A stretch of 64,000 bases of DNA from Ruegeria conchae (GTDB lineage: Bacteria; Pseudomonadota; Alphaproteobacteria; Rhodobacterales; Rhodobacteraceae). Under the pieces are notes generated by a model. The model did no database searches and had not been told where the DNA came from. It saw only the letters and a list, made by a program, of their open reading frames with translations. Below, in pieces: positions 1 to 64,000 of the stretch (the first letter of the stretch is position 1; every line of letters begins with the position of its first letter). The stretch covers positions 124,001 to 188,000 of the forward strand of contig NZ_AEYW01000007.1 in assembly GCF_000192475.1 (NCBI RefSeq), written 5' to 3'. The translations under genes were made by a program, and so were the position numbers.

Positions 1-559
1 CGTTTTGAAACGCATTGTCGCCCATGACCCAGTAAATCAGTTGCACAATGGCGGCGACGACCAGCAGCGTGGGTGCAATACTTTCCGCACCAGCGAGCAA
101 CGCGCCGCCGGCAAGGCTGAAAGTGATGAACATCGCCGGGGTCGCCCACATATTCCAGCGCGGGATGGTTTTGAGCTGGGTGTAAATCATCGAGGTCGTG
201 AAGACCGTTGCGAGACTAAGGATGGAGCCGACAACCCCGAGAAGCGTCCACTGCTGCCCAAGGAATATCACGCCGATGGCATAAAGCCCCATCACCGACA
301 AAGCTGCAACGGCGCAGACGCCTTCTCGGCTGAGCCAACTTGTTTTCCACTGGCTAAAGGCTTTCCATGCCCTTTCCGGGTGGCCGAGGTGGAAAGTAGA
401 GGCCAGCAGCCCACCGATGGCCAGCGCAAAGGCGATGGCGAAGAACACGAAAGCGGTGATGCCCGAGACGTCAGGGGTGCCAAAGCCCAGAAAGTACAGC
501 AGGCCAAAGCCGAGGCCGGACAGTGTGGTAAAGATGATAACGGAAGGGGCCGGGTGCAT
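1..559 (-). CDS. soeC: SoeC/DmsC-type membrane anchor subunit of sulfite dehydrogenase (3' end outside window)
   Basis: Quinone-interacting, heme-free membrane subunit of a DMSO-reductase-family complex; here it would pass electrons from sulfite, via SoeB, to the quinone pool. The visible 186 residues hold about six hydrophobic segments (roughly 6-25, 33-53, 81-100, 104-124, 134-152, 157-175) and the DmsC signature FHLGHPERA (56-64) followed by a W-K-S-W-L-S-R-E-type loop. The family is usually near 300 residues, so the C-terminal third lies beyond base 1. Its ATG overlaps the soeB stop in an ATGA arrangement, implying translational coupling. The family is clear; the sulfite role is inferred from the xsc/tauR context, since PsrC/DmsC-type anchors serve several substrates. 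Confidence 0.85.
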   Translation of the reverse strand, partial: MHPAPSVIIFTTLSGLGFGLLYFLGFGTPDVSGITAFVFFAIAFALAIGGLLASTFHLGHPERAWKAFSQWKTSWLSREGVCAVAALSVMGLYAIGVIFLGQQWTLLGVVGSILSLATVFTTSMIYTQLKTIPRWNMWATPAMFITFSLAGGALLAGAESIAPTLLVVAAIVQLIYWVMGDNAFQN

Positions 560-1308
560 CAGAGCTTCTCCAGGGTCTTGTCGAGCCAGCCAAGAAAACC
601 CTTGGGCTCTTCGGCGACCGGGGCCAGCAGAGGGGCCAGAATGTCGATCTGCTCCTCAATCTTGTCCTTGGGTCGGGGTGGCAGATATTTATTGACGGGT
701 TTGGTGCCCATTTCGGGCATCAGGTCCATACCGTCGCGTTCGGCGACCAGCTTGCTAACATCGCTGTCGGGATCCCCGAGGTCTCCAAAATGACGCGCGC
801 CCGCCGGGCAAGTGCGCACGCAAGAGGGTACACGATCCACTTCGGGCAGGTTCTCGTTGTAGATCCGATCGACGCAAAGGGTGCATTTCTTCATCACGCC
901 TTCGGCTTGATCCAATTCGCGAGCACCATAGGGGCATGACCAGGCGCAAAGGCCACAGCCGATACAGTCGCTTTCGTTAACGAGAACGATACCGTCCTCA
1001 GCCCGCTTATAGCTGGCGCCAGTTGGGCAGACCGTGACGCAGGGCGCGTCTTCGCAATGCAGGCACGATTTGGGGAAGTGGATCAGTTGGGCGTGCCCTT
1101 CCGCTGGCTGCACCTCGTAGGAATGTACGCGGTTGAGGAAAGTACCCGAGGGGTTTGCGCCATACGCATCCTGATCGGAAAGAGGTGCGCCATAATTTTC
1201 GGTGTTCCAGCCTTTGCAAGAGATCACACAGGCATGGCATCCGACGCAGGTGTCCAAATCGATGACAAGACCCATTTTGCGGTCGGTAGATGTGGGGAGT
1301 CGGGTCAT
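559..1308 (-). CDS. soeB: SoeB-type four-cluster ferredoxin subunit of sulfite dehydrogenase
   Basis: Electron-transfer subunit carrying electrons from the molybdenum subunit to the membrane anchor. With the start chosen here (249 residues) there are four cysteine sets: C21/C24/C27/C31, C82/C85/C90/C94, C115/C118/C121/C125 and C142/C145/C163/C167, as in DmsB/PsrB/SoeB proteins with four 4Fe-4S clusters. The ATG at 1308 overlaps the soeA stop by ATGA; an ATG five codons upstream (1323) is possible but lies inside soeA. No signal peptide is present, consistent with a cytoplasmic complex. It is the middle gene of soeABC and overlaps both neighbours. Confidence 0.9.
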   Translation of the reverse strand: MTRLPTSTDRKMGLVIDLDTCVGCHACVISCKGWNTENYGAPLSDQDAYGANPSGTFLNRVHSYEVQPAEGHAQLIHFPKSCLHCEDAPCVTVCPTGASYKRAEDGIVLVNESDCIGCGLCAWSCPYGARELDQAEGVMKKCTLCVDRIYNENLPEVDRVPSCVRTCPAGARHFGDLGDPDSDVSKLVAERDGMDLMPEMGTKPVNKYLPPRPKDKIEEQIDILAPLLAPVAEEPKGFLGWLDKTLEKL

Positions 1309-4121
1309 TTTCCTACCTTCCACGCCAGGTTTTTGGGGCCGGTGCCAACCGGGGATTTAATCGGATCGAACTCGGGTTGGCTTTCGGCGTCGCTTGGAGC
1401 GGCGGCTTTTTCGATCTTTACCTTCAGATCGAACCACGCAGCCTGACCGGTGATCGGATCAGAGTTTGCCCAGCGCAGACCGTCACCCTTCGGTGGCAGC
1501 AACTCGTGGATCAAGTGGTTGAGCAGAAAACCCTTTGTGGCCTCAGGCGCATCTTCCTGAAGTGCCCAAGTGCCTTTGCGCTTTCCGATGGCGTTCCAAG
1601 TCCACACGGTATTGTCATTCAGTGCTGCCATTTCCATGACCGGCACGGTAATCTCACCATGCGGAGAGCTGACTTTGGCCCAGTCGCCGTCTTCCAGCCC
1701 ATGTTCACGCATAAGCTTGGTCGGGACGTAAAGTGGGTTACGCCCGTGCAATTGCCGCAGCCATGCGTTTTGGGTGCCCCAGCTGTGGTACATCGCCATG
1801 GGGCGCTGCGTCAGGGCGTTGACGGTGAAGCCTTCACTGCCGGTCTGGTCGGTCTCGTACCAGATCGGCAGCGGGTCCATCGTGTCCTTGATCCGTTGGC
1901 GCAGGTGTTCGGGTGGTTGCCGTTCGCCATGACCTTCGGCTGCCAGCTGGAACTTTCGCATGGGTTCGGAATAGAGCTGGAACAGATAAGGCTGCGGGCT
2001 GTCATATATGCCCATGCCAACAGCCCAATCCTGATAGGCATTGTTCCACGGCTTATAGTAGTCGGCACCGTCGGGTATATGCGCGATATAGAAACCACCG
2101 TTCTCGATGTAGCGGTTCAGCTGATCGGGATTGACCTCGCCGCGGCCTTCCTTGTCGCCGTTTGCGCCCCGGAAACCGGCCAAAGGCCCGATGCCAGGTT
2201 TGCGCTCGTGATTCACAATGTAGTCGGCGTAATCCGTCCACTTGGCGCTGCCGTCTTCGTTGGTAAAGCCAGGCAGGCCCATGCGATTGGCGAGATCAAT
2301 CAAAACCGACTGGAAGCCGCGCACGTCGCGGTCGGGTTCGATCACGGGCCAGCGGATCGCATCTGCGGCGGCCTCGGCTTCGCAGATCGGGCGGTCCAGC
2401 AGCGAGATACAGTCGTGGCGTTCCAGATAGGTGGTGTCGGGCAGGATTAGGTCAGCGTAAGCCACCATTTCCGAGCTGTAGGCGTCGGAATAGATGATGC
2501 GCGGAATCACATAATCGCCGTTCTCATCCTTGTCCGTCAGCATCTCCATGACACCTTTGGTGTTCATGGTCGAATTCCAGGACATGTTGGCCATATACAT
2601 GAACAGCGTGTCGATCTTGTAGGGATCGCCCGCATGGGCGTTCGAGATCACCATATGCATCAGCCCATGGCTGGACATTGGGTTTTCCCATGTAAACGCT
2701 TTGTCGATACGGGCGGGGCTACCATCTTCTTTAAGCGCGAGATGCTCGGGGCCGCGGACAAATCCCAGATGCGGCCCGTCCAGAGGTGTATTCGGCGTCA
2801 CCTTACAGTGCGGGGTCGGATGCGCCTCAACCGGCTTGGGGTATGGTGGTTTGAAGCGGAAGCCGCCGGGGACTTCGACTGTTCCAAGCAGGATCTGCAA
2901 CACATGCAGGGCGCGGCAGGTCTGGAAACCGTTCGCGTGGGCCGAGACGCCGCGCATCGAGTGCATCGCGACAGGGCGACCGATCATCTTCGAGTGTTTC
3001 TCGCCCCGGAAATCGGTCCATTCATGGTCCAGTTCGAAGGCTTCATCAAAGGCCACACGGGCCAGTTCGGCTGCGATCGCTCGAATACGGGTCGCAGGTA
3101 CGCCGCATTTATCGGCGATTGCCTCGGGTGCGTATTCGTCGGCCAGATAGCGTTCGGCCATCTGGTGGAAAACCGGACGGTGCGTGACCCCATCTTTCTC
3201 GTAGGTTGCCGAGAGATCAGGCCGCACGCCCGGTTTGTCGAACGCAGTCAGCTCGCCAGTTTTGCGATCAATGACCAGCGGTTTGCCGTCGTCGTCTTTC
3301 AGGAACAGACCTTTTTCCGGGCCTTCGGATGCGTTGATCAAGACCGGTGCGTTGGTGTAGCGGCTGAGGTAATCCAGATCAATTTTACCGGCCTTCATCA
3401 GCACATGGATCAGCGACATGATGAACAGGCCGTCGGTTCCGGGTGTGATTCCAACCCAGTCATCTGCCACGGCATTATAGCCACTGCGGATTGGGTTGAC
3501 CCCGATCACACGCGCGCCGCGGGCCTTGATTTTGCCAATTCCCATCTTGATGGGGTTTGAGTCGTGGTCTTCTGCCACACCGAACAGCATGAACAGCTTG
3601 GTGTGATCCCAATCAGGTTGACCAAACTCCCAAAATGCGCCGCCCATCGTGTAGATGCCACCTGCTGCCATGTTGACCGAGCAGAACCCGCCATGGGCTG
3701 CATAGTTACAGGTGCCGAAATTCTGCGCCCAGAAACTGGTGAAGCTCTGGCTTTGGTCGCGGCCCGTGAAAAAGGCCAGTTTTTCGGGATTGTCTTCGCG
3801 GATCGGTTTCAGCCAACCGACAGCGATCTCCAGCGCCTCGTCCCAGCTGATTTCCTCGAACTCACCCGAACCGCGCGGCCCGACCCGTTTCAGTGGTGCG
3901 CGCAGCCGCGACGGTGCGTTCACCTGCATGATCCCTGCGCTGCCTTTGGCGCAAAGCACCCCTTTGTTCACCGGATGATCCCGGTTGCCTTCGATATAGG
4001 CGACCTTTCCATCCTTCATGTGCACGTTGATACCGCAGCGGCAGGCGCACATGTAGCAGGTGGTGCGGCGAATCTCATCTGACACAGGCGGGGATAGGTT
4101 GAGGTTTGGTTGTTGGTTCAC
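1305..4121 (-). CDS. soeA: SoeA-type molybdopterin sulfite dehydrogenase catalytic subunit
   Basis: Catalytic subunit of the membrane-bound, cytoplasm-facing sulfite-oxidising enzyme (sulfite to sulfate), of the DMSO reductase/PsrA molybdopterin family. It has 938 residues. The N-terminal 4Fe-4S motif is C22-x2-C25-x3-C29 ... C57, and a conserved GGFCS segment puts C147 where PsrA-type enzymes carry the molybdenum-ligating cysteine. There is no twin-arginine signal, which fits SoeA and argues against periplasmic Psr/Phs/Ttr enzymes. I chose GTG at 4121 because AGGGAG lies 9 bases upstream; the ATG at 4151 has no such site. It follows xsc on the same strand after a 169-base gap with hairpins. 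Assignment to sulfite rests on family plus context. Confidence 0.85.
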   Translation of the reverse strand: MNQQPNLNLSPPVSDEIRRTTCYMCACRCGINVHMKDGKVAYIEGNRDHPVNKGVLCAKGSAGIMQVNAPSRLRAPLKRVGPRGSGEFEEISWDEALEIAVGWLKPIREDNPEKLAFFTGRDQSQSFTSFWAQNFGTCNYAAHGGFCSVNMAAGGIYTMGGAFWEFGQPDWDHTKLFMLFGVAEDHDSNPIKMGIGKIKARGARVIGVNPIRSGYNAVADDWVGITPGTDGLFIMSLIHVLMKAGKIDLDYLSRYTNAPVLINASEGPEKGLFLKDDDGKPLVIDRKTGELTAFDKPGVRPDLSATYEKDGVTHRPVFHQMAERYLADEYAPEAIADKCGVPATRIRAIAAELARVAFDEAFELDHEWTDFRGEKHSKMIGRPVAMHSMRGVSAHANGFQTCRALHVLQILLGTVEVPGGFRFKPPYPKPVEAHPTPHCKVTPNTPLDGPHLGFVRGPEHLALKEDGSPARIDKAFTWENPMSSHGLMHMVISNAHAGDPYKIDTLFMYMANMSWNSTMNTKGVMEMLTDKDENGDYVIPRIIYSDAYSSEMVAYADLILPDTTYLERHDCISLLDRPICEAEAAADAIRWPVIEPDRDVRGFQSVLIDLANRMGLPGFTNEDGSAKWTDYADYIVNHERKPGIGPLAGFRGANGDKEGRGEVNPDQLNRYIENGGFYIAHIPDGADYYKPWNNAYQDWAVGMGIYDSPQPYLFQLYSEPMRKFQLAAEGHGERQPPEHLRQRIKDTMDPLPIWYETDQTGSEGFTVNALTQRPMAMYHSWGTQNAWLRQLHGRNPLYVPTKLMREHGLEDGDWAKVSSPHGEITVPVMEMAALNDNTVWTWNAIGKRKGTWALQEDAPEATKGFLLNHLIHELLPPKGDGLRWANSDPITGQAAWFDLKVKIEKAAAPSDAESQPEFDPIKSPVGTGPKNLAWKVGK

Positions 4122-4169
4122 GTTATCTCTCTCCCTGTGGCGAATCGCCATGGTGCCTGCGCGTGTTGG

Positions 4170-4183
4170 ACGCTCTGGAGCGT
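4170..4183 (-). repeat. Short inverted repeat upstream of soeA
   Basis: Near-perfect dyad ACGCTC-TG-GAGCGT, about 50 bases upstream of the soeA GTG. It is the third dyad in the xsc-soeA gap. It could be a protein site or a small RNA hairpin; no specific regulator is recognised. Confidence 0.4.
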
Positions 4184-4205
4184 AGGAACGCCGGGCTTAA
4201 CCACT

Positions 4206-4238
4206 CAGAGGAAGAGAGCGCGAAAGCCTCTTCCTCTG
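4206..4238 (-). terminator. Strong 11-bp hairpin in the xsc-soeA gap (attenuator or processing site)
   Basis: CAGAGGAAGAG and its exact complement are separated by 11 bases. In the minus-strand direction no U tract follows, so it is not a canonical terminator for xsc. The T-rich side (CTTTTGTTT) faces the plus strand. It may moderate read-through or protect the xsc 3' end, setting xsc and soeABC expression apart. Confidence 0.55.
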
Positions 4239-4250
4239 CTTTTGTTTGAC

Positions 4251-4270
4251 GGACCGGTTGAACCCGGTCC
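4251..4270 (-). terminator. Second hairpin just downstream of xsc
   Basis: A perfect 7-bp stem GGACCGG/CCGGTCC with a 6-base loop lies 21 bases beyond the xsc stop. It has no U run on the minus strand. Together with the 4206-4238 hairpin it forms tandem intercistronic structures between xsc and soeA. Confidence 0.5.
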
Positions 4271-4290
4271 GGACTTTGACTTTACAGCGA

Positions 4291-6066
4291 TCAAACCTGC
4301 TGTGGTCGCATGTCAGCCGCGTCGATACCGGCAACTTCAACTGGCTTCTTCATCGCGTCACGGCGGAAGGGTTCACCCAGTTCCTGGTTGATCATTGCTT
4401 CGATCAGTGTGGTGATGCCGTTCTTCTGGTCTTCGATCGCCTGGCTCAGTGCAGCGGTTAACTCGTCCTGAGTGCGTGCGATGACGCCTTTCAGGCCGCA
4501 CGCATTGGCGATGCCAGCATAAGACACTTTGGTGTCCAACTCTGTGCCGACGAAGTTGTCATCGAACCACAGGGTCGAGTTGCGCTTTTCCGCACCCCAC
4601 TGATAGTTGCGGAACACAACCTGGGTGATGGCGGGCCATTCTTCGCGACCGATGGCGGTCAGTTCGGTGACTGCGATGCCGAAGGCACCATCACCCGAGA
4701 AACCGACAACAGGTACATCTGGGCAGCCGATCTTGGCGCCGATGACCGAAGGCAGACCATAGCCACAGGGGCCGAACAGGCCGGGGGCCAGATATTTGCG
4801 ACCTTCTTCGAACGAAGGGTACGCGTTGCCGATGGCGCAGTTGTTGCCGATGTCGGACGAGATGATCGCCTCTTTTGGCAGAGCGGACTGGATTGCGCGC
4901 CATGCTTTACGGGGGCTCAGCCAATCCGGCTTGGCAGCACGGGCACGTTCGTTCCAGGTGGTGCCCGGATCGTCCTGCTCGTGATCCATCGAGGTCAGCT
5001 CTTGCGCCCAGCGCGATTTGGTTTCTGCGATCTTCGCTTTGCGCGCATCACGACCTTCGTCACCGGCTGTATCAGACAGCTGATTCAGAATGTTGGTGGC
5101 AACAGTTGCCGCATCGCCCACGATACCAACCGAGACCTTCTTGGTCAGGCCGATACGGTCAGGGTTGATGTCGACCTGAATGATCTTCGCGTCTGCCGGC
5201 CAGTACTCCATGCCGTAACCCGGCAGAGTCGAGAACGGGTTCAGGCGGGTGCCGAGGCACAGAACAACGTCTGCTTCCTTGATCAACTGCATACCGGCTT
5301 TCGAGCCGTTATAGCCCAGCGGGCCAGCGAAAAGCGGGTGCGAGCCGGGGAAGGCGTCGTTGTGCTGGTAACCAACGCAAACCGGAGCGTCCAGACGCTC
5401 GGCCAGTGCTTTCGACGCTTCGATGCCACCATTCGACAGAACTGTGCCTGCACCGTTCAGGATGACAGGGTTCTTTGCGTTCGACAGCAGCGCGGCAGCT
5501 TCGGACACAGCCGTTGCGCCACCCGAAGGCAGCTCGAATTCAACAACAGCAGGCAAATCGATGTCGATGACCTGAGTGAAGAAGTCGCGCGGGACGTTTA
5601 TCTGCGCAGGGGCCGACGCGCGTTTGGCGTTCATGATGACGCGGCTCAGCACTTCGGCCATACGGCTTGGGTCACGCACTTCTTCCTGATAGCAAACGCA
5701 GTCGGCGAACATGCGCATCTGCTCCATCTCCTGGAAACCGCCCTGACCCATGGTCTTGTTGGCGGCCTGCGGAGTGACCAGCAGCAGCGGGGTGTGGTTC
5801 CAGTAAGCAGTCTTAACAGCGGTGACAAAGTTGGTGATGCCGGGGCCGTTCTGGGCGATCATCATCGACATTTTGCCGGTCGCGCGGGTGTAGCCATCAG
5901 CCATCATTCCGCCCGAACCTTCGTGCGCGCAATCCCAAAAAGTGATACCAGCTTTCTCAAAAATGTCAGAAATTGGCATCATCGCAGAACCGATGATTCC
6001 GAACGCATGTTCGATGCCATGCATCTGCAGGGTTTTTACAAAGGCTTCTTCGGTGGTCATCTTCAT
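4291..6066 (-). CDS. xsc: Sulfoacetaldehyde acetyltransferase (Xsc)
   Basis: Thiamine-diphosphate and Mg-dependent enzyme converting sulfoacetaldehyde plus phosphate to acetyl phosphate and sulfite, the committed desulfonation step for taurine, isethionate and related C2 sulfonates. 591 residues, the usual length. Visible marks are the N-terminal pyrimidine-domain glutamate E49 in a CAHEGSGG segment, a MIAQNGPG loop, and the GDG of the ThDP motif at 458-460 with its downstream Asn near 487. GGAG precedes the ATG by about 10 bases. It lies directly downstream of tauR with tandem TauR boxes between them. The usual partner pta (phosphate acetyltransferase) is not adjacent; soeABC takes its place. 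Confidence 0.97.
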   Translation of the reverse strand: MKMTTEEAFVKTLQMHGIEHAFGIIGSAMMPISDIFEKAGITFWDCAHEGSGGMMADGYTRATGKMSMMIAQNGPGITNFVTAVKTAYWNHTPLLLVTPQAANKTMGQGGFQEMEQMRMFADCVCYQEEVRDPSRMAEVLSRVIMNAKRASAPAQINVPRDFFTQVIDIDLPAVVEFELPSGGATAVSEAAALLSNAKNPVILNGAGTVLSNGGIEASKALAERLDAPVCVGYQHNDAFPGSHPLFAGPLGYNGSKAGMQLIKEADVVLCLGTRLNPFSTLPGYGMEYWPADAKIIQVDINPDRIGLTKKVSVGIVGDAATVATNILNQLSDTAGDEGRDARKAKIAETKSRWAQELTSMDHEQDDPGTTWNERARAAKPDWLSPRKAWRAIQSALPKEAIISSDIGNNCAIGNAYPSFEEGRKYLAPGLFGPCGYGLPSVIGAKIGCPDVPVVGFSGDGAFGIAVTELTAIGREEWPAITQVVFRNYQWGAEKRNSTLWFDDNFVGTELDTKVSYAGIANACGLKGVIARTQDELTAALSQAIEDQKNGITTLIEAMINQELGEPFRRDAMKKPVEVAGIDAADMRPQQV

Positions 6067-6151
6067 CTGCGTAATCTCCGATCATAGATGGCGGGACCGA
6101 GGTTAGGGACCCGGTTTTCTGGTCGGTTTTGGCGTACGGGTGTCTGTGGCG

Positions 6152-6184
6152 TTAGGGCCAGAACTGGTGGTGACTTAGGTCCAG
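6152..6184 (-). promoter_or_regulatory. Tandem TauR boxes upstream of xsc
   Basis: On the minus strand CTGGACCTAA (6184-6175) is followed by CTGGCCCTAA (6161-6152), a direct repeat with 23-base periodicity. This matches the CTGGACYTAA direct repeats described for TauR in Rhodobacter capsulatus (recalled motif). The proximal box ends 85 bases before the xsc ATG, a normal position for an activator. Confidence 0.8.
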
Positions 6185-6190
6185 TACGCC

Positions 6191-7651
6191 TCAAGACTGA
6201 CGAATAGTCTCAGCGATTTGCTGGATGCCGGGTCCGATACGCGCTGACGAAATCGCAGAATACCCCAATCGATAGTAGTTCTGCGGTCGGTTCGGGCCCG
6301 AAAAGAAGGGCTCGCCCGGTTCAATGTGGACGCTTTGGCGCTGCAGATCGCTTGCCAGTTTCGTCGTGTCGATACGTTCTGGTGCCTGCATCCAGATCGA
6401 AGAGCCGCCAAGCATGCCGCGACCTGCCACCGTCAGGCCATACTGCTTGATCGCTTCTTCAATTGCTTCTCGTCGGCGTTGCAGTGTTTTGGACATCCGT
6501 CTGATCTGCGCGTCGTAGTGACCGAGCGACAGAAAATAGGCTGCTGTGCGCTGCATGTGGCCGGGAGGGTGGCGCAGCACGAGTGACCGGAGTGCCCGGG
6601 CTTCGCGGATGAAGGGCTCGGAACCGACCATGTAGCCCAGACGAAGCCCCGGAAACAGAGATTTTGAGAAGCTGCCTACATAGATCACCCGCCCGTCCCG
6701 ATCCATCGATCGCAGCGCTGGCGACGGTGCACCCAGAAATGACATCTCGAACTCATAGTCATCCTCGACAATCATTGCGTCCAATTCCCGGGCGCGGCTC
6801 AACAGGGCATTGCGGCGATCAACCGGCATCGTTGCGGTGGTAGGGCACTGGTGGCTGGGAGTGGTGAAAATTACGTCAGTATCATCCGGTATCGTATCTG
6901 GGAGCAAACCCTCACGATCAACCTTCAGATAGGATAGCTGGCAGTCTGAGTGGATCAGAAGATCACGCAAGGCGTAATAGCAGGGATCCTCAATCGCGGC
7001 TCTTCGATTCCGGTTTAGCAAAATGCGCGAGGCCAGCCAAAGTGCGTTCTGAGCACCCAGAGTGATCAGGATTTCCTCGGGCCGAGCCACGATGCCTCTG
7101 CGTGGCAGAGTGTGTCTTGCAATGAATTCAAGTAGCAGAGGATCATCCTGGTCGACATAGTCCCCGGTCAATGAATGGAAATCTTTGTGTCCAAGCGCCC
7201 TTACTGCACAGAGGCGCCAGTTTGCGTGGTCGAACAGTTTTCTGTCGACCTGACCATAGATGAACGGATAGCGGTAGTCGCGCCAGTTGCTGGGCTTGGT
7301 CAATACATCGCCATCCGAAAAACGGCGGGCAAAGGCACGGTCCCAGTCTACACTCTCGTTATCACGCCGAACCGGGGCGTAGGTTGGCGGCACCGGAGCG
7401 TTTTCCGACACATAGTATCCCGACCGGCCTTTGGCGGTCAGATAATCGTTTGCCAGAAGCTCAGTGTAGGCAAGGGTAACGGTAATCCGGCTGACACCCA
7501 GATGAGCCGCAAGTTTGCGGGACGAGGGCAGTTTCTCACCAACATGAAAACGCCCTGAAAGAATGCCTTCGGCGATCAGCTGCTGAAGCTGCGCCTGCAA
7601 CGTGCCTTGCCCGTTGCGCTCAAGAAAGAACGTGTCGACCGAAATGCCCAT
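6191..7651 (-). CDS. tauR: MocR-type taurine regulator TauR
   Basis: GntR-family activator with a PLP-binding aminotransferase-like sensor, which turns on taurine/xsc genes when taurine or a derivative is present. 486 residues. The N-terminal winged helix spans about 14-80 (GEKLPSSRKLAAHLGVSR helix-turn-helix). The remainder is a fold-type-I aminotransferase domain with the PLP lysine at about 330 in SFSKSLFPG. It is co-oriented with and immediately upstream of xsc and divergent from an ArsR/permease operon. Tandem TauR boxes occur on both sides of the gene, so autoregulation is likely. Identification rests on family, xsc linkage and the matching boxes. Confidence 0.93.
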   Translation of the reverse strand: MGISVDTFFLERNGQGTLQAQLQQLIAEGILSGRFHVGEKLPSSRKLAAHLGVSRITVTLAYTELLANDYLTAKGRSGYYVSENAPVPPTYAPVRRDNESVDWDRAFARRFSDGDVLTKPSNWRDYRYPFIYGQVDRKLFDHANWRLCAVRALGHKDFHSLTGDYVDQDDPLLLEFIARHTLPRRGIVARPEEILITLGAQNALWLASRILLNRNRRAAIEDPCYYALRDLLIHSDCQLSYLKVDREGLLPDTIPDDTDVIFTTPSHQCPTTATMPVDRRNALLSRARELDAMIVEDDYEFEMSFLGAPSPALRSMDRDGRVIYVGSFSKSLFPGLRLGYMVGSEPFIREARALRSLVLRHPPGHMQRTAAYFLSLGHYDAQIRRMSKTLQRRREAIEEAIKQYGLTVAGRGMLGGSSIWMQAPERIDTTKLASDLQRQSVHIEPGEPFFSGPNRPQNYYRLGYSAISSARIGPGIQQIAETIRQS

Positions 7652-7665
7652 GGCGTCGTTATAGG

Positions 7666-7697
7666 CTGGACTTAAGGTGGAAGCAATCTGGACTTAT
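7666..7697 (+). promoter_or_regulatory. Second tandem TauR box pair, facing the ArsR/permease operon
   Basis: CTGGACTTAA (7666-7675) and CTGGACTTAT (7688-7697) form a plus-strand direct repeat with 22-base periodicity, 15 bases upstream of the tauR start. The orientation and distance (79 bases) to the plus-strand GTG at 7777 mirror the arrangement at xsc. They could serve TauR autoregulation, activation of the divergent operon, or both. Confidence 0.75.
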
Positions 7698-7717
7698 GAC
7701 CGTTCGCAACTGTTTGG

Positions 7718-7766
7718 TTGACGTTGGTTGGTTATTGAGCCATATAACTAGAAACCTAGTTATATG
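7718..7766 (+). promoter_or_regulatory. Promoter with ArsR-type operator for the regulator/permease operon
   Basis: A TTGACG -35 hexamer (7718-7723) is followed after 18-19 bases by ATATAA/TATAAC. The -10 region lies inside a perfect 11-bp inverted repeat, CATATAACTAG-AAAC-CTAGTTATATG (7741-7766). An AT-rich dyad overlapping the -10 is typical of an ArsR/SmtB-family operator, so autorepression is the simplest reading. Confidence 0.75.
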
Positions 7767-7776
7767 GAGAAAACTT

Positions 7777-8085
7777 GTGTGGGAAGAAGCCGCTGCCGGT
7801 TTTTCGGCTATGGGGTCCGAAGCCCGGCTGAAAGTTCTGAAAACGTTGGTGCGTGCCGGCGAGACCGGGCTGACTGTCGGAGAAATCCAGTCTCGTACGG
7901 GCATCGCGCCGTCGACATTGGCGCATCATCTGCGGTTTCTCGCTGCTGGTGGTGTTGTTGAACAAGAAAAGATCGGGCGCACTACAATCAATCGGGCGTG
8001 CTTTGATGAGTTGAGAAATCTCGCACAGTTCATCCTCAGCGAGTGCTGTGCAGATGAGGTGGGAAAGGCCGCGAACGATGGCTGA
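7777..8085 (+). CDS. ArsR/SmtB-family repressor
   Basis: Winged-helix sensor of 102 residues, counted from a GTG start preceded by GGAGA at 7766-7770; the reading frame is open further upstream but that part runs through the promoter. The core has the ArsR pattern: LGSEARLKVLKTL, then a recognition region around APSTLAHHLRFL and a beta-wing. A vicinal CC pair near the C terminus (SECCADE) could bind a soft metal or metalloid, or form a thiol switch. It lacks the classic ELCVCDL alpha-3 site. It overlaps the next gene by 8 bases (ATGGCTGA), implying coupled translation with the permease. The ligand is unknown; arsenic species, other thiophilic ions or reactive sulfur are all possible. Confidence 0.85.
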   Translation: MWEEAAAGFSAMGSEARLKVLKTLVRAGETGLTVGEIQSRTGIAPSTLAHHLRFLAAGGVVEQEKIGRTTINRACFDELRNLAQFILSECCADEVGKAANDG

Positions 8086-9109
8086 GTTGACCCAAAACCC
8101 CAAACCCTCGGCGAGAAATCTGGTCAGTCTGATAAAAACGCCGTGGGCGCTGATCGTGGTCATCCTGGTGCTGGTGGCCGTTCTTGACCCAAGCAACTGG
8201 GCCGAAATCGTGACATTTGCCGGTAAGGCACTTGCGCATACAGGGCAATACATCCTGTTTGCCGTTTTGCTGCTGTCCTACCTCAAGGCAACCGGAGCTG
8301 AAGTGATGGTAGCCCGCGCGTTTGAAGGGCGTGAGACGCGGATGATTTTTTTTGCAGCTTTGTTTGGCGGACTGGCGCCCTTTTGTTCCTGCGAAGTCAT
8401 CCCGTTCATCGCGGGATTGCTGGCCCTGGGTGCGCCCTTGTCGGCAGTCATGGCATTCTGGCTCAGTTCCCCGCTTATCGACCCGCCGACATTGCTTATC
8501 ACAGCTGGTGCGTTGGGCTGGCCGTTTGCGATCGGCAAAGCCGTGGCCGCCGTTGCCTTGGGGCTGTTCGGTGGATTCGCCGTACGCGCCCTGATGAGAG
8601 GTGGTGCCTTCGCACAGCCGTTGCGCGAATACAATCCAACGGGATGCTGTGGATGCGGACCAAAGAAGGATGACAAGCCCGTATGGCAGTTCTGGAACGA
8701 GCCTGAACGCCGCACGCGTTTTCGGGCTGAGTTTGTCCACAACGGTTTATTCCTGCTGAAATGGCTGGCCTTTGCTTACGTGCTCGAAGCACTGCTGGTC
8801 AGCTATGTTCCAGCGGACCTGATTGCCAGAGTCGTCGGCGGTGAAGGCGTTGTTCCCATCGTTGTAGCGGCATTGGTCGGAATGCCGGCCTATCTGAACT
8901 CTTACGTCGCGCCACCGCTGCTGGCAGGCCTTATGGAACAGGGTATGAGCGCAGGTGCTGCGATGTCATTCATGGTGGCTGGAGCCGTCAGCTCAATCCC
9001 AGCAATGGCGGCGGTGTGGTCGCTGGTCAAACCTCGCGTATTTGCAACCTATCTGGGGCTGGGCATCAGTGGGGCCATCATCGCAGGCATCGCATTCCAG
9101 ATGATTTGA
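8078..9109 (+). CDS. ArsP_1/YraQ (DUF318) family permease
   Basis: Integral membrane permease of 343 residues with eight to ten hydrophobic segments. It has two features of this family: an FCSCE motif in an early membrane region and a cysteine-rich cytoplasmic loop (GCCGCG) in the middle. Relatives include ArsP, an exporter of trivalent organoarsenicals, and YraQ-like proteins of unknown substrate. It overlaps the ArsR gene upstream and ends in a strong terminator, forming a two-gene operon. The TauR boxes upstream raise the alternative that the substrate is linked to sulfur metabolism rather than arsenic; the sequence cannot settle this. Confidence 0.85.
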   Translation: MAELTQNPKPSARNLVSLIKTPWALIVVILVLVAVLDPSNWAEIVTFAGKALAHTGQYILFAVLLLSYLKATGAEVMVARAFEGRETRMIFFAALFGGLAPFCSCEVIPFIAGLLALGAPLSAVMAFWLSSPLIDPPTLLITAGALGWPFAIGKAVAAVALGLFGGFAVRALMRGGAFAQPLREYNPTGCCGCGPKKDDKPVWQFWNEPERRTRFRAEFVHNGLFLLKWLAFAYVLEALLVSYVPADLIARVVGGEGVVPIVVAALVGMPAYLNSYVAPPLLAGLMEQGMSAGAAMSFMVAGAVSSIPAMAAVWSLVKPRVFATYLGLGISGAIIAGIAFQMI

Positions 9110-9112
9110 ATG

Positions 9113-9144
9113 AAAACCGCCCGGTGCAGACACCGGGCGGTTTT
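9113..9144. terminator. Bidirectional intrinsic terminator
   Basis: A perfect 14-bp stem beginning AAAACCGCCC, with a CAGA loop and T runs on both strands. It serves the permease from the left and probably the minus-strand gene from the right. Confidence 0.92.
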
Positions 9145-9150
9145 GCTTTA

Positions 9151-9540
9151 CTAACTTGCTTCGCAGTACCGCGGCAGCTTGAACCTGTATCGCGGCTCAC
9201 CGCTCGCCACGTACACACGTTTTTCTATGCAGGCCTCTGTACCCACTGAACGCGCGATAGGGCTTTCTGTAGACGTAATCGAAGTTGCCGAACCATCAGG
9301 CAAGCGCACCGATGCAATAACCCCGTTTTTGAGGTCTCCATTAATCGGCGTCGCTGACAAAACGGCAACGGTTAGAAACGCTTCGTGCTCGTGCTTGCCG
9401 TCGTCATTCAGCAACAATAAGCCTGCAACGATGGCAATCATTGCGATGGCGCCGGTGATCGCCAACCACCAGGATTTCAGGAACACATAGATCGATACGG
9501 CGCGGTGCGGTCCAAAAACTGCGGACAGAATGCTAAGCAT
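9151..9540 (-). CDS. Hypothetical single-span membrane protein, 129 aa
   Basis: Not recognised. Residues about 24-46 form one hydrophobic helix (ITGAIAMIAIVAGLLLL). Ahead of it is a short basic N terminus, and behind it a periplasmic-looking domain of about 80 residues with two cysteines (CIEK and the C-terminal RYC) that could form a disulfide. GGGAA precedes the ATG. It lies downstream of trcR on the same strand, with a hairpin between them. The coding call rests on full use of the space up to the terminator, the start site and the membrane segment. Confidence 0.7.
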   Translation of the reverse strand: MLSILSAVFGPHRAVSIYVFLKSWWLAITGAIAMIAIVAGLLLLNDDGKHEHEAFLTVAVLSATPINGDLKNGVIASVRLPDGSATSITSTESPIARSVGTEACIEKRVYVASGEPRYRFKLPRYCEAS

Positions 9541-9559
9541 CAGTTTCCCTTGGGAATGT

Positions 9560-9585
9560 GGCCCCGAGTATTGAATATCGGGGCC
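9560..9585 (-). terminator. Hairpin after trcR
   Basis: The GGCCCCGA/TCGGGGCC stem (8 bp, 10-base loop) lies 10 bases past the trcR stop. No U tract follows on the minus strand, so termination would be partial at best. Confidence 0.5.
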
Positions 9586-9594
9586 GTGAGCGCG

Positions 9595-10356
9595 TCAGGG
9601 GCGCAGATCTTCTTCGTCTTCGTCGTCGCCGCCACCTTTGGGCAGGTTGAAGAAGCTATCGGCATCAACGATTGGCTCATCGTCTTCTTTGTCTTCAGGC
9701 TCGTCGGATAGCGAGAACGTCTCTAGGCCTTCAATCGCGGTCGGGATCTTAGGTGCAGAATCCATTTCCAGCGATTGCTCGGTCGACACCAGCTTGCGAC
9801 GCTCATCATCGCTCATAACGCCGCCTTCAGCAGCTTTCTTGGCCGCAGCCTTCTGCACGATGGCATCCAGTTCGGACTGTTTGCACAGGCCCAGAGCAAC
9901 CGGATCGATCGGCTGCATGTTCGAGATGTTCCAGTGCGTCCGCTCGCGGATCGACTGGATGGTCGGCTTGGTGGTGCCAACCAGCTTGGCGATCTGACCA
10001 TCGCTGAGTTCCGGGTGGAACTTGACTAGCCACAGGATCGAGTTCGGACGGTCCTGCCGCTTGGAGAGCGGCGTGTAGCGCGGGCCGCGGCGTTTTTCTT
10101 CGCCTGAAGCCGCCGGGTTGAATTTGAGTTTCAGCTTGTGCAGCGGATTGTTCTGCGCTGTATCAATCTCTTCCTGAGTCAGCTGGTTGTTGGCAATCGG
10201 ATCAAATCCTTTGACACCAGCAGCCACATCACCATCCGCGATGCCCTGCACCTCAAGCTCGTGCATCCCTACGAAATCCGCGATCTGCTTGAAGCTGATC
10301 GTGGTGTTGTCCACCAGCCATACGGCGGTTGCCTTGGCCATAAGCGGTTTTGCCAT
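9595..10356 (-). CDS. trcR: TrcR (DUF1013) RNA-polymerase-associated cell-cycle regulator
   Basis: Alphaproteobacterial DUF1013 protein of 253 residues. The Caulobacter member TrcR travels with RNA polymerase and affects ctrA transcription (established knowledge). Visible features are two helix-turn-helix-like segments, around 18-40 (SFKQIADFVGMHELEVQGI) and about 120-140 (LSDGQIAKLVGTTKPTI). Between them is a conserved basic stretch (KLKFNPA..KRRGPRYTPLSKRQDRP), and the C-terminal tail is very acidic and ends EDEEDLRP. GGAGAC sits 7 bases ahead of the ATG. No operon partner is evident; the neighbour upstream is divergent. Confidence 0.9.
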   Translation of the reverse strand: MAKPLMAKATAVWLVDNTTISFKQIADFVGMHELEVQGIADGDVAAGVKGFDPIANNQLTQEEIDTAQNNPLHKLKLKFNPAASGEEKRRGPRYTPLSKRQDRPNSILWLVKFHPELSDGQIAKLVGTTKPTIQSIRERTHWNISNMQPIDPVALGLCKQSELDAIVQKAAAKKAAEGGVMSDDERRKLVSTEQSLEMDSAPKIPTAIEGLETFSLSDEPEDKEDDEPIVDADSFFNLPKGGGDDEDEEDLRP

Positions 10357-10486
10357 CAGCCCGTCTCCTATAAATACATCTGTCCCGTCGCCGGAATGCG
10401 GCGGCCCCGAGGCTTTGGGGCAGGTTTCCGTTGTCGGGGAACTTGGGGCCTATATAGTCGCGACAACTAAAGAAGGGAAGAGGCGA

Positions 10487-11128
10487 ATGCGCCAAGGTAT
10501 TCTGGGGCTGGTATTGTGGTTCTTCAGCGCGATGGCAGCGCTGGCCGATGGCGAGCAAGCGGGAGAATTCGACTACTATGTCCTGTCGCTTAGCTGGTCA
10601 CCCAACTGGTGCGCCCGCGAGGGGGATGCGCGCGGATCGGAACAATGCGATGCCCGGCACGATCACGGATGGATCCTGCACGGGCTATGGCCGCAATATC
10701 ACCAGGGCTGGCCCTCTTACTGCCGCACGGTTGAGGCTCCGCCATCACGCCGTATGACACGGGAAATGGAGGACATTCAGGGCTCATCCGGGCTGGCATG
10801 GCATCAATGGAAAAAGCACGGAACCTGCTCGGGTCTGAGTGCGCCAGACTATTTTGCGCTGTCACGAAAGGCCTATGAAGGCGTCACGCGACCCGACGTG
10901 TTTCGTAAACTCGATGCGTCGGTCAAAATGCCTGCTTCGGTGGTGGAAGAAGCATTTCTCAAGGCCAACCCCAATCTGGAACCAGACATGATCTCGATCA
11001 CCTGCAAGCAGGGATATATCGAAGAGGTCCGCCTGTGCCTGTCCCGCGATCTCAAGCCCGTTCCATGTGGCCGGGATGTTATCCGCGACTGCACTGCCAA
11101 AGACGCCGTGTTTGATCCGATTCGTTAA
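10487..11128 (+). CDS. Secreted ribonuclease T2 family protein
   Basis: Endoribonuclease cleaving RNA through a 2',3'-cyclic phosphate intermediate. 213 residues from the ATG at 10487, with a signal peptide ending near ALADG (about residue 20), so periplasmic or secreted. Both catalytic blocks are present: CAS I as HGWILHGLWPQY and CAS II as WHQWKKHGTC, each with its histidine. Several cysteines fit disulfides. The frame stays open 100 codons upstream, but that part overlaps trcR and has no signal peptide. The gene is convergent with, and overlaps by stop codons, the next minus-strand gene. Confidence 0.9.
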   Translation: MRQGILGLVLWFFSAMAALADGEQAGEFDYYVLSLSWSPNWCAREGDARGSEQCDARHDHGWILHGLWPQYHQGWPSYCRTVEAPPSRRMTREMEDIQGSSGLAWHQWKKHGTCSGLSAPDYFALSRKAYEGVTRPDVFRKLDASVKMPASVVEEAFLKANPNLEPDMISITCKQGYIEEVRLCLSRDLKPVPCGRDVIRDCTAKDAVFDPIR

Positions 11129-11613
11129 AGCTTTTTGTTCTGGCAATCGCGCGCATATTCCAGCGCTTTGGCCGTGCCTTTCAGATCAATTGCCATGACA
11201 GTCTGACCCTCTGGGTTGTAAACGGTCATGGTCTTGTTCTGCGCAATCGAGGTGACGAAGCTCCGGTCGGTAAAGAACACCGTCGCGCCGGGCACGCGAT
11301 CCTGTTTGAACCCGATGGCGGTGGCATCAAAGCTCTTGCCGTCCAACTCGAACCGGATCGGATAGCTCTGCCCTGGTTTGATGTCGCCCCAAGCCTTGTT
11401 GTAAACGGTGAAATACCCACGATTGTCCAGCGCGTCATAGCCCAGCCGCACCACCGAGAGATCCTGATACACGGTCTGGATCAGGCACCCATTTCCGAGG
11501 TTGGGGTCCATCATGATGTTCCAGCCCTCGACGAAGCCTTTGTCGATGAGTTCCTGCGACAGGGCGGCGGTGGCGCTGAAGGCGGCCAGGGTCAAGGCAA
11601 AAAGTCGGGACAT
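11125..11613 (-). CDS. Hypothetical exported protein, 162 aa
   Basis: Not recognised at family level. A clean N-terminal signal peptide (cleavage about residue 20, after ALS) is followed by a soluble domain rich in beta-type sequence, with two cysteines (GNGCLI and the C-terminal RDCQ). This resembles the small periplasmic proteins of unknown role common in Rhodobacterales. It converges on the RNase T2 gene with overlapping stop codons (TAA/TTA). A 149-base gap separates its start from the divergent ArsR pseudogene. Confidence 0.8.
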   Translation of the reverse strand: MSRLFALTLAAFSATAALSQELIDKGFVEGWNIMMDPNLGNGCLIQTVYQDLSVVRLGYDALDNRGYFTVYNKAWGDIKPGQSYPIRFELDGKSFDATAIGFKQDRVPGATVFFTDRSFVTSIAQNKTMTVYNPEGQTVMAIDLKGTAKALEYARDCQNKKL

Positions 11614-11762
11614 CAGATCATTCCAAATCGCAAGTGATACTGACCCTTAGTAACCGCAAACCATTCTCTTCCAAAGAGAATTCGAGAGATTCAAACTGCA
11701 GGGTGGTTCATCCTTTTATTTTACCAGTTGATTAATTAACCATGTGATTTATTAATGGGATT

Positions 11763-12100
11763 ATGACTGACGACAAAAAATTGGATTTTGCATTTGCCGC
11801 TCTTGCGCACCCTGCGCGCCGCGCCATGCTGGCGCGATTGGCACAAGGAGAAGCAACAGTAAAAGAACTGGCCGAGCCGTTCGATGTAAGCATGCCGGCA
11901 ATCTCTAAACATCTTCGTGTTTGGAAGAGGCCGGGCTGATTGAGCGTTCAAGAAACGCTCAGTTCCGACCCTGCAGACTAAACCCGGAGCCTTTGGAATC
12001 GATTGCAAACTGGACTGACCAATATCGTCATATTTGGGAGGTTCGGTTTGAAGCGATGGAAAAACTACTTAGCGAAATAAAGGATTTGAATGATGAGTGA
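11763..12100 (+). pseudogene. ArsR-family regulator interrupted by a single-base frameshift
   Basis: From ATG 11763 the product reads as a normal ArsR/SmtB winged helix for about 54 residues (FAALAHPARRAMLARL, then SMPAISKHLRV). It shifts after HLRV to an early TGA at 11938. In the +1 frame the protein resumes at once with LEEAGLIERSRNAQ and runs to 12100, giving a typical length near 112 residues. Restoring one T in the TTT run near 11921-11923 would mend it. The repaired frame overlaps the AHSA1 start by about 11 bases, the usual ArsR-SRPBCC pairing. It is either a recent inactivation or a sequencing error. Confidence 0.8.
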
Positions 12101-12575
12101 CTCAGAAAACTGGGTGCGAATTGTGCAGGAATTCCAGGCTCCGGCGAACCGGGTCTGGCGTATGTGGACCGATCCGGCGCTTTTTCAGAAATGGTATGGG
12201 CCCAAAGGGTTCTCAGTTCCAACTGCAGAGATCGATTTGCGTGTCGGAGGTATACGAAAGGTCTGTATGGAAATGAAAACGCCGGATACCACCATGAGGA
12301 TGTGGTTTACTGGCGTATATAAAGAAATCTCAGAACCGTCCCGGTTGGTCTATACCGAGAGCATGTGTGACGAGGATGGAAATATTATTTCGCCAAAAGA
12401 TATGGGGATGCCCGAGGGAAGCCCAGACTTAACCGAGGTGATTATTGATCTTCTCGAACAGGATGGTAGGACACGCATGACCATGGTCCATCGGGGTGTG
12501 CCTGCCGGAAGTGCAGGCGAAGGCGGATGGAAGCAAGCATTCGAGAAGCTGGATGCTGTTCTCAAGGAAAGGTGA
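12090..12575 (+). CDS. SRPBCC/AHSA1-domain protein, 161 aa
   Basis: START-like lipid- or ligand-binding fold of the activator-of-Hsp90-ATPase type; the biochemical role is unknown. The domain occupies almost all 161 residues: an opening FQAPANRVWRMWTDP, the KWYGPKGF motif, a central beta sheet (TGVYKEISEPSRLVYTE), and a C-terminal helix GWKQAFEKLDAVL. Two adjacent ATGs (12090 and 12093) follow AGGA; the second has better spacing. Such genes are typically co-transcribed with an ArsR regulator, and here that upstream partner is frameshifted, so expression may be deregulated. Confidence 0.88.
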   Translation: MMSDSENWVRIVQEFQAPANRVWRMWTDPALFQKWYGPKGFSVPTAEIDLRVGGIRKVCMEMKTPDTTMRMWFTGVYKEISEPSRLVYTESMCDEDGNIISPKDMGMPEGSPDLTEVIIDLLEQDGRTRMTMVHRGVPAGSAGEGGWKQAFEKLDAVLKER

Positions 12576-12598
12576 TGCTTCGGCCTTGGTCTGACGGT

Positions 12599-13192
12599 CT
12601 AAAGTTCCTTCCTTGCCCTAAGCGCTGCTGTGATCGTCCCATCGTCCAAGTAATCCAACTCGCCTCCAATCGGGACGCCCTGCGCTAGGGAAGTCAGGCG
12701 GACCTGTCCATCTAGTTGGTCGGCGATGTAATGCGCGGTGGTTTGGCCATCAACGGTGGCGTTTAGGGCGAGGATGATCTCGGTGATACCCTCGGCCAGA
12801 ACCCGATCCTTTAGCCGAGGAATACGTAATTCAACCGGACCGACACCGTCCAGTGCTGACAATGTGCCGCCCAAAACATGGTAGCGACCCTTGAAAACCC
12901 CGGCGCGCTCCATCGCCCAGAGGTCGGCGACGTCTTCTACGACGCACAGTTCCCCGGTTGCACGGTCTTCGCTATTGCAGATGTCGCAGATATCGGTTGT
13001 GCCCACATTGCCGCAGTTTAGGCATTCACGGGCAGTGACAGCCACCTGCTGCATGGCATCTGAAAGCGGCGTTAGAAGCAGGGCGCGTTTGCGGATCAGG
13101 TGCAGGACGGCGCGTCGGGCCGAGCGAGGGCCGAGGCCGGGCAGCTTGGCCATAAGGTCGATCAGATTGTCGATGTCGCTGTTCGAACTCAC
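12599..13192 (-). CDS. recR: Recombination mediator RecR
   Basis: Acts with RecF/RecO to load RecA on SSB-coated gaps. 197 residues, standard length. N-terminal helix-hairpin-helix ([15 protein letters not shown]), a zinc site C57/C60/C69/C72, a Toprim domain starting at [16 protein letters not shown], and a C-terminal segment with [15 protein letters not shown]. It is the last gene of the dnaX-ybaB-recR set, all on the minus strand, 64 bases after ybaB. Confidence 0.97.
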
Positions 13193-13256
13193 CGCGAAGC
13201 TCCTGCAAAGAGGCCGGGTAAGTAAGCCCCGGCCATTGATCCGTCAGGAAGGTGCA

Positions 13257-13601
13257 TCAGAACGGCAGCTTGATGTCTGCGGGCAGACCCATGCTTTCGG
13301 TCAGCTTGGCCATTTCAGCCTGCGAGCGCTCCTGCGCCTTGGTCTGGGCGTCCTTGATCGCAGCGAGGATGAGATCCTCGACCACTTCCTTGTCATCGCT
13401 GTTGAAGATCGACGGGTCAATATCCAGACCTTTCAACTCACCCTTGGCGGTTGCGGTGGCTTTGACCAGGCCGGCGCCGGATTCACCGACAACCATCAGG
13501 TTGTTCAGCTCTTCCTGCATCTCGGTCATCTTGGTCTGCAAGTCCTGTGCAGATTTCATCATTTTGGCCATGTCACCCAGGCCGCCGAGTCCTTTAAGCA
13601 T
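13257..13601 (-). CDS. ybaB: YbaB/EbfC nucleoid-associated protein
   Basis: Small dimeric DNA-binding protein of 114 residues. Glycine-rich N terminus (MLKGLGGLGDMAKMMKSAQ), a coiled helix with LQTKMTEMQEELNN, and the conserved core with ATAKGELKGLDIDPS and DLILAAIKDA. The start at 13601 is set by AGGAGA 6-7 bases upstream; the frame extends to 13658 without a ribosome site. It sits between dnaX and recR, the classic order, but 201 bases from dnaX. That gap contains a 10-bp direct repeat (CAAGACCTTT at 13687 and 13699) and no visible gene. Confidence 0.95.
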   Translation of the reverse strand: MLKGLGGLGDMAKMMKSAQDLQTKMTEMQEELNNLMVVGESGAGLVKATATAKGELKGLDIDPSIFNSDDKEVVEDLILAAIKDAQTKAQERSQAEMAKLTESMGLPADIKLPF

Positions 13602-13802
13602 CGGTAATCTCCTGTCACTCGATTTGAGGCCTAGATACGAAGCGTAACCGCGCGACACAAGAGGTCAGGACACTCCCGCCCGTCGTCAAGACCTTTGACA
13701 AGACCTTTCCTCCCGTTTGGCCCGGGCAGGATCGTCGGCGTCAGCCGAGGAGCCGTGGCGGCACGGGAGCACCTGGCTGGATTGAGTAGATCGCTTACAG
13801 GA

Positions 13803-15562
13803 TCAGTCTTCCTCGAACGGATCCCATTCGTCATCTACTTCGGGCAGGGCTTCAGTTTCGACCTGAGCAGCGCGTTGCTCGGCTGTTTCGATGCTTTTGA
13901 TCCGCGCTTTCGGGAAATGACTCAGAACCGCTTGCACCAGTGGATGCTTTTCCGCTTCGGCTTTGAGAGCCAGATCAGCAGCATCCCGAACTTCCGCAAT
14001 TGTCGGAGCGTCGCCTTCTGAGACAATCGATACTGCCCAACGGTTACCCGTCCAGCGTTGCAGCGATGCACCCAACCGTTGAGACAGATCGGTCGGGGCA
14101 TTGTCGGCCGGGGTAAATTCGATCCGTCCCGGTTGGTACGACACGAGGCGTACCCCGTTTTCGACCTCGACCAGCAGTTTCACATCCCGGTTGGTACGGA
14201 TTAATTCAACCACATGTTCAAAAGTGGGATACCGCGCTAGTGCTGCCTGTACGTCCTGAGCCAGAGCTGCACTCGGTCCGCCTGCATTCCCACCGATGGC
14301 CGAAGAGGTATAGGCCGGTCGGGCAGAGGCCTGTGGCGCAGCGCTCGCCTGGCCTGGCACTCCGATACCCGAACCCGGCCCGGGATTGGGGGGGGAGGTG
14401 CATCCTTTAAGCGCTTGATCAGTTCTTCCGGACTTGGCAAGTCGGCCACATGGGTCAGGCGGATCACAGCCATTTCTGCGGCCATCATGGCGTTGGGTGC
14501 AGCCGAGACCTCTTCCAGAGCTTTCAGCAGCATTTGCCACATGCGGGTCAGAACACGCATTGGCAGCGCTTCGGCCATCTGTTGGCCTCGGGCGCGCTCG
14601 TCAGGCGAAACGGTTGGATCTTCGGCGGCATCAGGGGTGATTTTGACCACCGAAACCCAATGGGTGATCTCAGCCAGATCGCGGAGCACTGCCAGAGGAT
14701 CAGCACCTTCTGCATATTGTCCGCTAAGTTCGGTCAAAGCACTGGCCGCATCACCGCGCAGGATCATGTCCATCAGATCCAGCACTCGACCCCGATCCGC
14801 CAGCCCAAGCATTGCGCGCACCTGATCTGCGCTGGTTTCACCCGCACCGTGCGAAATCGCCTGATCCAACAGCGAGGTTGCGTCACGGGCAGATCCTTCG
14901 GCGGCTCGGGTGATTAGCGCCAATGCGTCATCGGCGATCTGCGCTTTCTCGGATTCAGCGATCTTGCGCAACAGGCCGATCATATCTTCGGGTTCGATCC
15001 GCCTCAAATCGAAACGTTGGCAGCGCGACAAAACCGTGACCGGGACCTTGCGGATCTCGGTCGTGGCGAAGATGAATTTCACATGCTCGGGTGGTTCCTC
15101 AAGCGTCTTGAGCAGCGCGTTGAAAGCGCTGGTCGAGAGCATGTGGACCTCGTCGATAATGTAAATCTTGTAGCGTGCGCTGGCGGCACGGTAGCGGACA
15201 CTGTCGATGATTTCACGGATGTCGTTCACACCAGTCCGGCTGGCGGCATCCATCTCCATCACATCAACGTGGCGGCCTTCCATGATGGCGACGCAATGCT
15301 CGCACTGACCGCAGGGTTCGGTGGTGGGTTTACCTTCGCCATCAGGCCCGATGCAATTCATCCCCTTCGCGATGATCCGGGCTGTGGTTGTTTTACCGGT
15401 GCCACGAATGCCGGTCATGATAAAGGCCTGGGCGATCCGGTCCGCCTCGAACGCGTTTTTCAGTGTGCGTACCATCGCGTCCTGACCGACCAGATCGGTA
15501 AAGGTTTCAGGACGGTATTTGCGGGCAAGAACCTGGTAGGCGGGGCTTGGCGTATCGGTCAT
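13803..15562 (-). CDS. dnaX: DNA polymerase III subunit tau/gamma, frame broken at a C8 run
   Basis: Clamp-loader ATPase. The first frame (15562 to 14237, 441 residues) has Walker A GIRGTGKT (51-58), zinc cysteines 70/84/87/90 and the DEVH box at 137-140. It then enters proline codons over eight C (plus-strand G run 14388-14395), after which it yields about 50 unrelated residues. The -1 frame continues directly with NPGPGSGIGV and the tau C-terminal domain, ending DEWDPFEED at 13803. One extra C would give a continuous protein of about 585 residues. Possible causes are slippage producing gamma and tau, a real mutation, or a homopolymer sequencing error. First gene of the dnaX-ybaB-recR cluster. 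Confidence 0.9.
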
Positions 15563-15732
15563 GTCTGCTCTGTCGGATTCGAATTACGCCGCAGCGTAGA
15601 GGCCCCCGCTGCCCGCGTCCACAGCAAGCCGCGAGGATTTTCATTTTGGATTGCCGTCCGACGCGGTTAATATCGTACAGTCTAAGACCAGCCAGAAAGA
15701 TTTTCTGATCAGCGTTTCGGGGGGAGCGTAGA

Positions 15733-16236
15733 ATGGCTCAGATTGTTATCCATGCACTTCAAGTGGGCGGGGGCTCGCTTGCGTTAACCTCAATGCCAGG
15801 GCGAGGAGGAGACTATTCCGGTGATCTTGATGCGGTTACCGGATGGAAGCCCGGCCTTATTCTGTCAATGACCACTGAGGTCGAGATGATCCTTGATGGC
15901 GCCAGGGATTTTGGGGCCGATGTTCGCAGCCGCGCTTGTCGCTGGGTTCATCTGCCAGTCGAGGATTACGGTATACCCTGCAACGACATTGATATGCGCT
16001 GGGCGGATGCCAGCGAGTCTGCTCGCCACGCATTGTCGGGTGGAGGCCGAGTACTAATCCACTGCAAAGGCGGATGTGGCCGCTCTGGTATGGCTGTATT
16101 GCGCTTGATGGTCGAGTGTGGAGAGCACCCGGACGAGGCATTGAAAAGGTTGCGAGCCTTACGCCCATGTGCAGTTGAAACCGACGCGCAGCTGCGCTGG
16201 GCGACTGCGCCTGCCAGTGTCCTGGTAGCCGAATAG
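15733..16236 (+). CDS. Dual-specificity/tyrosine phosphatase-like protein
   Basis: Cysteine phosphatase of 167 residues. The P-loop is HCKGGCGRSG, placing the nucleophile at C111 and the phosphate-binding arginine at R117 (C-x5-R). A candidate general acid D78 lies in LPVEDYGIP, the usual spacing upstream. A strong GGGGGAG site precedes the ATG. No signal peptide, so cytoplasmic. It converges with the riboswitch-controlled minus-strand gene, 3 bases apart. The substrate (protein, nucleotide or inositide) cannot be told from sequence. Confidence 0.88.
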   Translation: MAQIVIHALQVGGGSLALTSMPGRGGDYSGDLDAVTGWKPGLILSMTTEVEMILDGARDFGADVRSRACRWVHLPVEDYGIPCNDIDMRWADASESARHALSGGGRVLIHCKGGCGRSGMAVLRLMVECGEHPDEALKRLRALRPCAVETDAQLRWATAPASVLVAE

Positions 16237-16239
16237 CGA

Positions 16240-16647
16240 TCAGGCCGACGGACGGTATTCAGCCTGCGCCCGAGTGTTTCCGCTCAGGGCTAACACTTCC
16301 AGCATTGCGCACGGCGGTCGGGACAAGGTGCCTGCAGGGATGGGGCGCGAGTCCGTGCCAAACATCAGGTCTGCATAGCTGTCCAGATGGTCGATCGCGA
16401 CGTCTGAATCGGCATCACAGAACACTCGGGTTTCTTCCGGACCGGAGCGAAATCGGGCGGTGCATCCACTGGTGCAATGAGTCAGATCGCAGCTTCCTTC
16501 GATTCCGAATCCTGCGGTGGTCGTGGGGCCAGCTTTTCCAACCGAATTGGCCAGTGCCCGTGCCATTCGTGCCAAAGCGGGGCAGTTTTTCCCGGTCCGT
16601 TGGCAAATTGTTGCCGAGAATTTATGCGTGTTGGTCTTCCAGATCAT
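16240..16647 (-). CDS. DUF1636-like putative metal-binding protein under B12 riboswitch control
   Basis: 135 residues with cysteines at 15, 22, 53, 58 and 62 in the DUF1636-type layout: an N-terminal C..C near CQRTGKNC, then CDLTHCTSGC, followed by a conserved tail AIDHLDSYADLM..RPIPAGTLSRPP. The family is predicted to bind metal or Fe-S and often sits with cobalamin genes. GGAGG lies 8 bases upstream of this ATG. An ATG 4 bases earlier opens a different frame with only nine codons left. It is the only gene between the riboswitch and the convergent phosphatase gene, so it is regulated alone. The match is from memory of the family pattern, not a search. Confidence 0.7.
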   Translation of the reverse strand: MIWKTNTHKFSATICQRTGKNCPALARMARALANSVGKAGPTTTAGFGIEGSCDLTHCTSGCTARFRSGPEETRVFCDADSDVAIDHLDSYADLMFGTDSRPIPAGTLSRPPCAMLEVLALSGNTRAQAEYRPSA

Positions 16648-16751
16648 TCATGCGCCCTCCGCGCAGGGCAGGGGCATCAATCAGGAGGGACAGCATGCAT
16701 GCGGTCTTGCCCTGCCCGGACACCCCGCCCGAGTTTCAGTTTCGTTTTGAT

Positions 16752-16940
16752 GGCAGGTCTCCTGACTCGCGGGTCATTGCTTTGCCGACCTTCCCGGCCT
16801 TCAAGGCCAGTGGCATTTCGACATCGCTCTCCGCTTACAGTTGCGGGGGCAGTCTCGGACTGGGTTCGTTCCGGGTTTATCCGGGCAGAACCGCACCGTG
16901 TTCCCTTTTCATCCCGGCCCGGTTGGGCGCGAGAACCATC
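16752..16940 (-). promoter_or_regulatory. Cobalamin (AdoCbl) riboswitch
   Basis: The minus strand carries the conserved B12 elements in order: an AAAAGGGAA.ACGGTG segment, CCCCGCAACTGT (16848-16837), the B12 box GCCACTGGCC (16814-16805), GGGAAGG, and AGGAGACCTGCC at the 3' end (16763-16752). It lies about 100 bases upstream of the DUF1636-like start. That leader contains GGGCAGGG and CCCTGCCC arms close to the GGAGG, a plausible expression platform for translational control. Confidence 0.95.
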
Positions 16941-17041
16941 ACGTCATCGCTAGCGGTACAATCGTTCGGGTGTCAAGAAGATTGATCATGGCATGTGACG
17001 CACGGTCTAGCCACGTCAACCTTGACTCGGCGCGCCTTGGG

Positions 17042-17057
17042 TGAACTGATCGGTTCA
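17042..17057. promoter_or_regulatory. TetR-like operator dyad
   Basis: TGAAC-T-GATC-G-GTTCA is a 16-bp near-palindrome (one mismatched pair), 20 bases upstream of the alpha/beta hydrolase start. It resembles TetR-family sites. No TetR gene is adjacent, so the regulator would act from elsewhere. Confidence 0.5.
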
Positions 17058-17076
17058 GTTGATTTCAGAGGGCACC

Positions 17077-17934
17077 ATGTTGGACACACAGCAAGCGGTT
17101 GTCACCGAGGACATTCAGTTTCAGTCCGGCCCGGCAATACTGTCGGCCCGGCTCTATCATCCAGTCGCAAAACCGGACAAAGTTGTTGTGATCAACGGCG
17201 CAACCGGTGTGCCCCGAGATTACTACCAACATTTCGCAAGTTGGCTTGCAGAAGCGCACGGCATGGCCTGCCTGACTTATGACTACAGGGATTTTGGTCA
17301 CTCTCTGACAGGCTCACAAAAGCAATCGCGTGTCACCATGGCGGATTGGGCGCTGATCGACATTCCGGCTGCACGGACCGAAATGCGGCGGAGGTTTCCA
17401 CAGGCCAAGCTTTGGAGTATCGGGCATTCTTTGGGCGGGATGTTTGGTCCGGTCCAACCCGATTTCGATCAGATCGACAGGATGATATGTGTCTGTTCCG
17501 GCCTGGTAACGCTGAGGGATCATCCTTGGCCTTACCGCGCTTTGGCGACGTTGTTCTGGTACGGTCATGCGCCCCTGGCGGTACATGCGCTCGGGTATTT
17601 GCCTGGAAAGGCTTTGGGTTTTGGAACAAATCTGCCTTCCCAAGTTTACTGGCAATGGCGCAAATGGTGCACAGCGCCTCAAAGCTATGTACCCGAAATC
17701 GGAAACACCTTGCCGGCAAACCGCTGGGCCGACATGGGCAAGCAAGTTGACATATTCGCCTTTGAGGATGATCAGGTTGTGCCCCCCGAGGCGGTTTGGC
17801 GGCTTGCCGATCTCTATGGTTCTGGCGCGCGGCGCCATCCGCTTTCGGCAAATGAATTCGGGTTATCTGAAGTCGGCCATATCGGCGCGTTTGCCCGGCG
17901 AAACGCTGCCGTCTGGCCCCGGTTGATCGCCTGA
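17077..17934 (+). CDS. Alpha/beta hydrolase, 285 aa
   Basis: Serine hydrolase of unknown substrate. Nucleophile elbow GHSLGG puts the serine at about 118, an early ING.GVPRDYY oxyanion region follows the first strands, a candidate acid lies in FEDDQVVPP and the histidine in SEVGHIGAF. No signal peptide. The ATG at 17077 follows AGAGGG; the frame can start at a TTG six codons earlier but without a better site. The gene stands alone behind the TGAAC/GTTCA dyad and converges on rsgA with a shared terminator. Confidence 0.88.
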   Translation: MLDTQQAVVTEDIQFQSGPAILSARLYHPVAKPDKVVVINGATGVPRDYYQHFASWLAEAHGMACLTYDYRDFGHSLTGSQKQSRVTMADWALIDIPAARTEMRRRFPQAKLWSIGHSLGGMFGPVQPDFDQIDRMICVCSGLVTLRDHPWPYRALATLFWYGHAPLAVHALGYLPGKALGFGTNLPSQVYWQWRKWCTAPQSYVPEIGNTLPANRWADMGKQVDIFAFEDDQVVPPEAVWRLADLYGSGARRHPLSANEFGLSEVGHIGAFARRNAAVWPRLIA

Positions 17935-17940
17935 ACTGCT

Positions 17941-17961
17941 GGGCACCGGTAACCGGTGCCC
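17941..17961. terminator. Shared terminator palindrome between hydrolase and rsgA
   Basis: GGGCACCGGT-A-ACCGGTGCCC is a 10-bp perfect dyad between two converging stops (17934 and 17969). It has no strong T run on either side, so it is probably a bidirectional hairpin of moderate efficiency. Confidence 0.6.
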
Positions 17962-17968
17962 AGAATGG

Positions 17969-18997
17969 TCAAAGTCCCTTGCGGGATTTTTTCTCGTGCA
18001 TCACGCTGCGCACCATTTTTCCAAACGCTTTATCGCGTGCGCGTGCCTGTGCCACCGAAGCCGAATTGTGCTGATCTTCGCGACGCAGCTTGCGCCATCG
18101 GTCCAGCCGTGCGGGATCAAGTGCACCGGATTCGATTGAAGCCTGTATCGCACAGCCGGGCTCGGTGTCGTGCTGACAATCAGAGAATCGACAGTTCAGG
18201 CTCAGGTCCGAGATGTCCGAGAACACCTCGTCCACACCCTCTTGCGCGTCCAGCAGGCGCAACGCACGCATACCGGGTGTATCGATCAACCAACCTCCGT
18301 TGCTCATTCGATTTAACGCACGCGCTGTTGTTGTGTGCCTGCCACGCGCATCATCTTCGCGAATGCCTGCGGTGGCTTGATCCTGCCCGGTCATCCCGTT
18401 GGCGAGTGTCGTCTTGCCAACGCCAGACGATCCGACCAGGGCGCTGGTCTGTCCCTTTGGGCACCACGACAGGACCTGTTCGATATCGGACTGATCCAAG
18501 GCATTTACGGCCAAAACTGTCAGAAACGGGGCCAGTGACTGGGCCTGTTCGACATAAGCAATTGCGTTGTCGCAGGTGTCCGACTTGGTCAGAACGATCA
18601 CCGGATAGCTGCCTGCCTGATGGGCCAACGCAAGATAGCGCTCTAGTCGGGGCAGGTTGAAGTCGGCATTGCAGGAACTGACGATGAACAGCACATCCAC
18701 ATTGGCCGCGATTAACTGTGCTGCGACGCCTGTGCCCGCGGCCCGGCGCTGCAGCAGGCTGCGCCGTTCCAGAACACTGCGAACGCGTTTGTTTTCATCG
18801 GTCAGTACCCAATCTCCGACGGCAAAAGCACCAGTCGATTGGTCTGGGGAGAGTAGGGGAGTCTCGCCTTCTTGACTCAACCCGATCAACCGATCCCGGT
18901 GAACAGCTGCGATGCGAAAGGGGAGAAGAGAGGGCTCAGCCGCATGCTGAGCTGCAAAGTGAGAGGACCATCCGAGGTCCGATAAGGAAGGTGACAT
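17969..18997 (-). CDS. rsgA: Ribosome biogenesis GTPase RsgA (YjeQ)
   Basis: Circularly permuted GTPase that checks 30S subunit maturation. 342 residues. Order of motifs is G4 (TKSD, 137-140), then G1 (GSSGVGKTT, 189-197), a G2-type region (GRHTTTARAL) and G3 (DTPG), which is the RsgA permutation. An OB-like N-terminal domain precedes it, and a C-terminal zinc knuckle C-x5-C..H..C follows (CRFSDCQHD..PGC). Monocistronic by spacing. Confidence 0.97.
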   Translation of the reverse strand: MSPSLSDLGWSSHFAAQHAAEPSLLPFRIAAVHRDRLIGLSQEGETPLLSPDQSTGAFAVGDWVLTDENKRVRSVLERRSLLQRRAAGTGVAAQLIAANVDVLFIVSSCNADFNLPRLERYLALAHQAGSYPVIVLTKSDTCDNAIAYVEQAQSLAPFLTVLAVNALDQSDIEQVLSWCPKGQTSALVGSSGVGKTTLANGMTGQDQATAGIREDDARGRHTTTARALNRMSNGGWLIDTPGMRALRLLDAQEGVDEVFSDISDLSLNCRFSDCQHDTEPGCAIQASIESGALDPARLDRWRKLRREDQHNSASVAQARARDKAFGKMVRSVMHEKKSRKGL

Positions 18998-19158
18998 GTG
19001 TCTGCCTGTGATAGAAACAACGATCCTGTCGAATGGCGGACGCGCATTCGCAGGTGAGGTACTCAGGCAGTCAGCTGGAAAAATGAATCAGAACCTGTCT
19101 GCCCGAAGGGTCATTGCTACAATCATAAACGCCCTCCTACGGCTAATGGGTTCAAAGT

Positions 19159-19252
19159 GAGAGGTTGGACATCGACCCAAGCGGGGCTCGTTGTGGCTGC
19201 TTCCTTCCGGACCTGACCAGGTTGGCGAGGCGCTCGCCCGCGCCAACCTCTC
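19159..19252 (-). ncRNA. ffs: Small signal recognition particle RNA (4.5S)
   Basis: On the minus strand the Ffh-binding core GGTCAGGTCCGGAAGG, continuing into AAGCAGCCA, is intact. It is enclosed by complementary ends GAGAGGTTGG/CCAACCTCTC at the two limits given. About 94 nt, the normal bacterial small SRP RNA size. The 160 bases between it and rsgA show no gene. Confidence 0.95.
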
Positions 19253-19292
19253 GAACACCGATATAGGCCTCCGGCTGTAAAATGGCAACCCG

Positions 19293-21209
19293 TCAGAAGG
19301 TCAGATGAATACGCATAAACCCATCGGTATCACGGGGCAGTATCTGGGGATCATAATCCGCCAATTCTTCCAGGTATTTGTCCGCGCCAGGACCGGTGGT
19401 CAGAATTGCTCCACGGCTTCGGGTCGGCTCAAAAGTAAACGGTTGAGGAGCTTGTTCCAATGGGTCTACGGGCGATCTTCCCGCGATGTAGTCGCACAGG
19501 ATTTCGTGAATGCGCAGCGACGGCAGGTTGATCTGATCTGCTTGAAAGTCGACAGGAAAATTACCGCCCCCGCTGGCGCGATAATTGTTGAGTGCAACAA
19601 CAAACCTTTGATCGGGGGCGACAGGCAGCCCTTGAAATGCAAGATCGCGAACGCGGCTATGGCCGGGATCTGTGATCCGTCCGGTTGCATCGAAACGAGC
19701 GGGTTGAGACAGGTCGAACCGGCAGGTCACGCCATGCAGTACATCAAAATAATACCCGGCCCGCAGAGGATCGATGAGGTTGACGGGATCATTCAGCGAA
19801 AGCTGATTGAACAGTCCGGCGGACATCTCAAGCCAGTCACGAACCTGTTCCCCGGTGATCAAGGTGGCGCGCAACTCGTTTGGAAACACGCACAGATCAG
19901 CCACATTGCGTACCGAGATACTTCCCGCCGAGACATCGGTATAATATCGAGTGCCTGCGCGGCCTCCGAATTTGGTCGGGGCGGCGGCTGACAGGACTGG
20001 ATGGTCTGCCCACTCGGTATTTATAAGGTACGGTCGAAGCGCTGCAGCCTGAGCGGTTGCGATAAGCGCCAATCCACGATCAGGGGCGCAGAACGAAAAA
20101 TAGCTGTGTAAAGGGTGTGGGACATTGCCGACGGGCTTTGCCGCGCGGGCGCGTGTTGCTGTGTGGCCTTGGGCAAATAACTGCGCCAACTCGGGACAAT
20201 CGGTCACCGGCGATTTTGCTTGATTGACTGCGCGTAATTCGGCTTCGCTCTTGACGATGTGCCAGCCGTCAATGTCTCGACCCAGTGTCAAATCAATGAG
20301 GCCGAGATGTGAGCCTGCCCAACCCGGCATCACTACCGGTTTGCCATTTACAAGTCCGCGATTGCTGTCGACACGTTTCAAACCGACATGCGCCGCGCCC
20401 GGCAGAGTCAGGTGTGTATGGCCAGCAACGATTGCATCAATGCCTGTCAGGGCCGCAAGCGGAATAACGGCATTTTCCAGTTCTGGCTGTGCCTCTGCCG
20501 AACCGAGGCCTGAATGAGCCAGCGCGACGATCAAATCGCATCCATCTTTGCGCAGTTCTGCTGCTGTACGTTGTGCTGCGGTTAGGATGTCGGCAATTTG
20601 CACGTCATCCCGCAGCATATGCGCCTCCCACCGGGCGGTCTGAGGTGGCAGGACAGAAAGAACACCTATGCTAATAGGAACATCTTCTCCACCGACACTG
20701 ATTGTGCGCTGCAGAATTGCTTGGGACACCCAGCCCTGTTCGGGGGTGTTGCTTTTCATGTTGCTGCAAACAACCGGACACTCGAACTGACCTGTGATGC
20801 GATTTATGAACTTTAGTCCAAATCCAAAATCGTGGTTGCCCAATCCGACTGCATCATACCCCAGGATATTGAACGCCTTTGGCAAAGGGTGTTGGGCTGG
20901 CATGGCTTCGGCCGCCCAGTCGCCAAACGGGGTACCTTGCAGGCTATCGCCATTGTCGAATAGCAAAACCAGCGCCCCGTTGCGTTCCGCCTGTTCTTGG
21001 GCGACCCGGATCATGCTTGCGGTGCGGGCGAGTCCGACATCAGGATTGGGGCGATCGGCATAATAGTCGTATGACGTCATGTGCATATGAAGATCAGAGG
21101 TCGCCAGGATCCGAATGTGCGCGCGACCTTTGGAATATCGATTTTGAGGCAGGAAAACTTCGGCTTTCAATATTTTTACTTCTGGATGATTGTGTAACGT
21201 AAACTTCAC
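19293..21209 (-). CDS. CpdB-like 2',3'-cyclic-nucleotide phosphodiesterase / 3'-nucleotidase
   Basis: Calcineurin-like metallophosphoesterase plus 5'-nucleotidase C-terminal domain, 638 residues. Metal ligands: TSDLHMH, DNGDSLQG, GNHDFG, AHSG and GHTHL through the first half. The C-terminal half (from about 400) carries the substrate-binding domain, including NELRATLITGEQVRDWLE and NNYRASGGG. Unlike enteric CpdB there is no signal peptide: the N terminus starts about 35 residues before the first metal motif and is polar. The start used is a GTG with no clear ribosome site, and a TTG near residue 14 is an alternative, so the 5' end is uncertain. Divergent from nudC. Confidence 0.85.
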   Translation of the reverse strand: MKFTLHNHPEVKILKAEVFLPQNRYSKGRAHIRILATSDLHMHMTSYDYYADRPNPDVGLARTASMIRVAQEQAERNGALVLLFDNGDSLQGTPFGDWAAEAMPAQHPLPKAFNILGYDAVGLGNHDFGFGLKFINRITGQFECPVVCSNMKSNTPEQGWVSQAILQRTISVGGEDVPISIGVLSVLPPQTARWEAHMLRDDVQIADILTAAQRTAAELRKDGCDLIVALAHSGLGSAEAQPELENAVIPLAALTGIDAIVAGHTHLTLPGAAHVGLKRVDSNRGLVNGKPVVMPGWAGSHLGLIDLTLGRDIDGWHIVKSEAELRAVNQAKSPVTDCPELAQLFAQGHTATRARAAKPVGNVPHPLHSYFSFCAPDRGLALIATAQAAALRPYLINTEWADHPVLSAAAPTKFGGRAGTRYYTDVSAGSISVRNVADLCVFPNELRATLITGEQVRDWLEMSAGLFNQLSLNDPVNLIDPLRAGYYFDVLHGVTCRFDLSQPARFDATGRITDPGHSRVRDLAFQGLPVAPDQRFVVALNNYRASGGGNFPVDFQADQINLPSLRIHEILCDYIAGRSPVDPLEQAPQPFTFEPTRSRGAILTTGPGADKYLEELADYDPQILPRDTDGFMRIHLTF

Positions 21210-21310
21210 TATGAGTTGTATTTAGTGCAAATTCCGAGGCATTGCTGCGGTCTTTCGACGGCGCAAGAAATATTGATCTGTGAATACCCCGTTGCACCGG
21301 TGGTCAAGAC

Positions 21311-22330
21311 ATGGCAGCCCTTTGCGCAAATACAGGAATGACAGGCATGAAACGCGCAGAACAGGTAACTTTTGGCGGCTCTGGGCTGGACCGGGCGGGA
21401 TTGCTGCGAGGCGATGCGGACAAATTGGCGCAGGCACAAGTTGACCCGTCAGCAAAATGTGTTCTGCTGTGGCGCGGCAAAATTTTGGCTAGGGGTGACG
21501 CCGTGGATCAGCTTGCGCTGCTTCCCATGTCCCTCGATATTCTCAATAATGGTCCGGGCGGTGTGATCGAAGTGCCTGTCTTGCTTGGGTGTATGGACGA
21601 CGGATCGCCACTGTTTGCCTTGGATATATCTGATTGGGCGGCCGAGGGGCTCGACCTCTCTGCCGTCGGGGAGTTTGTGGATGGTAGCGAACAACAGCAC
21701 CCCGACCTGCCCAAAGGACATGTGTTTGTCGAGCTACGCCGGATCATGGCACGGCTGAATCCGCGTGATGCAGAGTTGGCAGCAACCGCCAAGGCGGTGA
21801 TCGGCTGGCATGAAACGCATCAGTTTTGCGCCCAGTGCGGTGCACATAGTGAGATGGTTCAAGCTGGATGGCAACGCAGCTGCCCATCCTGTGGCGGGCA
21901 GCATTTCCCGCGCACAGATCCGGTTGTTATCATGCTGATAACGCATAGAAATTCGGTTCTTATGGGCCGTTCTCCTGGCTGGCCCGAGGGGATGTATTCA
22001 CTTTTGGCGGGCTTCGTTGAACCCGGCGAAACGCTCGAAGCCGCAGTACGGCGCGAGGTGATGGAAGAAGCCGGAGTACCCGTGGGCGAGGTGCGCTATC
22101 TTTCCAGCCAGCCTTGGCCCTTTCCTGCATCCCTGATGTTTGGCTGTGCAGGCGAAGCCCTTTCGCGCGATATTCAGATCGACCCGGTTGAAATCGAAGA
22201 TGCGATGTGGGTCACCCGGACCGAGATGATGCAGGCCTTTGCCGGGGACCACCCCAAGCTCCTGCCAGCCCGAAAGGGCGCGATTGCACATTTTTTGTTG
22301 CAGCACTGGCTTGCAGACACATTGGACTGA
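21311..22330 (+). CDS. nudC: NAD(H) pyrophosphatase NudC (Nudix)
   Basis: Hydrolyses NADH and can remove NAD caps from RNA (established for NudC). 339 residues. A zinc ribbon CAQCG...CPSCGG is followed by the Nudix box GFVEPGETLEAAVRREV-x-EEAG, then SQPWPFP-S, the diagnostic NudC motif. GGTGG lies 8 bases before the ATG at 21311. An internal ATG at 21347 (MKRAEQ) fits related proteins better but has a poorly spaced AGG, so the first 12 residues are uncertain. It heads a series of closely spaced plus-strand genes up to 23917. Confidence 0.95.
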   Translation: MAALCANTGMTGMKRAEQVTFGGSGLDRAGLLRGDADKLAQAQVDPSAKCVLLWRGKILARGDAVDQLALLPMSLDILNNGPGGVIEVPVLLGCMDDGSPLFALDISDWAAEGLDLSAVGEFVDGSEQQHPDLPKGHVFVELRRIMARLNPRDAELAATAKAVIGWHETHQFCAQCGAHSEMVQAGWQRSCPSCGGQHFPRTDPVVIMLITHRNSVLMGRSPGWPEGMYSLLAGFVEPGETLEAAVRREVMEEAGVPVGEVRYLSSQPWPFPASLMFGCAGEALSRDIQIDPVEIEDAMWVTRTEMMQAFAGDHPKLLPARKGAIAHFLLQHWLADTLD

Positions 22331-22369
22331 CGAGAAACTGGACTCAATCAAGGGCAGAGTAAAACGAAC

Positions 22370-22837
22370 ATGCAGTTTTCAGCGCAGGAAGATATCGAAG
22401 TTCCGATTGATACGGTCTTCACCATGATTTCTGATTTCGAGCGCTTTGAACGCATGGCCTTGCGGCGCGGGATTGAAGTGAGGAGAATCGCCGATTCTGC
22501 GGTGCCACAGACCGGAACCGCATGGGAGACCGAGTTCAAGATACGCGGTAAACCACGTCAGATTGCCATAGAGATGACGGAATATGACAGCCCGTCTCTG
22601 ATGCGCTTTCAATCCAGTAGCAAGGGAATGAACGGTGATACGGTTGTCGAGCTTTTGGCACTGTCTCAACGTCGGACACGTTTGCGGATTGAGACATCGC
22701 TGGGCGCAAAAACCCTTCCCGCACGGCTATTGCTACAGTCTTTGAAGCTCGGGCAATCCAGGTTCCGCCGACAGTTTCATACGCGGCTCAGCGAATTTGC
22801 GCGGGACATGGAAGAACGGCACCTGCATGGTGCCTGA
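22370..22837 (+). CDS. SRPBCC family protein, 155 aa
   Basis: START/Bet v 1-like fold, role unknown. It opens with a typical SRPBCC start, DIEVPIDTVFTMISDFERFERMA, followed by alternating strands and a long basic C-terminal helix with many Arg/Gln (SLKLGQSRFRRQFHTRL). 39 bases downstream of nudC on the same strand and 14 bases ahead of the GNAT gene, so probably one transcript. No catalytic residues can be assigned. Confidence 0.82.
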   Translation: MQFSAQEDIEVPIDTVFTMISDFERFERMALRRGIEVRRIADSAVPQTGTAWETEFKIRGKPRQIAIEMTEYDSPSLMRFQSSSKGMNGDTVVELLALSQRRTRLRIETSLGAKTLPARLLLQSLKLGQSRFRRQFHTRLSEFARDMEERHLHGA

Positions 22838-22851
22838 ATATGAGGGAGTAG

Positions 22852-23337
22852 ATGAGTAGATTGGATCAACCGATCATCCGCGAAGCTGTTGAGGCTGATG
22901 CTGATGGAATTGCCAAGGTGCTGACCGAACTCGTGGCTGCCGGTAAGCGAAGCAAAGACAGCAACGCTGCTTTTGCTTTGGGGCATTACATCAGCGATCC
23001 CGAACGTATTCGGTGTAGTGTTGCTGTCACGCCAAACGGAGAAATTTTGGGATTCCAATCGCTGAAACTTGCCACCGAAAACAACCCCTATGAGGTTGCG
23101 GTCGGCTGGGGCATCATCGGCACACATATTCGGCCGTCTGCTGCGCGACGCGGTGTGGGGCGGGCACTATTTGAATCGACGCTTGAGGCCGCTCGGTATA
23201 AGGGTTTACCTGCTATCGACGCGACGATTGGGGCTGCCAATCCCGAGGGGCTTGGGTATTATGAAGCCATGGGATTTCGAGAATATCGCCGGATGGAAGG
23301 TGCAATATGCAAGATCTTTCATGTTCCCAAAGTCTGA
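22852..23337 (+). CDS. GNAT-family N-acetyltransferase
   Basis: Acetyl-CoA-dependent acyltransferase of 161 residues. The CoA pyrophosphate loop is RRGVGRALFE (about 98-107), preceded by the beta-4 strand IGTHIRPSA and followed by the GLGYYEAMGFREY motif of motif B. GGGAG precedes the ATG. Substrate unknown. It is 14 bases behind the SRPBCC gene and 37 bases ahead of the CPT-like kinase. Confidence 0.9.
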   Translation: MSRLDQPIIREAVEADADGIAKVLTELVAAGKRSKDSNAAFALGHYISDPERIRCSVAVTPNGEILGFQSLKLATENNPYEVAVGWGIIGTHIRPSAARRGVGRALFESTLEAARYKGLPAIDATIGAANPEGLGYYEAMGFREYRRMEGAICKIFHVPKV

Positions 23338-23374
23338 GCCTGGCAACACCCAAACGATAAGCCCGTCCTAAAAC

Positions 23375-23917
23375 ATGTCGCAGATCTTCTTTCTTCACGG
23401 CGCATCCAGCAGTGGGAAAACGACACTGGCACAGGCACGGCAAAGGGCGGCAGAGGTGCCATTCTGGCACATCTCGATTGATCATCTTCGGGACTCTGAC
23501 GTTCTGCCCATGCGGCGCTTTCAAAGCAGAGAATTCGATTGGTCGATCGAGCGTGGCAAGTTCTTTGATGGTTTCCATGCGTCTTTGGCGGCCTATGCAA
23601 ATGCAGGGAACAATCTGATCATCGAACACATTCTGGATACGCCTGAATGGGCAGAAATGCTAAAGCGGCATCTGGCAGGTCATGATGTATTGTTTGTGGC
23701 TGTGCATTGCCCCACCGACCTCCTAATCAAAAGAGAAATGGCGCGCGGTGACCGCGAACAAGGCAGCGCGGTGAGTGACCAACAGGTCATTCACATAGGC
23801 AGGGTCTATGATCTGGAAGTCAATTCGATGGATGACATCGATGGGAATGTCGATCTCATCCTCGACGCTTGGCGCAATGGGACGCGGAGCTCTGAGTTTG
23901 CCCTGCAGGAGGGGTAG
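23375..23917 (+). CDS. Chloramphenicol phosphotransferase-like P-loop kinase
   Basis: 180 residues. Walker A GASSSGKTT (9-17) follows the first strand (IFFLHG). HISIDHLRD matches the region that follows in CPT-family proteins, and the lid contains RG-R-Q (MARGDREQGSA). The family includes chloramphenicol 3-O-phosphotransferase, but many members have unknown substrates; a resistance role is not implied. No strong ribosome site is visible. Last of the nudC-SRPBCC-GNAT-CPT series and convergent with pheA. Confidence 0.8.
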   Translation: MSQIFFLHGASSSGKTTLAQARQRAAEVPFWHISIDHLRDSDVLPMRRFQSREFDWSIERGKFFDGFHASLAAYANAGNNLIIEHILDTPEWAEMLKRHLAGHDVLFVAVHCPTDLLIKREMARGDREQGSAVSDQQVIHIGRVYDLEVNSMDDIDGNVDLILDAWRNGTRSSEFALQEG

Positions 23918-23930
23918 CGACAGCGAAATG

Positions 23931-24764
23931 TTACCCGCGGGGCTGCGCCGCCGGGTAGACGCCAAGCACCTCAACATTGGTGGTGAAATGCTCTAGTTCA
24001 TCCATCGCCAATTTTACATTGCGATCATCCGGGTGGCCTACGATATCCGCATAGAACTGCGTCGCAGTGAATGAGCCGTCGACCATGTAGCTTTCCAGCT
24101 TGGTCATGTTGATGCCATTGGTGGCAAATCCACCCATTGCCTTGTATAGCGCGGCCGGGATGTTTCGGACCTGAAAGACGAAACTGGTGATCATCCCATG
24201 TTCGCCACGACGCGAATCGTCCACCTCTCGTGACATCACTAGAAACCGGGTCGTATTATCTCCCTGATCTTCAATATGTCGCGCTAATACGTTGAGGCCG
24301 TAGATTTCGCCCGCCAGTTCACTGGCCAAAGCTGCGGAATGCTTGTTGCCAGCCTCAGCAACTTCTCGCGCGGCGCGGGCATTGTCAGGGCTGACCCGTC
24401 CGCGAATTCCGTGCTCTCGCAAAAATCCTGCACATTGTGGCAGCAAAACAAGGTGGGAATGCGCTTCGGTGACGTCTTCCAACTTGGCGCCTGGTACGGA
24501 AAGCAAATTGATATGCACCCTCACAAATGCCTCATCGATAATATGCAGCCCGCTATGGGGAAGCAGGCGGTGGATATCCGCGACGCGGCCATAGGTGGTG
24601 TTTTCTACCGGCAACATTGCCAGATCAGCTTCTCCCGAACGCACCGATTCGATCACATCTTCGAATGTGCGGCAGGGCAGTGCGTCCATATCCGGGCGCG
24701 CGTTGCGGCAAGCCTCGTGGCTATAGGCGCCGGGTTCTCCCTGAAATGCGATGCGATTGGTCAT
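23931..24764 (-). CDS. pheA: Prephenate dehydratase PheA (monofunctional)
   Basis: Converts prephenate to phenylpyruvate for phenylalanine synthesis. 277 residues from the ATG at 24764, which fits the family start (IAFQGEPGAYSHEA); an ATG seven codons earlier is possible. The dehydratase domain has the catalytic TRF (DNTTRFLV, about 170-177). The ACT regulatory domain follows with ALYKAMGGFATNGINMTKLES, so feedback inhibition by phenylalanine is expected. No chorismate mutase domain is attached. Divergent from the cytochrome c gene. Confidence 0.96.
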   Translation of the reverse strand: MTNRIAFQGEPGAYSHEACRNARPDMDALPCRTFEDVIESVRSGEADLAMLPVENTTYGRVADIHRLLPHSGLHIIDEAFVRVHINLLSVPGAKLEDVTEAHSHLVLLPQCAGFLREHGIRGRVSPDNARAAREVAEAGNKHSAALASELAGEIYGLNVLARHIEDQGDNTTRFLVMSREVDDSRRGEHGMITSFVFQVRNIPAALYKAMGGFATNGINMTKLESYMVDGSFTATQFYADIVGHPDDRNVKLAMDELEHFTTNVEVLGVYPAAQPRG

Positions 24765-24883
24765 TTGGTCGTTTCCGTGCAACAAGTTCTTGAATTGGGC
24801 GTTTAGTCGCGGTGTCTATACCTTGCCTCTTGTCAGGGGAAGCCTTAGACACCCGGAAGACAGCTAAAGTGGACTCGCGATCA

Positions 24884-25393
24884 ATGTTCGACACGATGAC
24901 AGTTACCAAGGCCGCAGCAGGCCTGTTTGGCACCTTCCTGGTGCTGCTTCTGGCAAAATGGGGGGCGGATGTCCTCTATAGCAGTGATAGCCATCATGCC
25001 GAGGCTGCCTACGTTATCGAATCCGAAAGCTCGGGCGAAAGTGCCGACGGTGAAGAGGTGGTCTTCGAAGAGATTCTGGCAGCAGCCGATCCTGAAAAAG
25101 GAGCAAGGGTGTTCCGTAAATGCACCGCTTGCCACAAATTGGAAGACGGCGCGAACGGCACTGGCCCGTACCTGTACGCTATCGTAGATCGCCCTGTAGC
25201 TTCGGCAAAAGGGTTTACCGGCTATTCTGCAGCTATGCAGGCGCATGGCGGCAACTGGACGCCTGAAGCGCTTGATGCCTTCCTGACCCGACCCAGCAGC
25301 TATATCTCGGGCACCTCGATGAGCTTTGCTGGCCTGAAAAAACCACAGGATCGCGCCGACTTGATTGCTTACCTGCAGACCATCGGCAACTGA
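24884..25393 (+). CDS. Membrane-anchored c-type cytochrome (CycM / c552 type)
   Basis: 169 residues. One uncleaved N-terminal helix (about 8-26) is followed by an acidic linker rich in Glu/Ser, and then by a single class I heme c domain with CTACH and a C-terminal methionine ligand in GTSMSFAGLK. It resembles cytochromes that carry electrons from bc1 to aa3-type oxidase (CycM/cytochrome c-552/cy). The frame is open further upstream, but the ATG at 24884 immediately precedes the anchor. Ends with a strong terminator; monocistronic. Confidence 0.92.
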   Translation: MFDTMTVTKAAAGLFGTFLVLLLAKWGADVLYSSDSHHAEAAYVIESESSGESADGEEVVFEEILAAADPEKGARVFRKCTACHKLEDGANGTGPYLYAIVDRPVASAKGFTGYSAAMQAHGGNWTPEALDAFLTRPSSYISGTSMSFAGLKKPQDRADLIAYLQTIGN

Positions 25394-25419
25394 TCTTTTG
25401 ATCATTACGCAAGAATTCA

Positions 25420-25450
25420 AAGCCGCTGCGCCAAGCAGCGGCTTTTATTT
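25420..25450 (+). terminator. Intrinsic terminator after the cytochrome c gene
   Basis: The AAGCCGCTGC/GCAGCGGCTT stem (10 bp, loop GCCAA) is followed by TTATTTTTT. Confidence 0.95.
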
Positions 25451-25568
25451 TTTACGTGAGAAAAACTTCACAAAGCGCTCACGCATTCTAAACTTGCAAC
25501 TGACAGTGCTGGACCTTTAGCTGGCTGGCACGACAATGAAGATGACAGTTATTCAGAGGACGAGCCCA

Positions 25569-27476
25569 ATGAAACCCCTTCTGCCCGCGATGCGCTTTAC
25601 TGGAATTCATTCTTGGACTGCGGCGCTAGGAATTTCGGCAGCGGTTGTTTTCGGGGGTATTCAAGCCAGCGCCAGCGAGGATGGTATCACGCGAAGCCAC
25701 GGCTATTCTTACTTTGGAAACCTGGATTACCCGGCGGATTATCCGCACTTGAATTATGTCAATCCCGATGCGCCAAAAGGTGGAGAGCTGTCGCTGGCGG
25801 GATCAGGTACGTTTGATTCCCTGAACCCCTACTCGCGAAAAGGTCGCGCAGGCGCGTTGACGACGATTCAATATGACCCGCTGATCGAAAGCACATCAGA
25901 CAGTGTTGGCCAATACTACGGCGTTGTCGCCGAAAGCATGGAGTATGACGAAGGCCGCAACTACGTGATATTTCATTTGCGCCCCGAGGCGATGTTCTGG
26001 GATGAAACCCCAGTGACGGCCGAGGATGTAGTCTATAGCCACCGCCTGTTTATCAAGCAGGGCTTGCCATCTTATGCACAGGCAGTCGGTCGGATGGTCA
26101 CGGGTGCCGAAGCGCTGGATGATCACACCGTCAAATTTACCTTCAGCCCGGATGTCACCCGTCGTGGGCTTATCGAAACAGTTGGTTCAACTCCGGTCTT
26201 CTCGAAGGCTTGGTTTGAAGCTGATGAAAACCGCCGTCTTGATGAACCTCGTCTTGAGGTCGCGGTAGGGTCCGGCCCGTACAAGCTGGACAGCTACGAC
26301 ATCAATCGCCGCATCGTTTACAAGCGTCGTGATGACTATTGGGGCAAGGACTTGCCGATCAATGTGGGTCGCAACAATTACGACATCATTCGGATCGAAT
26401 ATTTCGCTGATCAAACTGCCGCATTTGAAGGTTTCAAAGCTGGTGAGTACACCATGCGTGTTGAAAGTGATCCGAAGCAGTGGGCCTCGAGTTACGATTT
26501 CCCGAAGCTCGACGAAGGGTATGTTGTGCAGGATGAGATCGTTGATGGAAGTCCTCCGACACCATCTGGGTTTGTATTCAATCTGGGAAAACCGCAGTTT
26601 GCCGACAAGAATGTGCGCAAAGCACTAGCGCTGGCGTTTAATTTCGAATGGGCAAATGAGTCGCTGATGTTCGGACTGAACAAGCCGCGCAATTCGTTTG
26701 TGCAAGGCACTCATCTTGAGGCAACAGGTGCGCCAGAAGGCGCGGAACTGGCGTTCTTGGAAACACTGGGCGATGTCGTCCCGGCCGAAGTCTTAAGCGA
26801 GCCCGCGCTTGTTGTTCATGAATCCAACCCGGCCCGCCTGAACGACCGTCGCAATCTGCGGAAAGCGTCGAAACTGCTGGATGAAGCCGGATGGCCGGTC
26901 GGTGAAGGCAATCTGCGCCGAAATTCCGAAGGGCAGACGCTGAAAGTGAATATTCCTTACGCGTCCAGTATTCCCACCTCGACTTCGACGATGATCGAGA
27001 CCTACGTCCAGAACCTTCAGTCAATTGGTGTGGATGCTTCTGCAGAGAAAGTTGACCCCTCTCAGTTCACGCTGCGGCGTCGTGAGCGGGATTACGACAT
27101 GGTGTATTCGAACCGATATGGCTCGTTCCTATCCACCGGTGGCGGCCTAAGCCAGATGTATGGATCGGAAGAGGCTGCATTCAGCCTGTTCAATCCGGCG
27201 GGTCTTGCCAGCCCTCTTGTGGACGCGGTGATCGAAGCGTCCTTTGATACAACAAATCAGGCAGAGCAGGATGCCGCATTGATGGCGTTGGACCGTGTGC
27301 TGCGCTATGAGTTCTTTGTCATACCCGATGGGTATGTGGCGGACTATTGGACGGCTTACTACGACATGTATGAATATCCTGAAAATCTACCTCCATTCTC
27401 GCTGGGGTATCTCGATTTTTGGTGGATCAACCCTGAGAAAGAGGCTGACCTGAAAGCCAAAGGCGCGCTGCGGTAA
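25569..27476 (+). CDS. yejA: Extracellular solute-binding protein, family 5 (YejA)
   Basis: Periplasmic binding protein of a peptide/microcin-C-type ABC importer. 635 residues from the ATG at 25569, chosen for the AGAGGA 8 bases upstream; an ATG at 25536 adds 11 residues. Signal peptide of about 33 residues ending near ASASE. The mature part has the YejA opening [17 protein letters not shown] and the SBP_bac_5 core ([24 protein letters not shown]). First gene of yejABEF, with one base between it and yejB. Confidence 0.94.
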
Positions 27477-27477
27477 A

Positions 27478-28572
27478 ATGGGCGCCTATATTCTAAGACG
27501 CCTATTGCTGGTCATACCGACCCTTCTGGGCATCATGATCGTCAATTTCACGCTGGTGCAATTTGTGCCGGGCGGACCGATCGAACAGATCATTGCGCAG
27601 ATCGAAGGTCAGGGCGATGTCTTTGCAGGATTCGCCGGTGGTGGCGATGCCGGGGCAGGCGCCGAACCTGCTGGAGGTTCCTTTGACGACAAATACGTCG
27701 GTGCGCGTGGGTTGCCGCCTGAGTTCATCGCTGAACTGGAAAAAGAGTTTGGATTCGACAAACCGCCACTCGAACGTTTTCTAGGCATGATGGGCAATTA
27801 CCTGACGTTGGATTTTGGTGAGAGCTACTTCCGCTCGATTAGCGTGATCGATCTGGTGCTGGAAAAAATGCCCGTGTCGATATCGCTGGGTCTTTGGTCG
27901 ACCCTGATCGCCTATCTGGTTTCGATCCCGCTGGGTATCCGCAAGGCGATCAAAGACGGGTCAAGTTTCGACACTTGGACCAGTGGTGCGATCATTGTGG
28001 CATATGCGATCCCCGGGTTCCTGTTTGCCATTCTGCTGTTGGTGTTGTTTGCCGGTGGGTCGTATTGGCAGATATTCCCGCTGCGCGGGCTCACCTCGGA
28101 CAACTGGGAAAGCCTCAGCCTGCTTGGCAAAGTCGCCGACTATTTCTGGCACATCGCGCTTCCGATCATCGCACTGACGATCTCGGCCTTCGCGACGCTG
28201 ACACTGCTGACCAAGAACTCGTTCCTGGATGAGATCAAAAAGCAATACGTCATGACCGCCCGCGCCAAGGGTCTGAGCGAGCGCAAGGTGCTGTACGGCC
28301 ATGTCTTCCGCAACGCGATGCTGATCGTGATTGCAGGGTTTCCGGCAGTGTTCATCGGCGTGTTCTTTGGTGGCTCGATCATCATCGAGACCATTTTCTC
28401 GCTCGATGGTCTTGGGCGACTGGGCTTTGAGGCCGCAGTGGCGCGCGACTATCCGGTGATTTTCGGCACGCTCTTCATCTTTGGCCTGATGGGCCTGGTT
28501 GTCGGCATCATCAGCGACCTAATGTACGTTCTGGTCGACCCGCGCATCGACTTTGAAAAGCGGGAGGGATAA
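27478..28572 (+). CDS. yejB: ABC transporter permease YejB
   Basis: Inner-membrane permease of 364 residues in the oligopeptide (DppB) family, with the long periplasmic insert after the first helix that marks YejB ([18 protein letters not shown], then a glycine-rich loop). The EAA region occurs near the C terminus ([20 protein letters not shown]), the docking site for YejF. Between yejA and yejE with essentially no spacing. Confidence 0.95.
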
Positions 28573-29679
28573 TTGGCACTTTCCCCTCTTAACCAGCGCC
28601 GCTGGCGCAATTTCCGGCGTAACGGCCGTGCCTTCTGGTCGCTGATCATCTTCTCGATCCTGTTTGGCCTGTCGCTGTTTGCCGAGTTCATCGCCAACGA
28701 TAAGCCGATCCTGGTGAAGTACCGGGGCGAATTCTACACGCCGGTCTTCAACTTCTACGCCGAGACCGAATTCGGTGGCGATTTCCAGACCGAGGCGATC
28801 TACCGCGACCCCGAAGTCATGTGCCTGATCGACAGCGGAGGGCTAGATCAGTGTTTCGATGATCCTGAAGGGATTATCGAAGAGATTAAAGCCGGTACAT
28901 TCGAGGCGGACGGCTTCGAGCGCGGCTGGGCTATCTGGCCACTGATCCCTTATTCCTTCAACACCAGCGTGGACCGACCGGGTGCTGCACCGCTGCCGCC
29001 CAATAGTCAAAACCTGCTGGGCACGGATGACACCAAGCGAGATGTGCTGGCCCGCGTGATCTATGGCTTTCGCCTGTCGATCCTGTTCACGCTAATTGTG
29101 ACCGGGGCTGCCAGTTTGATCGGCATCTTTGCAGGGGCCATTCAGGGCTTTTTTGGCGGCTGGCTCGATCTGATCTTTCAACGGATTATTGAAATCTGGT
29201 CATCAACTCCCTCGCTCTATGTGATTATCATCATGTTTGCCATTCTCGGCCGAAGTTTTTGGTTGTTGGTGGCTCTGATGATTCTCTTCGGTTGGACCGG
29301 GTTGGTTGGCGTTGTACGGGCTGAATTCCTGAGGGCTCGAAATCTGGAATATGTTCGTGCCGCGCGCGCGCTAGGTGTGGGTAACATGACGATCATGTTC
29401 CGCCACATGCTGCCCAATGCGATGGTTGCCACGCTGACCTTCATGCCGTTCATCGTGACCGGCACGATTGGCGGACTGGCGTCGCTGGACTTCCTTGGTT
29501 TCGGCCTTCCGTCCTCGGCCCCATCGCTCGGAGAGCTCACATTACAGGCAAAACAAAACCTGCAGGCCCCGTGGCTGGCCTTCACCGCCTTTTTCACCTT
29601 TGCCATCATGCTGTCGCTGCTGGTCTTCATTTTCGAAGGCGTGCGCGATGCGTTTGATCCCAGAAAGACCTTCTCATGA
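28573..29679 (+). CDS. yejE: ABC transporter permease YejE
   Basis: Second permease, 368 residues, DppC family with the long extracytoplasmic segment typical of YejE (about 45-150) and the EAA loop AARALGVGNMTIMFRHMLPNA. It begins with TTG directly after the yejB TAA, with GGGAGGGA 5 bases upstream inside yejB, so translation is coupled. It overlaps yejF by ATGA. Confidence 0.95.
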   Translation: MALSPLNQRRWRNFRRNGRAFWSLIIFSILFGLSLFAEFIANDKPILVKYRGEFYTPVFNFYAETEFGGDFQTEAIYRDPEVMCLIDSGGLDQCFDDPEGIIEEIKAGTFEADGFERGWAIWPLIPYSFNTSVDRPGAAPLPPNSQNLLGTDDTKRDVLARVIYGFRLSILFTLIVTGAASLIGIFAGAIQGFFGGWLDLIFQRIIEIWSSTPSLYVIIIMFAILGRSFWLLVALMILFGWTGLVGVVRAEFLRARNLEYVRAARALGVGNMTIMFRHMLPNAMVATLTFMPFIVTGTIGGLASLDFLGFGLPSSAPSLGELTLQAKQNLQAPWLAFTAFFTFAIMLSLLVFIFEGVRDAFDPRKTFS

Positions 29680-31253
29680 GCCTGCTGGATGTGAACAACC
29701 TCAAAGTCTCCTTCCGGCAGGACGGGCAGGTTTCTGCTGCGGTGAAAGGTGTGTCCTTTACCGTGGACCGGGGTGAAACAGTAGCGCTGGTAGGGGAATC
29801 GGGCTCAGGCAAGTCTGTGACCGCTCTCAGCACCGTATCACTGCTGGGCGATAGTGCGATCGTCGAAGGCTCGGTCACCTATGACGGCCAAGAGATGATT
29901 GGCGCGTCCGAGAACAAGCTGATGGAAGTGCGTGGCAACGACATCAGCTTTATTTTCCAAGAGCCGATGACCTCGCTCAACCCGCTTCATACGATCCAGA
30001 AGCAGATGACCGAGTCTCTAGCATTGCACCAGGGGCTGGCTGGTGATGCGGCGCGAAATCGGATTATTGAACTGCTGAACAAAGTTGGCATCCGCGACCC
30101 GGAAGAACGTTTGGACAGTTATCCGCATCAGCTGTCGGGTGGGCAGCGTCAGCGCGTGATGATCGCAATGGCGCTGGCCAACAAGCCGGACATTCTGATC
30201 GCAGATGAACCAACGACCGCGCTGGATGTGACCATTCAGGCACAGATTCTGGAACTACTGGCTGAACTGCAAAAGTCTGAAAACATGGGAATGCTGTTCA
30301 TCACCCATGACCTTGGCATCGTCCGGCGCATCGCAGACCGGGTCTGCGTAATGAAGGGTGGTGAGATCGTCGAAACCGGCGTAACCTCCGAGATTTTCGA
30401 CAACCCGCAGCATCCTTATACGCGCAAGCTGCTGGCGGCTGAGCCGTCAGGACACCCCGATCCGGTGGCAGCTGATGCCGAAGAGGTCGCGCGCACCGAT
30501 CACCTGAAGGTCTGGTTTCCGATCCAACGGGGGTTCCTGAAACGTACAGTCGGGCATGTAAAAGCCGTCAATGACGCGACGCTCAGCGTCCGCGCCGGGG
30601 AAACGCTTGGAATCGTAGGCGAGAGCGGGTCGGGCAAGACGACACTGGCCCTGGCCATGATGCGTTTGATCGCCTCCGAGGGCGGGATCACTTTCCGCGA
30701 TCAGGACGTTCGCCGCTGGTCAACGCGTGAACTCAGACGGCTGCGCAAAGATATGCAGATCGTGTTTCAGGACCCGTTTGGCAGCCTCAGCCCCCGTATG
30801 ACCTGTATGCAGATCATCGCCGAAGGGTTGGCTATCCACAATGTCGACCCCCATCGTGCCCCGCGTGAATTGGTGGCCGAAGTGATGACCGAGGTCGGGC
30901 TGGACCCCGCCGCGATGGACCGCTACCCGCATGAGTTTTCAGGCGGGCAACGCCAGCGGATCGCCATCGCGCGCGCCATGGTGTTGCGGCCCAAGCTGCT
31001 GGTTCTGGATGAACCGACCAGCGCGCTGGACATGACCGTGCAGGTGCAGATTGTTGATCTGTTGCGGGACCTGCAAAGGAAGTACGGGCTGGCTTATCTG
31101 TTCATCAGCCACGACCTGAAGGTCGTGCGCGCGATGTCTCATAACGTCATCGTCATGCGCAACGGGGATGTGGTCGAGATGGGCGCAGCCGAGGATTTGT
31201 TCGAACACGCCCAAACCGACTACACGCGTGAATTGATCGCGGCAGCGGGCTGA
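29676..31253 (+). CDS. yejF: ABC transporter ATP-binding protein YejF (two NBDs)
   Basis: Fused double ATPase of 525 residues that powers the Yej importer. NBD1: Walker A GESGSGKSV (about 39-47), signature LSGGQRQRV and Walker B ILIADEPTT. NBD2: Walker A GESGSGKTT (about 313-321), signature FSGGQRQRI and Walker B LLVLDEPTS. Oligopeptide-type C-terminal extensions follow each. Last gene of the operon; an 8-bp hairpin overlaps its stop codon. Confidence 0.96.
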   Translation: MSLLDVNNLKVSFRQDGQVSAAVKGVSFTVDRGETVALVGESGSGKSVTALSTVSLLGDSAIVEGSVTYDGQEMIGASENKLMEVRGNDISFIFQEPMTSLNPLHTIQKQMTESLALHQGLAGDAARNRIIELLNKVGIRDPEERLDSYPHQLSGGQRQRVMIAMALANKPDILIADEPTTALDVTIQAQILELLAELQKSENMGMLFITHDLGIVRRIADRVCVMKGGEIVETGVTSEIFDNPQHPYTRKLLAAEPSGHPDPVAADAEEVARTDHLKVWFPIQRGFLKRTVGHVKAVNDATLSVRAGETLGIVGESGSGKTTLALAMMRLIASEGGITFRDQDVRRWSTRELRRLRKDMQIVFQDPFGSLSPRMTCMQIIAEGLAIHNVDPHRAPRELVAEVMTEVGLDPAAMDRYPHEFSGGQRQRIAIARAMVLRPKLLVLDEPTSALDMTVQVQIVDLLRDLQRKYGLAYLFISHDLKVVRAMSHNVIVMRNGDVVEMGAAEDLFEHAQTDYTRELIAAAG

Positions 31254-31265
31254 CGAGCAGCCCGC
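31245..31265. terminator. Hairpin at the yejF 3' end
   Basis: The GCGGGCTG/CAGCCCGC stem with a 5-base loop overlaps the yejF stop and is followed by C residues rather than T. It lies between converging genes; at most a weak terminator. Confidence 0.45.
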
Positions 31266-31275
31266 CCCCCTAGCC

Positions 31276-33201
31276 TCAGGCCATTTCCTTGTTCTTTGCA
31301 GAGGCAGGAACAGGGCCGCGCAGTTCTTCATAATGATCGAACTGCAGTTTGACCCAACCGGTGCCACGGGTGGCGCTGGCAAGGGTTCGGTGCAGTTCAT
31401 CCTCGGCAACGGCCGGAAGCTGCGCGTTGAATATCTCCCAACCCGAAGCGTTCGGATTGCCCTCGAATCCTAGAACTTGACCCTGCAAAGAACTGATCGT
31501 GGGGACCAGGTCACCGACGAAGGTTGACGGCAGATGGATTTCGGCATTCAGGATTGGTTGCAGGACGACGGGTTTGGCCTCGGGCAGCGCTTCACGCACC
31601 GCGTTCTTGCCAGCGGTGCGGAAGGCATAGTCCGAACTGTCCACGTTATGGTGCTTGCCGTCGCTGAGCGTCACCTTGACGTCCACGACAGGGAAACCTT
31701 CAGGGCCTTCGACCAGTGCGTCCTTGGCCCCGTGTTCAACCGAAGGAATGTAGTTCCGGGGTACGGCCCCGCCCTTGACTACTTCTTCGAACTGGAACCC
31801 CGATCCGCGCGGTAGCGGCGCGATTGAGATCACCACATCAGCAAATTGACCTGCGCCACCGGATTGCTTGCGGTGGCGGTGACGATGATCGACTTTGGTG
31901 CGGATGGTTTCGCGATAGGCGGTTCCGGCGGCCTCGGCTTCAATCTCAATCCCAAAATCTTCGTCTAGTTTAGCTGTCACGCGGCGCATGTGTTGTGGGC
32001 CTTGCGAACTTAGAATGGAATGACCGCTTAATTCGTCCTGTTCCAGATGCAGTCCGGGATCGATTTCAACCAAACGGGTCAGCGCGTTCGACAGACGCAC
32101 ATCGTCGCGTTCATGCGCGGGTGAGACAACCTGACGATGCGCAGCGGGATGCGAAGAGGCCCATTCCGGCAGCGGTGTAGCAGCAGCGCTGTCATATATG
32201 AAACCAGGGTTGAGATGATCGGATTTGACGGCCAGACCAATCTGTCCAGCCTCAAGAGCACCGATCTGGGTTTTGGCGTCGAGTGTGGTCAGGTTCCCAA
32301 CGGTTTCACCGCCCAGAGGCTCGTGCGCTTTGACGCCATCGCCCAGTCCGCGCAATACGGTGATCTTACCAATATGCTTCTTCACATCCGCAAAGCCTGC
32401 GATGGCGCGCGCTGAATCTTCGGCCTCGTCCCTGTCTGCTGCGATGTTGAATTCCGGGGCCTCATGGCGCAGTGCTTTCATCAGGCGCGTCAGGCCATTG
32501 CCATGGCTGGCAGCACCCAGGCAGGCGGGGATAAGCTGGTGGTTCTGCAAAACCTGCGCGGCCAACTCGTAGACCTCCTCGCTGGGTGGCTGCTTATCTT
32601 CGATCAGTTGCTCCAGCAAATGGTCATCAAAATCTGACAGGGTCTCGAGCAACTCGGTGCGCGCTTCCTGTTCGCGATCCTCCACCGATTGCGGCAATTC
32701 GATCAAGGCTGAGGGCTGGCCTTCTTGATACTTCCACGCGCGTTCCGAGATCAGGTCGACGGCCCCGATGATGTCTTCTCCTTCGCGAATCGGAACTTGA
32801 CGCAAAGCGATGTGGTGACTGCAATAGGTCTGAAGCGCTGCTACGATGTCGCGTATGCGGCCATTGGGGCTGTCCATGCGATTGATAAAGAGGAAACTGG
32901 GAATACCTGCTTCCTCAACCAGTCTCAGATAAGGGGCACAAAGGACTGCGGCGTCTGGATCGGGGGGAACCACAACCACAGCTGCGTCTGAAATGGCCAT
33001 CGCCGGGCCGACATAGGCCAGCGCATCGCCGCCTCCGTCCACGTCCACCGCGCACCACGGTTCGTCTAAATAAGAAAAACCGTGCAAATGCACGGTTCCG
33101 GAAACATCGAATGTTGTAGGCCGCCCGTCGAGGCGGCTGATCGCTTCGACCAAGGTGGATTTGCCCGATTGACTGGGGCCGAGGACGGTGAAAACGCGCA
33201 T
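31276..33201 (-). CDS. EF-G-like translation GTPase paralogue
   Basis: 641 residues with the five-domain layout of elongation factor G but clearly divergent. The P-loop is GPSQSGKST (8-16) instead of the GHVDHGKTT type, G4 is NRMD (107-110), and the G3 position reads D53-V-D-G56-G57, so the catalytic histidine of DTPGH is a glycine. Domain IV-V hallmarks remain (SGGAGQFADVVISIAPLPRG, EVVKGGAVPRNYIPSVEHG, LEVQ..LQGQVLGFEGN-type end). Start ATG 33201 is fixed by the P-loop position; the open frame to 33351 has no homology. Probably an auxiliary or regulatory EF-G homologue; its ribosomal role is unknown. Confidence 0.88.
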   Translation of the reverse strand: MRVFTVLGPSQSGKSTLVEAISRLDGRPTTFDVSGTVHLHGFSYLDEPWCAVDVDGGGDALAYVGPAMAISDAAVVVVPPDPDAAVLCAPYLRLVEEAGIPSFLFINRMDSPNGRIRDIVAALQTYCSHHIALRQVPIREGEDIIGAVDLISERAWKYQEGQPSALIELPQSVEDREQEARTELLETLSDFDDHLLEQLIEDKQPPSEEVYELAAQVLQNHQLIPACLGAASHGNGLTRLMKALRHEAPEFNIAADRDEAEDSARAIAGFADVKKHIGKITVLRGLGDGVKAHEPLGGETVGNLTTLDAKTQIGALEAGQIGLAVKSDHLNPGFIYDSAAATPLPEWASSHPAAHRQVVSPAHERDDVRLSNALTRLVEIDPGLHLEQDELSGHSILSSQGPQHMRRVTAKLDEDFGIEIEAEAAGTAYRETIRTKVDHRHRHRKQSGGAGQFADVVISIAPLPRGSGFQFEEVVKGGAVPRNYIPSVEHGAKDALVEGPEGFPVVDVKVTLSDGKHHNVDSSDYAFRTAGKNAVREALPEAKPVVLQPILNAEIHLPSTFVGDLVPTISSLQGQVLGFEGNPNASGWEIFNAQLPAVAEDELHRTLASATRGTGWVKLQFDHYEELRGPVPASAKNKEMA

Positions 33202-33379
33202 GAGTGCTGTCCCTGTTTCAGTTGCAACTTGGCTGCACGAAAAGGGCTGTCGAACGCATGCGCGTCGGCAAGAACTGTCTGCGTTTGCCTGCCTCAGGCT
33301 GTGAAGAGGCGGTCCTCTCCACCCCTTGAGTGTGGAGAAAACCGAAGGCATGCGTCAAGCCCCCGTGCTGGATTCGAAG

Positions 33380-33404
33380 GGCAGGTCGCGAAAAACGACC
33401 TGCC
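33380..33404 (-). terminator. Hairpin downstream of hemN
   Basis: The GGCAGGTCG/CGACCTGCC stem (9 bp, loop CGAAAAA) lies 10 bases beyond the hemN stop. No U run follows on the minus strand; partial terminator or 3'-end stabiliser. Confidence 0.55.
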
Positions 33405-33413
33405 GAAGTGTGT

Positions 33414-34769
33414 TCAGATCGCGGAACTATGCCCAGCCTTACTCAGATCATATGCGTCGAAGCTACGTGCGATCATGCGGGTGAGAGCGCGCGCTTCGGG
33501 CGGGATGAACAAGCCGTTTTCATCAATGCGCAGCAGTCCGTCAAAGGCTGCATTTGCCTTGGCGTACATCTGGTGCAGCTCAGCGGCTGAGATGTCGTAG
33601 TCGCGCAGAATCTCGTTCGAATTGATCTGGAAATCACACATCAGTGCCTCGATCAGGCGCGACCGCAGGATATCCTGACCTTTGAACAAGTGCCCGCGCG
33701 ACGTCGAGAACCGCCCTTCGCGAATGGCCTTCGTGTGGGCTGAGGTTGCCGGAGCATTCTGTGCATATCCCTGCGGGAACCGCGAGATTGAGCTGGCACC
33801 CAAGCCAATCAGGATCGGGGCCTGATCGTCCGTGTAACCCTGGAAATTCCGTTTCAGACGACCGGCACGCAGCGCATGGGTCAGCCCATCATCCTGGGTC
33901 GCGAAGTGGTCGATCCCGATCTCAGCGTAATTGTCCCACAGAAACAGTCGCCGGGCAGTTTCGAACAATTCCAGTCGCTTCTCTGGCGTGGGAAGCGCAT
34001 CTGATGGAATCAGTTGCTGGCGCTTGGCCATCCAGGGCACATGAGCATAGCCATAAAGCGCGACCCGATCCGGGTTCAGGGAAAGCAGCTTTTGGACGCT
34101 CTCGGTCATGCGGGCTTTGGTCTGATGAGGCAGACCATAAAGGATATCCGCGTTCAGGCTGGCAATTCCACGTGCGCGGATCATCTCGGCCGCTTTGCGA
34201 GTGGTATCGTAGCTTTGAATGCGGCCTATGGTTTTCTGGATTTCATCATCGAAATCCTGCACGCCGATCGAGGCGCGGTTCATCCCGGCCTCGGCCAGCG
34301 CATCCAATCTGGCTTCGTCGATCTCATTCGGATCAATTTCAACCGAGAATTCCGCATCTGGACCCAGCGGAACGACTTCAAGAATCCGTCCTGCCAACTC
34401 GCGCATCAGGTCCGCATTCAACAGGGTCGGCGTGCCGCCACCCCAATGTAGCCGAGACAGCGTAACTCTCTCGGGCAAACGCGCGGCCAGCAGGTCAAGT
34501 TCGGCTTTCAGAACGTCAACATAGGCAATAACAGGGTTATCCGTTTGGGTGCCTTGTGTCCGGCAGGCGCAGAACCAGCATAGCCTGCGGCAGAAGGGTA
34601 CGTGGATATAAAGCGAGATCGAACTGCCGGGGGCAATCCCGGAAATCCAGTCGGCAAACAAGTCAGCCCCCACGTCATTGCTAAAGTGGGGGGCTGTGGG
34701 ATAGCTTGTGTAACGCGGTACTTTCGCGTCAAAAAGTCCAAGCCGTGCCAATTGCGGTTTCAGTGTCAT
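33414..34769 (-). CDS. hemN: Oxygen-independent coproporphyrinogen III oxidase HemN
   Basis: Radical-SAM enzyme making protoporphyrinogen IX without oxygen, needed for heme under low oxygen. 451 residues. The cluster motif is C60-x3-C64-x2-C67 plus C69, the HemN arrangement, after YIHVPFC. An N-terminal RYTSYPTAPHF segment and a C-terminal HemN_C domain (about 370-430) are present. Divergent from fnrL with an FNR box between them. A TATAGT -10 lies only about 10-15 bases from the ATG, and no ribosome-binding site is visible, suggesting a leaderless mRNA. Confidence 0.97.
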   Translation of the reverse strand: MTLKPQLARLGLFDAKVPRYTSYPTAPHFSNDVGADLFADWISGIAPGSSISLYIHVPFCRRLCWFCACRTQGTQTDNPVIAYVDVLKAELDLLAARLPERVTLSRLHWGGGTPTLLNADLMRELAGRILEVVPLGPDAEFSVEIDPNEIDEARLDALAEAGMNRASIGVQDFDDEIQKTIGRIQSYDTTRKAAEMIRARGIASLNADILYGLPHQTKARMTESVQKLLSLNPDRVALYGYAHVPWMAKRQQLIPSDALPTPEKRLELFETARRLFLWDNYAEIGIDHFATQDDGLTHALRAGRLKRNFQGYTDDQAPILIGLGASSISRFPQGYAQNAPATSAHTKAIREGRFSTSRGHLFKGQDILRSRLIEALMCDFQINSNEILRDYDISAAELHQMYAKANAAFDGLLRIDENGLFIPPEARALTRMIARSFDAYDLSKAGHSSAI

Positions 34770-34804
34770 GGCGATATGACTATAGCGGGAGGGCCCAGGG
34801 TACT

Positions 34805-34818
34805 TTGACCGAAATCAA
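34805..34818. promoter_or_regulatory. FNR box between hemN and fnrL
   Basis: TTGA-CCGAAA-TCAA. Its centre is about 40 bases upstream of the predicted hemN transcription start (from the minus-strand TATAGT at 34784-34779), the class II activator position. On the other side it abuts the first in-frame ATG of fnrL, where binding could repress fnrL. Confidence 0.85.
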
Positions 34819-34830
34819 ATGGAAACGCGA

Positions 34831-35574
34831 ATGACACTCAAGGCCCAATTCGACCACACAAATTGCGCAGAATGCCCGATACGGCATCGCGCGGTGTGCG
34901 CGCATTGTGAAAAGGACGAGCTGGAAGAACTTGAGAGCATCAAGTACTACCGCAGCTTTGAGGCTGGGCAGACAGTCATCTGGTCCGGTGATCCGATGAA
35001 CTTTGTCGGTTCTGTCGTATCCGGAATTGCGTCTCTGACACAGACGATGGAAGACGGGCGCACACAGATGGTGGGCTTGCTCTTACCTAGTGATTTCGTT
35101 GGCCGACCCGGGCGTGAAAACGCGCCGTATGACGTTGTTGCGACGACCGATCTGGTGATGTGCTGCTTTCGGAAAAAACCTTTTGAAGAACTGATGGTGA
35201 CGACACCGCATATCGCGCAGCGCCTGTTGCAGATGACTTTGGACGAGTTGGATGCCGCGCGTGAATGGATGCTGGTGCTTGGGCGGAAAACGGCGCGGGA
35301 AAAGATTGCCAGCCTTCTCTCGATCATTGCGCGTAGGGACGCGTCACTTCATTCGTCCGGCACTGTCGGCCCGATTGTATTCGACCTTCCTCTGACACGA
35401 GAGGCGATGGCAGACTACCTAGGCCTGACACTTGAGACTGTTAGCAGACAAATCTCAGCCCTCAAGAAGGACAAGGTCATCTTGTTGGAAAGCAAACGCC
35501 ATGTCACGATCCCAGATATGGGGCGTTTGATGGAAGAGGCGGGTGACGATTCGGATGGCGGATTTCTGGTCTGA
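34831..35574 (+). CDS. fnrL: FnrL, oxygen-sensing Crp/Fnr regulator
   Basis: 4Fe-4S activator of microaerobic genes. 247 residues from the ATG at 34831, preceded by GGAA at 6-base spacing; an upstream ATG at 34819 directly abuts the FNR box and is less likely. N-terminal cysteines C12, C15, C23 and C26, plus C111/C112, supply the four cluster ligands. A cAMP-type beta barrel, a long dimerisation helix, and the recognition helix ETVSRQ follow, with the E..SR set that reads TTGAT/ATCAA. It lies between hemN and the cco cluster, its expected targets. Confidence 0.95.
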   Translation: MTLKAQFDHTNCAECPIRHRAVCAHCEKDELEELESIKYYRSFEAGQTVIWSGDPMNFVGSVVSGIASLTQTMEDGRTQMVGLLLPSDFVGRPGRENAPYDVVATTDLVMCCFRKKPFEELMVTTPHIAQRLLQMTLDELDAAREWMLVLGRKTAREKIASLLSIIARRDASLHSSGTVGPIVFDLPLTREAMADYLGLTLETVSRQISALKKDKVILLESKRHVTIPDMGRLMEEAGDDSDGGFLV

Positions 35575-35619
35575 TATCCGATGATCTGACTAAAGCCCCA
35601 AAACAAACAGGAGCCAACA

Positions 35620-35874
35620 ATGGAATTCAGCGGTGTATTGGCCATGTTGTTCATCGGCGCGATTGCCGGGTGGCTGTCCGGAAAGATCATGGAAGGACGC
35701 GGGTTCGGCCTGATCGGCAACATCATCGTCGGAGTCGTCGGCGCGTTTTTGGCTGGCACGATCTTTCCCGCTTTGGGCTTTGGCGTCGGTGGTGGGCTGC
35801 TCTCTTCGATTTTCTTTGCGACGGCCGGCGCAGTGATTCTTCTGTTCCTAATTGGCCTGATCCGCAAGGCTTGA
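35620..35874 (+). CDS. GlsB/YeaQ/YmgE-family small membrane protein
   Basis: 84-residue, glycine-rich protein with three membrane helices (about 3-20, 28-48, 57-80). The family opening (GAIAGWLSGKIMEGRGFG) and LIGNIIVGVVGAFLAG are typical of transglycosylase-associated/stress-response membrane proteins of unknown function. ACAGGAG sits 6 bases before the ATG. It has its own terminator and is 45 bases after fnrL. Confidence 0.92.
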   Translation: MEFSGVLAMLFIGAIAGWLSGKIMEGRGFGLIGNIIVGVVGAFLAGTIFPALGFGVGGGLLSSIFFATAGAVILLFLIGLIRKA

Positions 35875-35876
35875 GA

Positions 35877-35903
35877 AAAAACCGCCCCGATAGGGCGGTT
35901 TTT
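35877..35903. terminator. Bidirectional intrinsic terminator
   Basis: The AAAAACCGCCC/GGGCGGTTTTT stem (11 bp, loop CGATA) lies between the converging GlsB-like and usp genes; T/A runs on both sides. Confidence 0.95.
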
Positions 35904-35912
35904 GCAATTTGA

Positions 35913-36752
35913 TCAATGGGCCAGAAAGACCGGCACTTCGGATTGTTCCAACATGTTCCGAGTCGCACCGCCCAGAATGGCCTCGCGAAAGCGCGAGTGC
36001 CCGTAGGCGCCCATTACGATCATGTCGGCCTCGGTATCGGCGGCGTGACGATTAAGAATATCCGAAACGCGTGTCATGGTTTTGCTCAGCACATCAATCT
36101 CGCATTTCACACCGTGCCGCGCCAACATTTGAGACAACAGCCCGCCAGGGTCCGAGCGATCGGGCCCATGACGTGGCGGGTCAATGACGACAATCCGTGT
36201 AAGCTCGGCCTGCTTCAGGAAGGGAAGGGCGCAGCGGATGGCGCGCATCGCTTCGATGCTTTCATTCCAGCCTACCATTATGGTTTTGGGTGAGGAGATT
36301 GGCTCAATTTCATCCGGTACCAGCAATACCGGGGCATGCCCTTCGAACATGGCGGCCTCAACAATCGGTTCGGCCTCGGCGTCGCGATCCTTTCCGTATG
36401 GGCGCGGCAATATCACAAGATCCGAAAAACGGGCGCGGCGGGCGACGTGTCGGCCAATATCGGCAATCTGTGCTACCCCATTTTCAGCCGACCAACGCAC
36501 CCCCGATTTGCCAAGATAGTCCTGAGCAAATTTGAGGATTTCATCCGCCTCGGCATTTGCGCGACTCAGGGTTTCCTGCAGGATCAGTGCATTGGCCCCG
36601 GCGTAGTAATACCCGGTCTGACTGCGGTCGACCCCAAGGCACAGCGCTTCGGCGTGGGCGTCTTGCCCGTCGGCCAAGGCGACCATCTGTGCCAGAGCCG
36701 TTTGGGAAATCTTGGTTTCTGTCATGACCGTAAGCAGGGATTTGTATGCCAT
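35913..36752 (-). CDS. Tandem universal stress protein (UspA family)
   Basis: 279 residues with two Usp domains. The second carries the ATP-binding pattern G-x2-G-x9-GS/T-like (MGAYGHSRFREAILGGATRNML). The first half is degenerate (VDRSQTGYYYAGANALI). Genes of this type are commonly linked to ccoN in Rhodobacterales. It is divergent from ccoN, and one FNR box at 36838 lies between them. Its stop is just before the shared terminator. Confidence 0.9.
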   Translation of the reverse strand: MAYKSLLTVMTETKISQTALAQMVALADGQDAHAEALCLGVDRSQTGYYYAGANALILQETLSRANAEADEILKFAQDYLGKSGVRWSAENGVAQIADIGRHVARRARFSDLVILPRPYGKDRDAEAEPIVEAAMFEGHAPVLLVPDEIEPISSPKTIMVGWNESIEAMRAIRCALPFLKQAELTRIVVIDPPRHGPDRSDPGGLLSQMLARHGVKCEIDVLSKTMTRVSDILNRHAADTEADMIVMGAYGHSRFREAILGGATRNMLEQSEVPVFLAH

Positions 36753-36837
36753 GTCGACCTCATTATTCCGGCGCTCCTTAATGCGGAACGTGTGTTTGTC
36801 TCTGGAAAATACCTCTCACAGAAAACAGGGGGTTGTC

Positions 36838-36851
36838 TTGACACAGATCAA
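36838..36851. promoter_or_regulatory. FNR box between usp and ccoN
   Basis: TTGA-CACAGA-TCAA. It lies 95 bases upstream of ccoN and 86 bases from usp. A TATTTT on the minus strand (about 36812-36807) is at the correct distance for usp, and a weaker CATTAC-type -10 for ccoN, so one site may serve both. Confidence 0.85.
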
Positions 36852-36945
36852 AGCAGCAGAATTGGCATCACTGCATTACGACACGCAGTCAAAAGGGTTC
36901 CGTGTGGCATGAAGAATCGCGCGGGGCATGGCAAAGGGACGCAAT

Positions 36946-38553
36946 ATGTCAAATTACATCAAGCTGATCGTGCTTGGGCTGGTTGTGCTGTTCGCAGCCA
37001 TTGGGTCCAATTATGCACGGGATTTGGCGTATCAGGTGCACGCAATTCTGGTGATGATCATCGCTGCTGGATTGTTCATTTGGACGCTTAGAAACACCGA
37101 TGAGCCAGATATTCTTGTAGATCGCTCGGCGGAATATATGGATGGCGTGATCCGCTATGGCGTGATCGCAACTGCCTTTTGGGGTGTGGTCGGGTTCCTT
37201 GCGGGGACTTTCATTGCGTTCCAGCTGGCCTTTCCGTCGCTGAACTTCGAATGGGCGCAAGGGTATATGAACTTTGGACGTTTGCGGCCATTACACACGT
37301 CGGCGGTTATCTTCGCCTTTGGTGGTAACGCGCTGATCGCAACCTCGTTCTATGTCGTACAGCGCACAAGTGCCGCACGTCTGTGGGGCGGAAACCTGGC
37401 CTGGTTCGTGTTCTGGGGCTATCAGCTGTTTATCGTTCTGGCCGCAACCGGTTACTTGCTGGGTGGAACCCAGTCGAAAGAATACGCCGAGCCTGAATGG
37501 TATGTCGACCTATGGCTGACCGTTGTCTGGGTTGCTTATCTGGCTGTCTATCTGGGCACAATCATCAAACGGAAAGAACCCCACATCTACGTGGCCAACT
37601 GGTTCTATCTGGCATTCATCGTGACCGTCGCCATGCTGCATCTGGTCAATAACATGACCATTCCAGTCAGCATCTGGGGTTCGAAATCGGTCATCGTCTG
37701 GTCAGGTGTCCAAGACGCCATGATCCAATGGTGGTATGGCCACAACGCCGTGGGCTTCTTCCTGACCGCAGGCTTCCTGGGCATGATGTACTACTTCATC
37801 CCGAAACAAGCCGAGCGTCCGGTGTTCAGCTACAAACTGTCGATCATCCACTTCTGGGCGCTGATCTTCCTGTATATCTGGGCCGGTCCGCACCACCTGC
37901 ACTATACCGCGCTGCCGGATTGGGCCTCGACGCTGGGCATGGTTTTCTCGGTGATCCTGTGGATGCCTTCGTGGGGTGGTATGATCAACGGTCTGATGAC
38001 CCTGTCGGGCGCATGGGACAAGCTGCGCACAGACCCTGTGATCCGGATGATGGTCATCTCAGTCGGCTTCTACGGCATGTCCACTTTCGAAGGTCCGATG
38101 ATGTCGATCCGCGCTGTGAACAGCCTGTCTCATTACACCGACTGGACTATTGGTCACGTGCACTCGGGTGCGCTGGGCTGGAACGGAATGATCACCTTCG
38201 GTGCGCTGTACTATCTGGTGCCTGTCCTGTGGAAACGGGACCGCCTGTATTCGCTGCAGATGGTCAGCTGGCATTTCTGGCTCGCCACAATCGGTATCGT
38301 GCTCTACGCCGCGTCGATGTGGGTCACTGGTATCATGGAAGGCCTGATGTGGCGTGAAGTGGATGCCAACGGCTTCCTGGTGAATTCGTTTGCTGACACC
38401 GTGGCTGCCAAGTTCCCAATGTACGTCGTACGTGGTTTGGGTGGGGTGATGTTCCTCGCTGGCTCGCTGATCATGTGCTACAACCTGTGGATGACTGTGC
38501 GGAAGGCACCGGCCAAAGAGGCCAGCCTGACCGTCGCGGTCCCGGCTGAATAA
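36946..38553 (+). CDS. ccoN: cbb3 cytochrome c oxidase subunit I (CcoN)
   Basis: Catalytic heme-copper subunit of the high-affinity terminal oxidase. 535 residues with about twelve to fourteen helices and the conserved histidines around [18 protein letters not shown], the [11 protein letters not shown] copper-site region, [13 protein letters not shown] and [21 protein letters not shown] 36946 follows AAGGGA at 6 bases; the frame extends six codons upstream. First gene of ccoNOQP, downstream of an FNR box. Confidence 0.97.
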
Positions 38554-38567
38554 GGAGGGCCGGAGCA

Positions 38568-39296
38568 ATGGCAATTCTCGACAAACACAAGATCCTCGAG
38601 ACCAACGCGACTCTCCTGCTGATTTTCAGCTTCCTGGTCGTTACTATCGGTGGCATCGTTCAAATCGCGCCTCTGTTCTATCTTGAGAACACCATCGAGA
38701 AGGTGGAGGGCATGCGCCCTTACACTCCTCTGGAACTGGCGGGGCGTGACATCTACATCCGAGAAGGATGCTATGTCTGCCACAGCCAAATGATCCGCCC
38801 GATGCGGGACGAGGTCGAACGCTATGGCCACTATTCTCTGGCGGCCGAGTCGATGTATGACCATCCGTTCCAGTGGGGATCGAAGCGTACCGGACCTGAT
38901 CTGGCACGCGTCGGCGGCCGATACTCGGATCAATGGCAAGTTGATCACCTGCGTGATCCGCAATCGGTGGTCCCGGAATCGGTGATGCCCAAGTATGGTT
39001 ATCTCGAGCGTCGCAAGATCGACGGTAAGTACATCGGTGATGTCATGGCCGCGAACGCAATGGTCGGCACGCCTTACACTGAAGAGATGCTGGAGAACGC
39101 GCTGGCAGACTTCCGTGCTCAGGCGGATCCGGACAGCGACTACGACGGTCTTTTGGAGCGCTATGGTGACAAGGTGAACGTGCGCAACTTTGATGGTCAG
39201 CCCGAACTGACGGAAACTGACGCGTTGGTCGCCTATCTGCAGATGCTGGGTACATTGGTCGACTTCTCGACGTTTACGCCAGATGCAAGCCGCTAA
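38568..39296 (+). CDS. ccoO: cbb3 oxidase monoheme subunit II (CcoO)
   Basis: 242 residues. An N-terminal membrane anchor (about 17-38) and one heme c site, CYVCH, in the [14 protein letters not shown] context; the axial methionine is in SVMPKYGYL. Transfers electrons from CcoP to CcoN. AAGGAGG precedes the ATG, 14 bases after ccoN. Confidence 0.97.
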
Positions 39297-39307
39297 GGAG
39301 GGATAAG

Positions 39308-39514
39308 ATGGAAGAATACACTCTCCTAAGGCAGTTTGCGGATAGCTGGATGCTGCTGCTGCTGTTTACGTTCTTTCTGGGCATCGTGATCTGGGTTTTC
39401 CGCCCCGGTGCCAGCAAGGAATACAAGGACACGGCCAATATCCCGTTCCGACATGTGGATGCCCCTGCCCCTCAGCAAGACAAACCCGCCACATCCAAGG
39501 AGGCGCGGCAATGA
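39308..39514 (+). CDS. ccoQ: cbb3 oxidase subunit CcoQ
   Basis: Small assembly/stability subunit, 68 residues, with one transmembrane helix (about 14-32) and a proline-rich hydrophilic tail. AAGGAGG lies 7 bases before the ATG. Its stop overlaps the ccoP start by ATGA. Confidence 0.93.
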   Translation: MEEYTLLRQFADSWMLLLLFTFFLGIVIWVFRPGASKEYKDTANIPFRHVDAPAPQQDKPATSKEARQ

Positions 39515-40374
39515 GCAAAACACCTGAAAAACAGCCGGGCGATCCGAATACCACAGGTCACAGCTGGGACGGTATCGAAGAGTTCGACAACCCGATGCCG
39601 CGTTGGTGGCTGTGGACGTTCTATGCGACCATTCTCTGGGGCGTGATCTATACGATCATGTATCCAGCGTGGCCTCTGGTTCAATCGGCAACCGCCGGTG
39701 TATTGGGCTGGTCTTCGCGCGAGCTGGTGCAGCAAGAAATGGTCGCTTTTGAAGAAGCGAACGCGCCGTGGAATGCCAAGCTGGTGGAGACACCGCTGGA
39801 ACAGATTTCGGCGGATGCAGAGCTTCAGCAATACGCTGTGAACTCTGGCGGTGCCGTGTTCCGGACCTGGTGCGCGCAGTGCCATGGCTCTGGTGCGCAA
39901 GGCGCGCCGGGCTTCCCGAACCTGCTGGATGACGCCTGGCTGTGGGGTGGTACGCTCGAAGATATCGAGTACACCATCGCCCATGGTATCCGGAACGAAG
40001 AAAGCGACGATGCGCGCTATTCTGAGATGCCGGCCTTTGGTGAGATCCTCGAGCAAGACGAGATCACTCAGGTAGTCCAATACGTCATGTCTCTGACAAA
40101 TGCGCAGACCGACGATGCGGCGGCGCAGGCGGGCAAGGTTGTGTTCGAGGACAACTGTGCATCGTGCCACGGCGAGGATGGCAAAGGCGACGTCACACAA
40201 GGTGCACCAAACCTGACGGATGCGATCTGGCTTTATGGTGGCAGTGAAGAGGCTCTGACTGAAACGGTCACCTACAGCCGCTTTGGTGTGATGCCCCCAT
40301 GGGAAAATCGTTTGACTGACGCGCAAATCCGCGCCGTTACGTCCTACGTCCACCAATTGGGTGGTGGTCAGTAG
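39511..40374 (+). CDS. ccoP: cbb3 oxidase diheme subunit III (CcoP)
   Basis: 287 residues. The N-terminal signature HSWDGIEEFDNPMPRWW precedes a membrane helix. Two heme c domains follow, with CAQCH (about 119-123) and CASCH (about 211-215). It passes electrons to CcoO. Last gene of ccoNOQP, followed by two hairpins. Confidence 0.97.
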   Translation: MSKTPEKQPGDPNTTGHSWDGIEEFDNPMPRWWLWTFYATILWGVIYTIMYPAWPLVQSATAGVLGWSSRELVQQEMVAFEEANAPWNAKLVETPLEQISADAELQQYAVNSGGAVFRTWCAQCHGSGAQGAPGFPNLLDDAWLWGGTLEDIEYTIAHGIRNEESDDARYSEMPAFGEILEQDEITQVVQYVMSLTNAQTDDAAAQAGKVVFEDNCASCHGEDGKGDVTQGAPNLTDAIWLYGGSEEALTETVTYSRFGVMPPWENRLTDAQIRAVTSYVHQLGGGQ

Positions 40375-40392
40375 AGGCTAAAAGAACACCTC

Positions 40393-40410
40393 CGGGCGGT
40401 ATTCCGCCCG
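40393..40410 (+). terminator. First hairpin after ccoP
   Basis: The CGGGCGG/CCGCCCG stem (7 bp, loop TATT) lies 18 bases past the ccoP stop, followed by AAGG rather than a T tract. Confidence 0.5.
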
Positions 40411-40419
40411 AAGGCTGAG

Positions 40420-40465
40420 GCACCGGCTGTTCAATCTGTTCGCGCGTTTCCAGAACAGCCGGTGC
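40420..40465 (+). terminator. Second, stronger hairpin after ccoP
   Basis: A perfect 13-bp stem starting GCACCGGCTGTTC with a 20-base loop, followed by CGATTTTCC. Likely end of the ccoNOQP transcript. Confidence 0.7.
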
Positions 40466-40526
40466 CGATTTTCCAAACAATAGGGCCGCGTCAGGCTGCG
40501 GTCTAGTGTGGGGATCTAAGACGCCA

Positions 40527-40685
40527 TCAGAGGTTGTTCAGATCCACCCCGCGCGGGCTTTCTCTCCACCAATGACTCTCGGGCAGCCACCGGCGCTTAC
40601 GGAGACCCGGCTTAGGAGCCTCTCGAATGTGCGGAGCGTCGATGCGGGTCGCATTCATGAAAGATCGGGCAAATACAGTCAGCAT
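40527..40685 (-). CDS. Small basic protein, 52 aa, divergent from lysR
   Basis: Not recognised. ATG 40685 is preceded by AGGAGG at 6-7 bases, the best ribosome site in the area. The product is arginine/tryptophan-rich (GLRKRRWLPESHWWRESPRG), with no membrane segment. The frame extends further upstream but only this start has a Shine-Dalgarno. It lies head-to-head with the LysR gene, the usual position of a LysR target. The case for coding is the ribosome site plus location; there is no homology evidence. Confidence 0.55.
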   Translation of the reverse strand: MLTVFARSFMNATRIDAPHIREAPKPGLRKRRWLPESHWWRESPRGVDLNNL

Positions 40686-40785
40686 GGCTTGCCTCCTATG
40701 TGGCGTTGTTTCTGCCGAATAGATTGACCTTTGATGCCGAAAATGCGACTCAATAACCTTTCCAACATGTAAGTATGGATTACAT

Positions 40786-41661
40786 ATGGATTGGCTCAAA
40801 CTTCCTCCACTCGCCGCGCTGCGCGCTTTTGCTGCCTTTGCTGAGAAGCGTAATGTTGTCGAAGCCGGGGCCGCGCTGAACGTCAGTCATGCCGCCATTA
40901 GCCAGCAGTTGCGCGTGCTGGAAAAGTATCTTGGCGCAGCCCTGTTGGATCGCAGCGGCAAAGCCTTGACGCTGACAGCGGACGGAGAGCATCTGGCCCG
41001 CGCCTTGCAACTTGGCTTTGGTGCGATCGAGGCTGCGGTCGGCGATCTGGCCAGATCCGGCCTGGATCGCCCAGTTCATGTATCACTGACATCCTCTTTC
41101 GCGGCCTCATGGCTGATGCCACGCCTTCCGGTGTTTCGCGAATCCCACCCCGAGGTGAATCTGATCCTCGACCCGTCCGCCGAAGTGGTTGATTTGCGCC
41201 CAGGCGGAGTGGACATTGCGATCCGCTACGGCCCCGGAGGTTGGTCGGGGGTACATTCAGAAATGCTGTTGCAATCGCCGGTGGTGATTGTCGCCGCGCC
41301 GAAACTTCTGGGGGGCAAGACGTCATTGACCCCGTCGGAGCTGGCGCAGCTGCCGTGGTTGGAAGAGGTTGGCACCACCGAGGCAACGTCTTGGCTTGCC
41401 GAGCACGGCGTTGGTCCAGAACGCGGTGCAGGTCGGACTCAGCTGCCTGGCAATCTGGTTCTGGATGGTTTGCGCGCCGGGCAGGGGGTCACGGTGACCG
41501 TGCGACATTTCGTCGAGCAAGACATCAAAGCTGGGCGCATTGTGGAGCTCTACGCTGAGCCCGATGCGCGCGGATACCATATTGTGACGGCAAATTCGGC
41601 ACTTAGGCCTGCTGTCAGAACTTTTGCCGGCTGGCTTAGACGTCAAGCTCGTGAAACGTGA
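40786..41661 (+). CDS. LysR-family regulator (GcvA-like)
   Basis: 291 residues. The N-terminal winged helix has LAALRAFAAFAEKRNVVEAGAALNVSHAAISQQLRVLE (split across about 10-47). A PBP2-type effector domain follows, with the GcvA-type segment SFAASWLMPRLPVFRE. Similar proteins regulate glycine cleavage or beta-lactamase genes, but no such gene is adjacent. It is inserted between ccoNOQP and ccoGHIS; its probable target is the divergent 52-aa ORF or itself. Confidence 0.9.
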   Translation: MDWLKLPPLAALRAFAAFAEKRNVVEAGAALNVSHAAISQQLRVLEKYLGAALLDRSGKALTLTADGEHLARALQLGFGAIEAAVGDLARSGLDRPVHVSLTSSFAASWLMPRLPVFRESHPEVNLILDPSAEVVDLRPGGVDIAIRYGPGGWSGVHSEMLLQSPVVIVAAPKLLGGKTSLTPSELAQLPWLEEVGTTEATSWLAEHGVGPERGAGRTQLPGNLVLDGLRAGQGVTVTVRHFVEQDIKAGRIVELYAEPDARGYHIVTANSALRPAVRTFAGWLRRQARET

Positions 41662-41687
41662 TAAAAGGTATCTGTACGATGCGCGTT

Positions 41688-41701
41688 TTGACCCATGTCA
41701 A
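41688..41701 (+). promoter_or_regulatory. FNR box upstream of ccoG
   Basis: TTGA-CCCATG-TCAA, 62 bases before the ccoG GTG. Third FNR box of the window; places the cbb3 maturation operon under FnrL separately from ccoNOQP. Confidence 0.85.
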
Positions 41702-41763
41702 AGTCCCTATGCTTGTGATCTGGAAGAACGCACACTCAGAAGAGCCAGTCCCGGAGCCAGCCT

Positions 41764-43191
41764 GTGAGCGATTCCAACCCGACCCCCAGCCTTTACGCCG
41801 CCAGAGAACCAATTTTCCCAAGACGGGTATCCGGTCCATTCCGGAACCTTAAGTGGATCATTATGGCGGTGACACTGGGCATCTACTATGTAACGCCGTG
41901 GATCAGATGGGATCGAGGGCCAAGCCTTCCTGATCAGGCTGTGTTGCTCGATCTGGCGAACCGACGTTTTTATTTCTTCTGGATCGAAATCTGGCCGCAC
42001 GAATTCTATTTCGTTGCCGGGCTTTTGATTATGGCGGGATTGGGGTTGTTTCTTTTTACCTCAGCGTTGGGCCGGGTTTGGTGCGGATATGCTTGCCCTC
42101 AGACTGTGTGGACCGACCTCTATATTCTTGTTGAACGCTGGATCGAAGGCGACCGCAATGCGCGTCTGCGCCTGCATCGCCAAAAGAAGCTGGATTTCCG
42201 CAAAGCGCGTCTTCGACTGACCAAATGGTTAGTTTGGTTCTTTATCGGGCTGGCAACCGGCGGCGCGTGGGTTTTCTATTTTGCGGATGCCCCAACACTG
42301 GCGCGTGATTTGGTCACCGGCAATGCGCATCCCGTCGCTTACACGACAATGCTGATCCTGACTGGTACAACCTTCTTCTTTGGAGGCTTCGCGCGCGAAC
42401 AAATCTGCATCTATGCCTGCCCATGGCCGCGCATTCAGGCCGCGATGATGGACGAGGATACCCTGGTCGTCGGCTACCGTGAATGGCGGGGTGAACCGCG
42501 TGGCAAGGGCAAACGCTCCGCTGACAGCGAGCTGGGCGATTGCATCGATTGTATGGCTTGCGTCAATGTCTGTCCGGTAGGGATCGATATCCGCGACGGT
42601 CAGCAGCTGGAATGCATCACCTGCGCTCTTTGCATTGATGCCTGCGACGACATGATGGCCAAGATCGGCAAGCCACGTGGCCTGATCGATTACATGGCGC
42701 TGAGTGACGAAACGCGTGAACGCGAAGGTCATCCGCCCAAGAATGTGTGGAAACACATCCTGCGTCCGCGCACGATCCTTTATACCTCTTTGTGGTCGCT
42801 GGTTGGTTTCGCCTTGCTCTTCGCCCTGTTCATCCGGTCGGATATCGACCTGACTGTGGCTCCGGTACGGAACCCGACTTTCGTAACCCTTTCCGATGGT
42901 ACGATCCGCAATACCTATGACGTACGCCTGCGTAACAAGCATGGCGAGGAACGGGCCTTTAAACTGTCGCTTGCCGGTGATCCGTCGCTGCAGGTCGAAA
43001 TCGAGGGCGTCGAAGGTGACACTGTAAATGTCACGGCAGATACGGCACAATTGACGCGCGTTTATATTACAGCAGCGAAAGACACCGGGCCCGCAGCGGT
43101 TGACAGCACATCAGTTCGCATCTGGGTCGAAGATCTGGAAAGTGGTGAGCGCGCATACAAAGACACCACGTTCAATGGGCGAGGAAACTGA
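41764..43191 (+). CDS. ccoG: Cytochrome c oxidase accessory protein CcoG (FixG/RdxB)
   Basis: 475 residues. Membrane iron-sulfur protein thought to reduce copper during cbb3 assembly. Several helices; a first cysteine motif region WCGYACPQTVW; then two 4Fe-4S motifs, CIDCMACVNVCPVG and CITCALCIDACD (about 260-300); and a C-terminal periplasmic Ig-like domain. Starts with GTG behind GGAG at 8 bases. First gene of ccoGHIS. Confidence 0.96.
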   Translation: MSDSNPTPSLYAAREPIFPRRVSGPFRNLKWIIMAVTLGIYYVTPWIRWDRGPSLPDQAVLLDLANRRFYFFWIEIWPHEFYFVAGLLIMAGLGLFLFTSALGRVWCGYACPQTVWTDLYILVERWIEGDRNARLRLHRQKKLDFRKARLRLTKWLVWFFIGLATGGAWVFYFADAPTLARDLVTGNAHPVAYTTMLILTGTTFFFGGFAREQICIYACPWPRIQAAMMDEDTLVVGYREWRGEPRGKGKRSADSELGDCIDCMACVNVCPVGIDIRDGQQLECITCALCIDACDDMMAKIGKPRGLIDYMALSDETREREGHPPKNVWKHILRPRTILYTSLWSLVGFALLFALFIRSDIDLTVAPVRNPTFVTLSDGTIRNTYDVRLRNKHGEERAFKLSLAGDPSLQVEIEGVEGDTVNVTADTAQLTRVYITAAKDTGPAAVDSTSVRIWVEDLESGERAYKDTTFNGRGN

Positions 43192-43193
43192 CA

Positions 43194-43652
43194 ATGGCAG
43201 AGCGTCAATTCACTGGCAAACACGCACTGGCGGTATTTGTCGCGGCCTTTGGCGTGATCATCGCGGTGAACCTCGTGCTGGCCTACAGCGCGGTAAAGAC
43301 GTTCCCGGGGTTGGAAGTAAAGAACTCCTATGTTGCCAGCCAGGAGTTCAACGAACGCTTGCAGGAACAGCAGGCGCTGGGCTGGGATATCAAGGCTGAG
43401 TTGGTCGGTGGATTGCTGGTATTGCGCATCACCGATCAGACTGGTTCACCGGTTGAGGTGGCTGAATTGCAGGCCGTCGTCGGGCGCGCCACCCACGTGA
43501 AAGATGACTTCTCACCTGACTTCACCTTTGACGGCATCACCTATGCCGCCCCAGCTGCGCTGGGTAAAGGTAACTGGAACATTCGCCTTGTGGCAAAAGC
43601 GAAAGACGGTGCCGAGTTTGCGCAACGCGTGCCGCTTTATGTGAAGGGTTAG
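43194..43652 (+). CDS. ccoH: CcoH (FixH) assembly protein
   Basis: 152 residues: short cytoplasmic N terminus, one helix (about 10-32), then a periplasmic domain with KNSYVASQEFNERLQEQQALGW, the FixH hallmark (here split by position 45-67). Required for cbb3 assembly. Two bases after ccoG, four before ccoI. Confidence 0.94.
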   Translation: MAERQFTGKHALAVFVAAFGVIIAVNLVLAYSAVKTFPGLEVKNSYVASQEFNERLQEQQALGWDIKAELVGGLLVLRITDQTGSPVEVAELQAVVGRATHVKDDFSPDFTFDGITYAAPAALGKGNWNIRLVAKAKDGAEFAQRVPLYVKG

Positions 43653-43656
43653 AGGG

Positions 43657-45834
43657 ATGACAGCGCAAGTTACCCCAGCTCGGGCAGCTTGTCCCGGTTG
43701 TGTCGCGACCGCGGCGGAACCGGCCCGGCTAATCCCCGAGGACGTGCAAATCGCGCTGTCGCTGCCGGGTATCCATTGCTCGGCCTGTATCTCCACTGTC
43801 GAGCGCGAGTTGAATGCTCATCCCGGTGTGGAGGGTGCGAGGGTCAATCTGACGCTGAAACGCGCGATGATCAAAGCGAAACCCGATACACGTGCGGCTG
43901 ATCTGATACCAGTGCTGGAACGTGCCGGTTTTGAAGCACACGAACTGGATCCGGGTGCCCTGTCGGCCACGCAATCGGATAAGGCTGGGCGCGATCTTCT
44001 GATGCGGCTCGCGGTTGCGGGATTTGCCTCGATGAACGTGATGCTGTTGTCGGTTTCGGTCTGGTCTGGTGCCACCGACGCGACACGCGACATGTTCCAC
44101 TGGATATCGGCAGCGATTGCCTTGCCTGCGATTGCATTTTCGGCCCAACCTTTCTTTGCCAACGCCTGGAGCGCGCTGCGCGTGCGCCGGTTGAATATGG
44201 ATGTGCCGATTGTTTTGGCGATCCTGCTGGCGCTGGTCACCTCGCTTTGGGAAACTGCACTCAGCGGTGAACACGCCTATTTTGATGCGGCCTTGACGCT
44301 GACATTCTTCCTGCTGGCGGGCCGGTATCTTGATTATCGCACGCGCGCCGCTGCGCGATCGGCTGCCGAAGAGCTTACAGCGCTGGAAGTCCCCCGCGCC
44401 ATTCGTCTGGTGGATGGTTCAGAACAGGAGGTCGCCGTCGCTAACCTGCGCGTGGGTGATCTGATCTTGGTTCGTCCCGGCGGGCGTATGCCGGTGGATG
44501 GCGAAATTACCTCTGGCCGGTCCGAGCTGGACCGATCGCTGCTGACCGGGGAAACGCTTCCTATCTTTGCCGAAGCCGGGCTGCGTGTCAGCGCTGGCGA
44601 GGTCAACCTGACCGGCCCTTTGACCATCCGTGCGACCGCGGTCGGCGAGGATACCTCGCTGCACCGTATGGCCGATCTGGTTGCCATCGCAGAGTCGGGC
44701 CGGTCACGCTATACCTCGCTGGCGGACAAGGCGGCCAAGCTTTACGCGCCGGGGGTGCACATCCTTTCGGCGCTCAGCTTTTTAGGATGGTATATCTATT
44801 CCGGCGATATTCGCACCGCGCTGAACATCGCAGCGGCGGTTTTGATCATCACGTGCCCCTGCGCATTGGGGCTGGCGGTGCCAGCAGTAACCACAGCGGC
44901 CTCGGGCCGGTTATTTCGGAACGGGATGCTGATCAAACACGCCACCGCCCTTGAACGCCTTGCCGAGGTGGACACGGTGGTGTTCGACAAGACCGGCACG
45001 CTTACTTCAGGGACGCCCGAGCTGACCAATCTCGGCGATCATTCCCGCGCTGATCTGGAAGTCGCGCTGGCATTGGCTGAGGCCTCTTCCCATCCGCTGT
45101 CGATTGCTCTTGCAAAGGCGGCGCGTGGGGTCGGGATAAAGCCTGCGATATTGCGTGATGTGGTTGAGGTGCCGGGCTATGGCACCGAAGGCATGTATCA
45201 GGAACAGCGCGTCCGGCTGGGTCGTGCAGCCTGGGTCGGAGGCAAAGATTGTGAGCAGACCGCAGCTTGGCTGGCCATAGGGTCGCAAACCCCGTTGCGC
45301 TTTACATTCACGGATAGCCTGCGCGCGGGTGCCGCCGAAGCCATCGCCGCGTTTCGGAAGGCGGGAAAAGACGTCATCCTGATATCCGGCGACACGCACC
45401 CCGCAGTTCAGGCCTTGGCTGACAAGCTTGGCATCCAGAACTGGATCGCACAGGCCTTGCCTCAGGACAAAGCCGCCAAGGTGCAGGACCTGAGCGATCA
45501 GGGTCGGCACGTTCTGATGGTCGGCGATGGGCTGAACGATACGGCCGCACTGGCGGCAGCGCATGTATCCATCTCTCCTGCCAGCGCCTTGGATGCCGCA
45601 CGGGTGGCGTCGGATATCGTGCTGCTGGGCAACGATCTGTCTCCGATTGCCGAGGCCTGCGAAACTGCTGTCAAGGCGACGCGCCGGATTCGCGAGAACT
45701 TCCGCATTGCCACTGTCTATAACGTGATCGCTGTCCCGCTGGCCGTCGCCGGATTGGCAACCCCTCTGATCGCAGCCTTGGCGATGTCGACCTCGTCGAT
45801 TACGGTGTCACTGAACGCCTTGCGGCTGAGGTAA
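43657..45834 (+). CDS. ccoI: Copper-translocating P-type ATPase CcoI (FixI/CopA2)
   Basis: 725 residues. Supplies copper for the cbb3 active site. N-terminal heavy-metal-associated domain with GIHCSACIS, metal-binding CPC in the membrane (ITCPCALGLAVP), phosphorylation motif DKTGTLT, and hinge VGDGLNDTAAL. An additional N-terminal C-x2-C (CPGC) precedes the HMA domain. Third gene of ccoGHIS. Confidence 0.96.
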   Translation: MTAQVTPARAACPGCVATAAEPARLIPEDVQIALSLPGIHCSACISTVERELNAHPGVEGARVNLTLKRAMIKAKPDTRAADLIPVLERAGFEAHELDPGALSATQSDKAGRDLLMRLAVAGFASMNVMLLSVSVWSGATDATRDMFHWISAAIALPAIAFSAQPFFANAWSALRVRRLNMDVPIVLAILLALVTSLWETALSGEHAYFDAALTLTFFLLAGRYLDYRTRAAARSAAEELTALEVPRAIRLVDGSEQEVAVANLRVGDLILVRPGGRMPVDGEITSGRSELDRSLLTGETLPIFAEAGLRVSAGEVNLTGPLTIRATAVGEDTSLHRMADLVAIAESGRSRYTSLADKAAKLYAPGVHILSALSFLGWYIYSGDIRTALNIAAAVLIITCPCALGLAVPAVTTAASGRLFRNGMLIKHATALERLAEVDTVVFDKTGTLTSGTPELTNLGDHSRADLEVALALAEASSHPLSIALAKAARGVGIKPAILRDVVEVPGYGTEGMYQEQRVRLGRAAWVGGKDCEQTAAWLAIGSQTPLRFTFTDSLRAGAAEAIAAFRKAGKDVILISGDTHPAVQALADKLGIQNWIAQALPQDKAAKVQDLSDQGRHVLMVGDGLNDTAALAAAHVSISPASALDAARVASDIVLLGNDLSPIAEACETAVKATRRIRENFRIATVYNVIAVPLAVAGLATPLIAALAMSTSSITVSLNALRLR

Positions 45835-45839
45835 CCCCG

Positions 45840-45998
45840 ATGGAAGTGCTTGCTTATCTGATCCCGATTTCGCTGCTTTTGGGCGCAGTTGGTCTTATCG
45901 CCTTTATCTACACCGTGCGCTCGAACCAGTATGAAGATCCCGAAGGTGATGCGCGCCGCATCCTCAGCGACGAATGGGATGACAAGCCCAAGCCCTGA
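45840..45998 (+). CDS. ccoS: CcoS maturation protein
   Basis: 52 residues: one N-terminal helix (LIPISLLLGAVGLIAFIYTV), then the family tail RSNQYEDPEGDARRIL and a short acidic end. Needed for cofactor insertion into cbb3 oxidase. Follows ccoI by 5 bases and closes ccoGHIS. Confidence 0.92.
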   Translation: MEVLAYLIPISLLLGAVGLIAFIYTVRSNQYEDPEGDARRILSDEWDDKPKP

Positions 45999-46077
45999 CG
46001 CGGTGCCAACAGCCCTTGAAATTGCCGCAATGCCCGGCTATGTCCGGCCCATCCGCAAGCAGAGAGATTGTAGCCTC

Positions 46078-46275
46078 ATGGCAACCACAAACCCGATCCA
46101 GTTCATTCAGCAGGTCCGAGCCGAAGTTGCAAAGGTCGTCTGGCCGACCCGTCGCGAGGTGCTGTTGACCACGGTCATGGTGTTCATCATGGCAGCGCTG
46201 ACTGCTGTGTTTTTTGCACTGGTCGATCTGGGCATTCGTGGTGGTCTGCAACTGGTCCTGGGCGCGTTCAGCTAA
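46078..46275 (+). CDS. secE: Preprotein translocase subunit SecE
   Basis: 65 residues, the short single-helix alphaproteobacterial form. Conserved amphipathic part FIQQVRAEVAKVVWPTRREV followed by one transmembrane helix. The open frame upstream of the ATG runs through ccoS in another frame and is not coding. 199 bases separate it from nusG, with no visible gene. Confidence 0.95.
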   Translation: MATTNPIQFIQQVRAEVAKVVWPTRREVLLTTVMVFIMAALTAVFFALVDLGIRGGLQLVLGAFS

Positions 46276-46474
46276 GCCCGTTCGGGGCGGGTGGAAACGC
46301 CATTGCCCCTTGCACAGCGCGCCGTGTCAGAGTAGGTGACACGGAACTATTCGGAATGGGCGTGCGGCGATTCGAGCTGCGCGCCGCTTTTTATTCCGGG
46401 TGACGTGATAGAATTTCAATGACGGTGCTTCGCCTGGTTCGAACGCGCCAAAGGCAAACAAGGACGACAGGTTC

Positions 46475-47008
46475 ATGGCGAAACGGTGGTACTCGGTCAG
46501 CGTTCTTTCGAATTTCGAAAAGAAGATCGCAGAGCAGATCCGCACGTCGGTGGCTGAACAGGGCCTTGAGGACGATATCGACGAAGTTCTGGTGCCCACC
46601 GAAGAGGTGATCGAAGTGCGCCGGGGCAAGAAGGTCACCACCGAACGCCGGTTCATGCCCGGCTACGTTTTGGTGCATATGGAAATGTCGGATCAGGGCT
46701 ATCATCTGGTCAACTCGATCAACCGTGTCACTGGATTCCTGGGCCCGCAGGGCCGCCCGATGCCGATGCGCGATGCCGAGGTGAACCAGATCCTCAACCG
46801 CGTTCAGGAAGGTGAAGAAGCGCCCAAGCTGATGATCACCTTCGAGGTTGGCGAGAAGGTCAAGGTCAACGACGGCCCGTTCGAGGATTTCGACGGTATG
46901 GTCGAAGGTGTGGACGACGAAGCCCAAAAGCTGAAAGTCTCGGTCTCGATCTTTGGCCGCGAGACCCCGGTCGAGCTGGATTTTACACAGGTTACCAAGC
47001 AGAGCTGA
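46475..47008 (+). CDS. nusG: Transcription elongation/antitermination factor NusG
   Basis: 177 residues. NGN domain ([20 protein letters not shown] ... [11 protein letters not shown]) and C-terminal KOW domain ([21 protein letters not shown]). Followed by a strong terminator rather than by rplK, so it is transcriptionally separated from the ribosomal genes here. Confidence 0.97.
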
Positions 47009-47032
47009 TTGGTTTCTTTGAACCACCGGATG

Positions 47033-47057
47033 GGGTGCCTTATAGGCACCCTTTTTT
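47033..47057 (+). terminator. Intrinsic terminator after nusG
   Basis: The GGGTGCC/GGCACCC stem with loop TTATA, then six T. Confidence 0.95.
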
Positions 47058-47061
47058 GCGT

Positions 47062-48246
47062 TTACGGGCCACTCAACTGCCAAACGGTTTGATCTTCGCC
47101 AAACCCCTTGAGTGATACGGTCCCGACCGGTTCGCAGAGTTTCGGCAAAAACGCTGCGGCGGTTTCGGATAGGACGTGATCGCAATTCAGTTCTGTCGCC
47201 GCCGACACAAGTCTGGCTGTCAAGTTGACATCGGGGCCGATGGCCGTGAAGTCCAGCCGATCACCGCCACCTATATTGCCATAGTGGAAACGACCGTGAT
47301 GGATTGCAGTCCGTACGCCAAGCTTGTGCTGGAAATCGGCATTGGTCAGCGACGCCAAACCCTCGCGGACTGCTGTAATGGCGGCTGTGATCTGTGTGCT
47401 CGGAGTAAGGTCCGAGTTGGTTGGGAAGATGGCAAAAAAGCCGTCGCCCATGAATTTCAGAATCTCTCCTCCCTGATCCATTACTGAAGGAACAAGGCAG
47501 TCAAAGCTGTCATTCAGCAGCCTAACCAGTGCATCGCCGGATACAGAATTTGAAAGATGTGTGAATCCCTTGAGGTCTGCAAACAGTATAACGGCGTCGA
47601 TTGTGTTACCATCACCGCGATGCACCTTGCCATCCAGTATCTGCGCGCCGCTGTTACGTCCAACATAGGTCGACAGCAGGTAAGTCGCGTCGAGCCGAAG
47701 CATATAGGTCTCGGTCAGGCGCGCGAGCGGACCGCGAACCCGGTTCAGGACTGCCAGATCTCGATCTGAAAACCCACCGGGTGTAGCACTTGACCAAGTG
47801 CAGACATGAGTATCGCCATTGAGATAGATCAGCGGCTGCGCCAGGTAGTCCGTGAATCCCTGCTCGCGCAGTTCGCTGACGATAATGTAGTCCTGAGGGC
47901 AGTTTGGATCTTCCAGATGGCGACGGATGGATTGCTGACGCTCGATCACGTGCGGCAAGGGGTTATCGGTATAAATAGCGGTAGTAAACAGTTGTGACGG
48001 CGCATCGACCCTGTCGACGCCAGCGCCCGCTTTCCACAGGAAACGCCGGCCCATCAGATTGGGGTGTAGCGTCCAAATGAACAAACCGAACCGATCAATG
48101 GCCACATCAGCGTCCAGCAGACGCGTGCAGATACCTTCAATAATCTCGACCGCATTTCCAGCCGGTCGGGCTCCGTCAACCATCCACTCGATCAGAGCAT
48201 CAACCTTGTTCTGTTGCTGGTTCGCTTCGGATGCTGGGGGCAACAT
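47062..48246 (-). CDS. Class III adenylate/guanylate cyclase
   Basis: 394 residues. An N-terminal sensor-like domain of about 200 residues (no membrane segment, family not recognised) precedes the cyclase homology domain. Catalytic features look intact: metal aspartates in FADLKGFT and FMGDGF, the purine-specifying lysine in ILKFMGDG with partner aspartate in DRLDFTAIG, and the transition-state Asn/Arg in VNLTARL. The Lys/Asp pair favours ATP, so cAMP is the likely product. It converges on the nusG terminator and stands between nusG and rplK. A GCGGTCT/AGACCGC hairpin lies upstream at 48303-48323. Confidence 0.9.
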   Translation of the reverse strand: MLPPASEANQQQNKVDALIEWMVDGARPAGNAVEIIEGICTRLLDADVAIDRFGLFIWTLHPNLMGRRFLWKAGAGVDRVDAPSQLFTTAIYTDNPLPHVIERQQSIRRHLEDPNCPQDYIIVSELREQGFTDYLAQPLIYLNGDTHVCTWSSATPGGFSDRDLAVLNRVRGPLARLTETYMLRLDATYLLSTYVGRNSGAQILDGKVHRGDGNTIDAVILFADLKGFTHLSNSVSGDALVRLLNDSFDCLVPSVMDQGGEILKFMGDGFFAIFPTNSDLTPSTQITAAITAVREGLASLTNADFQHKLGVRTAIHHGRFHYGNIGGGDRLDFTAIGPDVNLTARLVSAATELNCDHVLSETAAAFLPKLCEPVGTVSLKGFGEDQTVWQLSGP

Positions 48247-48514
48247 AAGCCTCTCGCGATAGAATGCTGGGTCAGGTTCGTTCCGCGTTAGATAAAATTG
48301 TGGCGGTCTTAGTCCGAGACCGCAAGTAGCACGCGAAGATAGTGCTGCGACTAATGGAATAGACTATCAGGGACTGGTACGTGATCGAACGGGTCTCAAA
48401 ATCGATCTTTGGCCAAATAACCCAAACATATTGGGATCTCCGTAGGCTGCCGCGCCTGTTCGGACTCTGCCTGAGAAAATCAAAAGCGGTGCCCGAGGGC
48501 GCCACCTGTTTCTG
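48247..48514. other. Intergenic region between cyclase and hydrolase genes
   Basis: 268 bases without a convincing gene. It holds a 7-bp hairpin (48303-48323) in the cyclase leader and a GC-rich dyad (GGTGCC/GGCGCC, 48487-48502) shortly after the minus-strand hydrolase stop, followed on that strand by a T-rich stretch. A 65-codon plus-strand frame here has no ribosome site. Confidence 0.5.
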
Positions 48515-49390
48515 CTATCGGTTCAGCCATTCGTTCAGACTGGCAAAAAAGGCATCCTGCTCTTCTATGAATGGGTAATGGGCAGATTTTTCGAAAACCA
48601 CGACTGTGGCGTTGGGCATCAATGCGCCAATTTTTTCGGCCCCAGGACCGGGAGGCGTAATGCCATCATGCTGACCAGCCATGGCAAGAGTAGGCACAGT
48701 CACATCAGGCAGTTTATCCAGCATGTTGAATGTGCCCAGAAGAGGGCCAGCGGCATTCCAGGCCTGATATTCATAGACGGTTCGATCATCCAGATCCGCG
48801 CCAGTATCTTCAGGATATTGCTTGAAGTAGAGCTTGACGACTTCACCCCAGGTAGACCGCCAATCATCATTGTCGGCCATGGGCTGGCTGAACAACTTCC
48901 CAAAAGCCGCCATTTGCTCGTCTGGCCCGGAAATCGTTGGCGCATAGTCAAACGCGGGGACCGTATCGATCAATACAAGCCCCTCCAGCCGATCCGCATT
49001 TTGAGTGGCAAAGTCCTGGGCAATAAAACCGCCGTAGGAATGGCCGATCAGCGTGAATTTTTCATGCCCCAGGTGATCCATCAGCCCGGCGGCATCTGAT
49101 ACCAGGCGGTCAAAGGTCATTTCAGAATATTCGTCGGGTCTGCCCGAGCGACCATTGCCAAAATGGTCATAGTAAATAACCGTATGCGTATCGGACAATG
49201 TATCGAAATAGGGTCTCAGGTAATCATGGCTCAGGCCGAGACCGCCATGCATCATCAGAATTGGCGGCCCGTCTCCGACGGTTTCATAATACATATCAGA
49301 CCCATTGATCTCGGCGGTTTCTCCGTGCGCGGTGCCGACCGACGCTGCCAGCACGGCAATTGCCATTGCTCTGCCTGTCGTATTCATCAT
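48515..49390 (-). CDS. Exported alpha/beta hydrolase (proline iminopeptidase-like)
   Basis: 291 residues from the ATG at 49390, which has AGAGGA 6-7 bases upstream; an upstream frame to 49513 lacks support. A signal peptide of about 23 residues (ending AHGE) suggests periplasmic location. Oxyanion region MHGGLGLSHDYLRP, nucleophile in GHSYGG, acid in GQHDGITPP, histidine in SAHYPFIE. The GxSxGG and HGG patterns resemble prolyl aminopeptidases and related hydrolases; substrate unknown. Confidence 0.88.
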   Translation of the reverse strand: MMNTTGRAMAIAVLAASVGTAHGETAEINGSDMYYETVGDGPPILMMHGGLGLSHDYLRPYFDTLSDTHTVIYYDHFGNGRSGRPDEYSEMTFDRLVSDAAGLMDHLGHEKFTLIGHSYGGFIAQDFATQNADRLEGLVLIDTVPAFDYAPTISGPDEQMAAFGKLFSQPMADNDDWRSTWGEVVKLYFKQYPEDTGADLDDRTVYEYQAWNAAGPLLGTFNMLDKLPDVTVPTLAMAGQHDGITPPGPGAEKIGALMPNATVVVFEKSAHYPFIEEQDAFFASLNEWLNR

Positions 49391-49620
49391 TGATTTCCTC
49401 TTTTTAGGCGGTTGTCGGTTCAGCACTTTGGATGGACAATCGATAGCACAATATTCCACAAAAAACGCTTGGCTATTTGAAAAACGGGTGAATGTATCAA
49501 AACTCCGCCCCAATGTATTCAGCGTTAAGCGTAGTTGCGGTCACAATAATTGGGGAGAGGCTTTCATCCCAGATTGAAAGGCGCGCGATCACGGGATGAG
49601 CCATGCTACGCGACCGGAAT

Positions 49621-49656
49621 AAACGCCGCAACGCAGCTAGCGACGCGGCGCGTTTT
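49621..49656 (-). terminator. Terminator after the peptidoglycan-binding gene
   Basis: On the minus strand an imperfect stem (GCGCCGC.../GCGGCGTTT, one bulge) is followed by TTTATT. It lies 38 bases past the stop at 49694. Confidence 0.6.
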
Positions 49657-49693
49657 GAAACCTACAGGGGCCGATACCGAATTGCGTATCGTC

Positions 49694-50911
49694 TTATTGC
49701 GACTGGATCATAGCCGCGCGCAAAAGTTGTGGACGGTCGGTCTGGGACGGCAGGAAGACAGCCTGTGAACCGGCATCCAGTGCCGAAAGGCTCGCATCAT
49801 ACCACTGCATCGCAAGATCGCGACGCTCCTGCACGCCAAATCCTTCGCGCAAGTGGTGGCCCACCAGCTCTCCATAGGCGGGTTCACCCATCGCAACCAG
49901 CATGAGCGCAGAGCCAACGGCGGTATCCATGTTGTCCTGACGGTAGCCCATCGCCAGACAGACCTTGCTCGTCGCAGCGAGATCCGCGGGGCTCAATCCA
50001 GAATCCAGCGCCATTTTGCGAACCTGCGTTTCAGCATCTGTTTTTGAGCTGATAGACAGGGCGTCAACTTGGGGTGCCAGCATCTCACCATACGAGGCAC
50101 ATTGGGCAGATACCTGATCGGGTGTCAGGCCCTGGATATCCTGCATCAGATCCTCACCACGCGCCATCGCATAGCTGCGGGCAAGGCAAAACTGCTCGCT
50201 GAGTGCAAAGTCGGCATCCGTCATGTTCGAAAGCGTTGTGTAGCCTCCGTTGGTCGAGGTTTGCAGCATGACCCCGCTGCAACGATTTGCCAGCGATGGA
50301 CCTCCGGTGCCGCCGGAAAACAGAGTCGGCAGGCTCGCAGATGCTGTTTCAGTGGTGTTCGCTGCGGCTTCGGTATCTTGGGGCTTGATAACCGGAATAG
50401 CCTGAGCTGGAGCCTGAGGTGCCGCAGCCAGAGAAGATCCTGATTGAACCTGTCGGCGGTACTCCATCAACAGCGGTTGACCCGAGAGCTGGGTGGCGGC
50501 CTGTCCACCGCTTGTCGCCCAGTAATAAGCCTGCTGCAGGAAGTCATATTGATAAGGCTGAAAGTCATGCCCATTTACGGGATAACCCATTGAGGCCTGA
50601 TAACGTTCGATGGCGGAGCGCGTGCCACGCCCGACCTGACCGTCAACACGACCGGCATTGTAGCCAAAGTAATTCAGCGCCGTTTGGGTTTGCGCCCCTT
50701 GAGTGGTGGATGGGATGCCCTGCCGGTAGGTTCGGGTCGCTGTCGATGACTGTGTCTTCTTTTTTTGCTGATCTTTGCCAATAAGATATCCAGCGACCCC
50801 TCCGACGACAGCACCGCCGATGAAATCCCCAGCGTCAGCGCGCGCATTCTGAGGGGCTATTGCTGCAATAGAAATAGCGATACCCAACGATAGAATAAAA
50901 CGAATGATCAT
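49694..50911 (-). CDS. Exported glycine-zipper and peptidoglycan-binding-domain protein
   Basis: 405 residues from the ATG at 50911 (GGAGG 6 bases upstream). Signal peptide to about residue 25 (ARADAG), then a glycine-zipper segment GGAVVGGVAGYLIG that may insert in the outer membrane, a charged linker, and a PG_binding_1 domain around 70-115 (TQTALNYFGYNAGRVDGQVG, RSAIERYQASMGYPVNG). The C-terminal 200 residues are Ala/Gln-rich with cysteines in RCSG, QFCLAR, AQCASYG and KVCLAMGY, probably disulfide-linked, and not recognised. Divergent from rplK. Confidence 0.88.
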   Translation of the reverse strand: MIIRFILSLGIAISIAAIAPQNARADAGDFIGGAVVGGVAGYLIGKDQQKKKTQSSTATRTYRQGIPSTTQGAQTQTALNYFGYNAGRVDGQVGRGTRSAIERYQASMGYPVNGHDFQPYQYDFLQQAYYWATSGGQAATQLSGQPLLMEYRRQVQSGSSLAAAPQAPAQAIPVIKPQDTEAAANTTETASASLPTLFSGGTGGPSLANRCSGVMLQTSTNGGYTTLSNMTDADFALSEQFCLARSYAMARGEDLMQDIQGLTPDQVSAQCASYGEMLAPQVDALSISSKTDAETQVRKMALDSGLSPADLAATSKVCLAMGYRQDNMDTAVGSALMLVAMGEPAYGELVGHHLREGFGVQERRDLAMQWYDASLSALDAGSQAVFLPSQTDRPQLLRAAMIQSQ

Positions 50912-51292
50912 AATCAACCTCCACTCAAAAATCACTAATTTCGCTGAGTATAGCACAGCTAAGCACGCGCAGGTGAAACCGGCGACAATTGGCTGATTGT
51001 GCGCGGAGTATCTGGAATTTCTGTCGAACTATGGGATAGTTAGCTGTTCACCCGACGTTGGTGGCGAGACCGCTCATCCATAGAACTCACTCTCGATGCT
51101 GCGAAGCGCGATTCGATATGGCCCAATTGGTCGCCAGTCACTTGCCAATGTCTTCGTTCCACTGTAAACGCCGCCCCTATCGTCTTCGGGCGAGATTCTC
51201 TCGTGGGAGGTTACTGAGATCGCGATCTTGGGCCGGACCACGCAACATAATCTGGGTGGGACGCGTCCCGCCTAAGTTGAAAGGAAAACCAA
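50912..51292. other. Intergenic region upstream of rplK
   Basis: 381 bases between divergent genes, no convincing gene or tRNA. Near the right end are a CATAAT -10-like hexamer (51246-51251) and, at the predicted 5' end of the rplK mRNA, a perfect palindrome GGGACGCGTCCC (51258-51269) extendable on both sides by G-C and G-U pairs. It could be a leader hairpin for L1 autoregulation or a protein site; no decision is possible from sequence. Confidence 0.5.
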
Positions 51293-51742
51293 ATGGCCAA
51301 GAAGCTTGCTGGTACAATGAAACTGCAGGTTCCTGCAGGTCAGGCGAACCCGTCGCCGCCAGTTGGTCCAGCGTTGGGTCAGCGCGGCATCAACATCATG
51401 GAATTCTGCAAGGCGTTCAACGCCAAGACCGCAGACATGGAGCCCGGCGCTCCGTGCCCGACCGTGATCACCTACTATCAGGACAAGTCCTTCACCATGG
51501 ACATCAAGACGCCGCCCGCGTCTTACTACCTGAAAAAAGCGGCTGGTTTGAAGCCGGTTGGCAAGCGTAACCGCCCCCGTGGCGCGGAAAACCCAGGTCG
51601 TGAGACCGTGGCAACCGTGACCTCGAAGCAGGTTCGCGAAATCGCCGAAGCCAAAATGAAAGATCTGAACGCTAACGACGTCGAAGGCGCAATGCAGATC
51701 ATCCTGGGCTCGGCCCGCTCTATGGGCATCGAGGTGAAGTAA
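51293..51742 (+). CDS. rplK: 50S ribosomal protein L11
   Basis: 149 residues, slightly longer at the C terminus than the usual 141-143. Conserved N-terminal [23 protein letters not shown] and the RNA-binding domain with [23 protein letters not shown] precedes the ATG. It heads the rplK-rplA pair. Confidence 0.98.
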
Positions 51743-51743
51743 G

Positions 51744-52442
51744 ATGGCAAAACTCGGTAAACGTACCCGCGCTGCGCGCGAAGCTGTTGCTGGCAAGGAA
51801 AACCTGTCGGTTGAAGAAGCAGTTTCCCTGGTCAAAGGCAACGCAACTTCGAAATTCGATGAGACCATCGAGATCGCTCTGAACCTGGGCGTTGACACCC
51901 GTCACGCAGACCAGATGGTTCGCGGCGTTGTTGGCCTGCCGAACGGCACCGGTAAAGCGATGCGCGTTGCTGTTTTCGCTCGCGGCCCGAAAGCTGACGA
52001 AGCAAAAGAAGCTGGCGCAGATATCGTTGGCGCAGAGGACCTGATGGAAACTATTCAGGGCGGCACCATCGAATTCGATCGCTGCATCGCAACCCCGGAC
52101 ATGATGCCGATCGTTGGCCGTCTGGGTAAAGTGCTGGGCCCCCGCAACCTGATGCCCAACCCCAAGGTTGGCACCGTGACCATGGACGTGAAAGCGGCCG
52201 TGGAAGCAGCCAAGGGTGGTGAAGTTCAGTTCAAGGCGGAAAAAGGCGGCGTTGTGCACGCTGGTGTCGGCAAAGCGTCCTTCGACGAAGCCAAGTTGGT
52301 GGAAAACGTCCGCGCCTTCATCTCGGCAGTTGCGAAAGCCAAACCGTCGGGCGCCAAAGGTACATACATGAAGAAAATCGCACTGAGCTCGACGATGGGC
52401 CCAGGTGTTACTTTGGACGTGGCTGCTGCTGCGGGCGAATAA
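51744..52442 (+). CDS. rplA: 50S ribosomal protein L1
   Basis: 232 residues. Hallmarks: [18 protein letters not shown] and [19 protein letters not shown]. One base after rplK, followed by a terminator. In most bacteria rplJ-rplL-rpoBC come next; here they are not in the window. Confidence 0.98.
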
Positions 52443-52462
52443 GTTCTTCGAAATACTCTCGG

Positions 52463-52496
52463 AAAACCCGGCCAACAGGTGTTGGTCGGGTTTTTT
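52463..52496 (+). terminator. Intrinsic terminator after rplA
   Basis: A 14-bp stem (one G-U pair) AAAACCCGGCCAAC with its complement, loop AGGT, then a T run. Confidence 0.95.
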
Positions 52497-52613
52497 GTTC
52501 CGCGTTGCCGCTGCATTGATGTCACAAATAATGCCGACAAGTTGGGAGATGGTTTCGCTATTAGACTTTTGCGATAGAAAAGGTCCAAATTTCGGTTCTA
52601 TCAAGAGCGTTCC

Positions 52614-54254
52614 ATGCGTCCGAGCAAATCTCCAAAAGAATTGCGGCAGTTAAAGCGTCAGATCGTCCAGTATCGGAGGGACATAGGTAACCAACTATTT
52701 AAGGAACGTGGTGGATACGTCATGGGCGGCTGCCTTCGCGGTTTCCGGTTGCTTGAAGAAAGCAGTTGGGGGCAAGCAGATTTGTTCACGAAATTGCTGG
52801 GGATCTACGAACAACAAAATCAACCTATTTTCGTGGAAAGCACAAAGCCGATACTCGTCGATCTTGGGGCGGCAGATGGCTATTGGGGCGTTGGTTTGGT
52901 GCAAGCGGGCCATTTCGAGCGAAGCCTATGTTTCGAACAAAGACGCAAAGCTCGACAGATCATCCGTAAGACCCTGCACGTGAATGGTGTTCGCAACAGG
53001 GTCGAGATTGCTGCCACCGCTACGGACACGTCAATTCGCGAACTGGTGTCTACTAGGTATCAGCCTCAGGATTTGTTTTTCTTGATTGATATCGAAGGCG
53101 GTGAGTTCGAACTTTTAACCTTCGAATTTCTTAGTGAATTCAAGTCTTCAGAGTTTCTGATCGAGTTGCACTCCAGTGGCGTTTGGTTGGGCAACGAAAA
53201 AGAAGAAAGGCTAGTTCGCGACGCACAGGTCTTGTTTGATGTCGAATTGGTTGACGATACAAAACGCGATCTTTTGCAGCTTCGGAATGAGTTGCATATG
53301 CCAGATGATTTGACTTGGGTGCTTGCATCCGAGGGACGTAGATACCCAATGCGTTGGCTGCACTTAAAGCCAAAGAAAAAGCCAAAGAATGCCGCGTTGC
53401 CCAAGAAGCGAAGCGAGCAAAAGAAGGACCAAAAATTTGGGACACTCTGGATGGGGGGAGAGCCGGGAAAACTGGAACGTTCTTGCCTCAATTCCATGAA
53501 GGACTTTGGTTATAATCCTATTGTCTTTTCTTACGAGCCGATCCGAAACCTGCCAGAAGGGGTGGAGTATTTTGATGCGAGAGAAATATATGAGCCAGGC
53601 AGGGTCATTCGGCATGTAAGGCACAAAAGCCCAGCGATACACGCAGACATATTCAGGTATCATTTGGTTAGTAAGACCGGCATGATCTGGCTTGATACCG
53701 ATATGTACATGGTCGCTTCGGCCGAGAGGCTCATGGCTTCGGCTGAATCTCGTGCAGGTTTTTGTGTTGGATGTGTTTTGCCGGATCTTCCAAGGCATCA
53801 AACGTATCATTCACTCGTGAATAATGCGGTTTTTGGGCTTCCGGCGCATAGTAAATCGCTTGCTCTGTTGGGAGAGGTGTTCGAGGAGGACCGTTTGGCC
53901 TCTGAGGCCTGGAAGGATTCGCCGGCACTTTTGGGATTGAACGCGGTGGTTGAGGCGCAACGAGAGAAACCTTTTGGGCGCTTGCGTTGGGGGTCAACTG
54001 GCCCAAGAGCTTTGACGACTGCATTGAATATGTCAGGCGAACGCAAATACGCTCATGACAGCACCGCATTTTACTATATTTCCAGTCGAGAAATACCTGC
54101 GTTGTTTCAAGCAGGAACCCGGCTTTCAGATTTGGTGACACCCACCACATTTGGGTTCCATTTGTGGGGTCGAGATTTCCGCTCTGCTTTGGCCGAGCTT
54201 GATCCAAATGTTCAACAGTGCGCTGCCCGCGACATACTGGAGTCAGCTGTTTGA
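52614..54254 (+). CDS. Methyltransferase-glycosyltransferase fusion (FkbM-like + DXD sugar transferase)
   Basis: 546 residues, two domains. The N half (about 70-250) has a Rossmann SAM motif VDLGAADGYWG (82-92) and FFLIDIEGGEFELL, as in FkbM-type methyltransferases. A lysine/proline-rich linker (252-274) leads to a glycosyltransferase half with AIHADIFRYHLV and the metal-binding DTD at 361-363, as in Gly_transf_sug/OCH1-like enzymes. Codon use is visibly more AT-rich than the ribosomal genes beside it, and it sits alone between rplA and an SLC13 gene, suggesting acquisition. It probably modifies a surface polysaccharide; acceptor unknown. Confidence 0.75.
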   Translation: MRPSKSPKELRQLKRQIVQYRRDIGNQLFKERGGYVMGGCLRGFRLLEESSWGQADLFTKLLGIYEQQNQPIFVESTKPILVDLGAADGYWGVGLVQAGHFERSLCFEQRRKARQIIRKTLHVNGVRNRVEIAATATDTSIRELVSTRYQPQDLFFLIDIEGGEFELLTFEFLSEFKSSEFLIELHSSGVWLGNEKEERLVRDAQVLFDVELVDDTKRDLLQLRNELHMPDDLTWVLASEGRRYPMRWLHLKPKKKPKNAALPKKRSEQKKDQKFGTLWMGGEPGKLERSCLNSMKDFGYNPIVFSYEPIRNLPEGVEYFDAREIYEPGRVIRHVRHKSPAIHADIFRYHLVSKTGMIWLDTDMYMVASAERLMASAESRAGFCVGCVLPDLPRHQTYHSLVNNAVFGLPAHSKSLALLGEVFEEDRLASEAWKDSPALLGLNAVVEAQREKPFGRLRWGSTGPRALTTALNMSGERKYAHDSTAFYYISSREIPALFQAGTRLSDLVTPTTFGFHLWGRDFRSALAELDPNVQQCAARDILESAV

Positions 54255-54461
54255 CGGAACGATTAGCGACCATCCACGCTATTCTACAAAATGGCGATCT
54301 GCCTTTGGCGCTAATTGCGGGGTGTTTGTATGTTCAGGTCTCTTGATATGGAGGTGGGTAGAACCTGATAATGGTTTTGATTTTGCACAAGGATCACAAA
54401 TACCATGACAGACACCGGGCAATTGCCTAGAAATGTTAATTAAGTTTACGATTTAAGCCCG
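54255..54461. other. AT-richer intergenic stretch before the SLC13 gene
   Basis: 207 bases with no convincing gene. Contains GTTAATTAAG near the right end, AT-rich enough for promoter elements of the downstream gene; no clear -35/-10 pair can be assigned. Confidence 0.4.
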
Positions 54462-56354
54462 GTGACCCCAGTGGAGCAATTGGCATTTACCTATGAGATG
54501 GCCGTGGTGTCGGGGCTTTTGGCGTTCACGGTTTTCTTGTTTGTGTCTGAAATCGTCCGGATCGATCTTTCCGCTATTCTCGTTTTGGTCATTGTCGGTC
54601 TGCTGAGCTATGCGCCCGGCCTTGAGAATCTGGCAGATGTACCGCATCTGTTTGACGGATTTGCGTCGAATGCGGTCATTTCGATCATTGCAGTAATGAT
54701 CGTTGGTGCGGGGCTGGACAAGACGGGGCTGATGAACAAAGTCGCCTCGGTTATCCTGAAATATGGTGGCAAGTCGGAAGGACGGGTTTTGCCCATCATT
54801 TCAGGTACCGTCGGTGTCATCTCGTCATTCATGCAGAATGTCGGTGCCGCGGCTTTGTTCCTTCCTGTGGTTAGCCGGATCTCATCTCGATCAGGGATCC
54901 CGCTGTCGCGATTGCTAATGCCGATGGGGTTTTGCGCCATATTGGGTGGCACGATGACCATGGTGGGCTCTTCTCCGCTGATCCTTCTGAATGATTTGAT
55001 TCAAACTGCGAATGAGGGTTTGCCTGAAGCACAGCGTATGGAGCCTTTTGGGTTGTTCTCGGTCACGCCCATAGGTGCGGTGCTGATTTTGACGGGTATC
55101 GCGTATTTCCTTTTGCTGGGGCGATGGGTCTTGCCGGGTGATTCAGGTTCGGAAAGCACCGGTACCGGGCGCGGGACGCAGGAATATCTTCAGCGGGTTT
55201 ATGGGCTGAAGGCCGACGTGTTTGAGGTTGTTGTACCGGCCGACAGCCCTTTGGTTGGGCAAATTCTGGCGGATATCAATTTCGAAAATCACCTCTATAT
55301 CATCTCGACCTTTTATCGCGGCAAGACCTCGATGGTTCAGGTGTTGACAGCCGAAATTGCCGCGCCATGCCGATTGGCGATTGTGGGGCGGCGTTGGGTT
55401 GTCGAAGAATTTGCCGAAAAGTACGGGCTGACCGTGCTGCCGGATCTGGATGTGTTTGTCGAAGAGTTTGCACCCACAAATGCCGGGGTCGCAGAGGTGG
55501 TCGTGACGCCCGAGAGCAAGCTGATCGGCAAATGCCCGAGGGAGTTGCTGTTTCGGAAAACTTACGGAATGTCTCTGCTCGCCATCCATCGGGGGGAGGA
55601 AACGCTAAGCCATGTCGAAACAGAGACACACGAATCCACGCAAATCGGTCTTGAGAAGTTCAAGGCCGGTGACATGTTGGTTGCCCATACCCGTTGGGAT
55701 AACCTGATGCGGATCAAGCGTGACCCGGATTTTGTTGTGGTCACATCTGATTTCCCGCAAGACGAATTACGCCCGCAAAAGGTTGGCTGGGCGCTTTTGT
55801 TTTTCGTGATCTCTTTATCGCTAATTCTATTCACAGATGTGCGGTTGTCGCTTTGCCTGCTGACGGGTGCTGCGGGTATGATGCTGACCCGCGTGTTGAG
55901 CGTGGACGAGGCCTACCGCGCGGTCGGGTGGAACACGGTCTTTCTCTTGGCCTGCCTGATCCCATTGGGGCAAGCGGTGCAGAATACGGGAACTGCAGCA
56001 TGGATTGCGCAACAGATCATGATCATCCTGGACGGATGGCCAATCTGGGCGCTCCAGGCCGGTGTAGCCATTCTGGCGACAGCGTTTTCGCTGGTGATGT
56101 CGAATGTCGGGGCCACAGTTTTGCTGGTGCCCCTTGCGGTTTCAATCGCGGTTGCCGCCGGTGGCAACCCCGCTGTCTTTGCGTTAACCGTCGCGATTTC
56201 GACCTCGAACAGTTTCATTATCCCGACCCATCAGGTCAACGCGCTAATCATGGGGCCCGCAGGGTACAAGGTTATGGATTTCGTGCGTTCCGGCGGCGTC
56301 ATGACGATCATATTTCTGATCGTCTCGCTGTTGATGCTAAACGTGATCTTCTAA
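54462..56354 (+). CDS. SLC13/DASS-family permease with TrkA_C domains
   Basis: 630 residues. Two membrane halves separated by a cytoplasmic region (about 225-430) that carries two RCK/TrkA_C-like domains, including PLVGQILADINF and SKLIGKCPRELLFRKTYG. Membrane motifs include SSFMQNVGAAALFLPV and the C-terminal VMSNVGATVLLVPLAVS and SNSFIIPTHQVNALI, typical of the divalent-anion symporters. Relatives transport sulfate, dicarboxylates or related anions; the substrate is not determined. The GTG start is inferred from family N termini (TPVEQLAFTYEM); no clear ribosome site. Confidence 0.88.
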   Translation: MTPVEQLAFTYEMAVVSGLLAFTVFLFVSEIVRIDLSAILVLVIVGLLSYAPGLENLADVPHLFDGFASNAVISIIAVMIVGAGLDKTGLMNKVASVILKYGGKSEGRVLPIISGTVGVISSFMQNVGAAALFLPVVSRISSRSGIPLSRLLMPMGFCAILGGTMTMVGSSPLILLNDLIQTANEGLPEAQRMEPFGLFSVTPIGAVLILTGIAYFLLLGRWVLPGDSGSESTGTGRGTQEYLQRVYGLKADVFEVVVPADSPLVGQILADINFENHLYIISTFYRGKTSMVQVLTAEIAAPCRLAIVGRRWVVEEFAEKYGLTVLPDLDVFVEEFAPTNAGVAEVVVTPESKLIGKCPRELLFRKTYGMSLLAIHRGEETLSHVETETHESTQIGLEKFKAGDMLVAHTRWDNLMRIKRDPDFVVVTSDFPQDELRPQKVGWALLFFVISLSLILFTDVRLSLCLLTGAAGMMLTRVLSVDEAYRAVGWNTVFLLACLIPLGQAVQNTGTAAWIAQQIMIILDGWPIWALQAGVAILATAFSLVMSNVGATVLLVPLAVSIAVAAGGNPAVFALTVAISTSNSFIIPTHQVNALIMGPAGYKVMDFVRSGGVMTIIFLIVSLLMLNVIF

Positions 56355-56363
56355 ACCTGATGA

Positions 56364-57464
56364 CTATCCGGACAGGTTGATTGTTTGGCCCTGTTCGGAT
56401 GCTTGTTGCGCCGCAAGACCGATGCGTACGGCCCAAATCCCATCACCCAGAGAGACCTCGGGTTTGGCGCGCTCACCCCGGATCAACTCCAGAAAACCTT
56501 TGTGCTGATAATAGGTCGAGCCATTGTGGTCGCCAGCCGCCAGCAACTCGGGGTCGACCGGAATCTCACGTTGGATTGGGCCTTTCGGTGCGCGGGGGCT
56601 GATGATCAGCTGTGGTACCGGCGCGTCGCCCAGATGTTCGGGCCAGAACCGGCCCGGGCCGGGCACAAGCGCTTCGATCTTTGCTTCGGGTCCAATGGCT
56701 GAGATTTCTTCCTGATACCGCGACCCCTCGGCGAACATGCAAAGCTCGAGCATCGCCCGCGCGCCTGAGGCGAAATCGACAATGACATAGCCGTGGTCCA
56801 GAATATCCGGAGTATCGCCGTTATAGTCTTCGTCCAAGTGATTGACGGCTTGGCCACCGCTTGCCGAAACCCGAACCGGATCTGATTGCAGGATCAGGCG
56901 CATGAGATCGAAGAAGTGGCAACACTTTTCAACGAACGTACCGCCGGTGTTGCGGTTGAACCGGTTCCAGTTGTCGACCTTTTCAAGAAACGGGAAACGG
57001 TGTTCGCGGATCGAGAGCATTTTGATCCCACCACTGGCGGTCGCTGCTTTATCGATGAGCACCGCAATAGGGGGCATATAGCGATATTCCATCGCCACCC
57101 AGATCGGGTGAGGGTAAATGCGATCCAGTTCCTCAAGCCGGGCAAGATCGGCGGGGTCGGTGAATAACGGTTTCTCGATCAACAGGGGCAGGGGGCGGGT
57201 TTCCGCAATCTCGGCCAGTTGATCGACATGCAGGTGGTTGGGGCTGGCGATGACCAGACAGTCTAGGTCACTGACCGCCAGAAGGTCCTGAATGGAAGAT
57301 GCTATCTTCGCATCGGGCGCAATCGCCTGCGCCTTTTGCGCCATCTCCGGGTCAGGTTCGAAGATTGCGGCGACGCGTGTGCCCTCAAGCAGAGCAATGT
57401 TGTGCAGGTGTTCCTGCCCCATCATGCCGCATCCGATCAGCCCGTAGTTGGTGGTCCGGGTCAT
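56364..57464 (-). CDS. Gfo/Idh/MocA-family dehydrogenase
   Basis: 366 residues. NAD(P)-binding GLIGCGMMGQEH at the N terminus (8-19), then the family EKP motif (LLIEKPLF, near 97) containing the catalytic-site lysine, and a C-terminal alpha/beta domain with GGTFVEKCCHFFDLMR. Such enzymes oxidise sugars, inositols or related polyols. It lies 12 bases downstream of the GntR/UTRA regulator on the same strand, divergent from the SsuD-like monooxygenase set, and is therefore likely part of one catabolic regulon. Confidence 0.92.
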   Translation of the reverse strand: MTRTTNYGLIGCGMMGQEHLHNIALLEGTRVAAIFEPDPEMAQKAQAIAPDAKIASSIQDLLAVSDLDCLVIASPNHLHVDQLAEIAETRPLPLLIEKPLFTDPADLARLEELDRIYPHPIWVAMEYRYMPPIAVLIDKAATASGGIKMLSIREHRFPFLEKVDNWNRFNRNTGGTFVEKCCHFFDLMRLILQSDPVRVSASGGQAVNHLDEDYNGDTPDILDHGYVIVDFASGARAMLELCMFAEGSRYQEEISAIGPEAKIEALVPGPGRFWPEHLGDAPVPQLIISPRAPKGPIQREIPVDPELLAAGDHNGSTYYQHKGFLELIRGERAKPEVSLGDGIWAVRIGLAAQQASEQGQTINLSG

Positions 57465-57476
57465 GCGCAGTTCCTT

Positions 57477-58187
57477 TTACTTCAGGCGTTGAACGTATTT
57501 GGCCCGATCCGGATCGAACCATGTTTTTGAAAACTCGACAGGTTCGGCTTTCTCAGACCAGCTGAACCGTTCGATGTAACCGACCGTGTGTCCGGCAGAT
57601 TTGGTGAAGCCTTCAGGCGTCCAGTCGGGCAATGAACCGATGGAAACGCGATCCTCTGCCCGTGTAATCCAGAAGCCAAGCTGTTGCTGGTAATAGCGAT
57701 AAAGTGAGTCGGACAGCAGGTTCTGGTCGATGGTCCCAGCCGATTCGTCCAGCCAGATTTCCTCGACCGCGATGATTGTGTCATTCAAATAGCGCATCCG
57801 GCGCACCCGCGAACCGTGATCAGACAGGCCGAATTCCGGCAGGTCTGCGGGCTTTTGCAGATGATCAACCGATAGGATATCAGCGCGCGGCAACCCGCCG
57901 CCTTCGGGTAATTCCAGCCGGAACATCGCATAGACGCTGTTCTGCGTTCCAGTCTCGCGGATGTAGTTGCCCGAACCCTGAATACGCTCCAACATGCCTT
58001 TTTTCTCAAGCTCGGCGAGGGATTTTCGCAAGGTCCCGACTGAGACATTCAGGTTCGAAGCCATGTCTCGTTCGGGCGGAAGACGTTCACCATCAATCAG
58101 GCGACCCGCCGCGATATCACGGATCAGCAGCTCTGAGATCTGGACATAGATAGGCAGGGCATTTGGGTTGCGGCTGTTGGAGGACAT
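57477..58187 (-). CDS. GntR/HutC-family regulator with UTRA domain
   Basis: 236 residues. Winged helix at about 10-75 (LIRDIAAGRLIDGERLPPERDMASNLNVSVGTLRKSL, across positions 18-54) and a UTRA ligand domain (about 95-235). HutC-subfamily members are usually repressors released by a pathway intermediate. Divergent from the SsuD-like gene with a dyad operator at 58218-58242 between them, and upstream of the Gfo/Idh/MocA gene. Confidence 0.92.
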   Translation of the reverse strand: MSSNSRNPNALPIYVQISELLIRDIAAGRLIDGERLPPERDMASNLNVSVGTLRKSLAELEKKGMLERIQGSGNYIRETGTQNSVYAMFRLELPEGGGLPRADILSVDHLQKPADLPEFGLSDHGSRVRRMRYLNDTIIAVEEIWLDESAGTIDQNLLSDSLYRYYQQQLGFWITRAEDRVSIGSLPDWTPEGFTKSAGHTVGYIERFSWSEKAEPVEFSKTWFDPDRAKYVQRLK

Positions 58188-58217
58188 TGAGGGCGCTTCA
58201 CTCGGTCGCAGGAAAAA

Positions 58218-58242
58218 TTGATATACTATTGATCTACATCAA
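58218..58242. promoter_or_regulatory. Probable operator of the GntR/UTRA regulator
   Basis: Imperfect inverted repeat TTGATATAC-N7-CTACATCAA in the divergent intergenic region, overlapping a TATACT -10-like hexamer on the plus strand (58222-58227) and a TTGATG -35-like hexamer on the minus strand. The right part, TTGATCTACATCAA (58229-58242), also equals an FNR consensus, but no -10 lies at FNR-type distance, so GntR control is preferred. Confidence 0.65.
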
Positions 58243-58292
58243 TGCGCTTGCTACGCAAGAGGAAAGTCAAAGATGTACGGAGCGTGAATCAA

Positions 58293-59447
58293 ATGACCAT
58301 CGTCCCCATCACATCCCCCGACCTGGATGCGGCCGAGGTTTCGTGGTTTGCAGCGCTCTGCTCGGATGACTACCAGTTTCTGGGTGTGCCCGATGGTGAT
58401 CTGCGATCCAGTTGGGAGCATTGCTCGGGCATCGTTAAAGAGGCCGAGGCGCAAGGTTTTCGCAACATCCTTTGCCCATCGTCATATCAGGTCGGACAGG
58501 ACACCCTGAGCTTTGTCGCAGGGTGCGCGCCGATTACCGAAAAAATCAACCTACTGGCCGCCGTGCGCTGTGGTGAGATGCAGCCCATCATGCTGGCCCG
58601 TACCATCGCGACGCTGGACCACATGCTCAAGGGGCGGTTGACGGTCAACATCATCTCGTCCGATTTCCCGGGCGAAAAAGCCGACAGTGCGTTTCGCTAT
58701 CAGCGTTCGCGCGAAGTGGTTGAGATTCTGAAACAGGCCTGGACGCAGGATGAGATTAACCATGCGGGCGAGGTCTACAATTTTTCGAGCCTGACTACGG
58801 ACCCGGCCCGGCCTTACCAGGCTGGTGGCCCACTTCTGTATTTTGGCGGCTACTCCCCGTCTGCTTTGGACCTGTGCGGCGAGCATTGCGATGTCTATCT
58901 GATGTGGCCAGAAACCAAGGATCAGTTGGCCGAGAGGATGAAAGCCGTTCATGCCGTTGCCGAGAATTACAATCGTACTCTGGATTACGGTCTGCGCGTC
59001 CACATGATTGTTCGCGATACCGAGGCTGAGGCACAGGAATACGCCGACTACATCGTTTCGAAACTGGATGACGAATACGGTCGCGCGATCCGCGAGAGGG
59101 CGTTGGACGCGACATCGTTGGGTGTGGCGCATCAATCCAAGAACCGTGATCTGGCGGATGAATTTGGCTATGTCGAACCCGGCCTGTGGACCGGCGTCGG
59201 TCGCGCGCGTTCGGGCTGTGGTGCTGCGCTGGTCGGTTCGACCGATCAAGTTATGTCTAAGATTGAAGAGTATCAGAAGCTGGGCATCCGCGCCTTCATC
59301 TTCTCGGGCTATCCGCACATGGACGAGGCCAAGCATTTTGGCGCCCGCGTGATGCCCAACCTGAAAACCTGCTCGCTTCCCGAAGCCTACGGACGCGTGC
59401 CAGCAACCACCCCGGCGACCCCGCTGGGCAACGGAGTTCGTCGCTAA
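58293..59447 (+). CDS. SsuD-like FMNH2-dependent monooxygenase (LLM class)
   Basis: 384 residues from the ATG at 58293 (GGAG 12 bases upstream; a GTG at 58284 is possible). Luciferase-like family closest in pattern to alkanesulfonate monooxygenase SsuD: LYFGGYSPSALDL, CDVYLMWPETKDQL, LRVHMIVRDTEAEA, LWTGVGRARSGCGAALVG and IFSGYPHMDEA. It would use reduced flavin and O2 to split a C-S bond, releasing sulfite and an aldehyde. The reductase is supplied two genes downstream; the AKR between them may reduce the aldehyde. Overlaps the AKR start by one base. Confidence 0.9.
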   Translation: MTIVPITSPDLDAAEVSWFAALCSDDYQFLGVPDGDLRSSWEHCSGIVKEAEAQGFRNILCPSSYQVGQDTLSFVAGCAPITEKINLLAAVRCGEMQPIMLARTIATLDHMLKGRLTVNIISSDFPGEKADSAFRYQRSREVVEILKQAWTQDEINHAGEVYNFSSLTTDPARPYQAGGPLLYFGGYSPSALDLCGEHCDVYLMWPETKDQLAERMKAVHAVAENYNRTLDYGLRVHMIVRDTEAEAQEYADYIVSKLDDEYGRAIRERALDATSLGVAHQSKNRDLADEFGYVEPGLWTGVGRARSGCGAALVGSTDQVMSKIEEYQKLGIRAFIFSGYPHMDEAKHFGARVMPNLKTCSLPEAYGRVPATTPATPLGNGVRR

Positions 59448-60337
59448 TGCAACGTGTGAAACTATCTGACACGCTGGAAATGAGCCGCCTTGTCTATGGC
59501 ATGTGGCGCTTGGGTGATGACAGTGACACCTCGACAGCGCATGTCGAGGCCAAGATACAGGCTTGTCTGGATCAAGGGATCACCACCTTCGACCAGGCAG
59601 ATATCTACGGTGGATACGCAGCCGAAGCTGTTCTGGGCAACGCCTTGCGCGCCAATCCCAGCCTGCGCCAGAAGATGGAGATCGTCACCAAATGTGACAT
59701 CGTCGCGCCAATGGGTCGCTATGCGGAGGCCAAGGTCAAATACTACGACACGTCGCGCGCGCATATTCTGAAATCGGTGGATACGTCTCTGTCGGAAATG
59801 GCGATTGACCACATCGACCTGCTATTGATCCACCGCCCTGATCCAATGATGGACCACAATGAAACCGGTGCAGTGCTGGACGAGGTGGTTGCCAGTGGCA
59901 AGGTCGGGGCTGTAGGCGTGTCAAACTTCCGCCCTTGGGATTGGTCTCTGCTGCAGTCGGCAATGAAAACCCAGTTGGTCACCAATCAGATTGAAATCTC
60001 GCTTGGAGAAATCGGCCCGTTCACTAACGGTGATCTGGCGTTCCATCAGCAGCATGGACATCCGCTGATGGCGTGGTCCCCGCTTGGCGGCGGCCTTTTG
60101 ATGGCCGGGAACCCTCCGGTCGGTGTTGTAGCGGATGAGATCGCCGCAGAATTCGGCGTGGACCGAGCGGCAGTGGCCGTTGCCTTCCTGCTCGCGCATC
60201 CGGCAAACATCCTGCCGGTTCTGGGCACAAATAATCTGGGCCGCATCAAGCGCGTCTCGGATGCTTTGAAGGTCAAGCTGGATCGTGAAAGCTGGTACCG
60301 CCTGTATGAGGCGGCGCTGGGACATGAGGTGCCCTGA
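59447..60337 (+). CDS. Aldo/keto reductase
   Basis: 296 residues, TIM-barrel NAD(P)H-dependent reductase. The catalytic tetrad is visible: D49, Y54, K82, H129 (FDQADIYGG, TKCD, LIHRPD). NADP-binding region near the end is GTNNLGRIKRVSDAL. It resembles the YdhF/AKR11-type group. Start overlaps the monooxygenase stop (TAATG) and its own stop overlaps the flavin reductase ATG (TGATG), so the three are translationally coupled. Confidence 0.94.
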   Translation: MQRVKLSDTLEMSRLVYGMWRLGDDSDTSTAHVEAKIQACLDQGITTFDQADIYGGYAAEAVLGNALRANPSLRQKMEIVTKCDIVAPMGRYAEAKVKYYDTSRAHILKSVDTSLSEMAIDHIDLLLIHRPDPMMDHNETGAVLDEVVASGKVGAVGVSNFRPWDWSLLQSAMKTQLVTNQIEISLGEIGPFTNGDLAFHQQHGHPLMAWSPLGGGLLMAGNPPVGVVADEIAAEFGVDRAAVAVAFLLAHPANILPVLGTNNLGRIKRVSDALKVKLDRESWYRLYEAALGHEVP

Positions 60338-60852
60338 TGAATGCAATCTCGCGCGATATGAACCATACATTCGTCCCGCATAAAGACGACACGCGCACCC
60401 TGCGCGATGCCTTTGGTCGCTTTGCCACCGGTGTTACGGTCGTGACCTGCGACAGTGAGGATGGCCCGATCTGCATTACGGCCAACAGCTTTTCGTCACT
60501 GTCGCTGGACCCACCACTGGTGATGTGGGCGGGCGATCGTAATTCGCGCCGGTTCCGGTATTTTCACACGGCACGCCATTTTAGCGTGCATGTCCTGTCT
60601 GCTGAACAGGCCGAGCTGTGCTTTGGCTGTTCAAAAGACGCCCATGCGCTGCGTGATATCGAACATGACCGTTGCGAAAACGGCACCCCGTTGTTGCCGG
60701 GCAGTCTTGCCCGGTTCGAATGCGAGCAGCACGCTTATCACGATGCGGGCGATCATGTGATCGTCGTGGGCAAAGTTCTGAAGGTCAGCATGGCGGATGG
60801 AGACGCGCTGACTTTCTTTGCCGGAAAACTCGGCCAATTCGCGCAGAGCTAA
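60337..60852 (+). CDS. NAD(P)H:flavin oxidoreductase (HpaC/SsuE-role)
   Basis: 171 residues, split-barrel flavin reductase. Family motifs: RDAFGRFATGVTVVT at the N terminus, ITANSFSSLSLDPPLV and the FMN region with RHFSVHVLSAEQ; also HAYHDAGDHVIVVGKV. Supplies FMNH2 to the SsuD-like enzyme. An in-frame ATG at residue 8 (MNHTF) is an alternative start. Coupled to the AKR by overlapping codons. Confidence 0.94.
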   Translation: MNAISRDMNHTFVPHKDDTRTLRDAFGRFATGVTVVTCDSEDGPICITANSFSSLSLDPPLVMWAGDRNSRRFRYFHTARHFSVHVLSAEQAELCFGCSKDAHALRDIEHDRCENGTPLLPGSLARFECEQHAYHDAGDHVIVVGKVLKVSMADGDALTFFAGKLGQFAQS

Positions 60853-60905
60853 GCGCGATATGACGATTGCGGGGCAAACCCGCAGCTGAACAAGGGAGGA
60901 TCCGC

Positions 60906-61493
60906 ATGGGCGGACTGGCATCGGCGCTCGCGCCGATTGCATTCGTGAACGAAACCGTGCTGCGATTGGGCCGCGCGGTTGGTGTCGTTGCGATTGCAGT
61001 CATGGTAATCGCAATCCTGATCCAAGTGTTCTTTCGATACGTTCTGGGCAACGCCCTGCCGTGGCCGGATGAGGCTGCGCGGTTCTGCATGCTCTGGATG
61101 ACGGGTCTGATGGCCCCCACCGCTTTCCGCCGTGGAGGGTTCGTCGCCATCGACATGCTTGCGCGTTTCCTGCCGCGTGCGCTTGGCCTTTCGCTCAATC
61201 TGTTCCTGCTGCTGATCTCGCTGGCCGTCCTGCTGGTTGCGGTCAATATCGGCTGGTCCGAGGTGACGGGCTTTGGTGGCCGGTTCGCCACTGCGGCGTT
61301 GTATTTGCCTACCTCTTTGGGGTTTGATGAATGGTATCGCATCCCGCGCAGTTGGATGATGGCCTCGCTGCTGGTGGGGATCATCCTTCTGATCTCGGTC
61401 AATATCGAACTGATCCTGCGGTCCATCGTGACCATGCTAGGCGGAGCACATCTGTTGCCCGAAATTCCCGAAGCTGCGGTGGGGGCTGAATAA
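60906..61493 (+). CDS. TRAP transporter small permease (DctQ)
   Basis: 195 residues with four helices; core EAARFCMLWMTGLMAPTAFRRGGFVAIDM is the DctQ signature (positions about 57-85). ATG 60906 is fixed by AAGGGAGG at 6 bases. First of the transporter genes, 53 bases after the flavin reductase, ending in TAAATG with dctM. Confidence 0.93.
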   Translation: MGGLASALAPIAFVNETVLRLGRAVGVVAIAVMVIAILIQVFFRYVLGNALPWPDEAARFCMLWMTGLMAPTAFRRGGFVAIDMLARFLPRALGLSLNLFLLLISLAVLLVAVNIGWSEVTGFGGRFATAALYLPTSLGFDEWYRIPRSWMMASLLVGIILLISVNIELILRSIVTMLGGAHLLPEIPEAAVGAE

Positions 61494-62783
61494 ATGCTGA
61501 TCTGGTTCCTGCCTACATTCCTTGTCTTCCTGCTGATCGGCCTGCCGGTCTTTTTCGCGCTACTGGCTGCACCCGGTATCTTGCTGTGGCTGAGTGGCCA
61601 AACCAACGACATCACGCTGCTCTATCGCAATGTCTATAACGGCATGGACAGCTTCCCGCTGATGGCTATTCCGTTCTTCATGCTGGCCGGAGAGCTGATG
61701 AATCGCGGCGGCATCACCATTCGCCTGGTCGAGTTCAGCCAGGCCCTGATGGGCCACCTGCGGGGCGGTCTCGCACATGTGAACGTCCTCAGCTCAATCC
61801 TGTTTGCGGGCCTTTCCGGGTCCGCCGTGGCGGACACCTCGGCGCTGGGTTCGATGCTGATCCCCGCGATGGAGAAGCAGGGCTATACCCGCAAATTCGC
61901 CGCAGCGATCACGGCGGCCAGTTCAGTGATCGGGCCGATCATCCCGCCCTCGGGCATCATGATCATCTATGCCTATGTCATGGGCGAAAGCGTGGCGGCC
62001 CTGTTCCTAGCAGGTATCGTGCCCGGTGTGATGGTTGGCGTTGGGCTGATGCTTATGATCAAGGTCATGGCCGATCGTTATGACTTCCCTGTCGCGAGCC
62101 GTAAATACACTTGGCCCGAACGCCGTCAGGCCAGCCTTAAGGCCTTCTTTCCGCTGATGACACCAGTGATCATTCTAGGTGGTATTCTCGGCGGTATCTT
62201 CACCCCCACCGAGGCCGCCGCCGTGGCTGTGGGATACGCTTTCATCATCGGTTTCTTTATTCTGCGCACACTTACCTTGAAGGAAGTTCCTGAAATACTT
62301 AGCAACGCGGGTATGACCTCGGCGGTCGTCTTGCTGTTGGTGGGCGCGGCAATGGCGTTTAAGACGGTGGTCAGCCTCAGCCATGCGCCGGAACAGTTGG
62401 CTTCGCTAATCCTCAGCCTATCGGAAAACCCGCTGATCCTGCTGTTCCTGATCAACCTGCTTTTGTTCATCGTGGGTATGTTTCTGGACGCAGGCCCGGC
62501 GATCATCATCCTTGGCCCGATCCTTGGTCCGATCTTCACCAGTCTTGGTGTCGACCCGATCCATTTCGCCATCATCATGAGCGTCAACCTGACCGTTGGT
62601 CTGGCCACACCGCCAATGGGCCTGGTTCTGTTCGTAGCCGCCGCAGTGTCGCGGGAGCGGGTAGAAACCATCGCCAAAGCCATCCTGCCGTTTCTGGCAG
62701 TCGAAATCATTGTGATCTTCCTGATCACATACATCCCCGCACTATCCATGACGATCCCGAGGATAACGGGATTTGCAAACTGA
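61494..62783 (+). CDS. TRAP transporter large permease (DctM)
   Basis: 429 residues, about twelve helices. Signature segments: FPLMAIPFFMLAGELMNRGGI, GGLAHVNVLSSILFAGLSGSAVAD and IPPSGIMIIYAYV. Sodium-coupled translocation subunit. Directly joined to dctQ; 20 bases before dctP. Confidence 0.95.
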   Translation: MLIWFLPTFLVFLLIGLPVFFALLAAPGILLWLSGQTNDITLLYRNVYNGMDSFPLMAIPFFMLAGELMNRGGITIRLVEFSQALMGHLRGGLAHVNVLSSILFAGLSGSAVADTSALGSMLIPAMEKQGYTRKFAAAITAASSVIGPIIPPSGIMIIYAYVMGESVAALFLAGIVPGVMVGVGLMLMIKVMADRYDFPVASRKYTWPERRQASLKAFFPLMTPVIILGGILGGIFTPTEAAAVAVGYAFIIGFFILRTLTLKEVPEILSNAGMTSAVVLLLVGAAMAFKTVVSLSHAPEQLASLILSLSENPLILLFLINLLLFIVGMFLDAGPAIIILGPILGPIFTSLGVDPIHFAIIMSVNLTVGLATPPMGLVLFVAAAVSRERVETIAKAILPFLAVEIIVIFLITYIPALSMTIPRITGFAN

Positions 62784-62803
62784 GTTTCACAGGGAGGAAA
62801 CGC

Positions 62804-63865
62804 ATGCTCAGAAGATTTATCAAAACCGCAGCGGTGGCCACATCGTTGGTGGCTGCATCCGCGATTGCCGCGACAGCCGCCGACTACACGCTACGCGCCA
62901 CAGCAAACTCGAATGAAAACGACGAAGACTATGACGGTCTGGTCGTTTTCAAAAACTATGTCGAGGCGGCCTCGAACGGAGCCATTGAGGTTGAGCTGTT
63001 TATCGGAACGCAGCTTTGCTCGAACGGTGCCGAGTGCCTGCAGGGCGTGGCGGATGGCACCATCGACATCTACATCTCCACCTCTGGCGGCGCGTCGGGC
63101 ATCTTTCCTTACGTGCAGGTTCTGGACCTGCCATATCTGATGGCCGATGACCGCATTGCCGAACACGTGTTGTCAGGCGATTTCACCCGCAAAATGCGCG
63201 ACATGGCGCTGGAAGATTCCGGTGGCGCGATCCGCTTGATGACCATTGGCAACACCGGTGGCTGGCGCAACTTCGCCAATACGCAGCGTCGTGTTGCCGA
63301 GCCTGCCGATATGGAAGGTCTGAAAATTCGCACAGTCGTGGCCGACCTGCCACAAGAACTGGTTAAGGCTCTTGGTGCCTCGCCGACCCCAATCCCGTGG
63401 CCGGAACTGTTCACCAGCTTCCAGACCGGTGTGGTTGAAGGATCCAAAAACGGCATCACCGACATCATGGGCATGAAATTCCCCGATGCGGGTCTGCAAT
63501 ACGTCACGCTTGATGGTCACGCTTACATGGGTGCGCTGTGGTGGATGAACAACGCCAAATTCCAGGAAATGCCCGAGGACATGCGTCGCGTTGTCGTGGA
63601 TGGTTTTTATGCGCTGCAGCAGGCCACCTTTGCCTCGCCCAAGCGCAAATCGATCCAAGCGTACGAAGATTTTGTTGCTGGCGGAGGTGATCTCTACGTA
63701 CCTACACCCGAGCAGAAAGCCGCGTTCAAAGAGGCTGCAACGCCGGTCTATGCCTGGTTCCAGTCAAACGTGGCACGCGGGGACGAAGTGTTCACTGCGC
63801 TGACCGAGGCCGTTGCAGCGGCTGAGGAGGATGTAAACGCCTCGCGTGATGCGGATCTGAACTAA
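62804..63865 (+). CDS. TRAP transporter solute-binding protein (DctP)
   Basis: 353 residues with a signal peptide of about 26 residues (ending ATAAD). DctP-family marks: ELFIGTQLCSNGAECLQGV, GGWRNFANTQR and the ligand-anion arginine in LKIRTV, then ALGASPTPIPWPELFTSFQTG. The arginine fits binding of a carboxylate or similar anionic ligand. GGGAGG precedes the ATG. Placement after dctM (Q-M-P order) suggests the substrate matches the adjacent oxygenase pathway. Confidence 0.95.
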   Translation: MLRRFIKTAAVATSLVAASAIAATAADYTLRATANSNENDEDYDGLVVFKNYVEAASNGAIEVELFIGTQLCSNGAECLQGVADGTIDIYISTSGGASGIFPYVQVLDLPYLMADDRIAEHVLSGDFTRKMRDMALEDSGGAIRLMTIGNTGGWRNFANTQRRVAEPADMEGLKIRTVVADLPQELVKALGASPTPIPWPELFTSFQTGVVEGSKNGITDIMGMKFPDAGLQYVTLDGHAYMGALWWMNNAKFQEMPEDMRRVVVDGFYALQQATFASPKRKSIQAYEDFVAGGGDLYVPTPEQKAAFKEAATPVYAWFQSNVARGDEVFTALTEAVAAAEEDVNASRDADLN

Positions 63866-63895
63866 ATTGTTGGGTCGGGCCTTTGGGCTCGGCCC

Positions 63896-64000
63896 TCACC
63901 GAAACGGGTACATCCACCCTTTGTAGTCGTTGACCAGAACATGCGCCCTTTCGATCTGCTCCGGCGACATCTTCTTGACCACTTCCTCAAGGCTGATCGC
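63896..64000 (-). CDS. C-terminal end of an unidentified protein (5' end outside window)
   Basis: 34 codons are visible before a TGA at 63898-63896. The tail contains SLEEVVKKMSPEQIERAH and ends GWMYPFR. It has a charged, helical, conserved-looking composition, but no family is recognised. It converges with dctP, 30 bases apart. Confidence 0.5.
   Translation of the reverse strand, partial: AISLEEVVKKMSPEQIERAHVLVNDYKGWMYPFR

Follow-up and report, generated by a model that had tools for sequence, protein, structure and literature searches.

Sulfolipids of plants and algae carry sulfoquinovose (SQ) as their sugar head group. In the sulfo-SMO pathway of Agrobacterium and the Roseobacter clade the genes for SmoC, SmoB and SmoA lie side by side, and the expected outcome is C-S cleavage of SQ to sulfite and glucose. 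The sulfoquinovosidase of Agrobacterium is a GH31 enzyme. The Agrobacterium pathway has an ABC importer for SQ-glycerol (PMC9594981), while GH188 is near-universal in the sulfo-SMO clusters of Roseobacter bacteria (PMC10755693). Co-located smoB and smoC serve as the criterion for sulfo-SMO (PMC13372026). Annual SQ production is put at ~10 billion tons (PMC10755693); in the literature examined the marine import of SQ and its glycosides is poorly defined.

We analysed a 64,000-nucleotide stretch of Ruegeria conchae DNA (the window) that carries genes for SmoC, SmoB and a putative SmoA side by side, with the same expected reaction, together with GH188 where Agrobacterium has GH31. We consider this cluster very probably (about 0.94) a sulfo-SMO-type operon for SQ utilisation. 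Homology, GH188 residues, synteny, co-occurrence and a unique operator candidate were computed; which substrates are used, what TRAP binds, how the genes are regulated and where the sulfite goes are inferred. An earlier note on this DNA had proposed an undescribed desulfonation pathway. Its SmoC/SmoA/SmoB logic, its sulfonate oxygenase and its TRAP importer hold; "undescribed", "no sulfoquinovosidase" and "dehydrogenase added" do not, the pathway being sulfo-SMO, already described in the Roseobacter clade (PMC10755693, PMC13372026).

Layout and conservation of the locus

The features are as follows, with the basis of each assignment in brackets.

56364-57464, minus strand: predicted GH188 sulfoquinovosidase, sqgA-type, earlier read as a Gfo/Idh/MocA dehydrogenase (PDB matches and contact residues)
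57477-58187, minus strand: GntR/UTRA regulator, divergent from smoC (PF00392 and PF07702)
58217-58233, no strand assigned: candidate GntR operator, ATTGATATACTATTGAT (conservation in GntR-smoC intergenic regions)
58293-59447, plus strand: smoC, predicted FMNH2-dependent sulfoquinovose monooxygenase, LLM class (PDB search, identity and tree)
59447-60337, plus strand: smoB, aldo/keto reductase, putative 6-dehydroglucose reductase (best match PDB 7bby/7bbz)
60337-60852, plus strand: putative smoA, flavin (FMN) reductase predicted to supply FMNH2 (PF01613 and synteny)
60867-61493, plus strand: DctQ, TRAP small permease, TTG start uncertain (PF04290)
61494-62783, plus strand: DctM, TRAP large permease (PF06808; TIGR00786 above cut-off)
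62804-63865, plus strand: DctP, TRAP binding protein (PF03480)
63896-64000, minus strand: 3' end of a Sel1-repeat gene, the rest lying right of the window (PF08238)
G000:C22:188367-189647, start not fixed: MauG-like di-haem gene, divergent, beside the Sel1 gene (PF03150)
559-1323, minus strand: SoeB-like gene; a DmsC-family anchor gene crosses the left window edge
1305-4151, minus strand: SoeA-like candidate, molybdopterin oxidoreductase large subunit (gene context)
4291-6066, minus strand: xsc, with the SoeA-like gene downstream

Pfam searches recovered all eight genes described earlier, and the overlapping codons reported among them are real: stop and start share one base at 59447 and again at 60337. 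The oxygenase start was moved from 58242 to the ATG at 58293, based on stops in relatives and on the alignment of PDB homologues. When searched from 58242, 14 of the 52 SmoC matches in relatives contained a stop; six of these 14 were searched again from 58293 and none contained one. The PDB homologues align from residue 18 of the longer open reading frame.

Gene order in relatives and a tree of the oxygenase with SsuD, SmoC, MsuD and SfnG had been suggested as checks. We found the order GH188 (minus), GntR (minus), SmoC, SmoB, SmoA, DctQ, DctM and DctP (all plus) in 64 of 80 loci, and since these loci share it the arrangement is not due to chance. Among 148 related genomes SmoC was present in 52, every one of which also carried GH188. 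Within the genus, SmoC, DctP and GH188 were all found in 41 of 54 genomes, and the other 13 lacked all three under the E-value limits applied. An SLC13 permease gene at 54462-56354 was rejected as a cluster member: of the 72 loci that reach 4 kb or more ahead of smoC, one (L041) has it.

The enzymes resemble those of the sulfo-SMO pathway

A PDB search with SmoC returned 7olf and 7oh2 at E ~1e-213 and MsuD and SsuD at ~1e-55 to 1e-50. We take 7oh2 and 7olf to be SmoC; their PDB labels read "methanesulfonate sulfonatase" and "alkanesulfonate monooxygenase". Over 384 aa the window protein is 79% and 78% identical to 7oh2 and 7olf, compared with 34% to MsuD (7jv3) and 31% to SsuD (1m41). In the tree it falls in one clade with both SmoC structures (support 100/99), with the SsuD/MsuD and SfnG-like rows outside, in agreement with the proposal that the oxygenase is of the sulfonate-cleaving type. 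The paralogue L004 from the same genome gave no blastp match and was left out of this tree, and the branching order deeper in the tree, beyond the SmoC clade, was not used (long-branch warning for L139, L003, L145, L147 and L001). SmoC scored far below the curated cut-offs of both NCBIfam SsuD TIGR03565 (E 9e-71, 238.8 bits against 518.2) and SfnG TIGR04021 (154.8 against 382.95 bits).

The best PDB match of the aldo/keto reductase was 7bby/7bbz (E 4e-122), followed by the YdhF family (E 2e-60). We take 7bby/7bbz, labelled "aryl-alcohol dehydrogenase", to be SmoB. The putative SmoA has a family-level match to PF01613, overlaps smoB by one base and is syntenic in 79 of 80 loci; we dropped it as a diagnostic marker since the evidence is family-level. 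smoB and smoC are co-located, with the overlap at 59447, the criterion for sulfo-SMO in PMC13372026.

The protein earlier called a Gfo/Idh/MocA dehydrogenase aligned over its full length with PDB entries 8zn9 (E 5e-170), 8qc2 (1e-115) and 8qc3 (1e-113). The closest of these, 8zn9, is labelled "Oxidoreductase, putative"; we take it for a homologue of marine origin. Each of the eight SQ contacts published for the GH188 sulfoquinovosidases FlSqgA and ArSqgA (PDB 8QC2, 8QC3, 8QC6) is kept, namely K98, Y127, R156, L160, K162, E179, H183 and H313, among which R156/L160/K162 form the sulfonate triad. Their ArSqgA counterparts are the triad Arg166/Leu170/Lys172 with Lys107, Tyr136, Glu189, His193 and His321 (PMC10755693). 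Judged by homology and residues, the protein is thus a predicted GH188 NAD+-dependent sulfoquinovosidase, a type shared with the published roseobacter clusters (PMC10755693).

In the proposed pathway the TRAP system would import SQ and sulfoquinovosyl glycerol, and GH188, in the cytoplasm, would split off the glycerol through oxidoreductive chemistry with NAD+. SmoA would provide FMNH2, with which SmoC and O2 would cleave the C-S bond of SQ to sulfite and 6-dehydroglucose, and SmoB would reduce the latter to glucose. The sulfite is probably oxidised by a SoeABC-like enzyme whose genes lie ~54 kb further left in the window. This Soe assignment of the molybdopterin oxidoreductase set is presumptive, from gene context; the large subunit (1305-4151) matched no NCBIfam model above cut-off.

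A candidate operator lies between the divergent arms

The GntR/UTRA gene is syntenic in 80 of 80 loci. An alignment of 20 GntR-smoC intergenic regions, that of the window among them, shows the 17-bp operator candidate to be conserved, and it is present in 77 of the 80 loci. It lies within an inverted repeat whose arms (58217-58225 and 58235-58243) are 89% complementary. The 4.49-Mb genome contains a single exact copy. A wider regulon was rejected, as the genome scan gave only two further sites, each with 2 mismatches, and a reversed control pattern also matched once. The regulator probably acts as a repressor of the two divergent arms, through this one site at 58217-58233.

The TRAP genes adjoin GH188 in two types of SQ cluster

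The adjacent DctQ, DctM and DctP genes make a complete TRAP set by Pfam and coordinates. As noted earlier, TRAP stands here in place of the ABC importer of Agrobacterium (PMC9594981), and ABC importer genes were absent among the neighbouring genes examined in the window. DctP was found in 51 of the 148 related genomes, all 51 of which have GH188. In the order sample (n=292 genomes) DctP occurred without SmoC in 18 genomes; 17 of these carry GH188, at loci with kinase and SQ isomerase homologues in 17 of 17 and an aldolase homologue in 16 of 17. Overall, the DctP orthogroup adjoins GH188 in 20 loci that have sulfo-EMP-type genes and no SmoC. The SQ-isomerase homologue of such loci scored 279 bits against NF048012, under the cut-off of 700.

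These sulfo-EMP-type clusters with GH188 (PMC10755693; loci L122, L123, L126 and L156-L172) share the TRAP orthogroup, GH188 and a Sel1 and MauG-like gene pair with the cluster described here, whereas kinase, aldolase and isomerase replace SmoC, SmoB and SmoA. Their regulator is DeoR rather than GntR (Pfam-checked in L122 only, with a homologue in 14 of the 20 loci). Because the same DctP orthogroup adjoins GH188 in 20 SmoC-free loci, the TRAP importer seems tied to SQ uptake and not to desulfonation as such. From this linkage to two SQ pathways, the ligand of DctP would be sulfoquinovose or its glycerol glycoside. TRAP is not obligatory: of the 52 genomes with SmoC in the set of 148 relatives, 5 lack this DctP, as do 46 of the 141 SmoC genomes in the sample of the order, and in L100 ABC genes stand where TRAP would be. 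The linkage points to one TRAP orthogroup as the probable importer and thereby gives a candidate marker of SQ degraders of either type, SMO or EMP.

The isethionate-binding TRAP protein IseP resembles the predicted DctP role in binding a sulfonate and differs in its small C2 substrate (PMC11668362). Its Arg-Arg-Asn residues 156/177/217 (PMC11668362) match residues 155/176/216 of DctP in spacing; an arginine pair of this kind is found in TRAP binding proteins generally. R155, R176 and N216 do not vary in any of the 27 aligned sequences, the window included; the three are family-wide TRAP features and no proof of a sulfonate ligand.

A link between TRAP and SQ uptake was not found in the titles and abstracts of the literature searched. 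No word beginning with TRAP turned up in PMC12890257, PMC13372026 or PMC9594981, and TRAP is absent from the part of the PMC10755693 text covered. The link may already be in print.

Alternative readings

The TRAP genes could be chance neighbours that serve another substrate, such as a sugar acid or dicarboxylate. DctP families are wide-ranging, the closest DctP structure solved so far matches at only E 5e-32, the AlphaFold model is too poor for use (mean pLDDT 66.3, residues 152-241 mostly <50), and one genome (G429) has this DctP with both SmoC and GH188 undetected. We nevertheless regard chance linkage as unlikely, given that DctP never occurs without GH188 in the 51 related genomes and that SQ is the common element of the two pathways in which they adjoin.

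An undescribed pathway for another sugar or polyol sulfonate (e.g. sulfofucose) or a C2-C3 sulfonate, as the earlier note had proposed, is more improbable still. The importer would fit it, being TRAP and not the ABC type of Agrobacterium (PMC9594981). Against it stand the 78-79% identity of SmoC to two SmoC structures and the pairing of TRAP and GH188 with an SQ-isomerase homologue in sulfo-EMP-type loci. Such substrates are also unlikely because the Gfo/Idh/MocA protein appears to be GH188 by homology and residues, with the sulfonate triad and hydroxyl contacts kept. Canonical SsuD/MsuD-type scavenging of alkanesulfonates for sulfur we give almost no credence: membership of the LLM family and the E value against the SsuD model are what it would predict, yet that score is less than half the cut-off, SmoC forms a separate clade, the neighbours examined include no ABC importer genes, and a glycosidase and a sugar-type aldo/keto reductase sit in the cluster. 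The sulfo-SMO reading remains the one that we prefer.

A Sel1 and MauG-like gene pair usually accompanies TRAP

The linkage also exposes a conserved, putatively periplasmic di-haem/Sel1 pair. We found the Sel1 and MauG-like genes with TRAP in 44 of 52 SMO loci and 20 of 20 EMP loci, compared with 0 of 10 TRAP-free SMO loci. The association is strong, not strict. That the pair strictly tracks TRAP is contradicted by the following genomes: in G078 (L174) a MauG-like gene follows smoA directly, with TRAP and Sel1 absent; in G073 (L176) it lies ~21 kb from a TRAP cluster; in G070 (L175) SQ genes are absent within 16 kb of it; and G059, G075 and G083 have DctP and no MauG-like gene.

The MauG-like protein scored above the Pfam CCP_MauG cut-off (114.6 against 25.6) and below those of NCBIfam TIGR03791 (MauG; 120.3 bits against 443.9), TIGR04039 (MbnH; 126.1 against 362.9) and TIGR03981 (254.9 against 340). 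Tentatively, roseobacters might possess a portable SQ uptake module, in which a dedicated TRAP importer and GH188 are joined by a MauG-like di-haem enzyme of the periplasm and, in most cases, a Sel1-repeat protein, and which can be combined with sulfo-SMO or with sulfo-EMP. The role of the di-haem enzyme would be the oxidative modification of a periplasmic protein on which uptake depends. We hold this idea doubtful, and slightly more so because in G078 the target could be neither DctP nor the Sel1 protein, which thus cannot always be the target. Literature matches for sulfoquinovose with cytochrome c peroxidase look unrelated by title. If such a module exists, it would add an unrecognised redox step to sulfosugar use, and TRAP would represent a type of sulfosugar importer not found in the literature searched. 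By eye, the N-terminus of the Sel1 protein looks like a signal peptide.

The oxygenase cluster encodes a predicted sulfoquinovose monooxygenase pathway

Gene reading and Pfam recovered within the window all eight genes that the earlier note had described:

56364-57464 (-), Gfo/Idh/MocA-type protein, GH188
57477-58187 (-), GntR/UTRA regulator
58293-59447 (+), oxygenase, smoC
59447-60337 (+), aldo/keto reductase, smoB
60337-60852 (+), flavin reductase, smoA
60867-61493 (+), TRAP subunit DctQ
61494-62783 (+), TRAP subunit DctM
62804-63865 (+), TRAP binding protein DctP

The oxygenase start had been placed at 58242. We corrected it to the ATG at 58293 because a query from 58242 met a stop inside 14 of 52 matches among relatives and because residue 18 of the longer ORF is exactly where the PDB homologues start; a query from 58293 recovered six of those 14 matches again, with 0 stops. 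Over 384 residues the protein is 79% identical to PDB 7oh2 and 78% to 7olf, generically labelled structures that we take to be SmoC, while identity to MsuD (7jv3) is 34% and to SsuD (1m41) 31%. We built a maximum-likelihood tree of 33 rows that included two of the three own-genome LLM paralogues (the third had no match and was left out). The oxygenase and both structures fell in a 15-row clade (100/99) nested in an 18-row SmoC-like clade (100/99), apart from SsuD/MsuD, the SfnG-like rows and the two paralogues; long branches were flagged outside the SmoC-like clade. The oxygenase also scored far below the NCBIfam cut-offs for both SsuD and SfnG. The outcome that the earlier note said would refute its reading, clustering with non-sulfonate LLM enzymes, therefore did not occur. 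The aldo/keto reductase best matched 7bby/7bbz (E ~1e-122), also generically labelled and presumably SmoB, with the next family at E 2e-60. The flavin reductase was assigned to PF01613 at the family level, with no closer reference. A Spirosoma oryzicola plasmid gene (L121:7953-9083) is 53% identical to SmoC; a SusC/SusD pair and amino acid permeases adjoin it, and the annotation shows neither SmoB nor GH188 in the vicinity.

The Gfo/Idh/MocA protein is a predicted GH188 sulfoquinovosidase

The cluster had been described as having an added dehydrogenase and no sulfoquinovosidase. We found that the Gfo/Idh/MocA protein matched PDB entries 8zn9 (E 5e-170), 8qc2 (E 1e-115) and 8qc3 (E 1e-113), with the next match only at E 5e-13. 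FlSqgA (8QC2) and ArSqgA (8QC3) are the founders of GH188, and the available text of PMC10755693 names Lys107, Tyr136, Arg166, Leu170, Lys172, Glu189, His193 and His321 of ArSqgA as contacting sulfoquinovose (SQ). The window protein is identical at 8/8 equivalents (K98, Y127, R156, L160, K162, E179, H183 and H313); Glu163, a ninth residue named in that text, lies one place off a conserved Glu in the numbering used here and was left uncounted. Together the structure matches and contact residues argue that the supposed dehydrogenase is the sulfoquinovosidase, and neither part of the earlier description holds. The Rossmann fold begins right at the N-terminus and no signal peptide was seen by eye, which suggests that SQ glycosides would need to enter the cell uncleaved.

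The available text of PMC10755693 describes GH188 as near-universal where marine Roseobacter bacteria carry sulfo-SMO clusters, and that of PMC13372026 also assigns sulfo-SMO to Roseobacter-clade bacteria. Since both sources place the pathway in roseobacters, a desulfonation route proposed as undescribed is already known. Judged from its sequence, this is a sulfo-SMO cluster of the ordinary roseobacter kind, and the sulfoquinovosidase called "missing" had been given the wrong label. What is worth keeping is the linkage of the TRAP importer across two pathways and the Sel1/MauG-like gene pair. Primary work on SQ use by roseobacters (Liu 2023, Ma 2025) may already describe the importer itself.

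The TRAP importer is found with two SQ pathways

The order GH188-, GntR-, SmoC+, SmoB+, SmoA+, DctQ+, DctM+, DctP+ was conserved, as the earlier note had suggested checking, in 64 of the best 80 genome_contigs loci, a capped list. Of the other 16, 11 lacked a TRAP match and the rest were mostly truncated at contig ends. In one of the 11, from Rhodobacteraceae HIMB11 (L100, 12733-19262), Pfam identified an ABC ATPase, ABC permeases and an enzyme of the alpha-amylase family after GH188-GntR-SmoCBA, in place of TRAP; L094 and L104 carry ORFs resembling this ABC set by eye.

Among 148 related genomes, own included (E limits 1e-120 for SmoC, 1e-100 for DctP, 1e-80 for GH188), SmoC was found in 52, DctP in 51 and GH188 in 58. 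Within the genus, 41/54 genomes had all three and 13/54 none. GH188 was present in 52/52 SmoC genomes and in 51/51 DctP genomes, the latter with p 2e-32 by Fisher's test and p 2e-9 for genomes outside the genus, both uncorrected for kinship.

Four of the 148 genomes had DctP and GH188 without SmoC. In three (loci L122, L123 and L126), TRAP and GH188 share one locus with a PfkB kinase, a LacD-type aldolase and an isomerase, the genes of an EMP-type SQ pathway. The L122 kinase has sulfofructose kinase 7ag6 as top PDB match; the L122 aldolase ranks the DUF2090 protein 8tnf above tagatose-bisphosphate aldolases and these above sulfofructose-phosphate aldolases. The isomerase matches the NCBIfam sulfoquinovose isomerase, in L122 with 279 bits, below the 700 cut-off. 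In the fourth genome (G067), DctP and GH188 lie on separate contigs, and GH188 has as neighbours a PfkB kinase and a protein of the fucose-isomerase type that falls under the Pfam cut-off.

In a sample of the order (292 genomes), SmoC was found in 141, DctP in 113 and both in 95. DctP occurred without SmoC in 18, and 17/18 had GH188. Each of these 17 loci combined DctM, DctP and GH188 with the kinase, the isomerase and the Sel1/MauG-like pair; 16 also had the aldolase, and 16 had DctQ. The exception (G429) had DctP and no detected GH188 or EMP gene. Because DctP pairs with GH188 in both SMO and EMP-type loci, we infer that the importer follows SQ, not SmoC, and that one importer supplies two pathways that share their substrate.

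DctP residues R155, R176 and N216 were invariant in 27/27 aligned sequences. Their spacing equals that of Arg156, Arg177 and Asn217 in the isethionate binding protein IseP, in the available text of PMC11668362, but this Arg/Arg/Asn set is a general TRAP feature. In 8/52 loci with enough flank, dctP is followed downstream by a YeiH-like gene ("putative sulfate exporter family") that may export sulfite or sulfate (for example L116:18079-19104, L117:15926-16885 and L119:13841-14848). In G429 (L173, G429:C10:824000-842000) a DctP of the same TRAP orthogroup (70%) also adjoins such a gene, with neither SmoC nor GH188 detected.

A Sel1/MauG-like gene pair usually accompanies the importer

Two further genes lie to the right of dctP, on the contig that carries the window:

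63896-64000 of the window (-), 3' end of a Sel1-repeat gene that continues past the window
G000:C22:188367-189647, divergent from Sel1, CCP/MauG di-haem gene (PF03150, two CxxCH motifs; start not fixed)
G000:C22:187896-189647 (L005:97-1848), span of the pair

By NCBIfam ranking the di-haem protein is nearest to MauG-like enzymes, below every cut-off. Within the genus, its gene was present in 41/41 genomes with the cluster versus 0/13 without. Both pair genes lay within 5 kb of dctP in 44/52 SMO loci whose sequence runs 4.8 kb or more past dctP, and in 20/20 EMP-type loci. Neither a Sel1 nor a MauG-like match was found in the 10 SMO loci that have no TRAP and extend 8 kb past smoC (44/52 against 0/10, p 4e-7). 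In both cluster types the link between the pair and the SQ TRAP is thus strong, though not strict.

Some genomes contradict a strict rule. In G078 (L174, G078:C1:360000-379000), GH188-GntR-SmoC-SmoB-SmoA is followed directly by a MauG-like gene (51%; 5964-11896 overall) with no TRAP or Sel1 match; an SQ cluster can therefore include the di-haem gene when both of these are absent. In G073 the MauG-like gene is ~21 kb from the TRAP cluster, in G070 the 16 kb around it (47%) hold no SQ genes, and it is missing from G059, G075 and G083, which do have DctP. Outside the genus, seven genomes had DctP and the di-haem gene, three DctP only and two the di-haem gene only. Among literature judged by title, we found nothing related that pairs sulfoquinovose with cytochrome c peroxidase.

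Neighbouring genes and a candidate operator

Three further features of the window were considered:

1-6066, xsc (sulfoacetaldehyde acetyltransferase), then a molybdopterin/FeS/DmsC-type complex
54462-56354, SLC13/CitMHS-type permease with a TrkA-C domain, convergent with the GH188 gene
58217-58233, candidate GntR operator ATTGATRYACYATTGAT, between the GntR gene and smoC

The xsc product scored 909 bits against TIGR03457 (cut-off 676). No NCBIfam model matched the molybdopterin large subunit above its cut-off; from its context we take the complex to be SoeABC, by which sulfite could plausibly be oxidised to sulfate. Together xsc and this complex form a second sulfonate/sulfite module in the window. 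The permease is probably unrelated to the cluster, since it was present in 1/72 loci with enough flank (L041).

ATTGATRYACYATTGAT is conspicuous when 20 intergenic regions are aligned, and it lies within an inverted repeat whose 9-nt arms are 89% complementary. The 4.49-Mb genome holds one exact copy and two more places at 2 mismatches, with one control hit. The element was found in 77 of the best 80 loci (absent from L058, L098 and L115). In L129 the GntR gene does not adjoin the SmoC gene, and the element stays next to the former. We take ATTGATRYACYATTGAT to be the likely site of GntR.
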